In this document: positions 1 to 64,000 of the stretch, piece by piece | How positions within the stretch are numbered: position 1 is the first letter of the stretch | Layout of the letters: every line of letters begins with the position of its first letter | Source of the DNA: Nocardioides daeguensis | Lineage (GTDB): Bacteria > Actinomycetota > Actinomycetes > Propionibacteriales > Nocardioidaceae | Reading direction: 5' to 3' | Assembly: GCF_019192965.1 (NCBI RefSeq) | Contig: NZ_JAHTKU010000019.1 | Location: forward strand, 1 to 64,000 | Length of the DNA: 64,000 nt | The notes under the pieces: generated by a model | The model's input: the letters and a program-made list of their open reading frames with translations, nothing else | What the model was told of the DNA's origin: nothing | Databases searched by the model: none | Translations under genes and position numbers: made by a program

Positions 1-27
1 CGACCTCCTTGACGTCCAAGGAGGTCG
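1..27. terminator. Hairpin downstream of pepN
   Basis: An 11-bp perfect inverted repeat (CGACCTCCTTG at 1-11, CAAGGAGGTCG at 17-27) with a 5-base loop lies 14 bases past the pepN stop codon. It has no T-run on the minus strand, so it is a candidate terminator or 3'-end stabiliser. Whatever it serves on the other side is outside the window. Confidence 0.55.
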
Positions 28-41
28 CGCAGCGTTCCAGG

Positions 42-2615
42 TCAGCCTCGCGCGTCGCAGGCCTGCGCGGCGATCGCCCGGGCGACATCGGCACGGCCCT
101 CGCGGACGTAGCGGATCGCACCGGGGTTGACCGCCTCGGCGTTCGCGGCCAGCCAGGCGTCGACCGCGTCGAGCGTGGCCTGCGTGGCGACCAGGCGCGG
201 GAAGATGTGCTCCAGCGCGACCGACGCCTTGTGGCTGCCGAGACGGTCCCAGGCACCGGCGACCTCGGCGAGGTAGCGCTCGACGTACGGCGCCAGCACG
301 GCCTCCTGGCCGGCCTGCCAGAAGGCGAGGACCACGCTGCGCTGGGTCTCGTTGGGGACCGACGGGTCGAGCAGGGCCTGGGTCCACGCCCGCTCCTTGG
401 CCTCGGCGGTGCCCTGGGCGGCGCGGGCGGCGGCGGACTTCTCCTGGCCGGAGATGGTGTTGTCCTGCGCCAGCTCGGCGTCGATGCGGGCGTCGTCGGC
501 TCGGCCGACGCGGGCCAGCGCGGTGAGCAGCGCCCAGCGCAGGTCCTGGTCGACGGCGAGACCGTCGAAGGTGAGCGAGCCGTCGAGGATGGCCTCGACC
601 TCGGCGATCGCGCCCTCGCTGCTGGCCGCCGCGGCGTAGCCGCGCGCGAAGGTCAGCTGGTGGTCCGTGCCGGGCTCGGCCGCGGCGAGCAGGCCGCGCA
701 GGCCCTGCTCCCAGCGCGCCGCGAGCTCGGCACGCCGGGCCGGGTCGCTGTAGAGCGAGACCGCCTGGGCGGCGTACACGGGGATCCGGCTGACGCCCCA
801 GGCGTCGGTCTCCTGGCCGATGTTCCCGAGGACGAGCTCGACGAAGTCGGTCGCCGACAGCTCGGCGTCGCGGGTCATGTCCCAGGCGGCGCTCCAGATC
901 AGCGCACGGGCCAGTGAGTCGTCGAGGTCGGACAGACGGGCGATGGCGGTGGCCTGCGAGCGCTCGTCGAGGCGGATCTTGGCGAACGCCAGGTCCTGGT
1001 CGTTGAGCAGCAGCAGCTCGGGCTGCGCCTTGCCGACCAGCTCGGCGAGCTCGGTGCGCGCGCCGTCGACGTCGACCTCGACGTAGTCGGTGCGGACCAG
1101 CCTGCCGCTCTCCGCGGTGTTGTAGAAGCCGATGCCGACCCGGTGGCGGCGCAGCGTCGGGTGGTCGGCCGGCGCGCTCTGCAGGACGGCGAAGGACGCG
1201 AAGGTGCCGTCGGCGGCCAGCTCGAAGGCGGGGGAGAGGGTGTTGGTGCCGGCGGTCTGCAGCCACTCCTGCGCCCAGCCGGTCAGCTCGCGACCCGAGG
1301 CCTTCTCGAGGGCGGTCAGCAGGTCGGAGAACTCCGTGTTGCCGAACGCGTGGTCGTGGAAGTACTGCTTGAGCCCGGCCAGGAACGGGTCGAGACCCAC
1401 CCAGGCGACGAGCTGCTTGAGCACCGCCGCGCCCTTGGCATAGGTGATCATGTCGAAGTTGACCTCGACCGCGTGCAGGTCGACGTTGTCGGCCGCGATC
1501 GGGTGCGTCGAGGGCAGCGAGTCGGCGCGGTAGCCGGTCTGCTTGCGGGCGTTGGTGAAGCCGGTCCACGCGTCGTCGTACGACGTGGCGAGGGCCTCGG
1601 CGTGGTAGCACGCCCACTCGGCGAACGACTCGTTGAGCCACAGGTCGTCCCACCACTTCATGGTCACGAGGTCGCCGAACCACATGTGAGCCATCTCGTG
1701 CAGGATCACCGAGGCGCGGAACTCGTAGAAGGAGCGCGGCTGGCGCGAGCGCGGGAGGTACTCGTCGCGCAGCGTCACGCAGCCGGCGTTCTCCATCGCG
1801 CCCATGTTGTACTCCGGCACGTAGAGCTGGTCGTACTTGCCGAACGGGTACGGGTAGCCGAAGGCCTCCTCGAAGAACGCGAAGCCCTGCTGGGTGAGGG
1901 TGACGATCTCCTCGCGGTCGCGCTCGAGGTACTCCTTGAGCGACTGGCGGCAGTAGTGGCCGAGCGGGATGGTGCCGTGGGCCCCCTCGTAGACGTCCTG
2001 CACCTCGTAGTAGTCACCCGCGACGATCGCGGTGATGTAGGTCGACATCGGCTTGGTCGCCGGGAAGTTCCAGATCGCGACCCCGTCGGAGACCGGCGTG
2101 GGCTCGGGCGTCGCGGCGTTCGAGACGACCTTCCAGTGCGCCGGAGCGGTCACGTTGAAGGTGAACGGCGCCTTGAGGTCGGGCTGCTCGAAGGTCGTGT
2201 AGACGCGGCGGGCGTCGGGGACCTCGAACTGCGAGTAGAGGTAGACCTTGCCGTCGGCCGGGTCCACGAAGTGGTGGAGGCCCTCGCCGGTGTGGGAGTA
2301 GGCGCAGTCGGCCTTGACGACGAGCACGTTCTCGGCCTGCAGGTCGGGCAGCGAGATCCGGCTGTCGACGTACGCCGTGGCGGGGTCGAGCGGAACGCCG
2401 TTGAGGGTGATCTCGTGGATGGTCGCGTCGACCAGGTCGGCGAAGGTGGCCGAGCCGGGCTGGCGACAGGAGAAGGTCAGGGTGGTGGTGGACCCGAAGG
2501 TCTCCACGCCCTCCTCCGTCGCGCCGGAGAGGTCGAGGTCGATCACGTAGGACGTCACGTCGACGAGGGCGGCGCGGGTAGCCGCCTCGTCGCGGGTGAG
2601 GTTGGTGCCGGGCAT
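42..2615 (-). CDS. pepN: Aminopeptidase N, M1 family zinc metallopeptidase
   Basis: A cytosolic M1 metallo-aminopeptidase that removes N-terminal residues from peptides. At 857 aa it has the usual length for actinobacterial PepN. The exopeptidase motif GAMEN lies near residues 271-275, the zinc site HEMAH near 306-310, and the third zinc ligand in NESFAE near 329. The C-terminal ERAP1-like helical region is present. Two in-frame ATGs are possible (2624 and 2615). The second is preferred because AAGGA sits 8 bases before it. A consensus promoter lies at 2672-2700 and a hairpin follows the stop. It is single and divergent from the secreted CHAP gene. Confidence 0.95.
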   Translation of the reverse strand: MPGTNLTRDEAATRAALVDVTSYVIDLDLSGATEEGVETFGSTTTLTFSCRQPGSATFADLVDATIHEITLNGVPLDPATAYVDSRISLPDLQAENVLVVKADCAYSHTGEGLHHFVDPADGKVYLYSQFEVPDARRVYTTFEQPDLKAPFTFNVTAPAHWKVVSNAATPEPTPVSDGVAIWNFPATKPMSTYITAIVAGDYYEVQDVYEGAHGTIPLGHYCRQSLKEYLERDREEIVTLTQQGFAFFEEAFGYPYPFGKYDQLYVPEYNMGAMENAGCVTLRDEYLPRSRQPRSFYEFRASVILHEMAHMWFGDLVTMKWWDDLWLNESFAEWACYHAEALATSYDDAWTGFTNARKQTGYRADSLPSTHPIAADNVDLHAVEVNFDMITYAKGAAVLKQLVAWVGLDPFLAGLKQYFHDHAFGNTEFSDLLTALEKASGRELTGWAQEWLQTAGTNTLSPAFELAADGTFASFAVLQSAPADHPTLRRHRVGIGFYNTAESGRLVRTDYVEVDVDGARTELAELVGKAQPELLLLNDQDLAFAKIRLDERSQATAIARLSDLDDSLARALIWSAAWDMTRDAELSATDFVELVLGNIGQETDAWGVSRIPVYAAQAVSLYSDPARRAELAARWEQGLRGLLAAAEPGTDHQLTFARGYAAAASSEGAIAEVEAILDGSLTFDGLAVDQDLRWALLTALARVGRADDARIDAELAQDNTISGQEKSAAARAAQGTAEAKERAWTQALLDPSVPNETQRSVVLAFWQAGQEAVLAPYVERYLAEVAGAWDRLGSHKASVALEHIFPRLVATQATLDAVDAWLAANAEAVNPGAIRYVREGRADVARAIAAQACDARG

Positions 2616-2671
2616 GGCAGCCATCCTTGCATCCGCTCGAAGTTGTCGGACAATCGGAGCGCGGGGCGCGA

Positions 2672-2700
2672 ACTACAACGCTGCAATTCCCTCATGTCAA
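2672..2700 (-). promoter_or_regulatory. Sigma-70-type promoter of pepN
   Basis: Read on the minus strand, TTGACA (2700-2695), a 17-base spacer and TGTAGT (2677-2672) form a near-consensus vegetative promoter, unusual in such GC-rich DNA. Transcription would start about 50 bases before the chosen pepN start. The -10 and spacer resemble a stretch at 33301-33318. Confidence 0.6.
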
Positions 2701-2777
2701 CGCGACACGCCAGTGAAGGGAGGGATTTTCGGGGTTTTTGTTGCGTTCTGGGGCCGTTGTGCCCGATGGTGTTCGGC

Positions 2778-4193
2778 ATGCGCACACCAGGCCGGGCCGC
2801 GCGCTGGGGGTCCACCACTGCCGCCAGTGCGATGCTGGCGTCCTACCTCGTCCTCGCCGGGCCCGCGTCCGCCCCGATGCTGGAGCCCTTCTTGCCATCG
2901 GCAGGGACCACGTATCTCTGCAGCGGTTATGCCGCCTGTGTCGCGGCCGGCTACTCCGACGCGGGGTACGGCGCCGCGAACGGCGCCATGTACTGGCGGA
3001 TGTACTCCGGCCACAACTGCACCAACTACGCGGCGTACCGGATGATCCGCGCCGGGATGCCCAACGTGCGGCCGTGGACCGGCGACGGCAACGCCAGCGA
3101 GTGGGGCAAGTTCATGGCCTCCATCACCGACCAGACGCCGAACGCCGGCGCCATCGCCTGGTGGGGCAAGTACTCCAACGGCGCCGGGTCCGCGGGCCAT
3201 GTCGCCTACGTCGAGCGCGTGGTGTCCGCCGACGAGATCGTCGTGTCCGAGGACTCGTGGGGCGGAACCTTCCACTGGCGCTCGATCACCCGGGCCAGCG
3301 GGCGCTGGCCCACCGGGTTCATCCACTTCGTCGACCGGCCCGCACCGACCCCGACGCCGACACCGACGCCGACCCCGACCGAGAAGGTCTTCGCCCAGAC
3401 CGCGAACCCGGTCGTCGCCGCGCCGCTGGTCGTGAACACCACGGTCACCGCCACCGCGGGTGGCTGGTCGCCGACGCCGGCCGAGAACCGGTGGCGTTGG
3501 TTCGCCGACGGGGTGCGGATCGGGGACATCGTCACCCCCGACCTCGCGCTGACCCCCGACCTGGTCGGCAAGACGCTCAGCATGCGCGTGGTTGCGAAGT
3601 CGGACGGCTACACCACCTACGTCTCACCGTTCTACGAGCTCGGTCCGGTCCTCGCCGGGATGGTCCACGCGACGGCACCGGCCACGCTGAGCGGTACGCC
3701 GGCCCTCGGCCAGGTGCTGACCGCGACGCTGGGGACCTACGACCAGCCCGACGCGGTGCCGGCGTACCAGTGGCTGCGCGACGGCGTCGCGATCCCCGGG
3801 GCCACGGCGGCGACCTACCAGCTCGCGGCGGACGACGTCGGCACGAGCGTCAGCGTGCAGGTGAGCGGCACCAAGGCGCAGTTCGCGCCGGCCGTCGAGA
3901 CGCTCACCGCGCAGGCCGCGGTGACCAGCCCGGCCCTCGTCACCCTGAAGACGAGATCGGCACCCGGCCGCGCGATCGTGCGCGTGCGCGTGACCGCAGT
4001 GGGGAAGCTGCCGGTCACGGGCAAGGTGCTGGTGCGGATCGGGAGCTGGCAGCGCGAGGTGAGGCTGAGCGACGGCATCGCGAAGGTCACGGTGCCGATG
4101 GCCCGCGGGACGAGGAAGGTGCGGGTCCGCTATCTGGGCTCGGCCGTCGTACCGGCGGCGCCGAAGGTGGTCGGCCGCGTGGACGTGCGCTGA
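2778..4193 (+). CDS. Secreted CHAP-domain amidase with Ig-like repeats
   Basis: A probable secreted cell-wall hydrolase of 471 aa. An N-terminal hydrophobic signal (about residues 10-30) is followed by a CHAP domain with the catalytic cysteine in HNCTNYAAY (about C81) and histidine in GHVAYVE (about H141). A Pro-Thr repeat linker (about 190-205) leads to two beta-rich repeats of the kind with W-x(F/L)-x-DG near 240 and 335, then a basic C-terminal domain. The CHAP fold cleaves peptidoglycan stem peptides or the amide bond; the exact bond is not readable. An ATG 12 bases upstream (2766) is an alternative start. The gene is divergent from pepN. Confidence 0.8.
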   Translation: MRTPGRAARWGSTTAASAMLASYLVLAGPASAPMLEPFLPSAGTTYLCSGYAACVAAGYSDAGYGAANGAMYWRMYSGHNCTNYAAYRMIRAGMPNVRPWTGDGNASEWGKFMASITDQTPNAGAIAWWGKYSNGAGSAGHVAYVERVVSADEIVVSEDSWGGTFHWRSITRASGRWPTGFIHFVDRPAPTPTPTPTPTPTEKVFAQTANPVVAAPLVVNTTVTATAGGWSPTPAENRWRWFADGVRIGDIVTPDLALTPDLVGKTLSMRVVAKSDGYTTYVSPFYELGPVLAGMVHATAPATLSGTPALGQVLTATLGTYDQPDAVPAYQWLRDGVAIPGATAATYQLAADDVGTSVSVQVSGTKAQFAPAVETLTAQAAVTSPALVTLKTRSAPGRAIVRVRVTAVGKLPVTGKVLVRIGSWQREVRLSDGIAKVTVPMARGTRKVRVRYLGSAVVPAAPKVVGRVDVR

Positions 4194-4243
4194 TCGGCAC
4201 GCCGATCGGGAATGCCGGCGACGCCGGGGTGGTTTGGCGAAGC

Positions 4244-4879
4244 ATGGCCGGAAAATCCACCCCCCACGTCGCCGACTTCTGGTTCGACCCGCTGTGCCCG
4301 TTCGCCTGGATCTCCTCGCGATGGCTCCTGGAGGCGAGCCTGGTGCGGGACTTCGAGATCCGCTGGCACGTCATGAGCCTCGCCTACCTCAACAAGGACA
4401 GGGACATCCCCGACGCCTACCGGGAGATGCTCGCCCCGGCATGGGGACCGGTGCGGGTGCTCGTCGCCGCTCAGGAGCAGTACGGCGACAAGGTGCTCCG
4501 CCCCCTCTATGACGCCTTCGGGCAGCGGATCCACCTCGACGGCCGCAAGCTGCACGAGCAGCCCGACGGTGGCCTCGCGCTCATCGCCGAGGTGCTGGAG
4601 GAGGTCGGCCTCGACTCCGCCCTCCTCGACGCGGCCACCGACGCGTCGTACGACGACCGGGTGGCGGCGTCCCACCACGAGGGCATGGACGCGGTGGGCG
4701 ACGACGTCGGCACCCCCACCATCCACATCGACGGCGCCGCCTTCTTCGGCCCGGTGCTCTCGAAGATCCCGCGCGGCGAGGACGCCGGGAAGCTGTGGGA
4801 CGGCTGCGTGGCCGTCGCGTCCTTCCCGTACTTCTACGAGCTCAAGCGGACCCGCACGGGGGAGCTCGACTTCTCCTGA
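4244..4879 (+). CDS. DsbA-family (Rv2466c-like) thioredoxin-fold protein with CxxA site
   Basis: A 211-aa cytosolic DsbA-like protein with no signal peptide. The opening ADFWFDPLCPFAW and the later GTPTIH cis-proline segment match the mycothiol-dependent nitroreductase family (Rv2466c), which use a CPWC redox centre. Here the first cysteine (C18) is kept but the resolving position is alanine, giving CPFA, so only a monothiol mechanism with mycothiol is possible. The start ATG is supported by the conserved N-terminus. It is followed at once by a double-hairpin repeat. The family call is firm; the reaction is inferred. Confidence 0.8.
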   Translation: MAGKSTPHVADFWFDPLCPFAWISSRWLLEASLVRDFEIRWHVMSLAYLNKDRDIPDAYREMLAPAWGPVRVLVAAQEQYGDKVLRPLYDAFGQRIHLDGRKLHEQPDGGLALIAEVLEEVGLDSALLDAATDASYDDRVAASHHEGMDAVGDDVGTPTIHIDGAAFFGPVLSKIPRGEDAGKLWDGCVAVASFPYFYELKRTRTGELDFS

Positions 4880-4880
4880 G

Positions 4881-4957
4881 GGCGGCTGCATGGATCCCCG
4901 GATGTCCGGGGATCCATGCGCTGGTCAGGGGTTGCAACCCCTGACCAGCGTATGAAC
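4881..4957. repeat. Double-palindrome repeat, copy A (REP/BIME-like)
   Basis: Two consecutive palindromes begin one base after the stop codon of the DsbA-like gene. The first has 15-bp arms (4888-4902 and 4905-4919) with a 2-base centre. The second is a perfect 32-bp palindrome (4919-4950). The whole 77-bp unit recurs in inverse orientation at 19264-19340. In both places it directly follows the stop codon of a gene in the same sense, so it may act as a terminator or 3'-end structure. Confidence 0.85.
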
Positions 4958-5066
4958 TGCCTCGCCGGTGGTGCTCGTGGGGCAGGAGGTACGACGGGCC
5001 GCGGATGTGCGACACGCCCGTCGGCCGCCTTCCGGCGCCTGGGTCGATGGCGCATGCTCGGGAGGC

Positions 5067-6242
5067 ATGAGCCTCTCGGACCCGTACCTGCGCCGCCGCG
5101 ACCTCGCCTCGCTCGGAGCCGCGGTGGCGGTGCTGCCGCTGGTCGCGATCACCTCGGGCCCGGCCGCGGCGGTCCCGGCGGGGGCGGACGGCCGCCTGCG
5201 GCTGCGACCTGACGAGGGCGGACCGGGGCGGGCGCTCGACGTCGCCCTGACTCCGGACCCGCAGGTCGCGGCCCGGGGCGCGACGCTGCGCACCGCCGAG
5301 CAGCGCACCGACCGGTTCGCGCTGCTTGGCGTGACCTGGGCCGCCGGCGCCGGCCAGGTCCGGGTCCGGGTCCGCGGCGTCCGTGGCACCTGGGGCCCGT
5401 GGCGAGACGTCCCGCCACTGCGTGACCTGCCGGACCGCGGCACTGGTGAGGCCCGGCGTACCCGTGGGGGCACCGAACCCCTCTGGGTGGGCGACAGCGA
5501 CGGCGTCCAGGTCGAGGTGACCGGAGTCGTCGAGCGTCCGGTGCTGACCCTGGTCGACCCCGGCGACCACCCGGGCGACGCCGCCGCGGACCGTTCCGCG
5601 GACGACCTCGCGGAGCGGCCGGGGCACCGCTCGCTGCGCCCGAGGATCCGCAGCCGCCGCGCCTGGCACGCCAACCCGCGCCTGGCCACCGGTAGGCCGA
5701 AGCGGGTCAAGAGTGTCGAGCAGGTCCACGTGCACCACACGGCGACCGGCAACGACTACCGCAGGCGCGAGGTCCCGAGGATCCTGCGGGCGATCTACCG
5801 CTACCACACCAAGACGCTGGGTTGGTCCGACGTCGGCTACAACTTCTTCGTCGACCGGTTCGGCCGGATCTGGGCCGGCCGACGCGGCGCCGACAGCGGC
5901 CGCGACACCCGCGGGGCCCACACCCTCGGGTTCAACCACACGTCGGTCGGGATCGCCGTGCTCGGCAGCTACCAGGAGGTCGCGCCCGCGCCGGAGGTGC
6001 TCTCCGCCGTCGCGAAGATCGCCGCCTGGAAGCTGAAGAGCTACCACCGCGACCCGCTGGCGACCACGCTCGTGCTCTCGCACGGCAGCGACCTCTACCC
6101 GAAGGGCACCTGGGTCACGCTGCCGGTCATCGACGGCCACCGTGACACCAACGACACCGAGTGCCCCGGCCAGCTCCTGTACGACGCGCTCCCCGGCATC
6201 CGGCTGCGGACCGCCCGCAGGATCGAGAAGTCCCGCCGCTGA
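5067..6242 (+). CDS. Secreted N-acetylmuramoyl-L-alanine amidase (PGRP/Amidase_2)
   Basis: A peptidoglycan amidase of 391 aa. The N-terminus has a twin-arginine-like signal (RRRDLASLG at 9-17, then a hydrophobic stretch to an AAA site), so Tat export is likely. A beta-rich spacer (about 60-190) precedes the PGRP domain, with zinc-ligand histidine in VHHTAT (about 222), [13 protein letters not shown], and GHRD...ECPG (about H358 and C366). These residues mark an active zinc amidase rather than a binding-only PGRP. GGGAGG stands 6 bases before the ATG. An upstream in-frame ATG at 4968 would remove the signal from the N-terminus and is rejected. Confidence 0.88.
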
Positions 6243-6264
6243 CGACCGGGGGAGGCCGCGACCC

Positions 6265-6270
6265 TAGGAT
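6265..6270 (+). promoter_or_regulatory. -10 box for leaderless metG mRNA
   Basis: TAGGAT ends 7 bases before the metG ATG, so transcription should begin at or next to the start codon. No Shine-Dalgarno is present. Confidence 0.55.
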
Positions 6271-6277
6271 TCGGTCC

Positions 6278-8068
6278 ATGACGCACGTCCTCTCCGCTGT
6301 CGCCTGGCCCTACGCGAACGGCCCCCGCCACATCGGCCACGTGGCCGGCTTCGGTGTGCCCTCCGACGTCTTCAGCCGGTACCAGCGGATGGCGGGCAGC
6401 GACGTCCTCATGGTCTCCGGCTCCGACGAGCACGGCACCCCGATCCTCATCGCCGCCGACGAGGCCGGGCTGACCCCGCAGGAGCTGGCCGACAAGAACC
6501 ACCGGCTCATCGTCGAGGACCTGGTCGGGCTCGGCATCAGCTACGACCTCTACACGCGCACGACCACGCGCAACCACCACGCCGTGGTCCAGGAGATGTT
6601 CCTGGGCGTCTACGAGAACGGCTACTTCGTCGAGCAGACGACGTACGGCGCCATCTCGCCCTCGACCGGCCGCACCCTGCCCGACCGCTACATCGAGGGC
6701 ACCTGCCCGATCTGCGGGTACGACGGCGCGCGGGGAGACCAGTGCGACAACTGCGGCAACCAGCTCGACCCGCACGACCTGGTCAACCCGCGCTCGAAGA
6801 TCAACGGCGAGACGCCGGAGTTCATCGAGACCCAGCACTTCTTCCTCGACCTGCCCGCGCTGGCCGACGCGCTGCAGGCGTGGCTCGACGAGCGCGAGGC
6901 GACCGGCCTGTGGCGGCCCAACGTCATCCGGTTCTCCAAGAACATCCTCAAGGAGATCCGCCCACGGGCGATGACGCGCGACATCGACTGGGGCATCGCG
7001 ATCCCGCTCGAGGGCTGGCAGGACAACCCGACCAAGAAGCTCTACGTCTGGTTCGACGCCGTCATCGGCTACCTCTCCGCCTCGATCGAGTGGGCCCGCC
7101 GCAGCGGCGACCCCGACGCGTGGCGCGCCTGGTGGAACGACCCGGAGGCGCTGTCCTACTACTTCATGGGCAAGGACAACATCACCTTCCACTCCCAGAT
7201 CTGGCCCGCCGAGCTGCTCGCGTACGCCGGCAAGGGCGCCCAGGGCGGTCAGCCGCGGACGTACGGCGAGCTCAACCTGCCGACCGAGGTGGTCTCCAGC
7301 GAGTTCCTCACGATGGAGGGCAAGAAGTTCTCCTCGTCGAAGAAGGTCGTCATCTACGTCCGCGACCTGCTGGCGCGCTACCAGCCCGACGCGTTCCGCT
7401 ACTTCGTCGCCGCTGCCGGCCCGGAGAGCCAGGACTCGGACTTCACCTGGGCCGAGTTCGTGCGCCGTACCAACGACGAGCTCGTCGCCGGCTGGGGCAA
7501 CCTGGTCAACCGCACGGCCAACCTGATCGCGAAGAACTTCGGCGAGATCCCGGCTGCCGGTCCGCTGGCCGCCGAGGACGAGGCGGTGCTCGCCACGGTC
7601 GCGGAGGCCTTCGGCACCGTCGGCGACCTGATCGGCCGGCACCGGCAGAAGCAGGCGATCGGCGAGGCGATGCGTGCGGTGGCCGACGTCAACAAGTACG
7701 TCTCCGACTCCGAGCCGTGGAAGATCAAGGACGACCCGGAGCGGCTCGCGACGATCCTGCACGTGATGGCGCAGTGCGTCGCCGACCTCAACCTGGTGCT
7801 CAGCCCGTTCCTGCCGTTCTCGGCCAACGAGGTCGACAAGGCGCTGGGCGGCACCGGCGCGGTCGCCCCGATGCCGGTCATCGAGGACGTCACCGACCTC
7901 GACGACGCCGAGCGCAGCTACCCGATCATCACCGGCGACTACACCGGCTTCCCGTCCTGGGGCCGGCAGCCGATCGAGGTCGGCCGCGCGGTCGCCAAGC
8001 CGACCCCGGTCTTCGTCAAGCTCGACCCGACGGTGATCGAGGAGGAGCTGGCCCGGCTCGACGGCTGA
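6278..8068 (+). CDS. metG: Methionyl-tRNA synthetase
   Basis: A 596-aa class I aminoacyl-tRNA synthetase that charges tRNA-Met. The HIGH signature is at 18-21. A four-cysteine zinc knuckle (CPIC...CDNC, about 143-159) lies in the connective-peptide insertion. KFSSS, the KMSKS loop, is near 351-355. The anticodon-binding helical domain follows. The short form lacks the C-terminal EMAP-like tRNA-binding domain, as in many Actinobacteria. The start is set by the -10 box TAGGAT 7 bases upstream, implying a leaderless transcript. Confidence 0.97.
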
Positions 8069-8116
8069 TCCCGAAATCCGGTTGAGACGCCGGCCCCGGC
8101 CGACCACGATCCCTCC

Positions 8117-9010
8117 ATGGGCGAGCACGGGTACGACGTCTGGTTCACCGAGGACGCGGGGGAGTTCCTCGCCCGGGTGGGTGCGCACCTCGAGCGGGAC
8201 CCGGTGACCGGCACGGTCGTCACCACCATCGCCCAGCGGATCCGAGACTTCGGCCGTGGCGCCCTGCCGCACTGTTGGTTCGCGGTGGTCGCCGGGCCCG
8301 ACGGCGCGATCGTGGGGCTCGCGATGCGGACCGCGCCGTTCCCGCCGTACCCGGTCTACCTGCTCGCGATGCCCGACGACGCGGCGAGCGCGCTGGCCGC
8401 AGCCGTGCTCGAGCGCGGGGAGGACGTCGGCGGCGCCACCGGACTGCGGCCGGCCGCCGACGTGTTCGCGGCCACGATCGCGGCGGCGACCGGGCGCCGC
8501 GTCACGAACGGGCTGCACCACCGGCTGTTCGAGCTCGGCACCCTCGTCGAGCCGCCTGCGCGGCCCGGCCGGCTGCGCCCGGTCCGCGCGGACGAGGCCG
8601 AGCAGGCCTTGGCGTGGGTCCAGCAGTTCTTCGTCGACGCTGACGAGCAGGCCGGTCGCCCGGCCGGGCACGACGGCGAGGCCGCGGCGTTCGGGATCGA
8701 GGACGTGCGCCGCAAGCTGGTCGAGGAGGTCCTCTGGTTCTGGGAGGACGGCGAGGGTCGGGTGGTCCACCTGATCGGCGCCAACCCGCCGGCGTACGGC
8801 GTCAGCCGGATCGGCCCGGTCTACACGCCGAAGGCGGAGCGCGGCCGCGGTTGGGCGGGCGCGGCGGTGGCCGAGGTGTCGCGCCTGCTCCGCGGGCGCG
8901 GGGACCGGGTCACCCTGTTCACCGACCAGGCCAACCCGACGTCGAACGCGCTCTACCAGGCGCTCGGCTACGAGGCGGTGGCCGACACCGTGCGGATCGA
9001 CATCGGCTGA
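8117..9010 (+). CDS. GNAT-family N-acetyltransferase
   Basis: A 297-aa protein whose C-terminal half has the GNAT acetyl-CoA loop (YTPKAERGRGWAGAAV, about 236-251) and the NPTSNALYQALGYE segment that closes the fold. The N-terminal half is a diverged GNAT-like region, as in FR47-type acetyltransferases. The acceptor substrate cannot be read. There is no Shine-Dalgarno; a weak CACGAT box ends 6 bases before the ATG. It stands between metG and an esterase in the same direction, 106 and 18 bases away, probably with separate starts. Confidence 0.8.
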   Translation: MGEHGYDVWFTEDAGEFLARVGAHLERDPVTGTVVTTIAQRIRDFGRGALPHCWFAVVAGPDGAIVGLAMRTAPFPPYPVYLLAMPDDAASALAAAVLERGEDVGGATGLRPAADVFAATIAAATGRRVTNGLHHRLFELGTLVEPPARPGRLRPVRADEAEQALAWVQQFFVDADEQAGRPAGHDGEAAAFGIEDVRRKLVEEVLWFWEDGEGRVVHLIGANPPAYGVSRIGPVYTPKAERGRGWAGAAVAEVSRLLRGRGDRVTLFTDQANPTSNALYQALGYEAVADTVRIDIG

Positions 9011-9016
9011 GGACCC

Positions 9017-9022
9017 TAGGGT
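9017..9022 (+). promoter_or_regulatory. -10 box for leaderless esterase mRNA
   Basis: TAGGGT followed by 6 bases and the ATG at 9029. It lies in the 18-base gap after the acetyltransferase gene. Confidence 0.5.
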
Positions 9023-9028
9023 GCGGGC

Positions 9029-9919
9029 ATGGCCCTTCACCCCCAGGCCCGCGCGGCCGTCGCGAACGCCGCCGGCGACCTCCCCGTCACCGACCCCGCC
9101 TTCGACATCGTCGCGGAGCGGGAGCGGGCCCGGACGGCGGCGGCCGCGCAGCCGCGCCCGGAGGTGGCCGAGGTGCGCGACGTCGACGCGGGCGGCGTCC
9201 CGGCCCGGCTCTATCTCCCCGCCGGCTACGACGCGGTGGTGGTGCACGCCCACGGCGGCGGCTTCGTGCTCAACGACATCGAGGTCCACGACGCGGCGGT
9301 GCGACGCTTCGCGAACCTCAGCGGCATGGCGGTGCTCAGCGTCGACTACCGCCGCCCACCCGAGCACCCGTTCCCGGCCGCGCCCGACGACCTGGCCGCC
9401 GCGGTGCGCTGGCTCGACGACCAGCCGGACCTGGCCGGGCTGCCGAGGTTCGTCCACGGCGACAGCGCCGGCGGCAACCTGGCCCTGGTCACCGCGCTGC
9501 GGCACCCGGGCCGCTTCGCCGGAGTCGCGCTGGTCTACCCGTTCCTCGACCCGACCGCCTCCTTCGACTCCTACCTGACCGCGGCCGACGGCTTCGCCCC
9601 GGAGGAGGCTGCCTGGTACTGGCAGCAGTACGCCGCCACGCCCGCCGACCTGCGCGACCCCGACCTGGCCCCGCTGCTCTCCGACGCGCTCGCCGGTCTG
9701 CCCCCGACCCTGGTCACCACCGCCGAGCACGACCCGCTGCGCGACGAGGGCGAGCACCTCGTGCTGCTGCTCGCCGAGGCCGGCGTCGAGGTGGTCGGCA
9801 CCCGCTACCTCGGCCAGGTGCACGGCTACTGGCGACACACCGACGTCTTCGACGCGGCGGAGCCGACGATGTGGCAGGTCGCCGGCTGGATGCGGATGCA
9901 CATCAACCGGGCGCGCTGA
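9029..9919 (+). CDS. Alpha/beta hydrolase, HSL-type esterase
   Basis: A 296-aa cytosolic carboxylesterase of the hormone-sensitive-lipase family. The oxyanion-hole motif HGGGF is near 76-80, the nucleophile elbow GDSAGG near 144-149 (Ser about 146), the acid in EHDPLRDEG near 234, and the histidine in QVHGYWRH near 265. There is no signal peptide. It is transcribed from its own box 12 bases upstream. Substrate unknown; the family hydrolyses short acyl esters. It ends at an array of 22-bp inverted units shared with the convergent GH43-like gene. Confidence 0.88.
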   Translation: MALHPQARAAVANAAGDLPVTDPAFDIVAERERARTAAAAQPRPEVAEVRDVDAGGVPARLYLPAGYDAVVVHAHGGGFVLNDIEVHDAAVRRFANLSGMAVLSVDYRRPPEHPFPAAPDDLAAAVRWLDDQPDLAGLPRFVHGDSAGGNLALVTALRHPGRFAGVALVYPFLDPTASFDSYLTAADGFAPEEAAWYWQQYAATPADLRDPDLAPLLSDALAGLPPTLVTTAEHDPLRDEGEHLVLLLAEAGVEVVGTRYLGQVHGYWRHTDVFDAAEPTMWQVAGWMRMHINRAR

Positions 9920-9967
9920 CTCCTGTCATCGACCTGCCCCACCCCCTGCGTTGACCTTCCCCGAACT

Positions 9968-10082
9968 CACCGTTGAGTTGCCGGAAAGTCACCGTTGAGT
10001 TGCTGGACGCCGCGGGCAAGCGGCAACTCGACGGCGAGGATGCGGCAACTCGACGGCGAGGATGCGGCAACTCAACGAGAGG
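9968..10082. repeat. 22-bp units, two forward and three inverted, between convergent genes
   Basis: Two tandem 22-base units start with CACCGTTGAGTTGC (9968 and 9990). After a short spacer come three units in the opposite sense starting CGGCAACTC (10021, 10043 and a shorter one at 10065); the first two of these are identical over 22 bases. CGTTGAGTTGCCG at 9971-9983 is exactly complementary to 10065-10077, so the block can fold into alternative long hairpins. Its place between two 3' ends suggests a two-way terminator. Confidence 0.8.
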
Positions 10083-10083
10083 G

Positions 10084-11268
10084 TCAGCCGGGGTCGATGA
10101 CCTCGAGGGTGCCGTCGTCGCGCTGCCACAGGCCGGCCACGTGCAGCTGGCGGGTGCGGCCGACCTGGTCCCAGGCGTGGTAGACGAGCCGCAGGGACGA
10201 GCGGTCGACGAAGGCCGACGCGCCGCCGGGACCGAGGCGCCCGGTCGACGCGGTCGAGAGCAGCGGCTCGCCCCGGTTCTGCCGCACGCACGGGCCCTCC
10301 GGCCCGGCGCAGATCGCGTAGCCCGTCGCGTAGTCGGCCCGCTCCCAGGAGTTGCCGGAGTAGAAGAGATAGGTCACGCCGCGGAACTGGACCATGCTCG
10401 GGTTCTCGATCGTGTCGCCCTCCCACGGCCGGTCGAGGGTGAGCAGCTCGCGGGTCTGTGAGCCCGCGGCGAAGCCGGTGCCGTCGGCGTTGAGCTGGCG
10501 GATGAACAGCCCCGCCGGGCGCCGGTGGACGACGCCGGAGAACTTCCACAGCAGCCACGGCACGCCGCGCTCGTCGACGAACACGTCCGGGTCGATGACG
10601 CCGAGCTGGGCCTCGCCGTAGCAGATCGGCTCGCCGACCGGCCGGAACGGACCGGCCGGGGAGGGGCCGCGGGTCAGCCCGATGCAGTTGTGCCGTTGCC
10701 CGCCCTGGGTGCCGGCCGGAGCGGCGTACGCCGCGGTCCAGCCGTCGCCGACCTTGCCGACCCCCGGCGCCCACAGGTCGCGCCCGCCGTCGCTGCTGCG
10801 CACCCAGCCCGCGACCTCGATCGGGTCGACGCGGCCGCCGCCGCTCGTCGCCAGCGGCGTCCACGTCGACAGGTCACGGGAGGTGAGGACCGGCAGCCGC
10901 AGGTGCGAGGTGTTGGTCGCGTAGGCGTACCAGCGGCCGTCGTACCGGACGATGTCCGGGTCCGCGAAGACGCCCCGGTACGCCGCCCCGGGCTGCCACC
11001 GCGTGCTGCTGCCCGCGATCCGCACCGGTTCGGGCCGCCGTTGCGCGGGCAGCTGCTGTGCCAGCCGCTCGGCCAGCTTGGCCAGGTCCTGCATCTCGCC
11101 CGCGAGCACGTCGCTCGGCAGCGTGGTGGCCAGCGCGCTCGCCTCCGGGATGAGCGGCGCCTCGGTCGACCTCGGGCCGGCGGCGGCGGAGTCGTCGCCG
11201 GAGACAGCGCAGGCCGACAACGCCAGCGCCGCCGTCGTCAGCACGGCGGCCAGTCCCCGACCTCGCAC
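10084..11268 (-). CDS. Lipoprotein with GH43-like five-bladed propeller
   Basis: A surface lipoprotein of 394 aa. The signal ends in LALSAC (lipobox), followed by a helical stalk. The rest matches the glycoside hydrolase family 43 fold: FADPDIV (general base aspartate, about 102), VIDPDVF (pKa-modulating aspartate) and ENPSM (acid glutamate). GH43 enzymes cleave arabinan, xylan or galactan side chains; the substrate here is unknown. The upstream GTG at 11292 is possible, but GAAGGGAG lies 7 bases before the GTG at 11268, which also puts the signal at the N-terminus. It is divergent from folC. Confidence 0.78.
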   Translation of the reverse strand: MRGRGLAAVLTTAALALSACAVSGDDSAAAGPRSTEAPLIPEASALATTLPSDVLAGEMQDLAKLAERLAQQLPAQRRPEPVRIAGSSTRWQPGAAYRGVFADPDIVRYDGRWYAYATNTSHLRLPVLTSRDLSTWTPLATSGGGRVDPIEVAGWVRSSDGGRDLWAPGVGKVGDGWTAAYAAPAGTQGGQRHNCIGLTRGPSPAGPFRPVGEPICYGEAQLGVIDPDVFVDERGVPWLLWKFSGVVHRRPAGLFIRQLNADGTGFAAGSQTRELLTLDRPWEGDTIENPSMVQFRGVTYLFYSGNSWERADYATGYAICAGPEGPCVRQNRGEPLLSTASTGRLGPGGASAFVDRSSLRLVYHAWDQVGRTRQLHVAGLWQRDDGTLEVIDPG

Positions 11269-11311
11269 GCTTTGTCTCCCTTCCGCGCGCACACCCTAGA
11301 CTTCGACCGAC

Positions 11312-12664
11312 ATGAACGAGCCTGTAGCGCGACCAGCCGAGACCTTCGACGAGGCCGAGGACGCCCTCCTGTCCCGGTGGCCCGAGACCCGCCTGGAGCC
11401 CTCGCTCGACCGGATCCGTGCCTTCACCGAGCTGCTCGGCGACCCCCAGCACGCCTACCGCTCGATCCACCTGACCGGCACCAACGGCAAGACGTCGACG
11501 TCGCGGATGATCGACGCGCTCCTGCGCGCCCTCGACCTGCGCACCGGCCGGTTCACCAGCCCGCACGTCGAGAAGATGAGCGAGCGGATCAGCGTCGACG
11601 GGGAGCCGCTGGACGACGAGGCGTTCGTCCGGGCGTTCAACGACGTGGCGCCGTACATGCACCTGGTCGACGCCGCCGAGGCCCACCCGCTCAGCTTCTT
11701 CGAGGCCGTCGTCGGGATGGCGTACGCCGCCTTCGCCGACGCGCCCGTCGACGTGGCGGTCGTCGAGGTCGGGATGGGCGGGTCCTGGGACGCGACCAAC
11801 GTGATCGACGCCGACGTGGCCGTGGTGACCCCGATCGCCGTCGACCATGCCAACTACCTGGGCGGTACCGCCGTCGAGATCGCCCGTGAGAAGTCGGGGA
11901 TCATCAAGCCCGGATCCGTCGCCGTGCTCGCCCAGCAGAGCGCCGACGTCGCCGCGGTGCTCCTCGAGCGGGCGGCCGAGGTCGGCGCGACCGTCGCCCG
12001 GGAGGGCCTCGAGTTCGGTGTCGTCGCCCGGACGCCCGCCGTCGGCGGCCAGGTCGTGACGATCCAGGGCCTCCGGGGCCGGTACGACGACGTGTTCCTC
12101 TCGCTCTACGGCGCCCACCAGGCGCAGAACGCCGCGACCGCGCTCGCCGCGGTCGAGGCCTTCGTCGGCGGCGACGAGCCGCTGGGCGACGACGTCGTGC
12201 GCGGCGCGTTCGGCGAGATCACCTCGCCCGGTCGGCTCGAGGTCGTGCGGCGCAGCCCCACGGTGCTGCTCGACGCCGCCCACAACCCGCACGGAGCCGA
12301 GGCCGCCGCCGCCGCGCTGGAGGACTCCTTCCAGTTCGACCCGGTCGTCGGCGTGATCGGCGTGATGGCCGACAAGGACGCCGAGGGCCTGCTCGCCGCG
12401 TTCGAGCCGCACCTCGCGCAGGTCGTGGTCACCCAGAACTCCACCGAGCGGGCCATGCCCGCCGACCAGCTCGCCGTGGTCGCCCGGGAGGTGTTCGGGG
12501 AGGACCGGGTCACCGTCGTGCCCCTGCTCGCCGACGCCATCGACGCCGCCGCCGCGCTCGCCGAGTCCGACGGCAACGACGCGTTGAGTACCGGCGCGGT
12601 GCTGGTGACCGGCTCGGTCGTCACGGTGGGCGAGGCCCGGGCGCTTCTCGGAGGCCGCAAGTGA
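11312..12664 (+). CDS. folC: Dihydrofolate synthase / folylpolyglutamate synthase
   Basis: An ATP-dependent Mur-ligase-type enzyme of 450 aa that adds glutamate to dihydropteroate and folates. The P-loop GTNGKTS is near residues 56-62. The GMGGSWDATN segment and the DAAHNPHG motif of the C-terminal domain are present. TAGACT stands 9 bases before the ATG and there is no Shine-Dalgarno, so the mRNA may be leaderless. It overlaps the next gene by 4 bases (GTGA), so the two are translationally coupled. Confidence 0.95.
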   Translation: MNEPVARPAETFDEAEDALLSRWPETRLEPSLDRIRAFTELLGDPQHAYRSIHLTGTNGKTSTSRMIDALLRALDLRTGRFTSPHVEKMSERISVDGEPLDDEAFVRAFNDVAPYMHLVDAAEAHPLSFFEAVVGMAYAAFADAPVDVAVVEVGMGGSWDATNVIDADVAVVTPIAVDHANYLGGTAVEIAREKSGIIKPGSVAVLAQQSADVAAVLLERAAEVGATVAREGLEFGVVARTPAVGGQVVTIQGLRGRYDDVFLSLYGAHQAQNAATALAAVEAFVGGDEPLGDDVVRGAFGEITSPGRLEVVRRSPTVLLDAAHNPHGAEAAAAALEDSFQFDPVVGVIGVMADKDAEGLLAAFEPHLAQVVVTQNSTERAMPADQLAVVAREVFGEDRVTVVPLLADAIDAAAALAESDGNDALSTGAVLVTGSVVTVGEARALLGGRK

Positions 12665-13062
12665 GCGAGCCGACCGCCCCCGTCGACCCGGAGCGCGGCA
12701 AGTCCCCGCGCCGCGCGATGTGCGCCGCCGTGCTCTCCCTCGAGGCGATCGCGGTGGGCCTGTCCACCCCGGTGATGATCGGCATCTCGGACATCCGTCC
12801 GGCTGTCGCGCTGCCGCTGGGCCTGGGCCTGGCGCTGGCCTGCGTGCTGGTCGCCGGGATGCTGCGCCGCGAGTCGGCGTACCTCCTCGGGCACGTGCTG
12901 CAGGTCGGCGCCGTCGCGCTCGGCTTCCTCGCCCCGCTCATGTTCGTGGTCGGCGGCATCTTCGCGCTCCTGTGGGGAACGGCCTACGGCCTCGGTCGCA
13001 AGATCGAGAACGAGCGGGCGGCCGCCTTCGCCGAGTACGACCGGCAGCACCCGCGTCCGTGA
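12661..13062 (+). CDS. DUF4233 membrane protein
   Basis: A 133-aa inner-membrane protein with about four hydrophobic segments (roughly 20-37, 43-62, 73-90 and 92-110) and charged ends. It belongs to the family that nearly always follows folC in Actinobacteria; its role is unknown. It starts with GTG inside the folC stop, so the two genes form an operon. Confidence 0.85.
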   Translation: MSEPTAPVDPERGKSPRRAMCAAVLSLEAIAVGLSTPVMIGISDIRPAVALPLGLGLALACVLVAGMLRRESAYLLGHVLQVGAVALGFLAPLMFVVGGIFALLWGTAYGLGRKIENERAAAFAEYDRQHPRP

Positions 13063-13101
13063 ACCTTGAGCCGTGAACTCTGAGTGCTGGTGACCGCTGG
13101 G

Positions 13102-13107
13102 TAGAGT
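13102..13107 (+). promoter_or_regulatory. -10 box for leaderless secA mRNA
   Basis: TAGAGT, then 6 bases, then the GTG start codon at 13114. Confidence 0.5.
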
Positions 13108-13113
13108 GGCGGC

Positions 13114-16014
<2,901 letters not shown>

Positions 16015-16036
16015 CGTCTGAGATCCGGCCCGCCGG

Positions 16037-16106
16037 GAGTTTCACCGGCCGGCCGGTGAAACTCACGCTTGGACGAGGAAACTTCCTCGTCCAAGCGTGA
16101 GTTTTG
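16037..16106. terminator. Two overlapping perfect palindromes, two-way terminator
   Basis: A perfect 28-bp palindrome (16037-16064) shares four bases with a 20-bp perfect stem (16061-16080 and 16083-16102, loop AC). The second stem is followed by TTTT on the plus strand, a textbook intrinsic terminator for secA. Read on the other strand, the same stem is followed by TTT and could end the GDSL hydrolase mRNA. Confidence 0.85.
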
Positions 16107-16128
16107 TCGTCCAACCCCCGACTTTCTT

Positions 16129-17328
16129 CTACTGCAGCGTCATCCGCGGTTCGCCGCCGAGCAGGCCGGTGCCGGTGCGGACGCAGGCCCCGCCCTTCGG
16201 CGCACCCCCGTTGTAGGCCTGCCGCACGCAGGAGCGGACGGCGAGCTGGCCCCAGTAGTTGGGGTGCAGCGACTCCTGGATGAAGTACGGCGAGTCGCCG
16301 GACGTCGTGACCGTGCGGATCTGGTTCACCCACTCGGTGCGGTCGACCGCGCCGGTGCTGGTCCAGTTGGCGATGCCGACCTCCTCGTAGAGGCCGACGC
16401 CGGTCTCGCACAGCCGGCGGCCGTTGAAGGTGCTGGCCAGGTTGAGGGTCTTGGCGTTGGTGATGCCGGCCTGGGCGATCGCGCCGGTGACGGTGTTGTT
16501 GATGGTGGGCAGCGCCGAGTTGTTGGCCCAGTCCGCGTCGGCGTTCCAGAACCCGCAGCCGCCCGTGTTCTGGCGGGTGTAGCCGCTCTGGCTGTAGCGG
16601 AAGCCGGAGCCGCCCGGCACCGGGGAGGGGTAGGTCTGGACGAGCATCGTCCACTGCGAGTCGGCGTAGCCGGCGTTGCGCAGGGCGGTGCGGACGTTGG
16701 TCAGCGCGCCCGCGATCCGGGTCTTCACGGCCGAGACGTTGCTGCTGGTGAAGTTGCTGGTGACGCTGCTGTCGTCGTAGCAGTAGTCCTTCCACCACGA
16801 CGGCGAGAGCAGGAAGTCCTGCACGCACTGCTGGACGACCCCGGCGAAGTTGAAGTCGTTGCCGCCGATCGACACCACGACCATCTTCACGTTGTTGGTC
16901 GTGGCCAGCGTCTGCAGCGCGCGGGCCTGGCCGACGCCCTCGGCGCCGCTGTAGAAGTCGAGCCCCGGCTTGAAGGTGTCGCCGGTCGCGGTCGCCGTCT
17001 TGGCGCCCGAGCAGGCCAGGTTGACGCTCTTCACGCCGCCGCCGATGTGGATCTCCGCGCTCCGGGCGCGGTGGCAGCGGTCGATCGTCTCGCCGGTGCC
17101 CGTGGCGTTGTCGTAGTACGCCGTCGAGCCGAGCGCGTCGGCGCGGGCGCTGCTGCTGTTCGACGAGCCGGCCCAGCGACCGGCCTCCCCGGAGATGTAG
17201 GAGTCGCCGACCGAGACGACGGTGGGCGTGCCCACGCCCGGGCCGTCGGCGTGGGCGGGGGACGCGGTGAGCGGCGCGGCGAGCGCGGCTCCGGCAACGG
17301 CCAGCACGGCCGTGAGGGAACGGATCAT
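16129..17328 (-). CDS. Secreted SGNH/GDSL-family hydrolase
   Basis: An exported lipase or esterase-like protein of 399 aa. A signal peptide ends near AHA (residues 25-27). Block I GDSYISGE puts the nucleophile serine at about residue 43, GGNDFNF (block III) follows near 154, and the catalytic histidine lies in ESLHPNYWG near 353. Many paired cysteines suggest disulfides in the mature protein. A TACGTT box ends 6 bases before the ATG and abuts a GTGAC/GTCAC palindrome (17341-17354), so expression may be regulated by a DNA-binding protein acting at the promoter. Confidence 0.87.
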   Translation of the reverse strand: MIRSLTAVLAVAGAALAAPLTASPAHADGPGVGTPTVVSVGDSYISGEAGRWAGSSNSSSARADALGSTAYYDNATGTGETIDRCHRARSAEIHIGGGVKSVNLACSGAKTATATGDTFKPGLDFYSGAEGVGQARALQTLATTNNVKMVVVSIGGNDFNFAGVVQQCVQDFLLSPSWWKDYCYDDSSVTSNFTSSNVSAVKTRIAGALTNVRTALRNAGYADSQWTMLVQTYPSPVPGGSGFRYSQSGYTRQNTGGCGFWNADADWANNSALPTINNTVTGAIAQAGITNAKTLNLASTFNGRRLCETGVGLYEEVGIANWTSTGAVDRTEWVNQIRTVTTSGDSPYFIQESLHPNYWGQLAVRSCVRQAYNGGAPKGGACVRTGTGLLGGEPRMTLQ

Positions 17329-17334
17329 GGCGGA

Positions 17335-17354
17335 AACGTAGTGACTCCCGTCAC
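17335..17354 (-). promoter_or_regulatory. -10 box and Crp-like operator of the GDSL hydrolase gene
   Basis: On the minus strand TGTGA-N6-TCACT is followed at once by TACGTT and, 6 bases later, the ATG. The 14-bp core, GTGAC with a 4-base centre and GTCAC, fits the Streptomyces Crp consensus GTG-N6-GNCAC. A related site occurs at 38113-38126. Confidence 0.5.
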
Positions 17355-17385
17355 ATCTGAACAGGGGTCAGATCTCGCGAGCCGC

Positions 17386-17907
17386 TCAGGAGAAGTCGAG
17401 GGCGGTGCAGATCCAGCGCTGGTCGGCCCGCTCGAAGCGTGCCGCGACCGCGCGGGACCGCTCGCCGTGACGGACGTGGACGCCGCACTCGACCACGGTG
17501 TCGGTCACGAAGCAGGCGTGCACGCTCTGCACCCGCGGCCGGACCGGCTGCACCCGCGCCAGCCCGGGTTGGTGACCACCCGCGCGGGCGACCAGGAGGG
17601 CGCGACGGTGCAGGTCGGCGTACACCTCCCGGGTGGTCCAGCGCACCAGCTGGGACACCGGGCGGTCGCCGCCGACGATCTCGACGGCCGCCTGGACGAA
17701 CCGGTGGGTCCATTCCTCGACCGCGTGCCGCAGCCGCAGGTCGATGGGGACGACGACCGTGCCGGGCCGTGCGGGTTCGCGCCGCGAGCGTGCCATGGGG
17801 CGGGGCGGCGCCTGGCGGGGGAGCAGGGCCAGGGCGAGCGTGCCCTGGGTGGGGGTGGCCGGGACCGGAAGGCGGAGGCCGACGAGGTCGTGCGGGACTG
17901 CGGACAT
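17386..17907 (-). CDS. Rv3235 family protein (DUF6459)
   Basis: A 173-aa protein of a family found next to secA in most Actinobacteria. The conserved C-terminal half (about 65-170) includes VRWTTREVYADL and ends WICTALDF. The N-terminal 60 residues are proline- and arginine-rich. There is no signal or membrane segment. The function is unknown. It lies 21 bases after the LysM gene in the same direction, so the two are probably co-transcribed. Confidence 0.8.
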   Translation of the reverse strand: MSAVPHDLVGLRLPVPATPTQGTLALALLPRQAPPRPMARSRREPARPGTVVVPIDLRLRHAVEEWTHRFVQAAVEIVGGDRPVSQLVRWTTREVYADLHRRALLVARAGGHQPGLARVQPVRPRVQSVHACFVTDTVVECGVHVRHGERSRAVAARFERADQRWICTALDFS

Positions 17908-17928
17908 GGTTCCTCCTGGTGGCGGGGG

Positions 17929-18570
17929 TCAGGCCGGCGGCAGCCGGAGCGTCTGCCCGGGGCGGACGAGGTCGGGGTCGGCGCCGAGGGTGTCGGCGTT
18001 GAGCGCCAGCACCCGGAGCCAGTACGACGCGACGGCGGCCTGCGACGCCTTCGGGCCGAGCTGGCGGGCGGCGACGGTCCACACCGAGTCGCCGAGCGCG
18101 ACGGTCGTGGTGGTGAGGGTGGGCGAGTCCTGGAGTGGGTCGTCCGGGCGGTCGGGGAGGGGGAGCCCGGCGAGCGCCTCGGCGCTCAGGGATGCGCCGC
18201 TGCCGACCGGGGTGTCGCCGCCGGCCGCGGCGGCGTGGGCGGGCGCCGTGCCGGCGAGGACGCTGACGCCGCAGGCGGCGAGCAGGGCGAGCCGGAGCGG
18301 TCCGACCGGCCGCACGCGGGGCGCGCTCCCGGGGCGCAGCACGCACCGGGCGACGTCGGTGGCGGCCAGCCACACGAACGCGCCGGCCACGAGGGCGCAG
18401 AGGGCGCACAGCTGGACCAGGGCATCGGCGAAGGCCGGCCCCGGTGTGACGAGCAGGTTGCGGGCGAGCGGCACCGTGACGGCGGCCAGCCCGGCCAGCG
18501 CGGCCGTGACGGTGAGCCAGAGCAGGGACGCGCGGACCCGCGCCCGGCCGGCAACGACGACGAGTTCCAT
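17929..18570 (-). CDS. Membrane protein with C-terminal LysM domain
   Basis: A 213-aa protein with hydrophobic segments near 15-35, 47-71 and 88-106, and a C-terminal LysM module (about 155-212; VALGDSVWTVAARQLGP to LVRPGQTLRLP) that should bind peptidoglycan outside the membrane. Homologues sit upstream of the Rv3235 gene in actinobacterial secA regions. An ATG at 18684 would extend the protein but would overlap the divergent gene; the ATG at 18570 puts the hydrophobic segment near the N-terminus and is preferred. Confidence 0.75.
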   Translation of the reverse strand: MELVVVAGRARVRASLLWLTVTAALAGLAAVTVPLARNLLVTPGPAFADALVQLCALCALVAGAFVWLAATDVARCVLRPGSAPRVRPVGPLRLALLAACGVSVLAGTAPAHAAAAGGDTPVGSGASLSAEALAGLPLPDRPDDPLQDSPTLTTTTVALGDSVWTVAARQLGPKASQAAVASYWLRVLALNADTLGADPDLVRPGQTLRLPPA

Positions 18571-18682
18571 CCCGAGAGAACCTTTGTGTTTGCTTCCGTT
18601 TGAATCAGGATGAGTTCGTTCGAGGTCGATGTCAACGGTCCGGCTCGGAGGCTGTGGACGAACTGCGTGCGAGGCTGGGGCC

Positions 18683-19219
18683 ATGGGTTGGGAGGACGAG
18701 CTGTTCGCGCTCTTCGACGACCTCGAGGACCGGGCGAGTGCGCTCTACGCCGCCGAGCGGGACCTCGAGGTCGCCGACCGCAGCCGGGCGGAGTACCAGC
18801 AGGTCACCCTCGCCGGCCGGCTCATGGCGAGCGTCGGGCGGTCGGTCACGCTCGGGGTGCCGGGCGTCGGGGCGGTGAGCGGAGTCGTCGAGCGTGTCGC
18901 CGACGGCTGGCTCCTCGTCGCGGCCGGCGACCACGACTGGGTGGTCGTCCTCGGCGCCGTGGCGACGGTGGATGGCGCCTCGGACCGCTCGGTCCCCGAG
19001 GTCGCCTGGTCGCCGCTCACCCGCCTCGGGCTTGCCTCGGCCCTGCGCCGGATCGCCGACGCGGGCGAGCCGTGCCTGCTCCACCTGCGCGACGGCAGCC
19101 GCCACGACGGCGTGCTGCGCCGGGTCGGCGCCGACTTCTGCGAGCTGGTCGCCGGAGAGGGACGCCGGACCGTCCTGGTCGCCTTCAGCGCCCTCGCCGC
19201 GGCGCAGTCGCGAGCGTGA
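18683..19219 (+). CDS. Conserved actinobacterial protein of unknown function
   Basis: A 178-aa cytosolic protein with no signal or membrane segment. An N-terminal acidic helix (WEDELFALFDDLEDRASAL) is followed by two beta-rich stretches with alternating hydrophobic residues (about 50-95 and 130-170) that read like small barrel domains. Similar proteins occur near the Rv3235/LysM pair in other Actinobacteria and are sometimes loosely labelled as regulators; I see no helix-turn-helix. The ATG at 18683 is preferred over 18629 because the upstream extension is not protein-like. The shared 112-base region upstream should hold divergent promoters. Confidence 0.65.
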   Translation: MGWEDELFALFDDLEDRASALYAAERDLEVADRSRAEYQQVTLAGRLMASVGRSVTLGVPGVGAVSGVVERVADGWLLVAAGDHDWVVVLGAVATVDGASDRSVPEVAWSPLTRLGLASALRRIADAGEPCLLHLRDGSRHDGVLRRVGADFCELVAGEGRRTVLVAFSALAAAQSRA

Positions 19220-19263
19220 TCGCTCGTCTCCTCACCGGCCCCATCGGTCACAGGAGGAGGGCA

Positions 19264-19340
19264 TTCCATGCGCTTGTCAGGTGTTGCAACCCCTGACAAG
19301 CGCATGGATCCCCGGACATCCGGGGATCCATGCAGCCGCC
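19264..19340. repeat. Double-palindrome repeat, copy B
   Basis: The inverse-oriented partner of 4881-4957. It holds a palindrome of 16-bp arms (19271-19302, one mismatch) and a 15-bp-arm palindrome (19302-19316 and 19319-19333). Compared with copy A, one G-C pair of the larger stem is replaced by T-A on both arms, a compensatory change. It lies 8 bases past the tatB stop, between convergent genes. Confidence 0.85.
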
Positions 19341-19348
19341 TGAGCCGG

Positions 19349-19705
19349 TCAGGTGGCCTCGAAGTCGTACGGCGGCAGCTCGCCGGGCTCGAGCGCCCGG
19401 GGCGGTGCGGGCGCGTCGTCCTCGACCGCGCTGCGCAGGGTGTCCTCGAGCTCGTCGATCTCGGCCATCGCCTCGGCGATGTGCTTGCGGACGATCGCGC
19501 GCGGGTCGAGGTCCGCGAGCTCCAGGTCGGCGTACTCCGGCCCCAGCTCGGCGCGCAGCTCGTCGCGGGCGTTGGTGGCGAACTTGCGCAGCTCCCGGGC
19601 GAACCGGCCGGCCTGGCGGGCCAGGTCGGGCAGCCTGTCCGGACCGAACACGAGCACCGCGAGGAAGGCGATGACGACGAGCTCGCCGAACCCGATCCCG
19701 AACAC
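19349..19705 (-). CDS. tatB: Sec-independent protein translocase TatB
   Basis: A component of the twin-arginine export complex; 118 aa. One N-terminal membrane segment (GFGELVVIAFLAVLVFGPDRLP, about 5-25) runs into an amphipathic helix (DLARQAGRFARELRK), then an acidic, mostly helical tail. This is the TatA/B layout, and the glutamate at position 7 together with the length fits TatB. The GTG at 19705 is chosen because it puts the membrane segment at the N-terminus. It is the last gene of a run with mrp, as in mycobacteria. The window also encodes a likely Tat substrate, the amidase at 5067. Confidence 0.85.
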   Translation of the reverse strand: MFGIGFGELVVIAFLAVLVFGPDRLPDLARQAGRFARELRKFATNARDELRAELGPEYADLELADLDPRAIVRKHIAEAMAEIDELEDTLRSAVEDDAPAPPRALEPGELPPYDFEAT

Positions 19706-19766
19706 CCGCCAGCCGCCCCTTCTCCGTCGTGCCCCGTGGTGGTCCGCGCGCCGTGCGGCGTGCGGG

Positions 19767-20948
19767 TCAGAACTTACTGGTCGGGGTGAGCCCCAGCTGC
19801 ATGCCCGCCAGGCCACGGCCACGTCCGCCGAGGCGCTCGGCGATGCCCTGGAGGGCGGTGGCGGCCGGCGCGGTCGGGTCGGCGTCGACGATCGGCTTGC
19901 CCGCGTCCCCGCCCTCGCGCAGCGCGACGTCGAGCGGGATCCGGCCGAGCAGCGGCACGTCGTACCCGAAGCGCTGGGACAGCGTCTCGGCCACGCGCTC
20001 GCCGCCGCCGGCGCCGAAGATCTCCAGCCGGTGGTCCTTGCCCTCCGCGGTGCAGTGGGGGCAGGGGAGGTAGCTCATGTTCTCGATGACACCCACGACG
20101 CGCTGGTGCATCATCGAGGCCATCGTGCCAGCGCGCTCGGCGACCTCGGCCGCGGCCTCCTGCGGCGTGGTGACGACGACGACCTCGGCGCCCGGCAGGT
20201 GCTGGCCGAGCGAGATCGCGACGTCGCCGGTGCCCGGCGGCAGGTCGAGGAGGAGGACGTCGAGGTCGCCCCAGTAGACGTCGGCGAGCATCTGGACCAG
20301 TGCGCGGTCGAGCATCGGGCCACGCCAGGCGACCACCTGGTCGCGACGCGGCTTGAGCATGCCGATCGAGATGACCGAGACGCCCGACGGGGTCGGGACG
20401 GGCATGATCAGGTCGTCGACCTGGGTCGGCCGGGCGTCCGCGACGCCGAGCATCGCCGGCACGGAGTGTCCGTAGATGTCGGCGTCCACGAGCCCGACCT
20501 TGCGGCCGGCCTTGGCCAGGGCCAGGGCCAGGTTGACGGTGACCGAGGACTTGCCGACGCCGCCCTTGCCGGACGCGATGGCGAAGACCTTGGTCAGCGA
20601 CCCGGGCTGCGCGAACGGGATCTCCCGCTGCGCCTGGCCGCCCCGCAGGGTCTCGTGCAGTCCGGAGCGCTGCTCGGCGCTCATCACGCCGAGCTGGACC
20701 TCGACCCGGGTCACCCCGGGGAGGGCGGCCACGGCGGCCGACACGTCGCGGTTGATCGTGTCCTTGAGCGGGCAGCCGGCCACGGTCAGCAGCGCCTTGA
20801 CGGTCACCACCGATCCGCCGTCGCCGGCCGCGATGTCCACGCCCTCGACCATCCCGAGCTCGGTGATGGGTCGCTTGATCTCGGGGTCGTTGACCTTGCT
20901 GAGCGCGGTCATGACCTGCTCGACGGACGGGGACTGCGTGGTAGTCAC
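19767..20948 (-). CDS. mrp: Mrp/ApbC-type Fe-S cluster carrier ATPase
   Basis: A P-loop NTPase of 393 aa that assembles and transfers iron-sulfur clusters. The N-terminal DUF59/MIP18 domain (about 10-95) is followed by a deviant Walker A, SGKGGVGKSS (about 127-136), and the CPHC metal-binding pair in YLPCPHC (about 285). GTG at 20948 is preferred: TAGACT lies 8 bases upstream and AGGGG just before it. Tandem upstream genes encode DUF1003 and MgtE-like proteins, the conserved order seen around Rv1229c in Mycobacterium. Confidence 0.9.
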   Translation of the reverse strand: MTTTQSPSVEQVMTALSKVNDPEIKRPITELGMVEGVDIAAGDGGSVVTVKALLTVAGCPLKDTINRDVSAAVAALPGVTRVEVQLGVMSAEQRSGLHETLRGGQAQREIPFAQPGSLTKVFAIASGKGGVGKSSVTVNLALALAKAGRKVGLVDADIYGHSVPAMLGVADARPTQVDDLIMPVPTPSGVSVISIGMLKPRRDQVVAWRGPMLDRALVQMLADVYWGDLDVLLLDLPPGTGDVAISLGQHLPGAEVVVVTTPQEAAAEVAERAGTMASMMHQRVVGVIENMSYLPCPHCTAEGKDHRLEIFGAGGGERVAETLSQRFGYDVPLLGRIPLDVALREGGDAGKPIVDADPTAPAATALQGIAERLGGRGRGLAGMQLGLTPTSKF

Positions 20949-20959
20949 AACCCCTGAGT

Positions 20960-21511
20960 CTAGGGAGTCGGGGAAGGCGCGGCGTCGGCGCCGTCCTCGT
21001 GAGACTGCGCACGCTCCTCGGCGCGCTCCTCGGCCCGCTCGTCGATGTCGGAGAGCAGGTTGCGCAGCTCGGAGCGCAGGAAGTCGCGGGTGGCGACCTC
21101 GCCGACCGCCATCCGCAGCGACGCCACCTCGCGGGCGAGGAACTCCATGTCGGCGTGCGCCCGGGCGTCGGCCTGACGGTCCTGCTCGGCGATCACGCGG
21201 TCGCGGGCCTCCTGACGGTTCTGCGCGAGCAGGATCAGCGGCGCGGCGTACGACGCCTGCAGGCTCAGCATCAGGGTCAAGAAGATGAACGGGTAGTCGT
21301 CGAAGCGCAGCTCGCCGGGAGCGAACAGGTTCCAGCACACCCAGCCGGCGACGAACAACGTCATGTAGATCAGGAAGGTCGCCGTGCCCATGAACCGGGC
21401 GAACTGCTCGGCGAAGACGCCGAACGTGTCGGCGTTGTAGGACGGCCGGCGCACCAGCTGGCGTCGCTCCTCGCGCGGCGTGTCCAGCCGCTCGCGACGC
21501 GCCTCGCTCAC
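20960..21511 (-). CDS. DUF1003 membrane protein
   Basis: A 183-aa inner-membrane protein. Two hydrophobic segments (about 43-65 and 75-97) are joined by FAPGELRFDDYPFIF and followed by a long charged helix that could be a coiled coil (about 100-165). It is the DUF1003 family, of unknown function and usually found beside the MgtE-N/CBS protein. GTGA overlap of four bases with the upstream gene shows translational coupling. Confidence 0.88.
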   Translation of the reverse strand: MSEARRERLDTPREERRQLVRRPSYNADTFGVFAEQFARFMGTATFLIYMTLFVAGWVCWNLFAPGELRFDDYPFIFLTLMLSLQASYAAPLILLAQNRQEARDRVIAEQDRQADARAHADMEFLAREVASLRMAVGEVATRDFLRSELRNLLSDIDERAEERAEERAQSHEDGADAAPSPTP

Positions 21512-22767
21512 GAGACGCCCCGCTCGCGCTCGCGGGCCTGCTCGCGCCAGTTGGCGGGGAGCATGTGGTCGAGCAGGTCGTCGACGGTGACGGCCCCGAT
21601 CAGCCGCCGGTCCTCGTCCACGACGGGCGCCGCCACCAGGTTGTAGGTCGCCAGGTGGGCGGCGACCTCGTCGATGCTCGCCTCGGGCCGCAGCCACTCC
21701 ATCGAGTCGTCGAGCGCGCCGGCGACCAGGGTCGACGGGGGCTCGCGCAACAGGCGCTGGATGTGGGCGACGCCGAGCAGCTTGCCGGTGGGGGTCTCCA
21801 ACGGCGGGCGGCACACGTAGACCAGCGCCGCAAGGGCCGGGGTGAGCTCGGGGTTGCGGACGTGGGCGAGCGCGTCGGCGATGGTGGCGTCCGGGCCGAG
21901 GATCACCGGCTCGGAGGTCATCATGGCGCCGGCCGTGTTCTCGACGTACGACATCAGGCGCCGCACGTCCTCGGCCTCCTCGGGCTCCATCAGCCCGAGC
22001 AGGATCTCCGCGGTCTCCGGCGGCAGGTCGCTGACCAGGTCGGCCGCGTCGTCGGGGGACATCTCCTCGAGGACGTCGGCCGCGCGCTCGGAGTCGAGGC
22101 CCTTGAGGATCTCGACCTGGTCGTCCTCGGGCAGCTCCTCGAGGACGTCGGCGAGCCGCTCGTCGTCGAGCGCCAGCGCGACCGCCGTACGACGCTCCGG
22201 CGGCAGGTCGTGCAGGATGCTTGCCGCGTCGGCGGGCCGCATCTCGTTGAGCGCGGCGACCAGGTGGGTGGCGCCCTGCCGGTCGTCGGCGCGGGTCAGG
22301 CCGGACACGTCGCGCCACTCGACGACGTGGGTCTGGCCGCGGCGGCGAAACCCCTTCGACGGCTCGCGCACCGCCACCCGGGACAGCACCCAGTCCCGGG
22401 TGCGGGCCGGCTCCATCGCGACGTCGTAGACGGTGCCGGTGACGCCGCTGTCCTTGATCGTCACGGTCCGGTCGAGCATCTGACCGATGACCAGGGTCTC
22501 GGTCGAGCGCTGCTCGAAGCGGCGCATGTTGAGCAGCCCGGTGGTGTAGACGTGGCCGCTGTCGATGTTGGTGACCCGGGTCATCGGCACGAAGATCCGG
22601 CGCCGACCGAACACCTCGGCGACCATCCCGAGGACGCGTGGCTGGGTCCCCTCGGTGCGAAGGGTCACGACCAGGTCGCGGACCTTCCCGACCTGGTCGC
22701 CCTGGGGGTCGAAGATCGGGAGCCCGACCAGCCTGGCCGCGAACACGCGGGTGGGGGTGGTGCTCAC
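21508..22767 (-). CDS. PRC-barrel, MgtE N-terminal and CBS-domain protein
   Basis: A 419-aa soluble protein made of a PRC-barrel-like part (about 1-85, with FDPQGDQVGKVRDLV), an MgtE N-terminal superhelical domain with repeated LPPE/LPEDD units (about 165-265), and paired CBS domains (about 270-410). The membrane channel of true MgtE magnesium transporters is absent, so it is a likely ligand sensor, not a transporter. TAGCGT stands 8 bases before GTG 22767. A TTG at 22776 is the alternative start. It is coupled to the DUF1003 gene. Confidence 0.85.
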   Translation of the reverse strand: MSTTPTRVFAARLVGLPIFDPQGDQVGKVRDLVVTLRTEGTQPRVLGMVAEVFGRRRIFVPMTRVTNIDSGHVYTTGLLNMRRFEQRSTETLVIGQMLDRTVTIKDSGVTGTVYDVAMEPARTRDWVLSRVAVREPSKGFRRRGQTHVVEWRDVSGLTRADDRQGATHLVAALNEMRPADAASILHDLPPERRTAVALALDDERLADVLEELPEDDQVEILKGLDSERAADVLEEMSPDDAADLVSDLPPETAEILLGLMEPEEAEDVRRLMSYVENTAGAMMTSEPVILGPDATIADALAHVRNPELTPALAALVYVCRPPLETPTGKLLGVAHIQRLLREPPSTLVAGALDDSMEWLRPEASIDEVAAHLATYNLVAAPVVDEDRRLIGAVTVDDLLDHMLPANWREQARERERGVS

Positions 22768-22794
22768 GGGACGCAACGCTACCGGCCTGCGGCG

Positions 22795-24345
22795 CTACTT
22801 CATGAACGTCCGCGGGCAGGTCGCGCCGGCGCAGTCCTTCGTCTCCAGCCACAGCTTGCGCAGCTCCTGGCGGATCGCCTTGTAGCGGGGGTCGCCGTAG
22901 AGGTTGTAGAGCTGGTACTGGTCGTTCTTCGTGTAGTAGAGCTCGCCGCGTCCCTTGTGGCCGCGGACGTAGGTCCACGGGCCCACGATGACCCCGGTGT
23001 AGAGCGGGTCGAGGCCGCCCTTGACCGGCCATCCGGAGATCGGCACGACGCGCCGGGTGGCGTCGCTGTCGAGCCACGGCATCACGTCGACGCCGTCGGC
23101 GTCGCGGTCGAGCGTCGCCCCGGCCAGCGCGGCGAAGGTCGGGGCCCAGTCGACGTTGGTGACCGGCGCGTGGCTCGTCGTACCGGCGGGAAGGCCCGGG
23201 CCGCGGATGAACATCGGGATGTTGATGGCGTCGCGGAAGTACCAGAGCTTGCCGTTGAGGTTGTGCTCGCCGACGTAGAAGCCGTTGTCCGAGGTCACCA
23301 CGACGTAGGTGTTGTCGAGCTGCCCGGTCTTCTCCAGGGTGTCGACGGTGCGCGCGATCGCGCGGTCCACGGCCTGGAGCGCCTCGACCCGTTGCTGGCG
23401 CTCCTCGCGCAGTGCGGCCCGGCGCTTCTTCGACCACTTCTGGCGCGCGGCGCGGATCAGCGCCTTGTCGCTGGGATCGGCCTCGAACATCTCCGGAGTG
23501 GTGTCGAGGTCGAGGTCCTTGAACGTGTCGCGGTCGCGCTTGTCGGGGACCGTGGTCGAGATGCCGTCGGGGTCGTCGTCCTCGTGCGGGCTGCCGTGGT
23601 GCGGCGCGACGTAGTTGACCCACAGGTACCAGGGCTGGTCGCTGTCGGCGTGGTCCTCGATGAGTTCGTTCGACTGGTCGCTGAGCAACGTCGTCGAGTA
23701 GGTGTCGTAGTCCTTGATCTTGCCGTCGACGAGCAGCTGCGGGTGCTCGAAGTCGTAGGTCGCGAAGTCGACCGTCGGGCGCCACACGCTCCAGCCGGGC
23801 GGCTCGTGGTGCACCTCCTGCTTGGTGTAGCCGTTGAGGTACTTGCCGACCATCATCGTGTCGTAGCCGGCTGCCTGGAGGCTGACCGGCATCGTGTCCT
23901 CGTCGTCGAACGACCGGTAGCCGCCGCCCTCGCCGCTGATCGTGACGGCGCCGTGGTTGCGGGAGTACTGGCCGGTGAGCAGCGAGGCCCGGGCCGGCAC
24001 GCAGATCGGCGTCGGCGCCAGCCCGTCGGCGATGGTGACCCCCTCGCCCGCGATCACCTCCTGCAGGTGCGGCATGAACTGCATGTCCTTCATGGCCGCG
24101 TCGTCCATGGTGATCATCAGCAGGTTCGGCTTCTCCGGCGACGCCACGGGCGCCGGCGTCGCGTCCGGGCCGAGTACGACGTCCTGCGGCGTCGGGGCCG
24201 CGACCGACGCCTGCTCGGCCGGCGGCCGGTACTTCACCACCGGCGGCCGCGGTCCGGCGTCGCCGCCACCACCGGAGCACGCGGCGAGCACGCTCGCGCT
24301 GAGGACGGCGGCAGTGGCCAGGCGGAGGCGGCCGGGGCGAGTCAC
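22795..24345 (-). CDS. Formylglycine-dependent sulfatase lipoprotein
   Basis: A surface-anchored type I sulfatase of 516 aa. The lipobox LAAC places the lipidated cysteine at about residue 23. The metal-site aspartates lie in TMDD (80-82), and the nucleophile precursor in CVPAR (C115 to R119), which must be converted to formylglycine. SDNGFYVGEH supplies further metal ligands near 290. GKYLNGY and the PPGW segment resemble N-acetylglucosamine-6-sulfatases, so a sulfated amino sugar is a plausible substrate. It overlaps its upstream activating-enzyme gene by 4 bases. Modification would have to precede export. Confidence 0.9.
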   Translation of the reverse strand: MTRPGRLRLATAAVLSASVLAACSGGGGDAGPRPPVVKYRPPAEQASVAAPTPQDVVLGPDATPAPVASPEKPNLLMITMDDAAMKDMQFMPHLQEVIAGEGVTIADGLAPTPICVPARASLLTGQYSRNHGAVTISGEGGGYRSFDDEDTMPVSLQAAGYDTMMVGKYLNGYTKQEVHHEPPGWSVWRPTVDFATYDFEHPQLLVDGKIKDYDTYSTTLLSDQSNELIEDHADSDQPWYLWVNYVAPHHGSPHEDDDPDGISTTVPDKRDRDTFKDLDLDTTPEMFEADPSDKALIRAARQKWSKKRRAALREERQQRVEALQAVDRAIARTVDTLEKTGQLDNTYVVVTSDNGFYVGEHNLNGKLWYFRDAINIPMFIRGPGLPAGTTSHAPVTNVDWAPTFAALAGATLDRDADGVDVMPWLDSDATRRVVPISGWPVKGGLDPLYTGVIVGPWTYVRGHKGRGELYYTKNDQYQLYNLYGDPRYKAIRQELRKLWLETKDCAGATCPRTFMK

Positions 24346-25379
24346 GCGTGGTTCTCCTTGTCAGTCGCGACGTCGGTCACGGCGTCCGTTGCACTGTCCG
24401 CAGCACAGCGGAAGCCGAGGTTCGAGGCCGTGGAGTCCGGCGGAGCCGCTGAGCGGGCAGCGACCCGGTAGCGGTTGCAGTACGAGTCGTGGCACAGGAA
24501 CGAGCCCCCGCGCATGACGCGGACCGTACCAGAGGCGGGACCGCGTGGATCGCGGGTCGCGCGGGCGTCGTACGCCGTCGGGTCGAACCAGTCCGAGCAC
24601 CACTCCCACACGTTGCCGACCATCTGGTGCAAGCCGTACCCGTTGGGTCGGTACGCCGTCACCGGGGCCGTCGTCGTCCAGCCGTCCGCGGCGGTGTTGG
24701 TGGCCGGGAAGCTGCCCTGGAAGATGTTGACCTGCCACTCCTCGCCGGTGTCCCCGGCCATCAGCTCGTCCCCCCACGGGTAGCGCTTCCCGGCGAGGCC
24801 GCCGCGGGCGGCGTACTCCCACTCGGCCTCGGTGGGCAGCCGGCGCCCGGCCCAGCGGGCGTAGGCGAGCGCGTCGTCGTGGGAGACGTGGACGACGGGA
24901 TGGTCGGCGCGGTCCTCGATCCCGGAGCGTGGGCCCTCGGGGTGCCGCCAGTCGGCGCCGCGGACCCCGACCCACCACGGGGTGGCGGGGGAGTAGCCGA
25001 GCACGTCGGCGACCTTCGCCGCGACATCGGTGTGGAACACCGCGGAGTAGCCCTCGGCCTCCGCGGTGGTCCGGTGCCCGGTCGCGTCGACGAAGGTCGC
25101 GAACGCCGCGTTGGTCACGGTCGTGGTGCCGAGCCGGAAGGCGGACACCTGCACCTCGTGGACCGGTCCTTCGCCGTCGCCGGCGTAGCCGTCGCCGAAG
25201 TGGTCGCCCAGCGCTGCCCGGCCGCCCGGGATCGCCGCCAGGAGGGTCGGGTCCGCTCCGGGGACGCCGCCCGACGGCGTGGTCGCGGGGCCGGCGAAGG
25301 GGGCGACGGTCAGGCCCACCGGGGTGGAGGGTCCCGCGGGGACGCAACACGGGCGCTGGCCCGACGGCTGGATGGACAT
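24342..25379 (-). CDS. Formylglycine-generating enzyme (FGE)
   Basis: A copper-dependent oxidase that converts the cysteine of CxPxR in sulfatases to formylglycine. The 345-aa protein closely follows the Streptomyces coelicolor FGE pattern: TEAEWEYAARGGLAG, GNVWEWCSDWF and GGSFLCHDSYC, with the active cysteine pair at about C296 and C301. There is no export signal, so it acts in the cytosol on the nascent sulfatase encoded by the overlapping next gene. The first 45 residues are a variable extension. It is divergent from the EEP gene at 25448. Confidence 0.93.
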   Translation of the reverse strand: MSIQPSGQRPCCVPAGPSTPVGLTVAPFAGPATTPSGGVPGADPTLLAAIPGGRAALGDHFGDGYAGDGEGPVHEVQVSAFRLGTTTVTNAAFATFVDATGHRTTAEAEGYSAVFHTDVAAKVADVLGYSPATPWWVGVRGADWRHPEGPRSGIEDRADHPVVHVSHDDALAYARWAGRRLPTEAEWEYAARGGLAGKRYPWGDELMAGDTGEEWQVNIFQGSFPATNTAADGWTTTAPVTAYRPNGYGLHQMVGNVWEWCSDWFDPTAYDARATRDPRGPASGTVRVMRGGSFLCHDSYCNRYRVAARSAAPPDSTASNLGFRCAADSATDAVTDVATDKENHA

Positions 25380-25434
25380 CGCCGACCAGTGTGCCGCAGC
25401 ATGCGAAGAGGCCCGGCTTCCTGGCTTCGTCGTT

Positions 25435-25440
25435 TACGAT
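25435..25440 (+). promoter_or_regulatory. -10 box for leaderless EEP gene mRNA
   Basis: TACGAT followed by 7 bases and the GTG at 25448, in the 68-base gap between divergent genes. Confidence 0.45.
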
Positions 25441-25447
25441 TCCTCAC

Positions 25448-26608
25448 GTGGAGGAACAGGGGAGGCGTGGTGCCCGCGCGGGCAAGCGGCTGGCGCCTGC
25501 CGTCTCGTCCGTCGACATGGTCGTCACGCTCGTGGCGGTCGTCGTGGTCCTGGCCGGGCTCAGCGTCTCGCTGATCTTCCCGCCGGACGAGCCGGACACC
25601 CCGGTGGCCCACGAGGGTCGCCGCGACACGTCCGGGACGACGTCGGCCGCGCTCGCCAACGACATCCTCGCCCCGACCGACACCGCGACGGGCGAGGCCG
25701 GCGGTGTCCTGGTGCCGCCCCTGGCGATGGAGGCCGAGCGGCAGTCCGCCCAGCTCGTCTGCCAGGCGCAGATCGGGACCACCCAGTTCACGGCGCTCTC
25801 CTACAACATCAAGTCCGCCCGGGCCGGCAGCCTCGACCGCCTGCTCGGCGTGATGGAGCGCTCCAAGGCGACGGTCCTGCTGCTGCAGGAGGTCGACTAC
25901 AAGCGGCGCAGCACCGGCAGCGTCGACCAGGCGGGCTGGTTCGCGGAGCGCCTGGGCGGTTGGGGCTCCGCGTTCGGTCGCAACGTCACCTTCGGCGACG
26001 GTCTCTACGGCACGGCGGTGGTGTCGAAGTACCCGATCCTCTCCTCGGAGAACACCCCGCTGCCCAACATCGGCCGCGCGCAGCCGCGGGGGCTGCTCCA
26101 CGTCGTGATCGACGTCGAGGGCGTCGAGGTCAGCATCTACAGCACGCACCTCGACAACACCTCGGCCAACATCCGCACCGCCCAGGCCAGCCGGATCTCC
26201 AGCATCCTGGCCGCGGACCCGCGCCCGAAGATCCTGGGCGGCGACATGAACACCTGGCCCAACTCCGGTCCGGAGCGGATCCTCAGCTCGCGGCTCAGCG
26301 ACAGCTACGTGGTCGCCGGAAGCGGCGGTGGCGCCACCCACCCCGCGAGCCGGCCGCGCACCCGCATCGACTACCTCCTGTACGGCGGCCCCGACCTCAC
26401 GGCCACCAGCTCCGTCGTCATGTCCGAGGGCGGCTCCGACCACCTCCCGGTGCGCGCCGACTTCACCCTCGGCGGGATCAAGACGGAGAAGTGCAGCGGT
26501 GACGCCAAGGCCCGCCCCCGCGACGCGGGCAAGGCGAAGGGCAAGCCCACGGGTCCGGCGTCCGGCCAGGCGTCGGGCATCGCGAGCAGCGACGCCGCGA
26601 CCGACTGA
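25448..26608 (+). CDS. Membrane-anchored endonuclease/exonuclease/phosphatase-fold protein
   Basis: A 386-aa protein with a short basic N-terminus, one membrane segment or uncleaved signal (about 22-42), then an EEP domain: ALSYNIKS, LLLQEVDYK (metal glutamate), LGGDMNTW and GGSDHLPV (catalytic aspartate-histidine). The last 40 residues are a lysine-, proline- and serine-rich tail. EEP enzymes cut phosphodiesters in nucleic acids, phosphoinositides or sphingomyelin; the substrate is not readable. The protein should act outside the membrane. GTG is chosen from the TACGAT box 7 bases upstream. Confidence 0.82.
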   Translation: MEEQGRRGARAGKRLAPAVSSVDMVVTLVAVVVVLAGLSVSLIFPPDEPDTPVAHEGRRDTSGTTSAALANDILAPTDTATGEAGGVLVPPLAMEAERQSAQLVCQAQIGTTQFTALSYNIKSARAGSLDRLLGVMERSKATVLLLQEVDYKRRSTGSVDQAGWFAERLGGWGSAFGRNVTFGDGLYGTAVVSKYPILSSENTPLPNIGRAQPRGLLHVVIDVEGVEVSIYSTHLDNTSANIRTAQASRISSILAADPRPKILGGDMNTWPNSGPERILSSRLSDSYVVAGSGGGATHPASRPRTRIDYLLYGGPDLTATSSVVMSEGGSDHLPVRADFTLGGIKTEKCSGDAKARPRDAGKAKGKPTGPASGQASGIASSDAATD

Positions 26609-26657
26609 ACTCGATCGCGAACGCCTCGTGGAGGCGGGTTTCGGCCTGGTCGGGTGG

Positions 26658-26663
26658 GTATAG
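26658..26663 (+). promoter_or_regulatory. Probable -10 box upstream of the PLD gene
   Basis: GGTATAGTG contains a good TATAGT-type -10 about 100 bases before the PLD-like gene, giving a leader of about 90 bases in the 153-base gap. I see no strong hairpin in it. Confidence 0.4.
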
Positions 26664-26761
26664 TGCCCGCGTCAAGGGTCGAGATTCGCGTGCATCCCTA
26701 GGAGGGCTGCCTGCTTCGGAACCCGGTCAGTTCTCGGGCGGAGTGGGTAGGAGTCAGGCAC

Positions 26762-28168
26762 GTGGGGAATGTGTGGGGCATGCGGGCGGCAGCGGCGCGG
26801 GTCCGGGTGGTGGCAGCGCTCGTCGCGCTCCTGCTCGCCGCCGGTCTGCTGGTCGCCGGTCAGGGCAGCCTGAGCGCGGCTGATGCGGCTCCGGCCACGG
26901 CGTCGAGCCAGGTGGCCGGTGCGGTGGCCGCGAAGCGCAAGCCGGACCCGACTGCCGTCGTCACGCCGGGGATCACCTTCAACCATCCGTTCAAGGCGGC
27001 GAAGCGCGGCGCGATCCAGCGCAAGATCATCAAGACGGTGCGCAACGTCGAGGCCGGCCAGACGATCCGGGTCATGACCTGGAACTTCGACTCGCCGCTG
27101 CTCGCCGGCAAGCTGATCGCGGCCCACAAGCGCGGCGTCTCGGTGCAGGTCATCATGGCGCGCGGGCTGGCCAAGGCGCAGGGCATGCACCGCTCCTACG
27201 GCGTGCTGCTCCGGGCGCTCAAGAAGGGCAACGCCGACCGTCCGCGCGAGCTGCGCAGCTGGATCCGGACCTGCACGGCCACCTGCCGCGGCAAGGGCGG
27301 CGCCATGCACAGCAAGATGATGCTGGTCAGCAGGTCGGGTGCCAGCAACTGGATCGTGATGCAGGGCTCGGGCAACCTCACCGGCGCTGCCGCCGTCCAG
27401 CAGTTCAACGACTGGACGACCACGACCGACAACCAGGCCCTCTACGACGGCTGGATGACGATGTGGGAGCAGGCGAAGAAGGACAAGAGCTTCCCGTCGC
27501 TGCAGTTCACCGTCCCCAGCACCACCATCCCGGGCGCCAACATCACCACGATGTTCGCCCCGCACCGCAGGGACACGGACCCGCCGCTGCGGGTGCTCAA
27601 CAAGGTGCAGTGCCACGGCGCGAGCAACACCGCCGACGGCCGCACCAAGGTCCGTGTCGCCAACGCCGTGTGGGGCGACGAGCGCGGCGCCCGGATCGCG
27701 CAGAAGGTGCGCGAGCTGCACTTCCAGGGCTGTGACGTGCGGGTCGTGTTCATGATGATGTCCGGCAAGATCCGCAGCATCCTCGCGCCCGTCCCGGCGA
27801 AGCAGATGGTCTACATCACCGGCGCGACGGCCAACAAGTTCAAGGACCGCTACGTCCACCTCAAGGGCCTCGCGGTCCAGGGCAACCTCGACGGCAACCC
27901 CGGTGCGAGCGCGGTGCTGTCCAGCAGCGAGAACTGGACCCAGCTCGGCTGGTTCTCCGACGAGCACGACATCATCTTCTGGGACGACGCCGCGATGGCG
28001 ACCAAGTACAGCAACTGGGTCGACATGATCTTCCGGACGGCGCCGCGCACGCTGGCCAACTACGTCAACTCGGCCGACCCCGACCCGGTGGTCCGGGTCC
28101 GGCCGGGCAGCGAGTACCTCAGCCCGAAGGACTACCCGTTCCACGAGCTCGAAGCCGAGCTGGACTGA
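26762..28168 (+). CDS. Secreted phospholipase D-like protein
   Basis: A 468-aa exported protein of the PLD superfamily. A long signal (hydrophobic about 18-36) is followed by two half-domains, the first with MHSKMM (His about 183), the second with VHLKG (His about 366). Both HxK motifs are intact, so catalysis through a phospho-histidine is possible. The lysine of each motif is followed by serine- or asparagine-rich strands as in the family. Substrate may be lipid or nucleic acid. GTG 26762 is preferred over ATG 26780 because AGGAG lies 8-9 bases upstream. Same direction as the flanking EEP gene and the sulfotransferase operon. Confidence 0.83.
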   Translation: MGNVWGMRAAAARVRVVAALVALLLAAGLLVAGQGSLSAADAAPATASSQVAGAVAAKRKPDPTAVVTPGITFNHPFKAAKRGAIQRKIIKTVRNVEAGQTIRVMTWNFDSPLLAGKLIAAHKRGVSVQVIMARGLAKAQGMHRSYGVLLRALKKGNADRPRELRSWIRTCTATCRGKGGAMHSKMMLVSRSGASNWIVMQGSGNLTGAAAVQQFNDWTTTTDNQALYDGWMTMWEQAKKDKSFPSLQFTVPSTTIPGANITTMFAPHRRDTDPPLRVLNKVQCHGASNTADGRTKVRVANAVWGDERGARIAQKVRELHFQGCDVRVVFMMMSGKIRSILAPVPAKQMVYITGATANKFKDRYVHLKGLAVQGNLDGNPGASAVLSSSENWTQLGWFSDEHDIIFWDDAAMATKYSNWVDMIFRTAPRTLANYVNSADPDPVVRVRPGSEYLSPKDYPFHELEAELD

Positions 28169-28264
28169 CGACACGGACCCGGCCCGGGTCGCTGCCGACC
28201 AGGCGGCGGCCCGGGCTTCGGGCGCCAGGACCCCGTCGACCACCACGAGACCGAGAGGGCGGAC

Positions 28265-29308
28265 ATGGCTCAGCGAGTGGTGCTGCACATCGGCACCATG
28301 AAGTCGGGAACCAGCTTCCTGCAGAACGTGCTCGGCGAGAACAAGGCGGTGCTGGCCGAGCGGGGCGTGCTGTTCCCCGGTCGCCGCTGGCGCCGTCAGG
28401 TCCGTGCCGTCAAGGAGCTGATCGGCCACGGTGGACCCGGGCAGCCCCCGATGCCGACCGACGGGATGTGGCAGGAGCTGGTCGCCGAGATCGAGGCCTG
28501 GCCCGGTACGGCGGTCGTCTCGATGGAGTACCTCGCCCCGCGTGACGAGAAGCAGATCCAACGCATCCGCAAGACCTTCCCGCACAGCCGGGTCGAGGCC
28601 GTGCTGACCTGCCGCGACCTGGCCCGCAACGTGCCCGCGATGTGGTTGGAGTCGGTGCAGAACGGCGGCGTCACGGGGTGGGACGACTACGTCGCCGCCC
28701 TCGGCGCCCGCAAGGACGCCACCGGCTCCGCGGCCCGCTTCTGGCGCCACCAGGACGTGCCGTCGATCGCCGCCCGCTGGGCCAAGGCGCTCGACAAGGG
28801 CGCGCTGACCCTGGTCACCGTGCCGCCCTCGGGAGCCCCCGGCGACCTGCTGTGGCGCCGCTTCGCGGAGGTGCTCGGCATCGACGCGCACGGCATCTCG
28901 CTCGACGTCCGCAGCAATCCCAGCATCGACCTGCCGAGCGCGCTGCTGCTGCTCGAGCTCAACCGTCGCTTCCGCCCCGACGGCAGGGGCGAGCTGCCGC
29001 CGTTCTACGACCGGCTGGTCAAGCACCAGCTGGCGAAGCGGGGGCTGTCGCTGCGCCAGGGCGGCGGCCAGCGCCTCGGCTACGACGACCCGTGGGCCGC
29101 TGCCCTGGGCGAGGAGCAGATGGCCCGGCTCCGCAAGGGCAAGCACCGGGTGGTCGGCGACCTCGACGAGCTCCGACCGCTCCCCGTGCGTGGGCTGCAG
29201 CCGGCCGACATCCCTGCCGAGGAGGTGCTGGCCGCGGCGCTCGACGCACTCCAGGTCGCCCTCACCAAGTGGAGCACCGCCGGACGTGGACGGGGGGAGC
29301 AGGAATGA
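28265..29308 (+). CDS. Sulfotransferase-family protein (first of two)
   Basis: A 347-aa cytosolic P-loop sulfotransferase-like protein. The 5'-phosphosulfate-binding loop is HIGTMKSGTSFLQ (about 7-19), and a CRDLARNVPAMW stretch near 118 is in the place of the 3'-phosphate-binding region. It would move sulfate from PAPS to a sugar or other hydroxyl. GAGGG lies a few bases before the ATG. The stop overlaps the next start (ATGA), so it heads an operon with a glycosyltransferase, LicD-methyltransferase fusion, coiled-coil protein and a second sulfotransferase. Confidence 0.82.
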   Translation: MAQRVVLHIGTMKSGTSFLQNVLGENKAVLAERGVLFPGRRWRRQVRAVKELIGHGGPGQPPMPTDGMWQELVAEIEAWPGTAVVSMEYLAPRDEKQIQRIRKTFPHSRVEAVLTCRDLARNVPAMWLESVQNGGVTGWDDYVAALGARKDATGSAARFWRHQDVPSIAARWAKALDKGALTLVTVPPSGAPGDLLWRRFAEVLGIDAHGISLDVRSNPSIDLPSALLLLELNRRFRPDGRGELPPFYDRLVKHQLAKRGLSLRQGGGQRLGYDDPWAAALGEEQMARLRKGKHRVVGDLDELRPLPVRGLQPADIPAEEVLAAALDALQVALTKWSTAGRGRGEQE

Positions 29309-30267
29309 AGTGGCGCGGACGTCGCGAGACGGATGCGGCGCCGGGGCCCGGCCCCGCCGCGACCGACCGGCCCTCGGGTGACGGCCTGCCGCGGGTGGCG
29401 GCGATCACCATGAGCCGCGACAGCGGGCCGGTGCTGCGCCGCTGGGTCGAGCACTACCAGCGCCAGCTCGGTGCCGACGACGTCTTCGTGATCGACGACC
29501 ACAGCGTCGACGGCTCGGCCGACGACCTGCCGTGCACCGTGCTGCGGCTGCCGTACCTCGACAAGTACCCCTTCGAGCCGTCCCGGATGGGCATCCTCAG
29601 CGGCCTGGCGAAGTCCCTCCTGTTCGCGTACGACGCCGTGCTGCTCGCCGACGCCGACGAGTTCGTCGTCGCCGATCCTGCCAAGCACGCCTCGCTGCGC
29701 CACTTCGCCGCGGCCCGCACCGGGACCGACGTCGCGGGCGTGCTCGGCTACAACGTCATCCACCGGGTCGGGGTCGAGCCCGAGCTGGACTTCGACGCCC
29801 CGTCGCTGCTGCGCCAGCGGGAGTTCGCCCGGTTCACGCCGCTGATGTGCAAGCCCGCCCTGAAGTGGGTCGACGCCGACTGGGCGCATGCCTCCCACGG
29901 CATCCGGCACCCCTTCGAGCCTGACCCCGAGCTGTTCATGTTCCACTTCAAGTTCGCCGACCTCGGACAGCTCGAGCTGCTCGCCGAGCACCGTCACCAG
30001 GCGGCCGTCGTCGAGGGCCGCGCGGTGAAGTCCAGCTGGAGCCGGCCGACCGACGAGATCGTCGAGGCGCTGCGCACTGCTGCCGCGCAGGTCGAGCAGG
30101 CCGTGGCGCAGGGCGAGCTGGGCAGGTTCCGACCGGGCCCGAAGCGGATCCAGTCGATCGTGCAGAACGAGGGCGACCTGTGGCGGGCCACGGGCGCCGG
30201 CCAGCACCACGCCCTGGTGAGGCCGCCGTACGTCCGGATCCCCGACGAGCTGCGCGACCTGGTGTGA
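29305..30267 (+). CDS. Glycosyltransferase-2-like protein
   Basis: A 320-aa cytosolic protein with a nucleotide-sugar transferase fold of the GT2/GT92 kind. The N-terminal strand VAAITMSRDSGPVLRRWVEHY leads to VFVIDDHSVDGS (about 58) and a DxD-type metal site in LLADADEF (about 115). An HASHGIRH segment and a FHFKFAD region lie in the C-terminal half. Such proteins add single sugars to surface glycans or proteins. ATG overlaps the sulfotransferase stop by four bases. The acceptor is unknown. Confidence 0.78.
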   Translation: MKWRGRRETDAAPGPGPAATDRPSGDGLPRVAAITMSRDSGPVLRRWVEHYQRQLGADDVFVIDDHSVDGSADDLPCTVLRLPYLDKYPFEPSRMGILSGLAKSLLFAYDAVLLADADEFVVADPAKHASLRHFAAARTGTDVAGVLGYNVIHRVGVEPELDFDAPSLLRQREFARFTPLMCKPALKWVDADWAHASHGIRHPFEPDPELFMFHFKFADLGQLELLAEHRHQAAVVEGRAVKSSWSRPTDEIVEALRTAAAQVEQAVAQGELGRFRPGPKRIQSIVQNEGDLWRATGAGQHHALVRPPYVRIPDELRDLV

Positions 30268-30295
30268 GGGGCGAGTGGACATGGAAGGGGCGGAG

Positions 30296-31828
30296 ATGAC
30301 CGATCTGGCTGTCGCCACCGTCGACGCCGAGGGCCTGGTCCTGCGCGGCGTCGCGGAGGATCGCGCGCTCGACGTGCTCTTCGACGAGCGTCGGATCTGG
30401 TCGTTCTGGTCGGTGCGCGACACCGAGCCGAGCCCCAGCGGCGCGGAGGGCGAGCGCCGGATCGCCTGGCCCGAGCGGATGCTGCGCTTCCTCGACGGCC
30501 CGACCCGGCTGCGGGTGCGCGACCACGTCGCGGGCACGGTGGTGCACGACGAGGAGACCACCTTCGGCACCGGCTCCGAGCGGATCGCGTTCGTCAACAA
30601 GCAGGGTCTGCCGATCGCACTCGACAAGTCCGGCCGGTTCCACCCCGAGTTCTCGGTGCGCAGCGGCGACCAGCTCGAGCCGCTGCTCGAGGCGATGCAC
30701 CTGGTCATCGCGATCCTCGAGGAGGAGGGGATCGCGGCGTTCCCGGCGTACGGCACCCTGCTCGGCGCCGTGCGTGAGCAGGACTTCCTCGGCCACGACT
30801 CCGACGCCGACCTCGGCTACGTCTCGCGCCACCTCGCTCCGGTCGACGTCGTGCGGGAGTCCTTCCGGCTCCAGCGGGCGCTGGTCGAGCGGGGGATGGC
30901 GACCTTCCGCTACAGCGGGGCGGCCTTCCGCATCGATGTCGAGGAGAGCGACGGGTCCGTGCGCGGCCTCGACCTGTTCGGTGGCTTCTTCCCCGGTGAC
31001 GGCAAGCTCTACCTGATGGGCGAGGTGGGCGTGGAGTTCCGCGAGGAGTGGATCTTCCCGCTGTCCACGGTGACCCTCGCCGGCCACGAGTTCCCGGCGC
31101 CGGCCGAGCCCGAGCGGCTGCTCGAGGCGATGTACGGGCCGCACTGGAAGGTCCCGGACCCCGCGTTCAAGTTCGAGACCTCTGCGGAGGTCAAGATGCG
31201 GCTCGACAACTGGTTCCGCGGTCTCTCGCCGTACCGCCGCGACTGGCAGACCGACCCGGCCCATCGCAAGGGGGACGTCAACGCGCCGGCCTCCGACCTC
31301 GCGCTGGGCCTCGCGGCCGACATCCCCGAGGGAACCCACGTGCTCGACGTCGGTGCCGGGCGGGGGAGCGACGCCCTGCACCTGGCCCGCCAGGGCTTCC
31401 GCACCACGGCCTACGACTACGTCCCGCTCACCTTGCGCAAGGCCGCCCGGGTCGCCGGGCGCGAGGGCGCGGCGCTCGAGGTCCGGATGATCAGCCTCAC
31501 CCAGCTCCGCTCGGTGCTCGGCGAGGGCGCCCGGGTCGCGCGCCAGGCCGGGCCGCGGGCGATGCTCGCGCGGCACGTGCTCGACGCGACGACGGAGCGC
31601 GGTCGGGAGGGACTGCTGCGCTTCGCAGCGATGACCCTGCGCGGCGGCGGCCGGCTGCACGCCGAGTTCGCCACGGGCGAGGGCGAGGCCGGCCCGGGTT
31701 TGTATCCTGTCTCACTCGACGGGGTCGTGGCGTCGATCGAACGGTTCGAAGGATCGGTCGTGTCGACGGACGTCGAGCCCGGTGGCCCGGACCGCGCCGG
31801 GCGGGCCGTCGTGGTCGCCCAGTGGTGA
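30296..31828 (+). CDS. LicD-like transferase fused to SAM methyltransferase
   Basis: A 510-aa two-domain protein. After a beta-rich N-terminal part (1-105), residues about 110-310 read as LicD/nucleotidyltransferase fold: FPAYGTLLGAVREQDFLGHDSDADLGY holds the glycine-rich loop and the metal aspartates. LicD proteins attach phosphorylated groups such as phosphocholine to glycans. Residues about 325-500 have a Rossmann methyltransferase motif, VLDVGAGRGSDALHLA. The ATG at 30296 follows AAGGGG at a good distance; GTG 30275 is the alternative. The fusion suggests one protein transfers and methylates a sugar substituent. Confidence 0.75.
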   Translation: MTDLAVATVDAEGLVLRGVAEDRALDVLFDERRIWSFWSVRDTEPSPSGAEGERRIAWPERMLRFLDGPTRLRVRDHVAGTVVHDEETTFGTGSERIAFVNKQGLPIALDKSGRFHPEFSVRSGDQLEPLLEAMHLVIAILEEEGIAAFPAYGTLLGAVREQDFLGHDSDADLGYVSRHLAPVDVVRESFRLQRALVERGMATFRYSGAAFRIDVEESDGSVRGLDLFGGFFPGDGKLYLMGEVGVEFREEWIFPLSTVTLAGHEFPAPAEPERLLEAMYGPHWKVPDPAFKFETSAEVKMRLDNWFRGLSPYRRDWQTDPAHRKGDVNAPASDLALGLAADIPEGTHVLDVGAGRGSDALHLARQGFRTTAYDYVPLTLRKAARVAGREGAALEVRMISLTQLRSVLGEGARVARQAGPRAMLARHVLDATTERGREGLLRFAAMTLRGGGRLHAEFATGEGEAGPGLYPVSLDGVVASIERFEGSVVSTDVEPGGPDRAGRAVVVAQW

Positions 31829-31864
31829 GTGCCCGTGGTGATGTCTATGCGTGAAGAAGAGAAG

Positions 31865-32074
31865 ATGAGCCAGAATCGCTGGAACCTGTACGCCACCGTC
31901 CGCTCCCAGCGGCTGCGGATCGAGGCGCTCGAGACCGAGGTCGCCGAGCTGCAGCGCCACTACGTGCGGATGGCGGAGCTCGTCGACGTCGTCCAGGAGC
32001 TGCTGATCCCCGTCACCCAGCGCGACGAGGCCAGGATCGCCGAGGCGATCGAGGCGTTCGACAAGAGCCTGTGA
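31865..32074 (+). CDS. Short coiled-coil protein (DUF6752-like)
   Basis: A 69-aa protein, nearly all one charged helix with heptad-like spacing (RSQRLRIEALETEVAELQRHYVRMAELVDVV), no signal or membrane segment. Similar short proteins accompany sulfotransferase and glycosyltransferase genes in Nocardioides; the DUF number is from memory. It may be a scaffold. The purine-rich GAAGAAGAGAAG just before the ATG at 31865 supports this start; ATG 31847 is possible. It overlaps the next gene (GTGA). Confidence 0.6.
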   Translation: MSQNRWNLYATVRSQRLRIEALETEVAELQRHYVRMAELVDVVQELLIPVTQRDEARIAEAIEAFDKSL

Positions 32075-33174
32075 GCTCGCGGTCACCCGTCATGGCACGA
32101 CGCGTCTTCGTCCACATCGGGCTGCCCAAGACGGCCACCACCTATCTCCAGACCATCCTCTGGTCCTCCCGGGACCGGCTGCTGGAGGACGGCGTGCTGC
32201 TCCCGGGGCTGGGTCGCTTCGACCACCTGTGGACCAGCCGGATCGTCCGTGAGGATCCGCGGCTGCCGAAGGCGTCCGAGGAGCACCGCACCGCCTGGGC
32301 GCGGCTCCAGGCCGAGATCGCGGCCCACGACGGCGACGCGCTGATCACCCACGAGTTCTTCGCCGCCGCCAGCGCCGACCAGGCCAAGCGGATGGCCGAG
32401 GCACTCGCGCCCGCCGAGGTGCACGTCGTGGTCACCGCGCGCGACCTGCTCGGGCTGTTCACCGCCAGCTGGCAGGAGAGCCTGAAGAACCGCGGCACCG
32501 CCTCGATGGCCGACTACTCCCGCGAGGTGTCAGAGGACCCCCGCGACGTGTGGAACTGGCGCACGCTGGACCTCCACCTGGTGCTCCAGCGCTGGTCCGC
32601 GGCCGTCGCCCACGAGCGGATCCACGTGCTCCCGCTCGACACCTCCGCCCCGCGCGAGGAGATCTGGCACCGGTTCGCCGGCCTGCTGGGTCTGCGCGCC
32701 GACGCCTATGACCTGAGCCAGTCCTTCCCCAACGAGTCGATGGGCGTGGTCGAGGCCGAGGTGCTGCGCCGGGTCAACGAGCACCTGGTCGCCCGCAAGT
32801 CGCTCGGCGCCGCCCGCGACCGCGGCATGTTCATCCGCACCTTCCTCGCCGACGAGCGCCTGGTCCCGCGCCGGGGCGAGAAGTTCTGGCCGCAGCCCGA
32901 CCGGATCGAGGAGTGCCGGCAGCGCAGCGAAGCAACCCTCGCCTACCTGCGCGCCCATCCGGTCGACGTGGTGGGCGACCTGAGCCGGCTCGAGATCCCC
33001 GCCGAGCTGCCGGCCCGTCGTACGCCGGACACGGTGACCGAGGCCGAGGTGGCCGAGGCCGCCACCGACCTGGTCGCCATGATGCTCGCCGACGTCCGCG
33101 AGCTCCGGGTCGCGCCCCGCGTCGAGCCGACGTCCGGCAAGCGCGGCCTGCTCGGCGCGTTGCGCCGTCGCTGA
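32071..33174 (+). CDS. Sulfotransferase-family protein (second of two)
   Basis: A 367-aa cytosolic protein with the PAPS loop HIGLPKTATTYLQ (about 15-27) and a TARDLLGLFTASWQESLKNRG stretch in the region of the 3'-phosphate site. It resembles the first sulfotransferase only in these motifs, so the two probably act on different positions or acceptors. The GTG start overlaps the stop of the coiled-coil gene. It is the last gene of the operon; the following 239 bases are AT-rich and hold no clear terminator. Confidence 0.8.
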   Translation: MSSRSPVMARRVFVHIGLPKTATTYLQTILWSSRDRLLEDGVLLPGLGRFDHLWTSRIVREDPRLPKASEEHRTAWARLQAEIAAHDGDALITHEFFAAASADQAKRMAEALAPAEVHVVVTARDLLGLFTASWQESLKNRGTASMADYSREVSEDPRDVWNWRTLDLHLVLQRWSAAVAHERIHVLPLDTSAPREEIWHRFAGLLGLRADAYDLSQSFPNESMGVVEAEVLRRVNEHLVARKSLGAARDRGMFIRTFLADERLVPRRGEKFWPQPDRIEECRQRSEATLAYLRAHPVDVVGDLSRLEIPAELPARRTPDTVTEAEVAEAATDLVAMMLADVRELRVAPRVEPTSGKRGLLGALRRR

Positions 33175-33413
33175 CGCGGCGGCACGCCCGAACCGCTCAG
33201 CTGTGCCTCCTGCCGGCCGAAGGTCCGCGGGAAATCGCGCGCATTCTTCCTTTCTGGGACCGGTCTATTTCCGAACAAATTACACCGGTGTGATTTATCG
33301 AATTACATCTTTGTAGTTTTTCGCGCCGTATTGCCATGGTGAAGTTGTTACTGATGTGATTCCTGAGGAAATTGTTCGCTCGGTGCATTTCGCGCCGTGA
33401 ATCGGGAGGTCCC
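33175..33413 (+). promoter_or_regulatory. AT-rich leader with palindrome, upstream of an EEP gene
   Basis: This 239-base gap is far more AT-rich than its surroundings from about 33240 on. It holds a palindrome (AAATTACACC at 33277-33286, GGTGTGATTT at 33287-33296, one mismatch) directly upstream of AATTACATCTTTGTAGTT (33301-33318), whose TGTAGT could be a -10 box. The sequence TTTCGCGCCGT occurs twice (from 33319 and 33388). GGGAGG precedes the next ATG. Confidence 0.5.
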
Positions 33414-34775
33414 ATGCGCACGCAGAGCTCGCTTCGATGGCTTCGCGCCCTACCGGCGACCGTCGTGGCGCTGTCGGTCCTCGCGACCCTCCTGGTGCTC
33501 GCCGCGGCCGGTACGGGCGGCGGCCGCGCCGACCTGGAGCGCACCGCCGCGGCGGCCGACCCCGGCGCGGCCGGCGGGGTCCGCCTGGTTCAGGCCAACA
33601 TCAAGTCCGGCATGTCGCTCGAGCGCACCGCGGCCGACCTCGGCCAGGTGTTCGCCCAGCTCCCGGACTTCATCACCTTCAACGAGGTGTCCAGCCGGCC
33701 CGACGCGCTGCTCGCGCCCCCGGGCTACGCCATCCAGCGCACGCCCGGCACCTACACCGGCGCCACCGCCGTCGTGTGGGACGCGACGCGCTGGACCAAG
33801 CTCGCGGCCGGCACCTACAACATCAGCAACGTGTGGGGGAAGTCGCGCAAGCAGAAGGTGCACTGGGGCGTGCGGTACGCCAACTGGGCTACGCTGCGCA
33901 ACGCGGAGGGCCGCACCGTCTCGGTGGTGTCCGTGCACTTCGCGCCGATCACCAAGTACACGCCCGGCATCACCCTGCCGTCGTACCAACGGCTCTCAGG
34001 GCTCGCCCAGAGCCTCTCGGCGAGCGGCCCGGTGCTGATGGCCGGCGACGTCAACGTGAACTTCCGCAGCGGCGCCTACCCGCGCAACGAGCTCGCCGCC
34101 ATGGGCCTGGTCAACGTCTTCGACCTGTTCGGAGTCGCCCCGGCCACCCACGACAGCGGCGCGGTCATCGACCACGCCTACCTGTACCAGGGCGACCCGC
34201 TGCTGCCGGTCACCAACCTGACCACCGCCGAGCTCTACTCCGACCACAAGATGCTGACGGTCGACCTCGGCAACGTGGGCCCGCGCGCCGGTGCGTTCGC
34301 GCCGGGCTGGAAGTCCAACCAGGGCGACGCCAACGCGACCATGCGCCTGGTGCGCGACGCTATCGACCAGGCACCGCCGGGCTCTGCCCTCCACCTCGCG
34401 ACCAAGCAGCTCGGCGGCAAGGGCGTCTACCGCGCGATCGTGAACGCCCGCGCCCGCGGCGTCGAGATCCAGATCATCACCGGCCACCGCAAGGTCACCG
34501 ACCTGGACCGCAAGCTCGCGAAGCTGCTCGGCACCAAGAAGAAGCACAAGTCCTGGGCCAAGCGGAAGTCGAGCTGGAGCCAGTACGGCCTGCCCAAGGC
34601 GCTCGTGCTCGCCAGCACCTCGGGCGGTACCCGCGCCGTGCGGATCGACTTCAACCGGGCCTGGGTCGGCAAGGAGCAGAGGCGCGCCGGCTCGACCGCC
34701 CAGATCCGCTCCGACCAGTTCGGCTACGACGAGATGTTCCTGCGGTTCTTCGCGGCGGTGGGCCGCACCCTCTGA
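33414..34775 (+). CDS. Secreted EEP-domain protein with PLD-like C-terminal half-domain
   Basis: A 453-aa exported protein. A signal (hydrophobic about 14-33) is followed by an EEP domain: VQANIKSG, FNEVSSR (metal glutamate), MAGDVNVNF and YSDHKM (aspartate-histidine). From about residue 305 the sequence switches to a PLD-like half-domain (MRLVRDAIDQAP to GVEIQIITGHRK, then VRIDFNRAW), parallel to the PLD protein at 26762 but without an HxK motif. The second half therefore may bind rather than cut. GGGAGG precedes the ATG. It is the third exported phosphodiesterase-type gene around the sulfation operon. Confidence 0.78.
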   Translation: MRTQSSLRWLRALPATVVALSVLATLLVLAAAGTGGGRADLERTAAAADPGAAGGVRLVQANIKSGMSLERTAADLGQVFAQLPDFITFNEVSSRPDALLAPPGYAIQRTPGTYTGATAVVWDATRWTKLAAGTYNISNVWGKSRKQKVHWGVRYANWATLRNAEGRTVSVVSVHFAPITKYTPGITLPSYQRLSGLAQSLSASGPVLMAGDVNVNFRSGAYPRNELAAMGLVNVFDLFGVAPATHDSGAVIDHAYLYQGDPLLPVTNLTTAELYSDHKMLTVDLGNVGPRAGAFAPGWKSNQGDANATMRLVRDAIDQAPPGSALHLATKQLGGKGVYRAIVNARARGVEIQIITGHRKVTDLDRKLAKLLGTKKKHKSWAKRKSSWSQYGLPKALVLASTSGGTRAVRIDFNRAWVGKEQRRAGSTAQIRSDQFGYDEMFLRFFAAVGRTL

Positions 34776-34804
34776 GGACCTGACCGGGGACCTGACCTGC
34801 AGGC

Positions 34805-34838
34805 GGGGTCGTGGGGCGTGAGGACGCCCTACGGCCCC
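34805..34838. terminator. Hairpin between convergent genes
   Basis: GGGGTCGTGGGGCGT and ACGCCCTACGGCCCC can pair over 15 positions (13 Watson-Crick, the rest wobble or mismatch) around the loop GAGG. It overlaps the last codons of the minus-strand gene at 34829. No T-run follows. Confidence 0.45.
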
Positions 34839-35116
34839 GTCACGGTCTTCGCCGCGGCCACGCCGCGCTTGACCGCGGCCGAGGCCACCTGGGAGGCGAG
34901 CTGGCCGGCGACCTTGAGCTGGTCGCCCACCTGCTGGGTGGCCGCGAGCGGGGCGAGCAGCCTGTCGGCGCGGGTGAGCAGGCCGTCGGCCCGTTCGACG
35001 ACCCGGTCGAGGTCCGCGACCGCGGCGGTGAAGGCCGCGACCGAGGCGCTGAACTCGCGCAGCGCGGCGCTCAGGTCGGCGTCGGACGAGGGGGCCGGGG
35101 CGTCGTACTCGGGCAT
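34829..35116 (-). CDS. Small alanine-rich helical protein of unknown function
   Basis: A 95-aa soluble protein, mostly one or two amphipathic helices (LREFSASVAAFTAAVADLDRVVERADGLLTRAD), then a second helical stretch with QLASQVASAAVKRG. It has no signal peptide. The pattern resembles phasin-like or coiled-coil accessory proteins, but no family can be named. TAGCCT lies 7 bases before the ATG, the leaderless signature seen at other genes here, which supports it as real. Confidence 0.55.
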   Translation of the reverse strand: MPEYDAPAPSSDADLSAALREFSASVAAFTAAVADLDRVVERADGLLTRADRLLAPLAATQQVGDQLKVAGQLASQVASAAVKRGVAAAKTVTGP

Positions 35117-35163
35117 GGCGACAAGGCTAGGGCGTGGTGCGGGGCGGACTTCCGCACCGCCCG

Positions 35164-35182
35164 GTGACGTGCCTCACGTCAC
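35164..35182. promoter_or_regulatory. Palindromic operator upstream of acyl-CoA dehydrogenase
   Basis: A perfect inverted repeat, GTGACGTG-CCT-CACGTCAC, lies about 84 bases before the start codon and about 46 bases before a TATTGT -10-like box (35228-35233). It is likely the binding site of a dimeric regulator of the dehydrogenase/hydratase operon. Confidence 0.55.
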
Positions 35183-35265
35183 GGTCTCGCCCCCCGTTCG
35201 GAGGGTCCTGGCGTCGCTACCCGCGGGTATTGTGCGGTCCGGCAACACCACTGAAAGGGAACGTG

Positions 35266-36462
35266 ATGACCCGGCTTTGTCAGACCGAAGGCCTCACCGA
35301 GGACCAGTCCGAGATCCTGAAGGCCGTGCGGGTCTTCGTGGACGAGCAGATCATCCCGGTCGCCCAGGAGCTCGAGCACTCCGACACCTACCCGCAGGAG
35401 ATCGTCGACGGGCTCAAGGAGCTCGGCGTCTTCGGCCTGACCATCCCCGAGGAGTTCGGCGGTCTGGGCGAGTCCCTGCTGACCTACGCGCTGGTGGTCG
35501 AGGAGATCGCCCGCGGCTGGATGAGCGTGTCGGGTGTCATCAACACCCACTTCATCGTGGCCTACCTGCTCATGCAGCACGGCACCGAGGAGCAGAAGGC
35601 CAAGTACCTGCCCCGGATGGCGACCGGCGAGGTCCGCGGCGCGTTCTCGATGTCCGAGCCGGGTCTCGGCTCCGACGTGTCGGCCGTCTCCACCAAGGCC
35701 ACCAAGCAGGCCGACGGCTCGTACTCCATCACCGGCCAGAAGATGTGGCTGACCAACGGCGCCAGCTCCACGCTGGTCGCGCTGCTCGTCAAGACCGACG
35801 AGGGTGCCGAGTCGGTCTACAAGAACATGACCACCTTCCTCGTCGAGAAGGAGGCCGGGTTCGGCGAGACCGCCCAGGGCGTCACCGTCCCCGGCAAGAT
35901 CGACAAGATGGGCTACAAGGGCGTCGAGACGACCGAGCTCATCCTCGAGGGTCACCAGATCGGGGCGGACCAGATCCTCGGCGGCGAGCCCGGCAAGGGC
36001 TTCTTCCAGATGATGGACGGCGTCGAGGTCGGCCGCGTCAACGTCGCCGCCCGCGCCTGCGGCCTGGCCTGGCGCGGCTTCGAGCTCGGTGTCGCCTACG
36101 CCCAGCAGCGCAAGACCTTCGGCAAGGTCATCGCCGAGCACCAGGCGGTCCTGTTCCGGATCGCGGAGATGGCGACCAAGGTCGAGACCGCGCACAACAT
36201 GATGGTCCGCGCGGCCCGCCTCAAGGACACCGGCAAGCGGATGGATGTCGAGGCCGGCATGGCCAAGATGGTCGCCTCCGAGTACGCCAACGAGGTCGTC
36301 GAGGACTCCTTCCGGATCCACGGTGGCTACGGCTACTCCAAGGAGTACGAGATCGAGCGCCTGATGCGCGAGGTCAAGTTCATGCTCATCGGCGAGGGCA
36401 CCTCCGACATCCAGAAGATGATCATCGGCCGCCAGCTCCTCAAGGAGTACAAGCTCAAGTGA
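35266..36462 (+). CDS. Acyl-CoA dehydrogenase, methylsuccinyl-CoA dehydrogenase-like
   Basis: A 398-aa FAD-dependent acyl-CoA dehydrogenase. FSMSEPGLGSD (about 128-138) and GQKMWLTNG are the flavin and substrate signatures, and a RIHGGYGYSKEYEIER stretch near 348 closes the active site; the catalytic base position IGEGTSDIQ holds glutamate near 381. It is coupled by GTGA overlap to a gene with mesaconyl-CoA hydratase features, so oxidation of methylsuccinyl-CoA in the ethylmalonyl-CoA pathway is a good inference, though a general branched-acyl-CoA role is possible. GAAAGGGA precedes the ATG. Confidence 0.85.
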   Translation: MTRLCQTEGLTEDQSEILKAVRVFVDEQIIPVAQELEHSDTYPQEIVDGLKELGVFGLTIPEEFGGLGESLLTYALVVEEIARGWMSVSGVINTHFIVAYLLMQHGTEEQKAKYLPRMATGEVRGAFSMSEPGLGSDVSAVSTKATKQADGSYSITGQKMWLTNGASSTLVALLVKTDEGAESVYKNMTTFLVEKEAGFGETAQGVTVPGKIDKMGYKGVETTELILEGHQIGADQILGGEPGKGFFQMMDGVEVGRVNVAARACGLAWRGFELGVAYAQQRKTFGKVIAEHQAVLFRIAEMATKVETAHNMMVRAARLKDTGKRMDVEAGMAKMVASEYANEVVEDSFRIHGGYGYSKEYEIERLMREVKFMLIGEGTSDIQKMIIGRQLLKEYKLK

Positions 36463-37508
36463 GCGCCGTCGTGCAGTCGAAGACGAACCCGGGCAACTTC
36501 TTCGAGGACTTCGAGGTCGGGCAGGTCATCCGGCACGCGACGCCGCGCACGGTGACCGAGGGGGACCGGGCCGTCTACGGCTCGCTGTACCCGACCCGGT
36601 TCGCGGTTCCCTCGTCGGCCGCGTTCGCGGCGTCCGTCGGCCTCGACCCGCACCCGGTCGAGGAGCTGGTCGCGTTCCACATCGCGTTCGGCAAGACCGT
36701 CCCGGACGTCTCGCTCAACGCGGTCGCCAACCTCGGGTACGCCGAGTGTCGGTTCCACCGGCCGGTGGTTCCCGGCGACACGCTCAGCACCACCTCCGAG
36801 GTGATCGGCCTCAAGCAGAACTCCAACGGCAAGAGTGGCGTGGTCTACGTCCGCTCCACCGCCACCAACCAGCGCGGCGAGGTCGCGCTGGACTGGGCGC
36901 GCTGGGTGATGGTCCACAAGCGTGATGCGGGCGCGCCCGCGCCCGAGACCGTCGTGCCCACGCTGGCCCCGGCGCTCGCCGCGGCCGACCTCGTGGTGCC
37001 CGCGGGACTCGACTTCTCGTCGTACGACTTCGAGGCGGCGGGCGAGCCGCACCGCTTCGGCGACTACGCCGTCGGGGAGAAGATCGACCACGTCGACGGC
37101 GTCACGCTAACCGAGTCCGAGCACCAGCAGGCCACCCGGCTGTGGCAGAACACCGCCAAGGTGCACTTCAACGTCGAGGCCCGTCCCGACGGCCGCAACC
37201 TGGTGTACGGCGGCCACGTGATCTCGATGGCCCGCGCCCTGTCCTTCAACGGACTCGCCAACGCTGCGCTGATCGCGGCCATCAACGCCGGTGCCCACAC
37301 GGCTCCGGCGTTCGCGGGCGACACCGTCTACGCCTGGTCCGAGGTCCTCGACAAGGCCGAGACCGACGCGAGCGGGGTGGGTGCGCTGCGGCTGCGGCTG
37401 GTGGCCACCAAGGGCCGCGACGAGTCGATGACGCTGCGCGGTGAGGACGGCAAGTACGCCCCCGGCGTACTGCTCGACCTCGACTACTGGGCCTTCGTCC
37501 CGCGCTGA
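36459..37508 (+). CDS. Tandem MaoC-domain hydratase, mesaconyl-CoA hydratase-like
   Basis: A 349-aa double-hotdog hydratase. The N-terminal NPGNFFEDFEVGQVIRHATP, then RTVTEGDRAVYGSLYPTRF, closely follow proteobacterial mesaconyl-CoA hydratase (Mch, about 343 aa), which interconverts mesaconyl-CoA and methylmalyl-CoA. The second hotdog (about 195-349) has FGDYAVGEKIDHVDG and NVEARPDGRNLVYGGHVIS. The GTG start lies within the stop of the dehydrogenase, so both act in sequence. Crotonyl-CoA carboxylase/reductase, the mutase and the lyase of the pathway are not in the window. Confidence 0.8.
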   Translation: MSAVVQSKTNPGNFFEDFEVGQVIRHATPRTVTEGDRAVYGSLYPTRFAVPSSAAFAASVGLDPHPVEELVAFHIAFGKTVPDVSLNAVANLGYAECRFHRPVVPGDTLSTTSEVIGLKQNSNGKSGVVYVRSTATNQRGEVALDWARWVMVHKRDAGAPAPETVVPTLAPALAAADLVVPAGLDFSSYDFEAAGEPHRFGDYAVGEKIDHVDGVTLTESEHQQATRLWQNTAKVHFNVEARPDGRNLVYGGHVISMARALSFNGLANAALIAAINAGAHTAPAFAGDTVYAWSEVLDKAETDASGVGALRLRLVATKGRDESMTLRGEDGKYAPGVLLDLDYWAFVPR

Positions 37509-37511
37509 GCC

Positions 37512-38024
37512 TCACTCCTGCGAGGTGACCTGCACGTCCTTGATCGTGTAGGTCACCTCGTCGTCGATCGCCTGGGCGATCCGGTCGATCATGACCGAGT
37601 CCGGGTGGTCCTGGCCGTCGGGCCACCGCACTCTCGCCTTGGCGATGGCCGGCGAGTTGGCCTGCTCGATGATGTCGTCGATGCTCAGCCGGGCGAAGTC
37701 GGGTGCCGGCGTACCCGCCCGCGGCCCGTCGAGGGACGTCGCCGAGGTGACCTCGCCGTCGTGGACCACGACCTCGACCGTGCCGGTCTGCGGGCAGTAG
37801 CAGAGCACCTCGAGGTGGTAGGTGTAGTCCGGCACGCCGTAGGCCGGGTACGAGGCCGTCCCGGGGGTTCCGGGCGTGCCGGACGCCGTCGCAGTGCCGT
37901 CCGGCGTCGAGGCGGCCGCCGTCGGGTCGGCCGCGCGGTCCGACTCGTGGCTGCATGCGGACGCCGTCAGCAGGAGCGGGACGGTGAGGGCGGCGGTCAC
38001 GGCGGCAAGACGCATGGTGCTCAT
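37512..38024 (-). CDS. DUF6174 lipoprotein
   Basis: A 170-aa lipoprotein: signal with LLTASAC lipobox, a Thr/Pro/Gly-rich linker (about 28-58), then a small domain beginning YTYHLEVLCYCPQTGTVEV that fits DUF6174. The CYC motif is diagnostic of the family; its role is unknown. Two ATGs (38024 and 38015) are usable; AGG 6-8 bases before the first favours it. It converges with the MaoC gene, 3 bases from its stop, and is divergent from the ABC importer operon. Confidence 0.75.
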   Translation of the reverse strand: MSTMRLAAVTAALTVPLLLTASACSHESDRAADPTAAASTPDGTATASGTPGTPGTASYPAYGVPDYTYHLEVLCYCPQTGTVEVVVHDGEVTSATSLDGPRAGTPAPDFARLSIDDIIEQANSPAIAKARVRWPDGQDHPDSVMIDRIAQAIDDEVTYTIKDVQVTSQE

Positions 38025-38086
38025 GATGCCTGGGACGCGCCGCGAGGCCCGCGGGTTCCCCCGCGCCGCCCACTCGGTGCGGCAAG

Positions 38087-38126
38087 AAACTGAAACAAGT
38101 TTCAGTTTGTGCGTGACTCGAGTCAC
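38087..38126. promoter_or_regulatory. Two adjacent palindromic operators before the ABC importer operon
   Basis: A 22-bp perfect palindrome (arms AAACTGAAAC at 38087-38096 and GTTTCAGTTT at 38099-38108, centre AA) looks like a TetR-type operator. Four bases on, GTGACTCGAGTCAC (38113-38126) is a perfect 14-bp palindrome fitting the Streptomyces Crp consensus GTG-N6-GNCAC. They lie between divergent genes, 70-110 bases before the first binding-protein gene. Confidence 0.65.
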
Positions 38127-38195
38127 AGTCGGGCGTTGGACCCGTGTGGCCCCTCCGGGCCGCCGACCTGTTGTGCTCCCGAACGAGAGGTGCTC

Positions 38196-39683
38196 ATGCC
38201 TCGAACGTCCCGCGCTCGGCGACTGCTCTGCGGCTGCGTCGTCGTCCTCGCCCTCTCCGCCTGCGGCTCCCAGCTGGATCCCTCGACCGTCGCGCAGGTG
38301 AACGGCCAGACCGGAGGCGGCGGCTCCGCGCAGAGCGGCGACGCTGCGGTGGTCGGTGACGGCGGTGGCGTCCCGGCCGCCGGTGCTGACGCGGCCGACG
38401 GGGGCGCCCCGGCTCCGGCCGACGGCGCTCCGGCCGGCCCTGCCGCCGACGGCGGTGGAGCCGCCCCCGGCGACACGACCACCGGATCCGGCGGCAAGAC
38501 GAAGGGCAAGGGCTCGCCGACCGGCACCGCGAAGGCGGCCTCGTGCGACGGGTTCAAGAACCAGACCGGCATCACCGACAGCACGATCACGCTGGCCAAC
38601 GTCGCCGACATCTCCGGACCGGTGCCCGGCATCTTCGAGGCCTCCCAGCAGGCGGCACGGGCCTACGTGGCGTACTTCAACTCCCAGAACACCATCTGCG
38701 GACGCAAGCTCGCCATCAGCAACCTCGACAGCCGGGCCGACGCGGGCGCCGACCAGCAGGCCTACACCAAGGCATGCAGCTCGGCCTTCGCCGCGGTCGG
38801 CTCGATGGGCGCCTTCGACTCCGGCGGCGCCGCCGCCGCCCAGGGCTGCGGACTTCCGGACATCCGGGCCGCGATGACCACGCCCGAGCGCGCCGCCTGC
38901 TCCACCTGCTTCGGCATCTACTCCGTGCGCCCCAACCTGATCGCCGACTCCGGGCCGAAGTGGCTGGCCGCCCAGTACCCCGACGCGGTGAAGAACGTCG
39001 GCGTTCTCTACATCAACGGCGGTGCCGCGGTCGTCAACGCGAAGAGCCAGGCCGCCGCGTGGGGGAAGATGGGCTGGAGCGTCAACTACATCCAAGGCAT
39101 CGACGTCGCGGAGTTCAACTTCGCGCCGTACGTGCAGCAGCTGAAGTCCAAGGGCATCAAGATGGTGGTCTACACCGGGCCCTACCAGAACACCGTCAAG
39201 CTGCAGCAGGCCATGCAGCAGCAGGGCTACAAGCCCGACGTGTTCATGCAGGACCCGACGATCTACGACCAGCGCTACATCCAGCAGGCCGGCTCGCTCG
39301 CGGAGGGGACGGTCGTCTACTCGACGACCGACCTGTTCGAGAACAAGGCCAATCCCGAGGTCCAGCTCTACCTGTCCTGGCTCAACCAGGTGAAGCCGGG
39401 GGCGGTTCCGAACTTCTACGGCCTGTACGCGTGGTCGGCCATGCGGCTGTTCGTCGAGCAGGCGACAACTCTCGGCGGCAAGCTCACCCGCGAGTCGCTG
39501 GTCGCGGCGGTCCGCAAGGTCAACGACTGGACCGGCAACGGCGCGCACACCGCGATGCGCGTGGGCACGGCGGAGACCCCGCCCTGCCAGAAGATCATCC
39601 AGTACAAGGGCGGCCGCTGGCAGCAGATCTCACCGGGCGCGTGGCTGTGCGGCAGCGTGGTCAACTCGGGTGTGGGTGGCTGA
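38196..39683 (+). CDS. ABC importer substrate-binding lipoprotein, paralogue 1
   Basis: A 495-aa type I periplasmic-binding-like lipoprotein (branched-chain amino acid / amide family). Signal with ALSAC lipobox, then a disordered Gly/Ala/Pro linker to about residue 105, then the two-lobed fold from GFKNQTGITDSTITLANV. The mature domain has nine cysteines in the same places as its neighbour (for example ICGRKL, KACSSAF, QGCGLPD, CSTC), so disulfides are likely, which is unusual for this family. It is followed 3 bases later by a close paralogue. Ligand unknown. GAGAGG precedes the ATG. Confidence 0.87.
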   Translation: MPRTSRARRLLCGCVVVLALSACGSQLDPSTVAQVNGQTGGGGSAQSGDAAVVGDGGGVPAAGADAADGGAPAPADGAPAGPAADGGGAAPGDTTTGSGGKTKGKGSPTGTAKAASCDGFKNQTGITDSTITLANVADISGPVPGIFEASQQAARAYVAYFNSQNTICGRKLAISNLDSRADAGADQQAYTKACSSAFAAVGSMGAFDSGGAAAAQGCGLPDIRAAMTTPERAACSTCFGIYSVRPNLIADSGPKWLAAQYPDAVKNVGVLYINGGAAVVNAKSQAAAWGKMGWSVNYIQGIDVAEFNFAPYVQQLKSKGIKMVVYTGPYQNTVKLQQAMQQQGYKPDVFMQDPTIYDQRYIQQAGSLAEGTVVYSTTDLFENKANPEVQLYLSWLNQVKPGAVPNFYGLYAWSAMRLFVEQATTLGGKLTRESLVAAVRKVNDWTGNGAHTAMRVGTAETPPCQKIIQYKGGRWQQISPGAWLCGSVVNSGVGG

Positions 39684-39686
39684 CCG

Positions 39687-41159
39687 GTGACCCGCTCTCG
39701 GATGCGCCGAACCGCCGGGGTCCTCCTGGCGCTGCTGGCCATGACGGCCTGCGGGTCCCAGCTGGACCCGGCGACCCTCGCCCCGACGGGTGCGCGGGAC
39801 GGCGGCACCGCCGGCGAGGCCGGCATCGGTGCCGACACCGGACTCCCGGCCGGCGACGTGCCGGCCGGGGGCGACGTACCGGCTGCGGGCGAGGCACCCG
39901 CAGCCGGTACGTCCGGTGGCACGGCCGCCGACCCGGCGGCAGGCAGCACCGGCACCGGCACCGCGGGGAAGAACAAGGGCAAGGGCTCGCCGACCGGAAC
40001 CGCGAAGGCGGGCTCGTGCGAGGGATTCAAGAACCAGACCGGCATCACCGACGGCACCATCACGCTGGCCAACGTCTCCGACATCTCCGGCCCCGTGCCG
40101 GGGATCTTCGAGTCCGCCCAGCAGGCGGCCCGCGCGTACGTCGAGTACTTCAACTCGCAGAACGACATCTGCGGGCGCAAGCTCTCGCTGCTCAACCTCG
40201 ACAGCCGCGCCGACGCCGGCGCCGACCAGCAGGCCTACGTCAAGGCCTGCAGCGACGCGTTCGCGGCGGTCGGCTCGATGTCGGCGTTCGACTCCGGCGG
40301 CGCGGCGACGGCCGACGCCTGCGGCATCCCCGACATCCGCTCGACGATCGTCAACCCCGAGCGGCAGGCCTGCAAGTCGTGCGTGGGCACCTACTCGATC
40401 CGCACCAACCTGATCTCCGACCCGGCCGCGAAGTGGCTGGCGGCGAAGTACCCCGACGCGGTGAGGAACGCGGCCTTCCTCTACATCAACGCCGGCGCGG
40501 CCCCGGTCAACGCCAAGAGCCTCGCGGCCGGCTACGAGAAGGCGGCCGGCTGGTCGGCGAGGTACATCCAGGGCATCGACGTCGCGGAGTTCAACTTCGC
40601 GCCGTACGTCCAGCAGATGAAGGACAAGGGCATCCGCGCCGTCGTCTACTACGGCCCCTACCAGAACACGGTCAAGCTCCAGCAGGCCATGCAGCAGCAG
40701 GGGTTCAAGCCGGACTTCTACCTGCAGGATCCCACCATCTACGACAAGCGCTACCTCCAGCAGGCGGGCGCCGTCGCGGAGGGCAGCTACGTCTTCTCGC
40801 CCAACGACCTGTTCGAGAACAAGGCCAACCCCGAGGTCCAGCTGTACCTGTCGTGGCTCAACCAGGTGAAGCCCGGCGCGATCCCCAACTACTACGGCCT
40901 CTTCGCGTGGTCGGCGACCCGGCTCTTCGTCGAGAAGGCGATCGCGCTGGGCGGCAAGCTGACCCGGGCCTCCCTCGTCGACGCGGTCCGCGCCACCACG
41001 GCCTGGACCGGGAACGGAGCCCACACCGCCATGAACCTGTCGACCGGGGCCACCCCGCCCTGCCTGAAGATGCTCCAGCTCAGCGGCGGCCAGTGGTCGC
41101 AGGTCTCGTCGGGCACCTACCTGTGCGGCACTGTCGTCGACTCCGGGATCGGAGGCTGA
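39687..41159 (+). CDS. ABC importer substrate-binding lipoprotein, paralogue 2
   Basis: A 490-aa protein with the same layout as paralogue 1: AMTAC lipobox, low-complexity linker (about 35-100), then a binding domain with roughly two thirds identical residues by eye and conserved cysteines. The linker sequences differ while GSPTGTAKA just before the folded domain is shared. It probably arose by tandem duplication and may bind a related ligand. GTG 39687 is used; ATG 39702 would also leave an intact signal. The permease gene starts 6 bases after its stop. Confidence 0.87.
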   Translation: MTRSRMRRTAGVLLALLAMTACGSQLDPATLAPTGARDGGTAGEAGIGADTGLPAGDVPAGGDVPAAGEAPAAGTSGGTAADPAAGSTGTGTAGKNKGKGSPTGTAKAGSCEGFKNQTGITDGTITLANVSDISGPVPGIFESAQQAARAYVEYFNSQNDICGRKLSLLNLDSRADAGADQQAYVKACSDAFAAVGSMSAFDSGGAATADACGIPDIRSTIVNPERQACKSCVGTYSIRTNLISDPAAKWLAAKYPDAVRNAAFLYINAGAAPVNAKSLAAGYEKAAGWSARYIQGIDVAEFNFAPYVQQMKDKGIRAVVYYGPYQNTVKLQQAMQQQGFKPDFYLQDPTIYDKRYLQQAGAVAEGSYVFSPNDLFENKANPEVQLYLSWLNQVKPGAIPNYYGLFAWSATRLFVEKAIALGGKLTRASLVDAVRATTAWTGNGAHTAMNLSTGATPPCLKMLQLSGGQWSQVSSGTYLCGTVVDSGIGG

Positions 41160-41165
41160 TCACCG

Positions 41166-43163
41166 ATGGGCTCCCTGTTCGCCTTCACGCTGCTCGGCCT
41201 GTTCACCGGCGCGGCGTACGCCATCATGGCCAGCGGTCTGGTGCTGACCTACACGACCACCCGGGTGTTCAACATCGCCCACGGCGCGTTCGGCATGTTC
41301 TTGTCCTTCGTGTTCTGGGACTTCACCCAGCGCCAGGGCATGCCGACCGTGTTGTCGTTGATCCTCGTGCTCGGCGTCGTGGCACCGGCGATCGGCTGGT
41401 TCATCCAGCGCTTCGTCACCCGTGGCCTCGGAGAGGGCCCGGTCTCCGTGGCGCTCGTGGTCACCGTGGGGCTGCTGGTCGGCCTGATCGGACTGGCCCA
41501 GCAGATCTGGCCGCCCGAGCCGCGCGTGCTGCTGCCGTTCTGGTCCGGAACCGGCTGGCAGGTCGGCGACATCTTCGTCACCGCCCACCAGCTGATCACC
41601 CTGGTCTGCGCGGTCGCGGTCGCCTTCGGCCTCTACCTGCTGCTCAACCGCACCCGGATCGGTACGGCGATGCGTGCCTCGGTCGACAACCCCGAGCTGC
41701 TCAAGCTGTTCGGCGGCAAGCCCGACCGGGTGGCCGCGCTGTCGTGGGCGATCGGAATCTCGCTGGCCGCGCTCGGCGGCATCCTGCTGACGCCGGTCGT
41801 GCTGCTCGACTACTACGCGCTGACCCTGCTGGTCATCAACGCCTACGCGGCCGCGATGCTCGGCCGGCTCAAGAGTCTGCCGATGACCTTCGCCGGCGCG
41901 ATGATCCTCGGTGTCCTCGAGTCGTGGGCGGTCGGCTACCTGCCCACCGACGGCTTCCTCGCGTCCTTCCGTCCGGTCATCCCGGCGCTGTTCCTGTTCG
42001 CGATCGTCGTGCTGATGCCCCAGGCGCAGCTGCGCATCGGTCAGGTCAAGGGCATCGTCACCGCGCCGGTGCCGTCGATGCGGCTGTCCATCGGCTCCGG
42101 AGCCGGCGTGCTCGTCGTGGTGCTGCTGCTCGTCAACCTGGTCGCGCCCAACCAGGTGCTGCTCATCGGCGTCGCGGCGACGTACGCGATCGTGATGCTC
42201 TCCCTCGTCCTGCTGACCGGGTACGGCGGACACGTCTCGCTCGCGCAGTTCACCTTCGCCGGGGTCGGTGCGCTCGCCTACGCCAAGCTCGACGAGCCCA
42301 ACCTGTTCGGGCTGCTCGTGTCAGCGCTCATCGCGGCCGCGGTCGGCGCGCTGGTCGCGCTGCCCGTGCTGCGGCTGACCGGGCTGTACCTCGCGCTGTC
42401 GACGATGGCGTTCGCCGTCCTCATGGACAAGGTCGTGTTCAACGCCGAGTTCGCGTTCAAGTTCAACGGCACCCTGGCCGCCGAGCGGCTCTCGATCCTG
42501 GGTCTGCGGATCGGGTCGGACACGGCCTACGTGTGGTTCATGGTGCTCGCCTTCGTGCTGCTCGCCCTCGGCCTGCTCGTGCTGCGGCGCGGGGCTCTGG
42601 GGCGGCTGCTCGTCGCGATGCGGGACAGCCCTTCGGCGTGCGGCACCCTCGGCCTGGACCTGCGCTGGTTCCGCGTCGGCCTGTTCGCGTTGTCGGCGGG
42701 CATCGCCGGTCTTGCGGGCGGACTGTTCGCGGGCCTGCGCGGGACCGTCGGTGCGGCGGACTTCCTCTACTTCCAGTCGCTGCTGGTGCTCCTGCTGGCG
42801 GTCGTGTTCGGCGCCACCTCGGTCACCGGTGCGCTGCTCGGCGGCACGGCGCTGATGCTGCTGCCCGAGCTCCAGGCCGCCTCGCCGAGCATGGCGGGCC
42901 TGCTGTTCGCGGTGATCGGCTTCGGTGCGGTTCTCCTGGGCCGCGACCCCAACGGCATCGCCAACCACCTGTTCCGGGTCGGTCGGTGGTTGCGCTCGCG
43001 GGTGGCGCCCGGGTTGGAGGAGCGGTTGCAGGCACTGCTGCCCCGTGGTGGGGCGGCGGACGGCACCGATGGCGCGGTCGACGTACCGCTGGTCGACGTG
43101 CCGCTGGTCGAGGTGTCGGGTGGCGATCCCGCCGACACCATGGTGATCGAGAAGGTGGTCTGA
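41166..43163 (+). CDS. Fused LivH-LivM-type ABC permease
   Basis: A 665-aa inner-membrane protein joining both permease subunits of a branched-chain-amino-acid-type importer. The N-terminal half (about 1-290) is LivH-like (GLFTGAAYAIMASGLVLTYTTTRVFNIAHGAFGM) and the C-terminal half (about 310-610) LivM-like (NLVAPNQVLLIGVAATYAIVMLSLVLLTGYGGHVSLAQ is split over two membrane segments). Each half has an EAA-like loop for the ATPases. A charged, Val/Asp-rich cytoplasmic tail follows. Such fusions occur in Actinobacteria. It stands in one operon with two binding proteins and two ATPases. Confidence 0.9.
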   Translation: MGSLFAFTLLGLFTGAAYAIMASGLVLTYTTTRVFNIAHGAFGMFLSFVFWDFTQRQGMPTVLSLILVLGVVAPAIGWFIQRFVTRGLGEGPVSVALVVTVGLLVGLIGLAQQIWPPEPRVLLPFWSGTGWQVGDIFVTAHQLITLVCAVAVAFGLYLLLNRTRIGTAMRASVDNPELLKLFGGKPDRVAALSWAIGISLAALGGILLTPVVLLDYYALTLLVINAYAAAMLGRLKSLPMTFAGAMILGVLESWAVGYLPTDGFLASFRPVIPALFLFAIVVLMPQAQLRIGQVKGIVTAPVPSMRLSIGSGAGVLVVVLLLVNLVAPNQVLLIGVAATYAIVMLSLVLLTGYGGHVSLAQFTFAGVGALAYAKLDEPNLFGLLVSALIAAAVGALVALPVLRLTGLYLALSTMAFAVLMDKVVFNAEFAFKFNGTLAAERLSILGLRIGSDTAYVWFMVLAFVLLALGLLVLRRGALGRLLVAMRDSPSACGTLGLDLRWFRVGLFALSAGIAGLAGGLFAGLRGTVGAADFLYFQSLLVLLLAVVFGATSVTGALLGGTALMLLPELQAASPSMAGLLFAVIGFGAVLLGRDPNGIANHLFRVGRWLRSRVAPGLEERLQALLPRGGAADGTDGAVDVPLVDVPLVEVSGGDPADTMVIEKVV

Positions 43164-43165
43164 GC

Positions 43166-43954
43166 ATGGCGCTGCTCGAGGTCGACGACGTGGTGGTCCG
43201 GTTCGGTGGCGTCACCGCCGTCAACCGGGCGAGGTTCTCCGCCGACCGGGGCGTGATCACCGGCCTGATCGGCCCCAACGGTGCGGGCAAGACCACCTGC
43301 TTCAACGTGATCACCGGCCTGCAGAAGCCCACCAAGGGGCGGGTGCGCTACCGCGACCGCGACGTCACCGGCTGGCCGGTGCACCGCCGGGCCCGGCACG
43401 GTGTGGGCCGCACCTTCCAGCGGCTCGAGGCGTTCGGCTCGCTCTCGGTGCGGGACAACGTCCGCGTGGCGCAGGAGATCCACGGCGGTCCGTTGGCGTG
43501 GTTCGGTGGCAGGCGGGGCGCGGTGAGCGTCGAGATGCTGCTCGACCGGGTCGGCATCACCGAGTACGCCGACGAGCGCGCCGACTCGATCCCGACCGGC
43601 ACCGCGCGGCTGCTGGAGCTGGCCCGGTGCCTGGCCAGCGACCCGCAGCTGCTGCTGCTCGACGAGCCCTCCTCCGGTCTCGACGAGACCGAGACCGACG
43701 CCTTCGGCGAGCTGCTCGTCGAGCTCGCCGCGGAGGGCTGCTCGATCCTCATGGTCGAGCACGACATGGACCTGGTGATGAGCGTGTGCCACGACATCCA
43801 CGTGCTCGACTTCGGCGAGATCATCGCCTCGGGCGCGCCCGCCGACATCCGCACCAACCCCGACGTGCAGCGCGCCTACCTCGGCTACGCCGAGGGCGAC
43901 GGCGACCTGGACGGTGACACCGGCGTGATCCCCGCGGTCGAGGAGGTGGTCTAG
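43166..43954 (+). CDS. livG: ABC importer ATPase, LivG-type
   Basis: A 262-aa ABC ATPase. Walker A is GPNGAGKTT (about 37-45), Walker B LLLLDEPSSGLD (about 168-179), and the H-loop VEHDMD (about 199). The signature helix is IPTGTARLLELAR, in place of the canonical LSGGQ type, although the partner ATPase has an intact MSGGEQQ. In the dimer one of the two ATP sites would thus be built on a non-standard signature. A 160-base inverted-repeat element follows its stop. Confidence 0.9.
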   Translation: MALLEVDDVVVRFGGVTAVNRARFSADRGVITGLIGPNGAGKTTCFNVITGLQKPTKGRVRYRDRDVTGWPVHRRARHGVGRTFQRLEAFGSLSVRDNVRVAQEIHGGPLAWFGGRRGAVSVEMLLDRVGITEYADERADSIPTGTARLLELARCLASDPQLLLLDEPSSGLDETETDAFGELLVELAAEGCSILMVEHDMDLVMSVCHDIHVLDFGEIIASGAPADIRTNPDVQRAYLGYAEGDGDLDGDTGVIPAVEEVV

Positions 43955-44114
43955 TGGACACCTCCGTCGATCGGTCACGGCCCTACGCACCCAGGGCACG
44001 CACCTCGCTGCGTTGGCGACGCTCGGAAGACAACCCGGTATGCCATCGCGCCGCCGCCTTGCGATGCACGCACCCTGGGCGCGAATACCCCCGACCGATC
44101 AACGGAGGTGACCA
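43955..44114. mobile_element. MITE-like element with 17-22-bp terminal inverted repeats
   Basis: ACCTCCGTCGATCGGTC (43960-43976) is mirrored by GACCGATCAACGGAGGT (44093-44109), one mismatch; the match extends outward to about 22 bases with one more. Inside are further complementary pieces around CCAGGGC and CCCTGGG. It fills nearly the whole livG-livF gap, which would otherwise be a few bases, and has no coding content of its own. The right repeat supplies GGAGGTGA just before the livF start. Confidence 0.65.
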
Positions 44115-44117
44115 CTC

Positions 44118-44825
44118 ATGAGCGTCCCGATCCTCGACGTGATCGACCTGCACGCGGCGTACGGCCGGATCGAGGTGCTGCGCGGCGTCGACCTGTCCGT
44201 GCCGCGCGGTGCGGTGATGGCGCTGCTCGGCCCCAACGGGGCCGGCAAGTCGACGCTGGTGAAGGTGATCAGCGGCCAGAAGGAGGCGACGTCGGGCGAC
44301 ATCCACCTCGCCGGCGTCCACGTGCAGGGCGCGCGGTCCGAGGACCTCGCCCGCGTCGGGCTGTGCACGATCCCCGAGGGACGCTCGGTGTTCCCCAACC
44401 TCACGGTCGAGGAGAACCTGGTCCTCATGTCGTACGCCGGCGTGCCGGCCTCGGCCGTCCTCGACACGGCCTACGGGTACTTCCCCCGGCTGCACGAGCG
44501 GCGCCACCAGCTGGCCGGCACCATGTCGGGCGGTGAGCAGCAGATGCTGGCGATGTCGCGGGCGCTGGCCTCCGACCCGGCACTCCTGCTGCTCGACGAG
44601 CTGTCGATGGGCCTGGCGCCGCTGATCGTCGACGAGCTCTACGAGACGGTCGCCCGGATCGCCGAGTCCGGCGTCTCCATCCTCTGCATCGAGCAGTTCG
44701 CGCGGACCGCCCTGCGGGTCGCCGACTACGCCGCCGTGATGAGCGGCGGACGCATCGTGGCCACCGGTGAGCCCGGGGAGATCCTCGAGACCATGGCCGA
44801 CGTCATCCTGGGAGGGGCAGCATGA
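44118..44825 (+). CDS. livF: ABC importer ATPase, LivF-type
   Basis: A 235-aa ABC ATPase, partner of the LivG-type subunit. Walker A GPNGAGKST (about 36-44), signature MSGGEQQMLA (about 136-145), Walker B LLLLDELSMGL (about 156-166), with the C-terminal IEQF H-loop region having glutamine-phenylalanine where many have histidine, as is usual for LivF. The ribosome binding site GGAGGTGA comes from the right end of the inverted-repeat element. It overlaps the next gene by four bases (ATGA). Confidence 0.93.
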   Translation: MSVPILDVIDLHAAYGRIEVLRGVDLSVPRGAVMALLGPNGAGKSTLVKVISGQKEATSGDIHLAGVHVQGARSEDLARVGLCTIPEGRSVFPNLTVEENLVLMSYAGVPASAVLDTAYGYFPRLHERRHQLAGTMSGGEQQMLAMSRALASDPALLLLDELSMGLAPLIVDELYETVARIAESGVSILCIEQFARTALRVADYAAVMSGGRIVATGEPGEILETMADVILGGAA

Positions 44826-46465
44826 CCACCACACGCAGCAGGCTCCGGCTCGCGGCCACGGGAGGGATGGTCGGCTGCCTGACGCTGCTGGCCGCCGGTC
44901 CCACCGCCACCCCGGCCTCGGCCGACGACGGCGCGACCCCGTCGGCGGGCTACGGCGGGTACAGCACCACGGCCTGGTCGGCCCCGATCCGGGTCGAGGT
45001 CTTCGAGCCGAGCATCCCGATCCCCGTCGAGGCCGGGCAGGCCCAGGTCGAGCTCGACATGGGCTACAGCAAGGTCAAGGCCGACTCGGGGGAGTCCCGC
45101 GGCCGGGCCAGCCTGTTCTGGCCCGGCGACCCGGTGGGCGAGGGGCTGAAGACCTTCGGTGAGCAGCTGGGGCTGCCCTCGACGCCGCTCACCGCGAACG
45201 GCTACCCGATGCAGGTCAACTCGCAGTTCCCCAGCGACACGCCGACCCAGAAGGACGAGTCCATCCCGGGCGCGGTCATGACCACCACCTCCGGCGAAGG
45301 TACGGCGAGCGCGGAGACCGGCTTCTCCCCGGACGGGTCCGTGGTGGGCCCCGACGGAGCCACGGCGGATCCCACGCAGAAGTCGGGCCTGATGGACCTG
45401 TTGAGCGGCCTCACCGGCATGCTCACCGGCGGCGGCCTCGGCGGCCTGCCGGGGGCAGCACCGGCCGGCACGGCGAGCGCGCCGGCCACCCGTGCCTCGG
45501 CGCCCGGCCTGCCGCCGCAGCTCGCGGCCCTGGTCGACGTCGACGGCTACGTCTCCACCAGCAAGATGGAGGCCAAGGACGACAAGGTCGTCGGCGTCTC
45601 CCGGGCCATTCTCGGCGAGGTTCGGATCCTCGGCGGTCTGATCACCCTGGGCGGGGTCGAGACCGTGGCCCGGGCGACCTCCGACGGCAGCACCGGCACC
45701 GCAACAGGCAAGGCCACCTGGGGCACCATGACCATCGCCGGGCAGGAGTTCGGGATCGGTCCCGACGGCGCGATCGCGATGGGGAAGACCACCCCCGTCC
45801 CCGGCCTCGACCGGCTGCCGCTCGACGCGCTCAAGGCGCTCGGCGTCACCATCGAGATCCCGCAGCAGGTCCGCACCGTCGACGGCGACGCCGGCACCAG
45901 CCTGTCCCAGGGCCTGCGGGTCACGATCGACACGCTGCTGCTCGCGCCGCTGCTCAAGGCGCTGCCCACCAGCATCCTCGGTGAGCTGATCCCGGCCCAG
46001 GCCGGCCCGCTCAAGGGCGTCGTGTCCGGCCTGTCCAACCTCGCGCCCAAGGTCGTGGTCACCCTCGGCGTCGCCAGGGCCGAGGTCGACACCGTGCCGG
46101 CGATCTCGATCTCCGCACCGCCGCCGGCCGACGCCGCCGACGCCGCGGCCCCTCCGGCCGCCGCCGAGCAGGCGCCCGCTCCCGCGGCGGGCGGTGTCGG
46201 CGTACCCTCGGCGCCCGCCCCGGCCCCGCTCGGCGCGGCCCCGACGGCCGGGTCGGCTCCGACGGGCGACCTGACGGATGCGGCGCCGGCCAGTGCCGGC
46301 CTGCCCGAGCTGTTCTCCATCCCCGGGATGCTCCTGGTCGCGGCCTTCGCGCTCGCCGCGGTCGCCGGCTCCTGGTTCCGCCGGCTCGGTGCCGCGGCCC
46401 TCGGCATCGGCGCCTCGTGCCCCCACGGCCTCGACAGCGGCCTTCCCGACCTCCGAAAGGCATGA
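44822..46465 (+). CDS. Secreted, C-terminally anchored protein of unknown function
   Basis: A 547-aa exported protein: signal peptide (cleavage near ASA, about 37), a beta-rich region with YGGYSTTAWSAPIRVEVFEPSIP, a glycine/alanine linker (about 200-235), a second beta-rich region (to about 425), an Ala/Pro-rich stalk, and a C-terminal membrane segment (about 505-522) with an arginine stop. It looks like a wall-spanning surface protein with a choice-of-anchor-type end. I do not recognise the family. Coupled to livF by ATGA, so it may present or guide the substrate to the importer. Confidence 0.6.
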   Translation: MTTTRSRLRLAATGGMVGCLTLLAAGPTATPASADDGATPSAGYGGYSTTAWSAPIRVEVFEPSIPIPVEAGQAQVELDMGYSKVKADSGESRGRASLFWPGDPVGEGLKTFGEQLGLPSTPLTANGYPMQVNSQFPSDTPTQKDESIPGAVMTTTSGEGTASAETGFSPDGSVVGPDGATADPTQKSGLMDLLSGLTGMLTGGGLGGLPGAAPAGTASAPATRASAPGLPPQLAALVDVDGYVSTSKMEAKDDKVVGVSRAILGEVRILGGLITLGGVETVARATSDGSTGTATGKATWGTMTIAGQEFGIGPDGAIAMGKTTPVPGLDRLPLDALKALGVTIEIPQQVRTVDGDAGTSLSQGLRVTIDTLLLAPLLKALPTSILGELIPAQAGPLKGVVSGLSNLAPKVVVTLGVARAEVDTVPAISISAPPPADAADAAAPPAAAEQAPAPAAGGVGVPSAPAPAPLGAAPTAGSAPTGDLTDAAPASAGLPELFSIPGMLLVAAFALAAVAGSWFRRLGAAALGIGASCPHGLDSGLPDLRKA

Positions 46466-47043
46466 GCATGACCACTGCAGCCACTCCGTCCAGCCGCGCC
46501 GCCCGACCGCAGGGGCTGCCCCGGGCCGGGGACGCCACCGGCTCCGGCCGGTCCGGGATCGCCCCGCTCAAGGACAACCACTACGCCCTGCTGCAGGTCG
46601 TCCTGTTCTGGGCGGGCGCGATCATGCTCCCGCTCGGGATCGTGGTCATCATCCTGGGCTGGTACGGCGCCGCGAACACGCCCTACCAGTGGGACCAGAT
46701 GTCGTACGTCGTCTCCGGCGGCATGCTCGGCCTCGGCCTGACCTTCGTCGGCGGCTTCCTCTACTTCGGGGCCTGGCTGGCGCGGATCGCGGCCGACGGC
46801 CGGGAGTCGTCCAAGCGGCTCGCCGACACGCTGCTCGTGCTCGCCGAGGTGACCGCGACGACCGCCCGCAGCGACGAGCAGGGCCACGACGTCGGCGCGA
46901 TCCCCGTGGTCGCCGGCGGTGGCACCACCATGCACCGCCGCGACTGCGCGCTGATCGCGCACCGCGAGGATCTGTCCCCGGTGGGGGAGGACAACGCGCA
47001 CCTCGCTACGTGCCGGGTGTGCCGGCCGACCGCCCGGCACTGA
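46462..47043 (+). CDS. Two-segment membrane protein with C-terminal Cys/His cluster
   Basis: A 193-aa membrane protein with a disordered N-terminus, two membrane segments (about 43-66 and 80-104), a short coiled-coil (about 107-130) and a C-terminal HRRDC...CRVC cluster that could bind zinc or another metal. Unknown family. ATGA overlap with the secreted-protein gene and GAAAGG 6 bases upstream make it the last gene of the importer operon. Its 3' end overlaps the convergent MFS gene by 38 bases. Confidence 0.65.
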   Translation: MSMTTAATPSSRAARPQGLPRAGDATGSGRSGIAPLKDNHYALLQVVLFWAGAIMLPLGIVVIILGWYGAANTPYQWDQMSYVVSGGMLGLGLTFVGGFLYFGAWLARIAADGRESSKRLADTLLVLAEVTATTARSDEQGHDVGAIPVVAGGGTTMHRRDCALIAHREDLSPVGEDNAHLATCRVCRPTARH

Positions 47044-48193
47044 GCTCCACCTCCTCGCCCGCGCGGTTCCCGAACCAGCGGGCGAGGGGGAGCAGGCTGA
47101 GGACCAGCACCATCGGCACCACGAAGCCGAACCGCAGCTCGTCCTGCCCGACGACACCCGTCAGCACGGCGCCCAACAGGCCGCCAACGTAGTTGAACTG
47201 GTTGAACCGCGCGATCACCGCGTCGACGCGCTCGACCGAGCCACCGGCGATCCGCGCCGCGGCCGAGAAGCTCAGCGGCGCGACCACGGAGATCCCCGCG
47301 CCGGTCAGCGTGAAGCCGAGCACCGCGACCGGCCAGGTCGGCGCCGCCGTCACCACGACGAGCCCCCCGCACGCGATCACCGCACCGACGCGCAGGACCG
47401 GCGTGACGCCGTACCGCTCGACGAGGGAGTCGCCCGCGAGCCGCACCAGCAGGCTGGCGACGAGGTAGGGGAGCGTCGCCAGCGCCACCCAGCGCGAGGG
47501 CGCGTCGACGACCTCGTCGAGGTAGACCGCGCCCCACGTCTGGGCGGCGGTGTCGACCATGTAGAAGACGACCATGCCGAGGCCGACCATCAGGATCGGC
47601 CGCCACGGGACCGCCAGGTCCGCTGCGGCGGCCGGGCTCCCGGCGTCGCCGGGCTCGCGGGGCAGGAAGGCCGCCCCGGCGACCACCAGCGGCAGCACGG
47701 TGATCAGCGCGGTCCACGCCAGGTCGACGTCCGCCGTCGCCAGGGTCACCGCGGCGCCCACCAGCCCGCCGAAGGTCCACGCGCCGTGGAAGCTCGGCAG
47801 GATCGTGCGCCCGTAGTGCCGCTCCAGCACCACGGCCTGCATGTTGGTGGTCGCGTCGACCATGCCCAGCCCGACGCCGTACACGCCCACGCCGAGCAGG
47901 TACGCCGGCCACACCGGCGCCGCGAGCATCAGCGCCGCGCCGCCCGCGACGAGCACCAGCCCGGCCCGCAGCACCCGGGCGCTCGCCACCCGCACCGACA
48001 GCCGCTCCGCCAGCACCGAGCCGGCGCCGGCGAGCAGCACGATCGCCAGCAGCACGCCGGAGATGCCGAGCTCGGAGAGGTCCCAGCGGTCCTTGACGTC
48101 GGGCAGTCGTGTGGTGAGGCCGATGAACACGAAGCCCTGCGTCGCGAAACCGGCGGCGATCGCGAGCCGGTGACGCCGGAGAGTGGGGGGCAT
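47006..48193 (-). CDS. Major facilitator superfamily transporter
   Basis: A 395-aa inner-membrane transporter with about 12 hydrophobic segments. The ATHQGFVFIG-like first segment is followed by a TTRLPDVKDRWDLS loop typical of the YbjJ/fucose-permease-like MFS group. The substrate cannot be inferred. The ATG at 48193 has AGGA about 9 bases upstream. It is divergent from a phosphatase gene (46-base gap) and its 3' end overlaps the convergent membrane-protein gene. Confidence 0.85.
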   Translation of the reverse strand: MPPTLRRHRLAIAAGFATQGFVFIGLTTRLPDVKDRWDLSELGISGVLLAIVLLAGAGSVLAERLSVRVASARVLRAGLVLVAGGAALMLAAPVWPAYLLGVGVYGVGLGMVDATTNMQAVVLERHYGRTILPSFHGAWTFGGLVGAAVTLATADVDLAWTALITVLPLVVAGAAFLPREPGDAGSPAAAADLAVPWRPILMVGLGMVVFYMVDTAAQTWGAVYLDEVVDAPSRWVALATLPYLVASLLVRLAGDSLVERYGVTPVLRVGAVIACGGLVVVTAAPTWPVAVLGFTLTGAGISVVAPLSFSAAARIAGGSVERVDAVIARFNQFNYVGGLLGAVLTGVVGQDELRFGFVVPMVLVLSLLPLARWFGNRAGEEVELSAGRSAGTPGT

Positions 48194-48238
48194 GCGGGGA
48201 TCCTGCCACCGTCGAGGGGCCGCTGGCAGGATGTCGGC

Positions 48239-48799
48239 ATGGCCGACTCCGCGTTCCTGGTCCGGCACGGTCCCACGGCCTGGAGCATCTCCGGCCAGCA
48301 CACTTCCCGCACCGACCTCCCGCTGCTCCCCGAGGGCGAGGAGGCAGCCCGGGGCCTCGCCGCGCGCCTCGCCGGCACCACCTTCGCGGAGGTGCTGACC
48401 AGTCCGCTGCAGCGCGCCCGTCGTACCGCCGAGCTCGCCGGTCATCCCGAAGCCGAGGTGTGCGACGACCTCCTCGAGTGGGGGTACGGCGACTACGAGG
48501 GCCGCACCACCGCGGAGATCCGCGCGGAGGTGCCCGGCTGGACCATCTGGACCCACCCGAGCCCCGGCGGCGAGCCGGCCGCGGCGGTCGCCGCCCGCTG
48601 CGACCGCGTCGTGGACCGGATCCGCGCCGCCGACGGCCCGGTCCTCGTCTTCGCCCACGGCCACGTGCTGCGCGCCCTCGCCGCCCGCTGGCTCGGGCTG
48701 CCGGTCGCCGACGGCCGCCTGTTCCGGCTCGACACCGCGACGCTGTCCGAACTCGGACACGAGCGGGAGACCCCGGTCCTGCTGCGCTGGAACAGCTGA
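48239..48799 (+). CDS. Histidine phosphatase-family protein
   Basis: A 186-aa phosphoglycerate-mutase-like phosphatase. The catalytic RHG is at 9-11 (FLVRHGPTAW), further phosphate-binding arginines are in SPLQRARRT, the acid in EWGYGDYEG, and the second histidine in VFAHGHVLR. A signature of broad-specificity phosphatases; substrate unknown. CAGGAT ends 6 bases before the ATG, implying a leaderless mRNA. Confidence 0.88.
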   Translation: MADSAFLVRHGPTAWSISGQHTSRTDLPLLPEGEEAARGLAARLAGTTFAEVLTSPLQRARRTAELAGHPEAEVCDDLLEWGYGDYEGRTTAEIRAEVPGWTIWTHPSPGGEPAAAVAARCDRVVDRIRAADGPVLVFAHGHVLRALAARWLGLPVADGRLFRLDTATLSELGHERETPVLLRWNS

Positions 48800-48860
48800 A
48801 CCCCGACGCACCCGGCCGAGGTGCTTGACGAACGGCCCGCCGCGCAGCACGGTGTCGATC

Positions 48861-49556
48861 ATGGCGACCGATGAGCCCGGTCCGCCCCGCGGCGGGCCCG
48901 ACGGGGTGCGGGTGGAGTGCCCCCGCTGCCCCGCTCCCGTGGCCGAGGTGGGAGACGGCCGGTGGTCCTGCCCGGACCACGGCATCGTCGTCCCCCTGTG
49001 GCGGCCGCAGGCCTCGTCCTACGAGGAGTTCGCCGCGCACCTGCTCCGCGTCGGGAGCTTCCCGACCTACCTGCCCTGGCCCCTCGGGCCCGGCTGGTCG
49101 GTCAGCGACTTCGCGGCCGTCGTCTCCGACGGCGACGCGCCCCGCGCCACCATGGCCTGCGTCGCCGGCACCAGCCAGCTCGACGGCCCGGTCGACGTCA
49201 TGGTGATCACCGAGGAGCCCGGCACCGGCTTCGGGGCCCGGGTCGCCGGGCTCTCGACCGCCGGCGAGACCGAGCTCCTCGACCCGGGGCACGAGGTCGG
49301 CGACGGGCCGGCACCGGTCCGGGTCCGCGTCGACCAGTACCCCGTCGGCCTCTGGCCGGTCTCGGTCAGCACCTCCCCCGGGGAGTGGGACCGCTCGGTG
49401 CTGGCCGGTGAGGCCGGGGGGCGCTGGCTGTGGCTGGTGCTGCGGCCCGCCTCCGCGATCCTGCTGCTGCGCGACGACTGGATCCTGCGCGACATCTCGG
49501 CCACCGGGCCCCAGCTGGTCGCCCTGCCGTTCGGTGGGCCGGCACCCTCCTGGTGA
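48861..49556 (+). CDS. DUF6758-like protein with N-terminal zinc ribbon
   Basis: A 231-aa soluble protein. An N-terminal CPRC...CPDHG cluster (about 17-39) looks like a zinc ribbon; the rest is a globular domain with SSYEEFAAHLLRVGSFPTYLPWPLGPGW, and resembles a family found widely in Actinobacteria beside a PHP-domain gene (DUF6758 from memory). No function known. The ATG 48861 is preferred over an upstream TTG at 48825, which adds non-conserved residues. Confidence 0.65.
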   Translation: MATDEPGPPRGGPDGVRVECPRCPAPVAEVGDGRWSCPDHGIVVPLWRPQASSYEEFAAHLLRVGSFPTYLPWPLGPGWSVSDFAAVVSDGDAPRATMACVAGTSQLDGPVDVMVITEEPGTGFGARVAGLSTAGETELLDPGHEVGDGPAPVRVRVDQYPVGLWPVSVSTSPGEWDRSVLAGEAGGRWLWLVLRPASAILLLRDDWILRDISATGPQLVALPFGGPAPSW

Positions 49557-49644
49557 TCCAGGTCTCGGTCGCGACTTTCCCGATTCCTGCTCTCCGGCTC
49601 GCTCGGATGCGAGACCATCCCCAGCGGACCCCGAGGAGGCCCGC

Positions 49645-51600
49645 ATGGCGCGGAACGCGCAGGCGCTGCGGCGTCGTACGGCAGAGGCGATCGCGCAGCG
49701 GTCGGACATCACGGTTCGGACCCGGAACGCCCCGAGCGGCGCACGGGCCCGGCTGCGCTACGAGTTCGACAACACCATGGCTCGGGGAACACCGGCCCTG
49801 GTGGCCTGGCTGTTCGCCGTCACCGTGCTGCTGGTGGTCGTCTTCGCCGTCATCGACGTCGTGTCCGGGATGCGCGAGGACCACCTGGGCTTCTGGGAGG
49901 CCGCGTTCCAGGCCTTGCTCCACGCGCTCGACCCCGGCACCGTCGCCGGCGACACCGGCGCCCGCTGGACGTTCATCGTCACGATGCTCGTCCTCACCGT
50001 GGCGGGCCTGTTCATCGTCAGCGCCCTGATCGGCGTGATCGCGGCCGGCATCGACGCCCGGATCGCCGAGCTGCGGCGCGGCCGGTCGGTCGTCCTCGAG
50101 AGCGACCACTCGGTCATCCTCGGCTGGTCGGACTCGATCTTCACCGTCATCAGCGAGCTGTCCCTCGCCAACGAGAGCCGCCGCCGCCCGGTGGTCGCGG
50201 TGCTCGCTGACCGCGACAAGGTCGAGATGGAGGAGGAGATCCGGGCCAAGGTCCCCGACCTGCGCGGCACCCGCGTGGTGTGCCGCTCCGGGGCGCCGTC
50301 CGACATCGACGACCTCACCATCGTCAACCCGACCTCGGCCCGCTCGGTCGTCGTCCTGTCCGGCGACGGCTCCGAGCCGGACCGCGACGTGATCAAGGCG
50401 CTGCTCGCGCTGCGCTCGCTGCTCGCCGTCGGTGAGGGTCCCCGGGTCGTCGCCCAGCTGCGCGACCCCGCCCACCTCGAGGTGGCCCGGCTGATCGGCC
50501 GGGACCGGCCCGGCGGTGTCTCGCTGCTCGACATCCGCGAGACCGTCGCCAAGCTGGTCGTGCAGACCTCGCGCCAGTCCGGCGCCGCGGCCGTCTACCG
50601 CGAGCTCTTCGACTACGAGGGCGACGAGATCTACTTCCTCGAGCAGCACCCGCTCGCCGGCTCGTCGTACGCCGACGCACAGCTGCACTACGACCACCTG
50701 ACCGTCATCGGCGTGGCCGACGGCGGCCTCGTCGAGCTCAACCCGCCGGCCGAGACGGTCGTCGGGAACCGCTCGCTCGTGGTGATCGCCGAGGACGACT
50801 CGGTCCTCGCCACCGCCCCGCGCTCGGCCGCAACCATCGACGAGGGCGCGTTCGCGGACCACCCCGGCGAGGAGCAGCGCCCGACGCATGCGGTGGTGCT
50901 CGGCTGGAACGAGCGGGCGCCGATCATCCTGCGTGAGCTCGACCGCTACGCCGCGCCCGGTTCGACGCTCACGGTCGTCACGGAGCACGGCGCCCCCGGC
51001 GTACCGGTCACGGCGAGCCTCGCCGTCACCGTCGTCGAGGCCGGCACCACCCGGCGCGACGTGCTCGACGAGCACGTCCCACCGGACTGCGACCAGGTGA
51101 TCGTGCTCTGCTACTCCGACGACCTCGACGCCGAGGCGGCGGACGCCACCACCTTGATCACGCTGCTCCACGTGCGCGACATCCTCGCCCGCTCGCAGAG
51201 CAGCGCGCCGGTCATCAGCGAGATGATCGACGACCGCAACCGGGTCCTCGCCCAGGTCGCCGACATCGACGACGTCGTGGTGAGCGGCGAGATCGTCAGC
51301 CTGATGGTCGCCCAGCTGTCCGAGGACGCCCGGATCGAGCCCGTCTTCCACGACCTCCTCGAGGAGGAGGGCAGCGAGATCTACCTGCGCCCGGCCGAGT
51401 GGTACGTCGTCCCCGGGCGCGAGGTGGCGTGGGCGACCGTGGTCGCCGCGGCCGCCCGGCGCGGAGAGACCGCGATCGGCTTCTCCTCGGTCCGGCTGGC
51501 CGAGCCCGGCTCCCGGGTCGGGGTCACGGTCAACCTGGCCAAGAGCGAGACGGTGGTCGTCGAGCCCGGCGACCGGGTCGTGGTGCTCGCCGAGCTCTGA
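49645..51600 (+). CDS. CASTOR/POLLUX-like ion channel with RCK domains
   Basis: A 651-aa membrane protein related to plant symbiosis channels CASTOR/POLLUX and bacterial potassium-channel-type RCK proteins. A basic N-terminus is followed by two membrane segments (about 50-75 and 108-135) with a pore-like loop containing HALDPGT, then two RCK/TrkA-N-like domains, the first from VILGWSDSIF (about 153), the second from VVLGWNERAP (about 415), each with a C-terminal subdomain. GAGGAGG precedes the ATG. It lies 50 bases before a leaderless PHP gene. Confidence 0.85.
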   Translation: MARNAQALRRRTAEAIAQRSDITVRTRNAPSGARARLRYEFDNTMARGTPALVAWLFAVTVLLVVVFAVIDVVSGMREDHLGFWEAAFQALLHALDPGTVAGDTGARWTFIVTMLVLTVAGLFIVSALIGVIAAGIDARIAELRRGRSVVLESDHSVILGWSDSIFTVISELSLANESRRRPVVAVLADRDKVEMEEEIRAKVPDLRGTRVVCRSGAPSDIDDLTIVNPTSARSVVVLSGDGSEPDRDVIKALLALRSLLAVGEGPRVVAQLRDPAHLEVARLIGRDRPGGVSLLDIRETVAKLVVQTSRQSGAAAVYRELFDYEGDEIYFLEQHPLAGSSYADAQLHYDHLTVIGVADGGLVELNPPAETVVGNRSLVVIAEDDSVLATAPRSAATIDEGAFADHPGEEQRPTHAVVLGWNERAPIILRELDRYAAPGSTLTVVTEHGAPGVPVTASLAVTVVEAGTTRRDVLDEHVPPDCDQVIVLCYSDDLDAEAADATTLITLLHVRDILARSQSSAPVISEMIDDRNRVLAQVADIDDVVVSGEIVSLMVAQLSEDARIEPVFHDLLEEEGSEIYLRPAEWYVVPGREVAWATVVAAAARRGETAIGFSSVRLAEPGSRVGVTVNLAKSETVVVEPGDRVVVLAEL

Positions 51601-51638
51601 CCAGCTGCGACGGCCTGCTCGGCGTACGTCCTGACCAC

Positions 51639-51644
51639 TACGCT
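51639..51644 (+). promoter_or_regulatory. -10 box for leaderless PHP gene mRNA
   Basis: TACGCT, then CAGCGC, then GTG at 51651. The same 12 bases precede the ferritin-like gene at 58205. Confidence 0.55.
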
Positions 51645-51650
51645 CAGCGC

Positions 51651-52523
51651 GTGACGATCGACCTCCACACGCACTCCAGCGTCAGCGACGGCACCGCCTC
51701 GCCGGCCGACCTGGTGCGCGCGGCCGCTGCCGCCGGGCTCGAGGTCGTGGCGCTGACCGACCACGACACCACCGCCGGCTGGGACGAGGCGGCCGCGGCG
51801 GCGGAGCAGGCGGGGATCGGCCTGGTCCGCGGCATCGAGATCAGCACCCGTCACCGCGGCGCCGGCGTCCACCTGCTGGCCTACCTCCCCGACGCCGACG
51901 ACGCGGCGCTCCAGGCCGAGCTCGGCCGGATCGTCGAGGGCCGCGAGGCGCGGGTGCCGTCGATGCTCGCGCGGCTGCGCGAGCTCGGCATCCCGGCGAC
52001 AGCGGAGGCGCTCGCGGAGGTCAACCCCGACAACCGGGTCACCGGTCGCCCCCACGTCGCCGACCTGCTCGTGCGGCTCGGTGCGGTGAAGGACCGCGAC
52101 GAGGCCTTCGCCCGCTACCTGTACGACGGCGGCCCGGCTTTCGTCGACCGGTACTCCGCCGACCTCGTCACCATGATCGGCCTGGTCACCGCCGCCCGCG
52201 GCGTCGCCGTGGTCGCGCACCCGTGGGGCCGGGGCTCGGCGGCGGTGCTCGACGAGGCGGCCTTCGCCGAGCTCGCCGAGGCCGGCCTCGCCGGGATCGA
52301 GGTCGACCACCTCGACCACGACCGGGCCGCACGGGGACACCTGCGGGGGATCGCCTCGCGGCTGCGCCTGGTCGTCACCGGCTCCAGCGACCACCACGGC
52401 ACCGGCAAGACCGGGCACGACCTCGGGTGCGAGACCACCGCACCGGACCAGCTGGACCGGATCCTCGAGCGGGCCGCCGTACTCGGCTCGCCGACGGGGC
52501 TGGCCGGGAAGGTCCGCCGATGA
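51651..52523 (+). CDS. PHP-domain metal-dependent phosphoesterase
   Basis: A 290-aa cytosolic protein of the TrpH/YciV type. Metal ligands are visible in DLHTHSSVSDG (4-14), LTDHDT (about 35-40), the RGIEIS glutamate (about 62), VVAHPWG (about 186) and TGSSDHHG (about 244). Homologues hydrolyse 3'-phosphates of nucleotides or short RNAs from the 5' end. GTG is supported by the TACGCT box 6 bases upstream. It overlaps the MarC gene by 4 bases. Confidence 0.9.
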   Translation: MTIDLHTHSSVSDGTASPADLVRAAAAAGLEVVALTDHDTTAGWDEAAAAAEQAGIGLVRGIEISTRHRGAGVHLLAYLPDADDAALQAELGRIVEGREARVPSMLARLRELGIPATAEALAEVNPDNRVTGRPHVADLLVRLGAVKDRDEAFARYLYDGGPAFVDRYSADLVTMIGLVTAARGVAVVAHPWGRGSAAVLDEAAFAELAEAGLAGIEVDHLDHDRAARGHLRGIASRLRLVVTGSSDHHGTGKTGHDLGCETTAPDQLDRILERAAVLGSPTGLAGKVRR

Positions 52524-53128
52524 TCGACGCCGTGCTGCTCGTCGAGGTCTTCGTGACCCTGTTCGTGATCATGGACCCGGTCGGTACCGTGCCGATCTTC
52601 CTGTCCCTGACCGCCGGCCGCAGCCCGGCCACCGCCCGGCGCGCCGCGTGGCAGGCCGTCGCGGTGTCCTTCCTGGTGATCACGCTGTTCGCCCTGTTCG
52701 GCCGGCAGATCCTCAACTACCTGCACATCTCGCTGCCCGCGCTCCAGTGCGCAGGTGGCCTGCTGCTCCTGCTGGTCGCTCTCGAGCTGCTGACGGGCAA
52801 GCAGGACGAGCTCACCGCGTCGGCCGACGCCAACATCGCGCTGGTCCCGCTCGGCACCCCGCTCCTCGCCGGCCCCGGCGCCATCGTCGCGACCATGCTC
52901 TTCGTCCAGGACATCGGTACCTGGCACGACGGCCTCTCGGTGGCCCTCGGCGTGCTCGGCGTGCACCTCGCCCTGTGGGCCGCGATGCGCTACTCGCTGC
53001 CGATCCTGCGCCTGATCCGCGACGGTGGTGTCCTGCTCGTCACCCGCATCGCGGGTCTCCTGCTCTCCGCCATCGCCGTCCAGCTCGTCGCCGACGCCGT
53101 CCGCGCCTTCATCGCCGGCGAGGGCTGA
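52520..53128 (+). CDS. MarC-family membrane protein
   Basis: A 202-aa inner-membrane protein with about six hydrophobic segments and the family pattern VIMDPVGTVPIFLSLT near the N-terminus, repeated in the second half as PLLAGPGAIVATMLF. The role of MarC is unknown (it was once tied to multiple antibiotic resistance, later disproved). Coupled to the PHP gene (ATGA), as in other Actinobacteria. It converges with the SDR gene 6 bases after its stop. Confidence 0.9.
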   Translation: MIDAVLLVEVFVTLFVIMDPVGTVPIFLSLTAGRSPATARRAAWQAVAVSFLVITLFALFGRQILNYLHISLPALQCAGGLLLLLVALELLTGKQDELTASADANIALVPLGTPLLAGPGAIVATMLFVQDIGTWHDGLSVALGVLGVHLALWAAMRYSLPILRLIRDGGVLLVTRIAGLLLSAIAVQLVADAVRAFIAGEG

Positions 53129-53134
53129 TCAACG

Positions 53135-53896
53135 CTACTTGCGGCCGAGGGACTGGAGGCGCTGCAGAGCGGAGCGGGGGACCAGGCGGCTGGCGGTGAC
53201 GATCGCCTTGTAGCGCTTCGAGGGGATCGACATCGCGCGGCCGCGGTCGAAGTCGGCGAGGGCGTCACGGACCAGGCGGTCCGGCTCGAGCCAGAGCAGC
53301 CGGGGTGCCGACGCCTCGCGGTCGACGCCGAGGCGCTGGTGGAACTCGGTCCTCACGAAGCCCGGGCACAGGGCCATCACGGTGACGCCCTGCGCGGCGT
53401 ACTCCTGGTGGGCCCAGGCGCTGAACGAGTTCACCCACGCCTTCGCCGCGCTGTAGGTGCCGCGAGGCAGGAAGGCGGCGACGCTCGACACGTTGATCAC
53501 GCCGCCGTGCCCGCGCTCGACCATGCCGCCGAGCGCCGCGTGCGTCAGCCGCAGCACCGCACGCACCAGGACGTCCTGCTGGGCCTGCTCGACGTCGACC
53601 GGGTTGTCCAAGAAGCGCTCCTTGAGACCGAACCCGGCGTTGTTGACCAATAGGTCGACCGGGGCGGACCGGTCCGCCAGCCGCGCCTCGACCCGGGCCA
53701 GCGCCTCGGCCGAGGTCAGGTCGGCGGACAGCACCTCCACCCCGACGCCGTACGACGACCGGAGCTCCTCGGCGACCGAGGCGAGCCGGACCTCGTCGCG
53801 GGCCACCAGGACCAGGTCGTCGCCGCGGGCGGCGATCTGGCGGGCGAACTCGAGGCCGATGCCGGCGGTGGCGCCGGTCACGAGAGCTGTGGGCAT
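53135..53896 (-). CDS. Short-chain dehydrogenase/reductase
   Basis: A 253-aa classical SDR oxidoreductase. The cofactor loop TGATAGIG is at 7-14, NNAGFG near 88, and the catalytic triad in NVSSVAAF (Ser) and YSAAK (Tyr about 150, Lys about 154). The ARDE segment after strand two suggests NADP preference. Substrate unknown. TAGGGT lies 6 bases before the ATG, and its complement is also the promoter core of the divergent ParA gene. Confidence 0.92.
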   Translation of the reverse strand: MPTALVTGATAGIGLEFARQIAARGDDLVLVARDEVRLASVAEELRSSYGVGVEVLSADLTSAEALARVEARLADRSAPVDLLVNNAGFGLKERFLDNPVDVEQAQQDVLVRAVLRLTHAALGGMVERGHGGVINVSSVAAFLPRGTYSAAKAWVNSFSAWAHQEYAAQGVTVMALCPGFVRTEFHQRLGVDREASAPRLLWLEPDRLVRDALADFDRGRAMSIPSKRYKAIVTASRLVPRSALQRLQSLGRK

Positions 53897-53902
53897 GCCG
53901 CC

Positions 53903-53912
53903 ACCCTAGGGC
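53903..53912. promoter_or_regulatory. Shared two-way -10 core of SDR and parA genes
   Basis: The palindrome CCCTAGGG gives TAGGGT on the minus strand (6 bases before the SDR start) and TAGGGC on the plus strand (10 bases before ATG 53923). Transcription in the two directions must compete for the same ten base pairs. Confidence 0.5.
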
Positions 53913-53922
53913 GTGATCGGGC

Positions 53923-54726
53923 ATGATGGTGCTGATGAACAGCGTGCAGGCGGCTCCCACCATCCTCGCTGTCGCCAACCAGAAGGGTGGCGTCGCGAAG
54001 ACGACCAGTGTCGCGTCCATCGGAGCGGCCCTCGCCGAGCGTGGCCAGCGCGTGCTCCTCGTCGACCTCGACCCGCAGGCGTGCCTGACGTTCTCCTTGG
54101 GCATCGACCCCGAGGACCTCGAGCTGTCGGTCCACCACGTGCTGACCAAGGGCACCGCGGTCGACGAGGTGATCCTCGGGACCGAGGACGGCGTCGACCT
54201 GCTGCCGGCCACCATCGAGCTGGCCCGTGCCGAGGCCGACCTGCTGACCCGTACCGGCCGCGAGCACGTGCTGCGTGGCGTGCTGGAGGACCTCCAGGCG
54301 GGCGGCCGCAGCTACGACTGGGTGCTGCTCGACTGCCCGCCGTCGCTCGGCGTGCTGACCGTCGCCGCGCTCACGGCCGCGACCGGCGTGCTGATCCCGC
54401 TGCAGTGCGAGACCCTGTCCCACCGCGGCGTCGGCCAGCTGCTCGACACCGTCCACGACGTGCGCCGGTTCACCAACCGCGACCTCGCGGTGTGGGGCGT
54501 GCTCCCGACCCTGTACGACGGCCGCACCAACCACGCCCGCGCCGTTCTCGACACCATCGCGGAGACCTACGACCTCGAGGTCGTCGAGCCGCCGATCCCC
54601 AAGACCATCAAGTTCGCCGAGGCGCCGGCCGCGGGCCGCTCGATCCTGGCGACCAGTCGCTCGAGCAAGGGCGCGGAGGCCTACCGCGAGGTGGCCGGAG
54701 CCCTGCTCGCCCGATCGGCGCGCTGA
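53923..54726 (+). CDS. ParA-family ATPase, solitary
   Basis: A 267-aa ParA/Soj-type ATPase (264 aa if the ATG at 53935 is used). The deviant Walker A is NQKGGVAKTT (about 19-28), switch I DLDPQACLTFSLG and Walker B VLLDCPPSLG follow. No ParB or parS lies beside it, so it is probably one of the orphan ParA proteins that position cell-envelope or other cargo. ATG 53923 fits the TAGGGC box; 53935 gives the usual N-terminus. It is followed by an L,D-transpeptidase gene 7 bases later. Confidence 0.88.
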   Translation: MMVLMNSVQAAPTILAVANQKGGVAKTTSVASIGAALAERGQRVLLVDLDPQACLTFSLGIDPEDLELSVHHVLTKGTAVDEVILGTEDGVDLLPATIELARAEADLLTRTGREHVLRGVLEDLQAGGRSYDWVLLDCPPSLGVLTVAALTAATGVLIPLQCETLSHRGVGQLLDTVHDVRRFTNRDLAVWGVLPTLYDGRTNHARAVLDTIAETYDLEVVEPPIPKTIKFAEAPAAGRSILATSRSSKGAEAYREVAGALLARSAR

Positions 54727-54733
54727 GCCCACG

Positions 54734-55459
54734 GTGTCCAAGCACGCCGCTCGCAGCAGCACGGGGCGACACCGCGCGCAGGCGGGGCCGAAGCCCCGGT
54801 ACGGCCGGATCACGGCTCTCGCCGCCGCCCTCACGGTGACCGCCGTGGCGACCGCTGGCGGGTTCGGCCTGCTGCCGGGCGAGCCCGAGGAGCCGGCAGC
54901 GGCCAGCCCGACCACGCCGGCCGCGGCGAGCACCACCGCGAGGCCCGCCCCGGAGCCCGCCTCGGAGCAGGAGGAGCGCGCCGTCGCCGCGCCGCCGGTC
55001 AGCGGCGCCCTGGCCGATGCGAGCACGCAGATCGCCGCGCTCTCCGACTCGACCGCGCTCCCGGCACGGTCCGGCAGCGGGCGGCGGATCGTGTTCAGCG
55101 AGAGCCGCCAGCGGGTGTGGCTGGTCGAGGACGACGGCGCGGTGGAACGCACCTACCTCGTCTCGGGCAGCGTCGAGGACAACCTCGACCCCGGCACCTA
55201 CACCGTCTACTCCCGCAGCCGCAACGCCATCGGCGTGGACGACTCCGGGACGATGGAGTACTTCGTCCGCTTCACCCAGGGCACCGCGGGCGCCGCGATC
55301 GGCTTCCACACCATCCCGGTCGACGACGGCAAGCCGGTGCAGACCCGCGCCCAGCTCGGTACGCCGCTCTCGCACGGCTGCATCCGCCAGGACCGTCCCC
55401 ACGCCATCGCGTTGTGGGACTTCGCGCCGGTCGGCACCAAGGTCGTCGTCACCGCCTGA
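54734..55459 (+). CDS. L,D-transpeptidase (YkuD domain)
   Basis: A 241-aa membrane-anchored or exported peptidoglycan cross-linking enzyme. A basic N-terminus is followed by one hydrophobic segment (about 25-46), an Ala/Pro/Thr stalk, and a YkuD domain (about 115-241) with FHTIP and the catalytic SHGCIRQ (Cys about 216). GTG is the start. It makes 3-3 cross-links between stem peptides, common in Actinobacteria. It lies 7 bases after the ParA gene and may share its transcript. Confidence 0.9.
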   Translation: MSKHAARSSTGRHRAQAGPKPRYGRITALAAALTVTAVATAGGFGLLPGEPEEPAAASPTTPAAASTTARPAPEPASEQEERAVAAPPVSGALADASTQIAALSDSTALPARSGSGRRIVFSESRQRVWLVEDDGAVERTYLVSGSVEDNLDPGTYTVYSRSRNAIGVDDSGTMEYFVRFTQGTAGAAIGFHTIPVDDGKPVQTRAQLGTPLSHGCIRQDRPHAIALWDFAPVGTKVVVTA

Positions 55460-55534
55460 CCCACCCGTCCCAGCCGTCCCGGCCGCCCCGCGCCGGCGCC
55501 CGGGGCGATTTGCCTCGGCCGGGGGACGTCTGCC

Positions 55535-55540
55535 TAGGGT
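55535..55540 (+). promoter_or_regulatory. -10 box for leaderless third EEP gene
   Basis: TAGGGT, 6 bases, then the ATG at 55547, in the 87-base gap after the transpeptidase gene. Confidence 0.5.
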
Positions 55541-55546
55541 GCCCGG

Positions 55547-56392
55547 ATGCTCGCCACGTACGGGAAGCACCTTGCCAAGATCTGCGCCGCGCTGATGGTC
55601 CTCGCCCTCGGCGCCTCGCTGGTCCACACCCAGACCGCCACGGCGGCGGAGCCGGAGCCCGTCGTGGCCGCTTCGTCCGTGAAGGGCGGCGGGTTCGAGA
55701 TCCGCGCGATGACGTTCAACATCCTCACCGCCTCGATGGCGCCCGGCGGCCTGGGCCGCGCGAACGCCGCGGCCCGTCAGGTCCAGGAGCGCAAGCGCAC
55801 CGTCGTCGCCTTCCAGGAGGTGCACCAGTCCCAGCTGAAGGTGCTGCGTCACCGTCTGCCGCGGTTCAAGTTCTACCCCCGCCGCAGCCTCGACAACTAC
55901 AGCGGCGCGATCCAGATCGCCTGGCACACCGGCGAGTACGACGTGCTCGACAAGGGCGAGATCTACCGCCCGTCGATGGGCCACCAGCGCGCCATCCCGT
56001 GGGTCAAGCTCAAGCAGCGCGCGACCAAGCGCACGTTCTACGTCGTGGCGATCCACAACGCTCCCGGTGGCCTCGAGACCGAGCGCGACATCTCGACCGT
56101 GCGTGAGATCAAGCTCATCAAGCGCCTCGGCGCGAAGGGCCAGCCGGTCCTGGTCATGGGCGACATGAACGAGCGCGTCGAGTTCTGCCAGCGGGTCGCG
56201 AAGGCGACCGACCTGGTCTCGCTGGGCGGCACCAAGCGCAATCCCTGCCCGGTGCCCCCGAAGGCCGGCCCGGACTGGATGCTCGCCACCTGGACCGGAA
56301 CCAGGTTCAGCGACTACGCCAAGATCTACAACGGCATCAGCGACCACCCGGTCCTGGTCGGCAACGTCTGGGTGGAGCCCAAGCCCGCCTGA
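55547..56392 (+). CDS. Secreted EEP-fold phosphodiesterase
   Basis: A 281-aa exported protein, signal peptide about 1-34 (cleaved near ATAA), then an EEP domain: MTFNILTA, VAFQEVHQ (metal glutamate about 88), MGDMNER and GISDHPVL (catalytic aspartate-histidine). It is shorter than the two other EEP proteins in the window and carries no extra domain. Substrate unreadable; nucleic acid or phospholipid head groups are the usual ones. A strong hairpin follows its stop. Confidence 0.85.
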   Translation: MLATYGKHLAKICAALMVLALGASLVHTQTATAAEPEPVVAASSVKGGGFEIRAMTFNILTASMAPGGLGRANAAARQVQERKRTVVAFQEVHQSQLKVLRHRLPRFKFYPRRSLDNYSGAIQIAWHTGEYDVLDKGEIYRPSMGHQRAIPWVKLKQRATKRTFYVVAIHNAPGGLETERDISTVREIKLIKRLGAKGQPVLVMGDMNERVEFCQRVAKATDLVSLGGTKRNPCPVPPKAGPDWMLATWTGTRFSDYAKIYNGISDHPVLVGNVWVEPKPA

Positions 56393-56414
56393 CCGGCCGA
56401 AACAGACAGAAAAC

Positions 56415-56448
56415 GGAAGGAGCCCGGGCAACTGCCCGGGCTCCTTCC
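56415..56448. terminator. Strong hairpin terminator between convergent genes
   Basis: A 16-bp perfect stem (56415-56430 and 56433-56448; GGAAGGAGCCCGGGCA and its complement) has a 2-base loop AC. It is followed by TTCT on the plus strand and preceded by an A-rich stretch, giving a T-rich tract on the minus strand, so it can stop both transcripts. Confidence 0.85.
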
Positions 56449-56468
56449 TTCTGCTGGGGGTACGGCGA

Positions 56469-58085
56469 TCAGGCGCTCGTCGTCTCGGCGCCGGCCGAGC
56501 CGCTGCCGCCGCCGCTGCTGCGACGACGCCGGCGCCGGTTGCGGTTGGCCGGACGCTCGCCGCCCTCGGCCGGCGTACCCTCGCCGCTGGCGCCGGGCTC
56601 GGTGCTGGCCGCCGGAGCCGCTGCCTCGCCCTCGACCGGCTTGCCACCCCGGGTGCGGGTCCGGGTGCGGGTGCGGTTGCGCTCGCTGGAGCGACGCTCG
56701 CCCGACCGCTCGGAGCGCTCGCCCGACCGCTCGCCCGACCGCTCACCCTTGGGCGCCACCGGCGCCGGGGGAACGATCCTGCCCTTGGTGCCGGGCGCGA
56801 TGCCCTGGTCGTGGAAGAGGTGCTCGGAGGTGGAGTAGGTCTCGAGCGGCTCGTCGAAGGGCAGGTCGAGCGCCTTGTTGATCATCTTCCAGCGGTGTAC
56901 GTCGGTCGCGTCGACCAACGTGATCGCGATGCCCGACGCGCCGGCGCGGCCGGTGCGGCCGATCCGGTGGACGTAGGTCTTGTCGTCCTCGGGGCAGGTG
57001 TAGTTGACCACGTGGCTCACGCCGGACACGTCGATGCCGCGAGCGGCGACGTCGGTGGCGACGAGGACCTTGATCTTGTCCTCGCGGAACCTGGTCAGCG
57101 CCTTCTCGCGCGCGACCTGCGCCATGTCGCCGTGCAGCGGGCTGGCCTTGAAGCCACGCTCGACGAGGTCGTCGGCGACGCGCTGGGCCTGCCGCTTGGT
57201 GCGGGTGAACACGATCATCTTGTCGGCGTCCTCGGCCTGCAGCAGGCGGCCGAGGATCTCCGGCTTGTCGAGGTCGTGGGCCAGGTAGATGAACTGGGCG
57301 GTCGCTGGCACCGTCGCGTTCTCGTACGACGACTCGGCGCGGATGTTCATCGGGTGCCGCATGTGGATCCGGGCCAGCGACACGATGGCGCTCGGCATGG
57401 TGGCCGAGAAGAGCATGGTCTGCCGGGTCTCCGGGGTCATCCGCAGCAGCTTCTCCACGTCGGGCAGGAAGCCGAGGTCCAGCATCTCGTCGGCCTCGTC
57501 GAGGACCAGCGCGTGCACGTGGGAGAGGTCGAGGACCCGGCGGTTGGCGAGGTCGATCAGTCGTCCCGGCGTACCGATGACGATGTCGACGCCGCGCTCG
57601 AGCGCCTCGATCTGCGGCTCGTAGCCGACGCCGCCGTAGATGGTGAGGACGCGCAGGCCGCGGTCGCGGCTGGCGATCTCGAGGTCGCTGGAGACCTGGA
57701 TCGCGAGCTCACGGGTGGGGGCGACGATGAGCGCCTGCGGCTTGCCCTGCGGGATCTCGGCGTAGTCGGGGTCGCTCGGCGCGACGCTGCGCTGGATGAC
57801 CGGGATGCCGAAGGCCAGCGTCTTGCCGGTGCCGGTGCGCGCCTGGCCGATCAGGTCGGTGCCCATCAGCGCGACGGAGAGGGTCATCTCCTGGATGGCG
57901 AACGGGTGGGTGATCCCGGCCCGGTCGAGCGCGTCGCAGATCAGCGGCATCACGCCGAGGTCGCGGAAGGTCGGTGCGGGCGCCGCGTCGGTCTCGGGGG
58001 TGGACGCAGCGGTGGTGTCGTTGGAAGTCAGTGTTCTGTTCGCTTTCGTGAGTGTCGTCAGCCGGTCGGCATGGCGCCAGATCAA
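56469..58085 (-). CDS. DEAD-box RNA helicase
   Basis: A 538-aa ATP-dependent RNA helicase of the RhlE/CshA kind. Q motif FAIQEMT, Walker A ARTGTGKT (82-89), PTRELA, DEAD as LDEADEM (about 195), SAT (about 224), and HRIGRTGRAG (about 385) are all present. The C-terminal 110 residues are a disordered basic tail of repeated GERS and RTRTRT units. No ATG or GTG opens the frame; the only initiator is TTG at 58085, so the true start is uncertain by up to 25 codons. It is divergent from a ferritin-like gene, as in Mycobacterium. Confidence 0.92.
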   Translation of the reverse strand: MIWRHADRLTTLTKANRTLTSNDTTAASTPETDAAPAPTFRDLGVMPLICDALDRAGITHPFAIQEMTLSVALMGTDLIGQARTGTGKTLAFGIPVIQRSVAPSDPDYAEIPQGKPQALIVAPTRELAIQVSSDLEIASRDRGLRVLTIYGGVGYEPQIEALERGVDIVIGTPGRLIDLANRRVLDLSHVHALVLDEADEMLDLGFLPDVEKLLRMTPETRQTMLFSATMPSAIVSLARIHMRHPMNIRAESSYENATVPATAQFIYLAHDLDKPEILGRLLQAEDADKMIVFTRTKRQAQRVADDLVERGFKASPLHGDMAQVAREKALTRFREDKIKVLVATDVAARGIDVSGVSHVVNYTCPEDDKTYVHRIGRTGRAGASGIAITLVDATDVHRWKMINKALDLPFDEPLETYSTSEHLFHDQGIAPGTKGRIVPPAPVAPKGERSGERSGERSERSGERRSSERNRTRTRTRTRGGKPVEGEAAAPAASTEPGASGEGTPAEGGERPANRNRRRRRRSSGGGSGSAGAETTSA

Positions 58086-58192
58086 TGCGGCTGTTCACAC
58101 TCAGCCGCGCACATACGTGGGCGGGTGCCCGGGCGGGCCATCGCGCTCCCGGGTGGGTGCGGGCAGGCTCTCGCTGCGGTCCAGCCTACTTG

Positions 58193-58198
58193 TACGCT
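58193..58198 (+). promoter_or_regulatory. -10 box for leaderless ferritin-like gene
   Basis: TACGCT, CAGCGC, then ATG at 58205; identical to the 12 bases before the PHP gene start at 51651. Confidence 0.55.
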
Positions 58199-58204
58199 CA
58201 GCGC

Positions 58205-58906
58205 ATGGCTGAATCCGCCGACGCGACCGCTCCCACCGCCGACGGCGATCCGGCCTACCGCGAGGCCGTGGTCGACCTGCTGGCGGCGATCTCCTACGGC
58301 GAGATCTCTGCGTTCGAGCGCCTCGCCGAGGACGCCAAGCTGGCGCCCAGCCTGGCCGACAAGGTCGACCTGGCGACGATGGCGAGCGGTGAGCTGACCA
58401 AGGTGCACGCGCTCCACGACCGGATCCGCGACTTCGGCGCCGACCCGTTCGAGGCGATGGTCCCGTTCCGGGAGCCCCTCGACGCCTTCCACCGGCACAC
58501 CGCCCCGGCCGACTGGTACGAGGGCCTGGTGAAGGCGTACGTCGGCGACGGGCTCGCCAACGACTTCTACCGTGAGATCGCGGCCTACCTCGACCCCGAG
58601 ACCCGCGACCTCGTCGTGTCCTCGATGGAGGAGGGCACCCACGCGACGTTCGTGGTCGACCGGGTCCGTGCCGCCATCGCCCAGGACGCCCGCCTCGGCG
58701 GCCGGCTCGCCCTGTGGGGCCGCCGGCTGATGGGGGAGGCGCTCACCCAGGCCCAGCGGGTCGCCGCCGACCGCGACGCGCTCACCGCCCTGCTGGCCGG
58801 CGGCGTCGACCGGCCCGGCCTCGACCTCGCGGCCATGGGCCGGATGTTCACCCGGCTCACCGAGCGTCACATGGCCCGGATGGCCGAGCTCGGCCTCGAG
58901 GCGTGA
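58205..58906 (+). CDS. Ferritin-like-fold protein (Rv3210c-like)
   Basis: A 233-aa all-helical protein. EISAFERLAEDA and ASGELTKVHALHDR carry the Glu and Glu-x-x-His spacing of ferritin-like diiron helices, with a second Glu-x-x-His-like pair in EEGTHATF near 141. Homologues sit beside the RNA helicase in Mycobacterium and have been compared with tRNA hydroxylases. Whether it holds iron is not shown. Its stop is 9 bases from the convergent sterol desaturase stop. Confidence 0.78.
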   Translation: MAESADATAPTADGDPAYREAVVDLLAAISYGEISAFERLAEDAKLAPSLADKVDLATMASGELTKVHALHDRIRDFGADPFEAMVPFREPLDAFHRHTAPADWYEGLVKAYVGDGLANDFYREIAAYLDPETRDLVVSSMEEGTHATFVVDRVRAAIAQDARLGGRLALWGRRLMGEALTQAQRVAADRDALTALLAGGVDRPGLDLAAMGRMFTRLTERHMARMAELGLEA

Positions 58907-58915
58907 GCGGCGAGC

Positions 58916-59824
58916 TCAGTCGGCGCCCGCGCCGCTGAGCTCCTTGGCGGTGGCGGACGCGGGCGTCCAGCCGGGCGGGCCGAACAGGTAGCCCAGCCGC
59001 TCCCGCCAGCTCCGCGCGTGGCGGACGTCGCGCGCGATGGCGGCGAACTCGCCGTACTCGAGCGTGACCAGGTGGTAGGTGTCGACCGGCTTGGTCAGGC
59101 CGTAGGTCGGCCGCTGGCGCTCGGGCTGGAAGGTGCCCAGGAGCCGGTCCCAGACGATGAGGATGCCGCCGTAGTTCTTGTCGAGGTACTCCGGGTCCGA
59201 GCCGTGGTGCACGCGGTGGTGCGACGGGGTGTTGAAGACCAGCTCGAGGGGGCGGGGGAGCCGGTCGATCGTCTCGGTGTGCACGAAGAACTGGTAGACG
59301 AGGTTGATCGAGAACGCGACGTAGAGGGTCCAGGGTGCGAAGCCGAGCAGCGGCAGCGGCAGCCAGAAGAAGAACTCGAACCACGGGTTCCACTTCTGGC
59401 GCAGCGCGGTCGCGAAGTTCATGTACTCGCTCGAGTGGTGCGCCTGGTGGGCGGCCCAGCCGATGTTGACCCGGTGCACGAACCGGTGGTTGCCGTAGTA
59501 GGCGAGGTCCAGGCCGACGATCAGCAGCACCCAGTACCACCAGGTGTCGGTGGGCAGGTGGTACGGCGCCAGGTGGGTGGAGAGCGCCGAGTAGACGACG
59601 AAGGTGCCGACCTTGAAGACGGTCAGGAAGAAGATCGAGCCGATCCCCATCGAGATCGAGGTCCGGGCGTCCTTGAGGGAGTAGCCGGTGCGCCCCAGGG
59701 CGCCCACGGCGTTGTCGTCGTGGTCGAGCCACCTCAGCGCCGCGAGCTCGACGAGGATGCTGAGCACGAAGAACGGGACGGCGTAGGTCACCGGGTTCTT
59801 CATCGGGTCGAGCAGGTCGTGCAT
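58916..59824 (-). CDS. Sterol desaturase/fatty acid hydroxylase-family membrane protein
   Basis: A 302-aa membrane diiron oxygenase. The three histidine clusters are HRFVHR (about 117), HQAHHSSE (about 130) and HHRVHHG (about 208), set between hydrophobic segments (about 12-30, 60-80, 92-110, 150-175). Family members hydroxylate or desaturate sterols, fatty acids or ether lipids; the substrate is unknown. AAGGAG is 6 bases before the ATG. It is divergent from the TetR gene at 59893, which probably represses it. Confidence 0.88.
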   Translation of the reverse strand: MHDLLDPMKNPVTYAVPFFVLSILVELAALRWLDHDDNAVGALGRTGYSLKDARTSISMGIGSIFFLTVFKVGTFVVYSALSTHLAPYHLPTDTWWYWVLLIVGLDLAYYGNHRFVHRVNIGWAAHQAHHSSEYMNFATALRQKWNPWFEFFFWLPLPLLGFAPWTLYVAFSINLVYQFFVHTETIDRLPRPLELVFNTPSHHRVHHGSDPEYLDKNYGGILIVWDRLLGTFQPERQRPTYGLTKPVDTYHLVTLEYGEFAAIARDVRHARSWRERLGYLFGPPGWTPASATAKELSGAGAD

Positions 59825-59892
59825 GGCGACTCCTTCGATATGACTCTCGGGTAAGTTACTACGAGGTCAATTCGATCGCTAGGGTGAACCGC
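59825..59892. promoter_or_regulatory. Divergent promoter region of sterol desaturase and TetR genes
   Basis: TAGGGT (59880-59885) ends 7 bases before the TetR ATG. Upstream is the short hyphenated palindrome GTAAGTTAC (59851-59859), a candidate operator, and on the minus strand TTGACC may be the -35 of the desaturase. Confidence 0.4.
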
Positions 59893-62327
<2,435 letters not shown>

Positions 62328-62344
62328 GCCGACCGGTTCCCGCC

Positions 62345-62944
62345 ATGGCCGACGACCGCCGTACGTCCCGCAAGCCCGGCCGCCCCGCCTCGGGGCGGTC
62401 CGGGCCGCGGTACGCCGAGCGGCTCAAGGCCGAGCGCAAGAAGGCCGCCCGGGAGCGCGAGGCCGCCCTGGTCCGCGCGCGCAACGAGCACCAGCACAAG
62501 GCCCGGCTGACCAGCCGCGCTGCGATCCTGGTCCTCGTGCTCGCCGTGCTCGCGGTCTCCTACGCCTCCTCGTTGCGGGCCTACCTCCAGCAGCGCAGCA
62601 GCATCGCCGCCCTCGAGGCGCAGATCTCCGAGCGCGAGGCCACGATCGACGACCTGCGCGACGAGAAGAAGCGGTGGGGCGACCCGGCGTACGTCGCCCA
62701 GCAGGCCCGTGCCCGGCTCGGGTACGTCGTCCCCGGGGACACCCCGTTCGTGGTGGTCGACGCCGACGGCAACCCGCTCGACGCGGGCGCGGAGCTCGGG
62801 GACCCCTCGAAGGTCGCCGACCCGGACAAGCAGACCTGGTACGAGGACGCGTGGGACTCGATGAAGATCGCCGGCAACCCGCCGACGCGGGTGCGCGACC
62901 CCAAGGACGAGATCAAGGCTCCCAAGGAGGACCTCGAGCAGTGA
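62345..62944 (+). CDS. FtsB/DivIC-type septum formation protein
   Basis: A 199-aa bitopic membrane protein of the divisome. A long basic cytoplasmic N-terminus (about 1-58) precedes one membrane segment (ILVLVLAVLAVSYASSL, about 60-76), a coiled coil (about 80-105) and the DivIC motif DPAYVAQQARARLGYVVPGD. It links FtsQ and FtsL type proteins at the septum. It lies 17 bases after eno and overlaps the DUF501 gene (GTGA). Confidence 0.9.
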   Translation: MADDRRTSRKPGRPASGRSGPRYAERLKAERKKAAREREAALVRARNEHQHKARLTSRAAILVLVLAVLAVSYASSLRAYLQQRSSIAALEAQISEREATIDDLRDEKKRWGDPAYVAQQARARLGYVVPGDTPFVVVDADGNPLDAGAELGDPSKVADPDKQTWYEDAWDSMKIAGNPPTRVRDPKDEIKAPKEDLEQ

Positions 62945-63462
62945 GCGACGCCATGACCAGCAGCGACGAGGCGGTCATCGCGGCCCAGCTCGGCAGGGCT
63001 CCGCGCGGCGTCCACGCGATCGGGCACCGCTGCCCGTGCGGCAACCCCGACGTGGTGGCCACCGAGCCGCGGCTGCCCAACGGAACGCCGTTCCCGACGA
63101 CCTACTACCTCACCTGCCCGCGGGTGAACTCCAAGATCGGCACCCTCGAGGCGTCCGGCCTGATGAAGCAGATGCAGGACCGGCTCGGCACCGACCCGGA
63201 GCTGGCCGCGGCCTACCGCGCCGCCCACGAGGCCTATCTCGCCGACCGTGCCGCGATCGGTGCGGCGGGCGGCTTCGACGTCCCCGAGATCGAGGGCATC
63301 TCCGCCGGTGGCATGCCCGACCGGGTGAAGTGCCTGCACGTGCTCGCCGGCCACGCGCTGGCCGCCGGACCGGGCGTGAACCCGCTCGGCGACGAGGTCC
63401 TGGAGATCCTCGGCGACTGGTGGGCCAAGGGGCCGTGCGTGGCTCCCGCCGGCGATGAGTGA
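62941..63462 (+). CDS. DUF501 protein
   Basis: A 173-aa soluble protein of the DUF501 family (Rv1025 in Mycobacterium). HRCPCGNPDV and YYLTCP supply three cysteines, with DRVKCLHVLAGHALA nearer the C-terminus supplying another and a histidine, so a metal site is plausible. Function unknown. GTG lies in the stop of the preceding gene; an ATG at 62953 is possible. It overlaps ppx by 8 bases. Confidence 0.88.
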   Translation: MSDAMTSSDEAVIAAQLGRAPRGVHAIGHRCPCGNPDVVATEPRLPNGTPFPTTYYLTCPRVNSKIGTLEASGLMKQMQDRLGTDPELAAAYRAAHEAYLADRAAIGAAGGFDVPEIEGISAGGMPDRVKCLHVLAGHALAAGPGVNPLGDEVLEILGDWWAKGPCVAPAGDE

Positions 63463-64000
63463 CCCGGTCGCCGCGATCGACTGCGGCACCAACACCATCA
63501 AGCTGCTCGTCGGGGACCCGGCGAACGAGCCGGACAGGGTCCGCCGCGAGAGCCGGATGATCCGCCTCGGCCAGGGCGTCGACGCCACCGGTCGGCTGGC
63601 GCCGGAGGCGCTGGAGCGGGCCTGGGCCGCGATCGACGAGTACGCCGCGATCATCGGCTCGGCCGGCATCGGAGCCGACCGGATCCGGTTCTGCGCCACC
63701 TCCGCGACCCGCGACGCCGCCAATGCGGCGCAGTTCACCGCCGGTGTGCACGCCCGGCTGGGGATCGACCCCGAGGTGCTCTCCGGCGAGGAGGAGGCCC
63801 GGCTCGCCTTCGACGGCGCGGTCCGCGGGCTCACGGCTGCCTCGGTCGAGTTGATCGGCCCGGCGCTGGTCGTCGACATCGGCGGCGGCTCGACCGAGCT
63901 GATCCTCGGCGACCCGGCGACCGGTCCGAACGCCGCGCACTCCATGGACATCGGGTCGGTGCGCCTGCACGAGCGGCACGTGCGCCACGACCCGATCACG
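63455..64000 (+). CDS. ppx: Exopolyphosphatase Ppx/GppA, 3' end outside the window
   Basis: The first 182 codons of a Ppx/GppA phosphatase, which degrades polyphosphate or converts pppGpp to ppGpp. AAIDCGTNTIKLLV (about 6-19) is the phosphate-1 loop of the ASKHA fold, CATSATRDAAN follows near 74, LSGEEEARLAF near 102, and VVDIGGGSTEL near 128 is the phosphate-2 loop. The ATG overlaps the DUF501 stop by 8 bases, so translation is coupled. The window cuts it in the middle of the second domain. Confidence 0.93.
   Translation, partial: MSDPVAAIDCGTNTIKLLVGDPANEPDRVRRESRMIRLGQGVDATGRLAPEALERAWAAIDEYAAIIGSAGIGADRIRFCATSATRDAANAAQFTAGVHARLGIDPEVLSGEEEARLAFDGAVRGLTAASVELIGPALVVDIGGGSTELILGDPATGPNAAHSMDIGSVRLHERHVRHDPIT

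Follow-up and report, generated by a model that had tools for sequence, protein, structure and literature searches.

The question raised by this locus is whether ten neighbouring genes, predicted to encode enzymes of sulfate, phosphate and sugar transfer or removal, act on one common product, and which product that would be. In the window, the 64,000-nucleotide stretch of the Nocardioides daeguensis genome that was analysed, positions 22795-34775 carry a formylglycine-generating enzyme (FGE)-sulfatase pair, two divergent sulfotransferases (ST1 and ST2), a family 2 glycosyltransferase (GT2), a LicD-methyltransferase fusion (LicD-MT), a member of the DUF6752 family and three exported proteins of the EEP, PLD and EEP-PLD types. 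All ten genes of this stretch, which belongs to the Nocardioides/Pimelobacter group, were recovered in place by open reading frame and Pfam analysis, in agreement with the gene content given in an earlier note. On balance we favour the reading that they form a lineage-specific envelope-glycan decoration island, in which cytoplasmic writers and exported erasers would act on one and the same glycan.

The island occupies a chromosomal site that is common to relatives of the host. According to Pfam and synteny, its left border there consists of genes for an Mrp-type ATPase, a DUF1003 protein and an MgtE_N-CBS-PRC protein, hereafter MgtE (19767..22767, minus strand), and its usual right border of an acyl-CoA dehydrogenase gene, hereafter ACAD (35263..36462, plus strand). 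The genes from 28265 to 33174 had been read as one operon held together by overlaps. Two of the four junctions do overlap, with an ATGA at 29305 joining the GT2 start to the ST1 stop and, given GTG start use, a GTGA at 32071 joining the DUF6752 and ST2 genes, whereas at the remaining two the genes stand 13 and 36 bases apart. A single operon is likely despite these gaps. A 239-base gap with an AT-rich stretch precedes the last gene (33414..34775). A promoter scan found none, and a scan for terminator-like structures found one against 2.0 expected.

The fusion protein (30281..31828, plus strand) is composed of a putative beta-rich N-terminal domain (about residues 1-125), a LicD phosphotransferase domain and a C-terminal SAM methyltransferase domain, as judged from Pfam, profile and predicted-fold comparisons. 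The LicD domain matches PF04991 (8.4e-08) with 33.0 bits against a gathering score of 22.6. The best Pfam model for the methyltransferase domain scored 25 bits, below its cut-off of 27; a PDB sequence profile matched this domain at 2.2e-13, and all of the 50 VIA matches listed for the predicted LicD-MT model fall in it, because it fills the list. The LicD profile matches FKRP, which has been solved with CDP-ribitol and CMP and was also recovered by Foldseek. D173, D175, D177 and D231, which we take to be the catalytic residues of the nucleotidyltransferase type, are invariant in all 29 LicD sequences. The domain thus resembles lic1-type LicD and mammalian FKRP, but differs in its beta-rich and methyltransferase companions, its DUF6752 neighbour and the adjoining sulfotransferases. 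Furthermore, going by the roles of LicA, LicB and LicC, no choline gene as in lic1-type loci is present among the ten island genes.

The small protein encoded next to LicD-MT (31865..32074, plus strand), earlier described as a coiled-coil protein, matches DUF6752 (9.2e-22). In the relatives, whose genes were called from codon-position GC by a custom script with approximate starts and short genes, a DUF6752 gene directly follows 86 of 87 licD genes in one set and 56 of 70 in an overlapping set. Within three genes of licD it is found in 67 of these 70, the other three having none at that distance. That DUF6752 invariably follows LicD directly was rejected on the figures of the second set, and loci of a second type, described below, have the order DUF6752-sulfotransferase-LicD. 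DUF6752 is likely a partner subunit of LicD.

Two sulfotransferases had been claimed. ST1 (28265..29308, plus strand, P-loop KSGTS) reached 14.1 bits with the Pfam sulfotransferase models, below the cut-off of 27, and ST2 (32071..33174, plus strand, starting at GTG 32071 or ATG 32092, P-loop KTATT) had no match to them, so neither identification stands on Pfam; both are supported by their P-loops and that of ST2 also by its modelled fold. The ST2 model (pLDDT 91.3) has human heparan sulfate NDST1 as its best VIA-align match (Z 15.7, rmsd 3.7, 234 residues). Foldseek gave a single match at E of at most 0.001, to a bacterial sulfotransferase with a TM of 0.41. H15, G17, K20, T23 and R124 are invariant in 22 sulfotransferase sequences. 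A search of a sulfotransferase profile against PDB sequences yielded one short match, m4D2, which was taken as chance. ST2 is therefore predicted to have a sulfotransferase fold with a PAPS-binding P-loop, and ST1 is assigned by its P-loop. Both are predicted to be cytoplasmic, and PAPS could be supplied by the APS kinase and CysD/CysN encoded elsewhere in the host genome (G000:C25). Between ST1 and LicD-MT lies the GT2 gene (29305..30267, plus strand; PF13704, 1.8e-11).

Three genes on the plus strand encode candidate phosphodiesterases. The EEP-family protein (25517..26608), predicted to be membrane-anchored or exported, matches PF03372 at 4.9e-24 (85.7 bits, cut-off 24.5) and has kept the catalytic N, E, H, GDxN and SDH residues. 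The PLD-family protein (26762..28168), predicted to be exported, matches PF13091 at 3.1e-15; two HxK motifs are present in it and in 33 of 33 members of its cluster, which is represented in 31 of 61 loci (60 from relatives and the window). Doubtful was the fused EEP-PLD protein (33414..34775), also predicted to be exported. Its EEP residues are retained, but both halves fall below the Pfam cut-offs (EEP 18.2 against 24.5 bits, PLD 18.4 against 27), and none of the six members of its cluster has the paired HxK motifs of a PLD enzyme. The PLD-like half is for this reason probably inactive, and the protein was rejected as a pair of active hydrolases. A hydrophobic N-terminal segment was found in 74 of 91 EEP/PLD-type proteins, compared with none of 251 LicD, sulfotransferase, DUF6752 and glycosyltransferase proteins. 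The writers are thus predicted to lack export-type N-termini and most of the hydrolases to possess them.

The sulfatase (22795..24345, minus strand) is a type I enzyme (PF00884, 2.9e-43, 148.7 bits) with a CxPxR motif, CVPAR, and a lipobox, LAAC, near the N-terminus, and is predicted to be an exported lipoprotein. It follows the FGE gene (24342..25379, minus strand) with a 4-base overlap (GTGA). The FGE (PF03781, 5.9e-82) aligns over nearly its full length with the solved FGEs 6muj and 2q17 (about 1e-118), including the stretch LCHDSYCNRYR; the CHDSYC cysteines, presumably the catalytic pair, are present. In a tree whose island rows were collected from island loci and whose other rows were matches from 149 genomes plus locus L128, ten island sulfatases, from the window and nine further loci, form one clade with 100/100 support, apart from the 17 other rows. 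No homolog of this clade was found outside islands in the 149 genomes, where the next best matches, at 49%, are not in islands. Two more distant sulfatases are encoded just beyond island borders, in L128 and G127.

The earlier note proposed a check of whether the FGE-sulfatase pair and the sulfotransferase operon are found together elsewhere, and its reading withstood this check by half. With an FGE profile built from one sequence and a sulfatase profile built from four, three genomes (G029, G081 and G076) were found to carry the pair apart from LicD, whereas sulfatases of the window clade lie in LicD islands at the nine further loci. Six of these nine have no FGE within the stretch, no FGE was found in the stretch of L098, and linkage of the FGE to the island is confined to the window, L097, L099 and L100. 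Hence the pair was rejected as an essential part of the system, and the FGE is a local addition to the island.

LicD-MT was found in 86 of the 149 family genomes sampled, and together with DUF6752, sulfotransferase, PLD and EEP it recurs at one site across Nocardioides. Loci were compared in two sets, of 60 and 80, that share genomes (e.g. L114 and L036), with family labels from clusters and profiles made in the analysis and Pfam run on single members. The set of 80 is the best 80 of 343 confirmed places and is biased to close relatives; 64 of its loci have both borders in view, the other 16 lacking at least one of MgtE, ACAD and a LicD longer than 400 aa in view. Between the borders of the 64, LicD was found in 63, sulfotransferase in 55, EEP in 49 and PLD in 43, which are lower bounds as ACAD can lie within an island. 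For 74 of 87 licD genes in one and 57 of 70 in the other of the two overlapping sets, a sulfotransferase gene lies no more than three genes away. EEP matches within 12 kb of LicD numbered 35 of 143 in 18 genomes against 0.8 expected, with at least one in each genome, an enrichment that is not a probability since these related genomes, like the 30 used for the TagD search below, were chosen for LicD or as controls. At a second chromosomal site, represented by five loci, LicD, DUF6752, sulfotransferase and PLD adjoin the galactan gene GlfT2, with UGM in view in four. This recurrence at the MgtE site and, for LicD, DUF6752, sulfotransferase and PLD, at the GlfT2 site bears out the suggestion that the families belong together.

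The content of the island differs strongly between species, as would be expected if the site were a hotspot between MgtE-like and dehydrogenase genes that gathers unrelated envelope genes. It is the same few families that recur, however, with LicD and DUF6752 adjacent in 86 of 87 and 56 of 70 cases, and LicD, DUF6752, sulfotransferase and PLD are together at another site as well, which makes a pure hotspot unlikely, and markedly so. The association is also not complete. Ten of ten LicC-type islands at the MgtE site have no EEP or PLD, so that LicD also occurs without phosphodiesterases, and the LicD-DUF6752 pairs of L091, L203 and L204 are accompanied in the stretch by none of the sulfotransferase, PLD and EEP genes, so that phosphate and sulfate marks may occur independently of each other. 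EEP and PLD families include nucleases, and EEP, PLD and the sulfatase could be secreted nucleases, phosphodiesterases and sulfatases with which the cell acquires phosphate and sulfate, encoded at a variable site that also houses an unrelated LicD-sulfotransferase operon. The LicC-type islands would fit such scavenging, as would the FGE-sulfatase pairs found without LicD and the two sulfatases beyond the borders, as if the neighbourhood attracted sulfatases. We nevertheless consider it rather unlikely in view of the EEP enrichment near LicD, the PLD gene beside LicD in five of five GlfT2 loci and the single clade of the island sulfatases.

For the decoration island, the genomic context of TagD-like, LicC-like and glycerol-1-phosphate (G1P) dehydrogenase-like genes suggests a CDP-activated donor for LicD. 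A TagD-like gene (at least 67% identity) abuts LicD in all five genomes that have it among 30 searched, the host's second LicD included; for the TagD-like gene of G096 (43%), the contig contains no LicD match. Relatives carry a LicC-like gene beside LicD sets and, in six loci, a G1P dehydrogenase-like gene beside LicD relatives. A LicC-like query from the related locus L036 had no match in the host genome but matched in four of four control genomes (at least 73% in three, 34% in the fourth), and the G1P dehydrogenase-like query found no homolog in the host either, indicating that the donor pathway of the host is unlinked to the island. The host genome does encode a near-TagD enzyme (162.9 bits, cut-off 165.4), which makes CDP-glycerol the likeliest donor; no glycan gene was recognised beside the near-TagD gene.

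As to the acceptor, the five loci where LicD, DUF6752, sulfotransferase and PLD adjoin GlfT2 point to cell-wall galactofuranan as the most likely one. GlfT2 was found in 20 of 20 genomes. In 16 of 17 it is separated from LicD by 40-50 kb, a distance that may reflect only shared synteny; in G127 it is 1.9 Mb away. The GlfT2, UGM and exporter-like genes of the host are on a different contig from the island (G000:C7). As regards actinobacterial galactan clusters (GlfT2, UGM, Wzm/Wzt), island-type genes lie next to GlfT2 in the five related loci, but the island of the host has no GlfT2 or UGM beside it. Alternatively, the product could be a secreted or membrane glycolipid, or a small sulfated, methylated phospho-metabolite, rather than a wall polymer. 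Among the relatives of LicD is a diacylglycerol cholinephosphotransferase (NCBIfam Mf1, 2e-09, 37.9 bits against 225), and Pfam and NCBIfam gave no polymerase or flippase match for any of the ten island proteins. On the other hand, ranks 1-15 for the ST2 model are glycan sulfotransferases (Z 13.5-15.7), with small-molecule sulfotransferases at a Z of about 9-10, and the module adjoins GlfT2 in the five loci, so that we regard a glycolipid or metabolite as improbable.

Taken as a decoration island, the locus could work as follows. The LicD domain, probably partnered by DUF6752, would act in the cytoplasm and transfer a phospho-alcohol from the CDP-activated donor to a sugar. There, too, ST1 and ST2 would add sulfate from PAPS to the glycan and GT2 would attach a sugar, with a possible cap from the methyltransferase domain. 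The decorated glycan would then be exported, and outside the cell the EEP and PLD phosphodiesterases would trim or recycle the phosphate marks and the FGE-activated lipoprotein sulfatase the sulfate marks. The acceptor, most likely galactofuranan, would be made by the GlfT2/UGM/ABC-export cluster. We infer these activities and the write/erase logic, with a putative role of the methyltransferase on the glycan, from the observed gene content, recurrence, synteny, sulfatase clade and N-termini, from the predicted ST2 and LicD-MT folds and from the PAPS, near-TagD and galactan genes of the host. The pathway to a sulfated, methylated and phospho-decorated surface glycan or lipid, as proposed earlier, is supported in part, by the recurring association of the families. 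In its full form, with phospho-alcohol and sulfate marks on Nocardioidaceae galactofuranan that cytoplasmic enzymes write and dedicated extracellular phosphodiesterases and a sulfatase erase, and with DUF6752 as the LicD subunit, the proposal is tentative and rather doubtful; the polymer would then be a sulfated phospho-galactan with remodelling enzymes to itself.

GlpQ belongs to a family other than EEP and PLD. In teichoic-acid turnover GlpQ likewise acts as a phosphodiesterase on a wall polymer of the same cell, from which it releases glycerol phosphate (PMC7086022), but no sulfate is involved. Sulfated polysaccharides have been called uncommon in bacteria outside cyanobacteria, and that of an actinomycete is only predicted (2026 Actinoplanes paper, PMC13390465); a sulfated capsule is described for the marine bacterium Cobetia (PMC11766843). 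The predicted case, the wps-1 cluster of Actinoplanes missouriensis, similarly combines a methyltransferase with two sulfotransferases from separate families, but uses a Wzx/Wzy pathway and a GH26 enzyme, and the main text of the paper mentions neither LicD nor a phosphodiesterase (PMC13390465). Within the literature searched, which left out most subscription journals and all preprints, no title or abstract describes this gene set, in line with the earlier note, and we found neither an occurrence of DUF6752 nor a paper combining LicD, sulfotransferase and gene cluster. Each part is a known enzyme type, and the whole set is without a description in that literature. In a soil genus, the island offers a place in the genome where ideas on how actinobacteria sulfate and phospho-decorate an envelope glycan can be tested. 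It provides LicD enzymes with a near-constant neighbour in DUF6752, and the substrates of its exported phosphodiesterases may be guessed from the adjoining writers.

All ten genes that the earlier note had described between 22795 and 34775 were found where it had placed them. On the minus strand the gene for the sulfatase-activating enzyme FGE (24342-25379) comes first and overlaps by 4 bases the sulfatase gene that follows (22795-24345). The plus strand carries, in order, EEP, PLD, the first sulfotransferase (ST1), GT2, the LicD-methyltransferase fusion (LicD-MT), DUF6752, the second sulfotransferase (ST2) and EEP-PLD. In alignment the FGE keeps the cysteine pair of solved FGEs, and the sulfatase has a CVPAR motif, with the N-acetylglucosamine-6-sulfatase 5g2v as its top solved match (4.1e-34). 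Neither ST1 nor ST2 reached a Pfam cut-off. In Foldseek the predicted model of ST2 (pLDDT 91.3) had just one match within E 0.001, to a bacterial sulfotransferase at TM 0.41. After VIA re-ranking, ranks 1-15 were held by heparan-sulfate enzymes and this same bacterial protein, including NDST1 (Z 15.7, rmsd 3.7 over 234 residues), and small-molecule types stood at Z 9-10. In the re-ranking the ST2 model is thus nearest to glycan sulfotransferases. For LicD-MT (predicted model, pLDDT 91.5), profile and structure matches liken the LicD part to FKRP and the C-terminal part to SAM methyltransferases.

The genome of N. daeguensis comprises 4.66 Mb in 41 contigs. LicD-MT is present in 86 of the 149 family genomes sampled (E 1e-20). 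We compared 60 fetched stretches, each at most 20 kb long, and 80 named loci, the best 80 of 343. Among these 80, the nearest LicD loci are those of Pimelobacter simplex 3E (91% identity), Nocardioides sp. SLBN-35, N. albidus, N. sp. LHD-245 and N. carbamazepini. The island is usually bordered on one side by Mrp, DUF1003 and MgtE-like genes and on the other by a gene for an acyl-CoA dehydrogenase, the border genes being identified by Pfam. The MgtE-like border gene of the window (21508-22767, minus strand) has MgtE_N, CBS and PRC-barrel domains but gave no match for the membrane domain of MgtE. Further along, at 38196-43954 on the plus strand, two consecutive PF13458 periplasmic-binding proteins precede a branched-chain amino-acid-type permease and an ATPase, the make-up of an ABC transporter whose binding protein is duplicated.

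DUF6752 directly follows LicD in 86 of the 87 LicD genes longer than 400 aa in the named loci; in the first set, window included, it does so in 56/70 and lies at most three genes away in 67/70. In 64 named loci both borders are in view, and the interval they enclose holds LicD in 63, DUF6752 in 63, a sulfotransferase in 55, any EEP protein in 49, PLD in 43, GT2 in 24, an AT3-SGNH acyltransferase in 14, a LicC-like gene in 10, a sulfatase in 6 and FGE in 3. The cassette is modular.

The association of EEP proteins with LicD extends across all 18 genomes examined for it: each has at least one EEP match near LicD, and 35 of 143 matches lie within 12 kb, against 0.8 expected by length. Besides single EEP proteins, fused forms make up three island clusters, with a PLD-like part (6 members), an alkaline-phosphatase-superfamily phosphodiesterase (10) or RCC1 repeats (10, for example L052:5706-7670). 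When two members each of the latter two clusters were searched in Pfam, one of each had both domains above cut-off, and in the other the EEP domain was missing or below it; in the RCC1-EEP cluster this other member is L069, which gave no EEP match at 1e-5. Outside the island, at 55547-56392 on the plus strand, the window encodes a further exported protein that matches EEP weakly (23.4 bits) and hits no Pfam family at 1e-5.

By a crude hydrophobicity test, none of 251 LicD, DUF6752, sulfotransferase and glycosyltransferase proteins has an N-terminal hydrophobic segment, whereas 74 of 91 EEP and PLD-type proteins do. The low count in the EEP-phosphodiesterase cluster (3/10) perhaps reflects start errors. 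The sulfatase cluster has a hydrophobic N-terminus in one of four and a lipobox in two of four; the window sulfatase, whose gene call was too short in this test, shows a lipobox in its full reading frame.

Within the family, the sulfatase has its three closest homologs (56-58%) in genomes G111, G131 and G146; they are encoded 3.3-3.5 kb past LicD, and FGE is present elsewhere in these genomes. When 27 sulfatases were placed in a tree, the 10 from islands grouped together (100/100). FGE is linked to the island in the window and in loci L097, L099 and L100, and not linked in L098, L145, L163, L056, L060 and L062. Given this tree and linkage pattern, the sulfatase is a long-standing component of some of the islands and FGE probably a recent local addition. 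An FGE-sulfatase pair stands apart from LicD in G029, G081 and G076, and more distant sulfatases lie just beyond the island borders in L128 (31%) and G127 (38%).

Near LicD relatives a nucleotidyltransferase gene occurs in three forms. A search of 30 genomes recovered a TagD-like gene (at least 67%) in five, each time abutting a LicD, in N. daeguensis its second LicD; a weaker one in G096 (43%) does not abut LicD. This second LicD-MT of N. daeguensis (L091:8803-11026, contig C33) is overlapped at its start by a TagD-like cytidylyltransferase gene and followed downstream by DUF6752. A LicC-like gene (16 members) is directly upstream of LicD in 9/60 loci, divergent from a DUF6752-sulfotransferase-LicD set in six, where a glycerol-1-phosphate (G1P) dehydrogenase-like gene accompanies it, and more distant in one. 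The dehydrogenase-like member tested scored 266 bits, under the 413 cut-off. In L078:3972-7993, GlfT2 stands in a row with a G1P-dehydrogenase-like gene and then a nucleotidyltransferase, which suggests that galactan is decorated there from a glycerol-1-phosphate donor of archaeal type. Since the window genome encodes a near-TagD protein (162.9 bits against a cut-off of 165.4) and has no match to the LicC-like or G1P-dehydrogenase-like genes, we infer CDP-glycerol to be the likeliest donor. Elsewhere in this genome (L181:9229-11160, contig C25) an APS kinase has an N-terminal part before it and a low-molecular-weight phosphatase-like domain after it, with CysD/CysN genes nearby.

As for the acceptor, gene neighbourhood points to a galactofuranan. 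GlfT2 adjoins LicD, DUF6752, sulfotransferase and PLD genes in L078, L079, L082, L086 and L087, with Pfam run on all five; UGM closes the set in four and is absent from the fetched stretch of L087. L079, the only locus examined for a permease, has a galactan-export-like one at 41 bits, below its cut-off. GlfT2 was present in 20/20 genomes tested, and stands with UGM and exporter-like genes on a contig other than the island's in N. daeguensis. In 16 of 17 other genomes of the genus it lies 40-50 kb from LicD, a spacing that may be mere shared synteny.

All 10 LicC-type islands at the MgtE site lack EEP and PLD, and no sulfotransferase accompanies the LicD-DUF6752 pairs within the fetched stretches of L091, L203 and L204. 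Phosphate and sulfate marking can therefore be separated, and the phosphodiesterases may have another target. The island is real, conserved and modular. Judged from its genes, it looks built for envelope decoration, and a single glycan both sulfated and phosphorylated is plausible.
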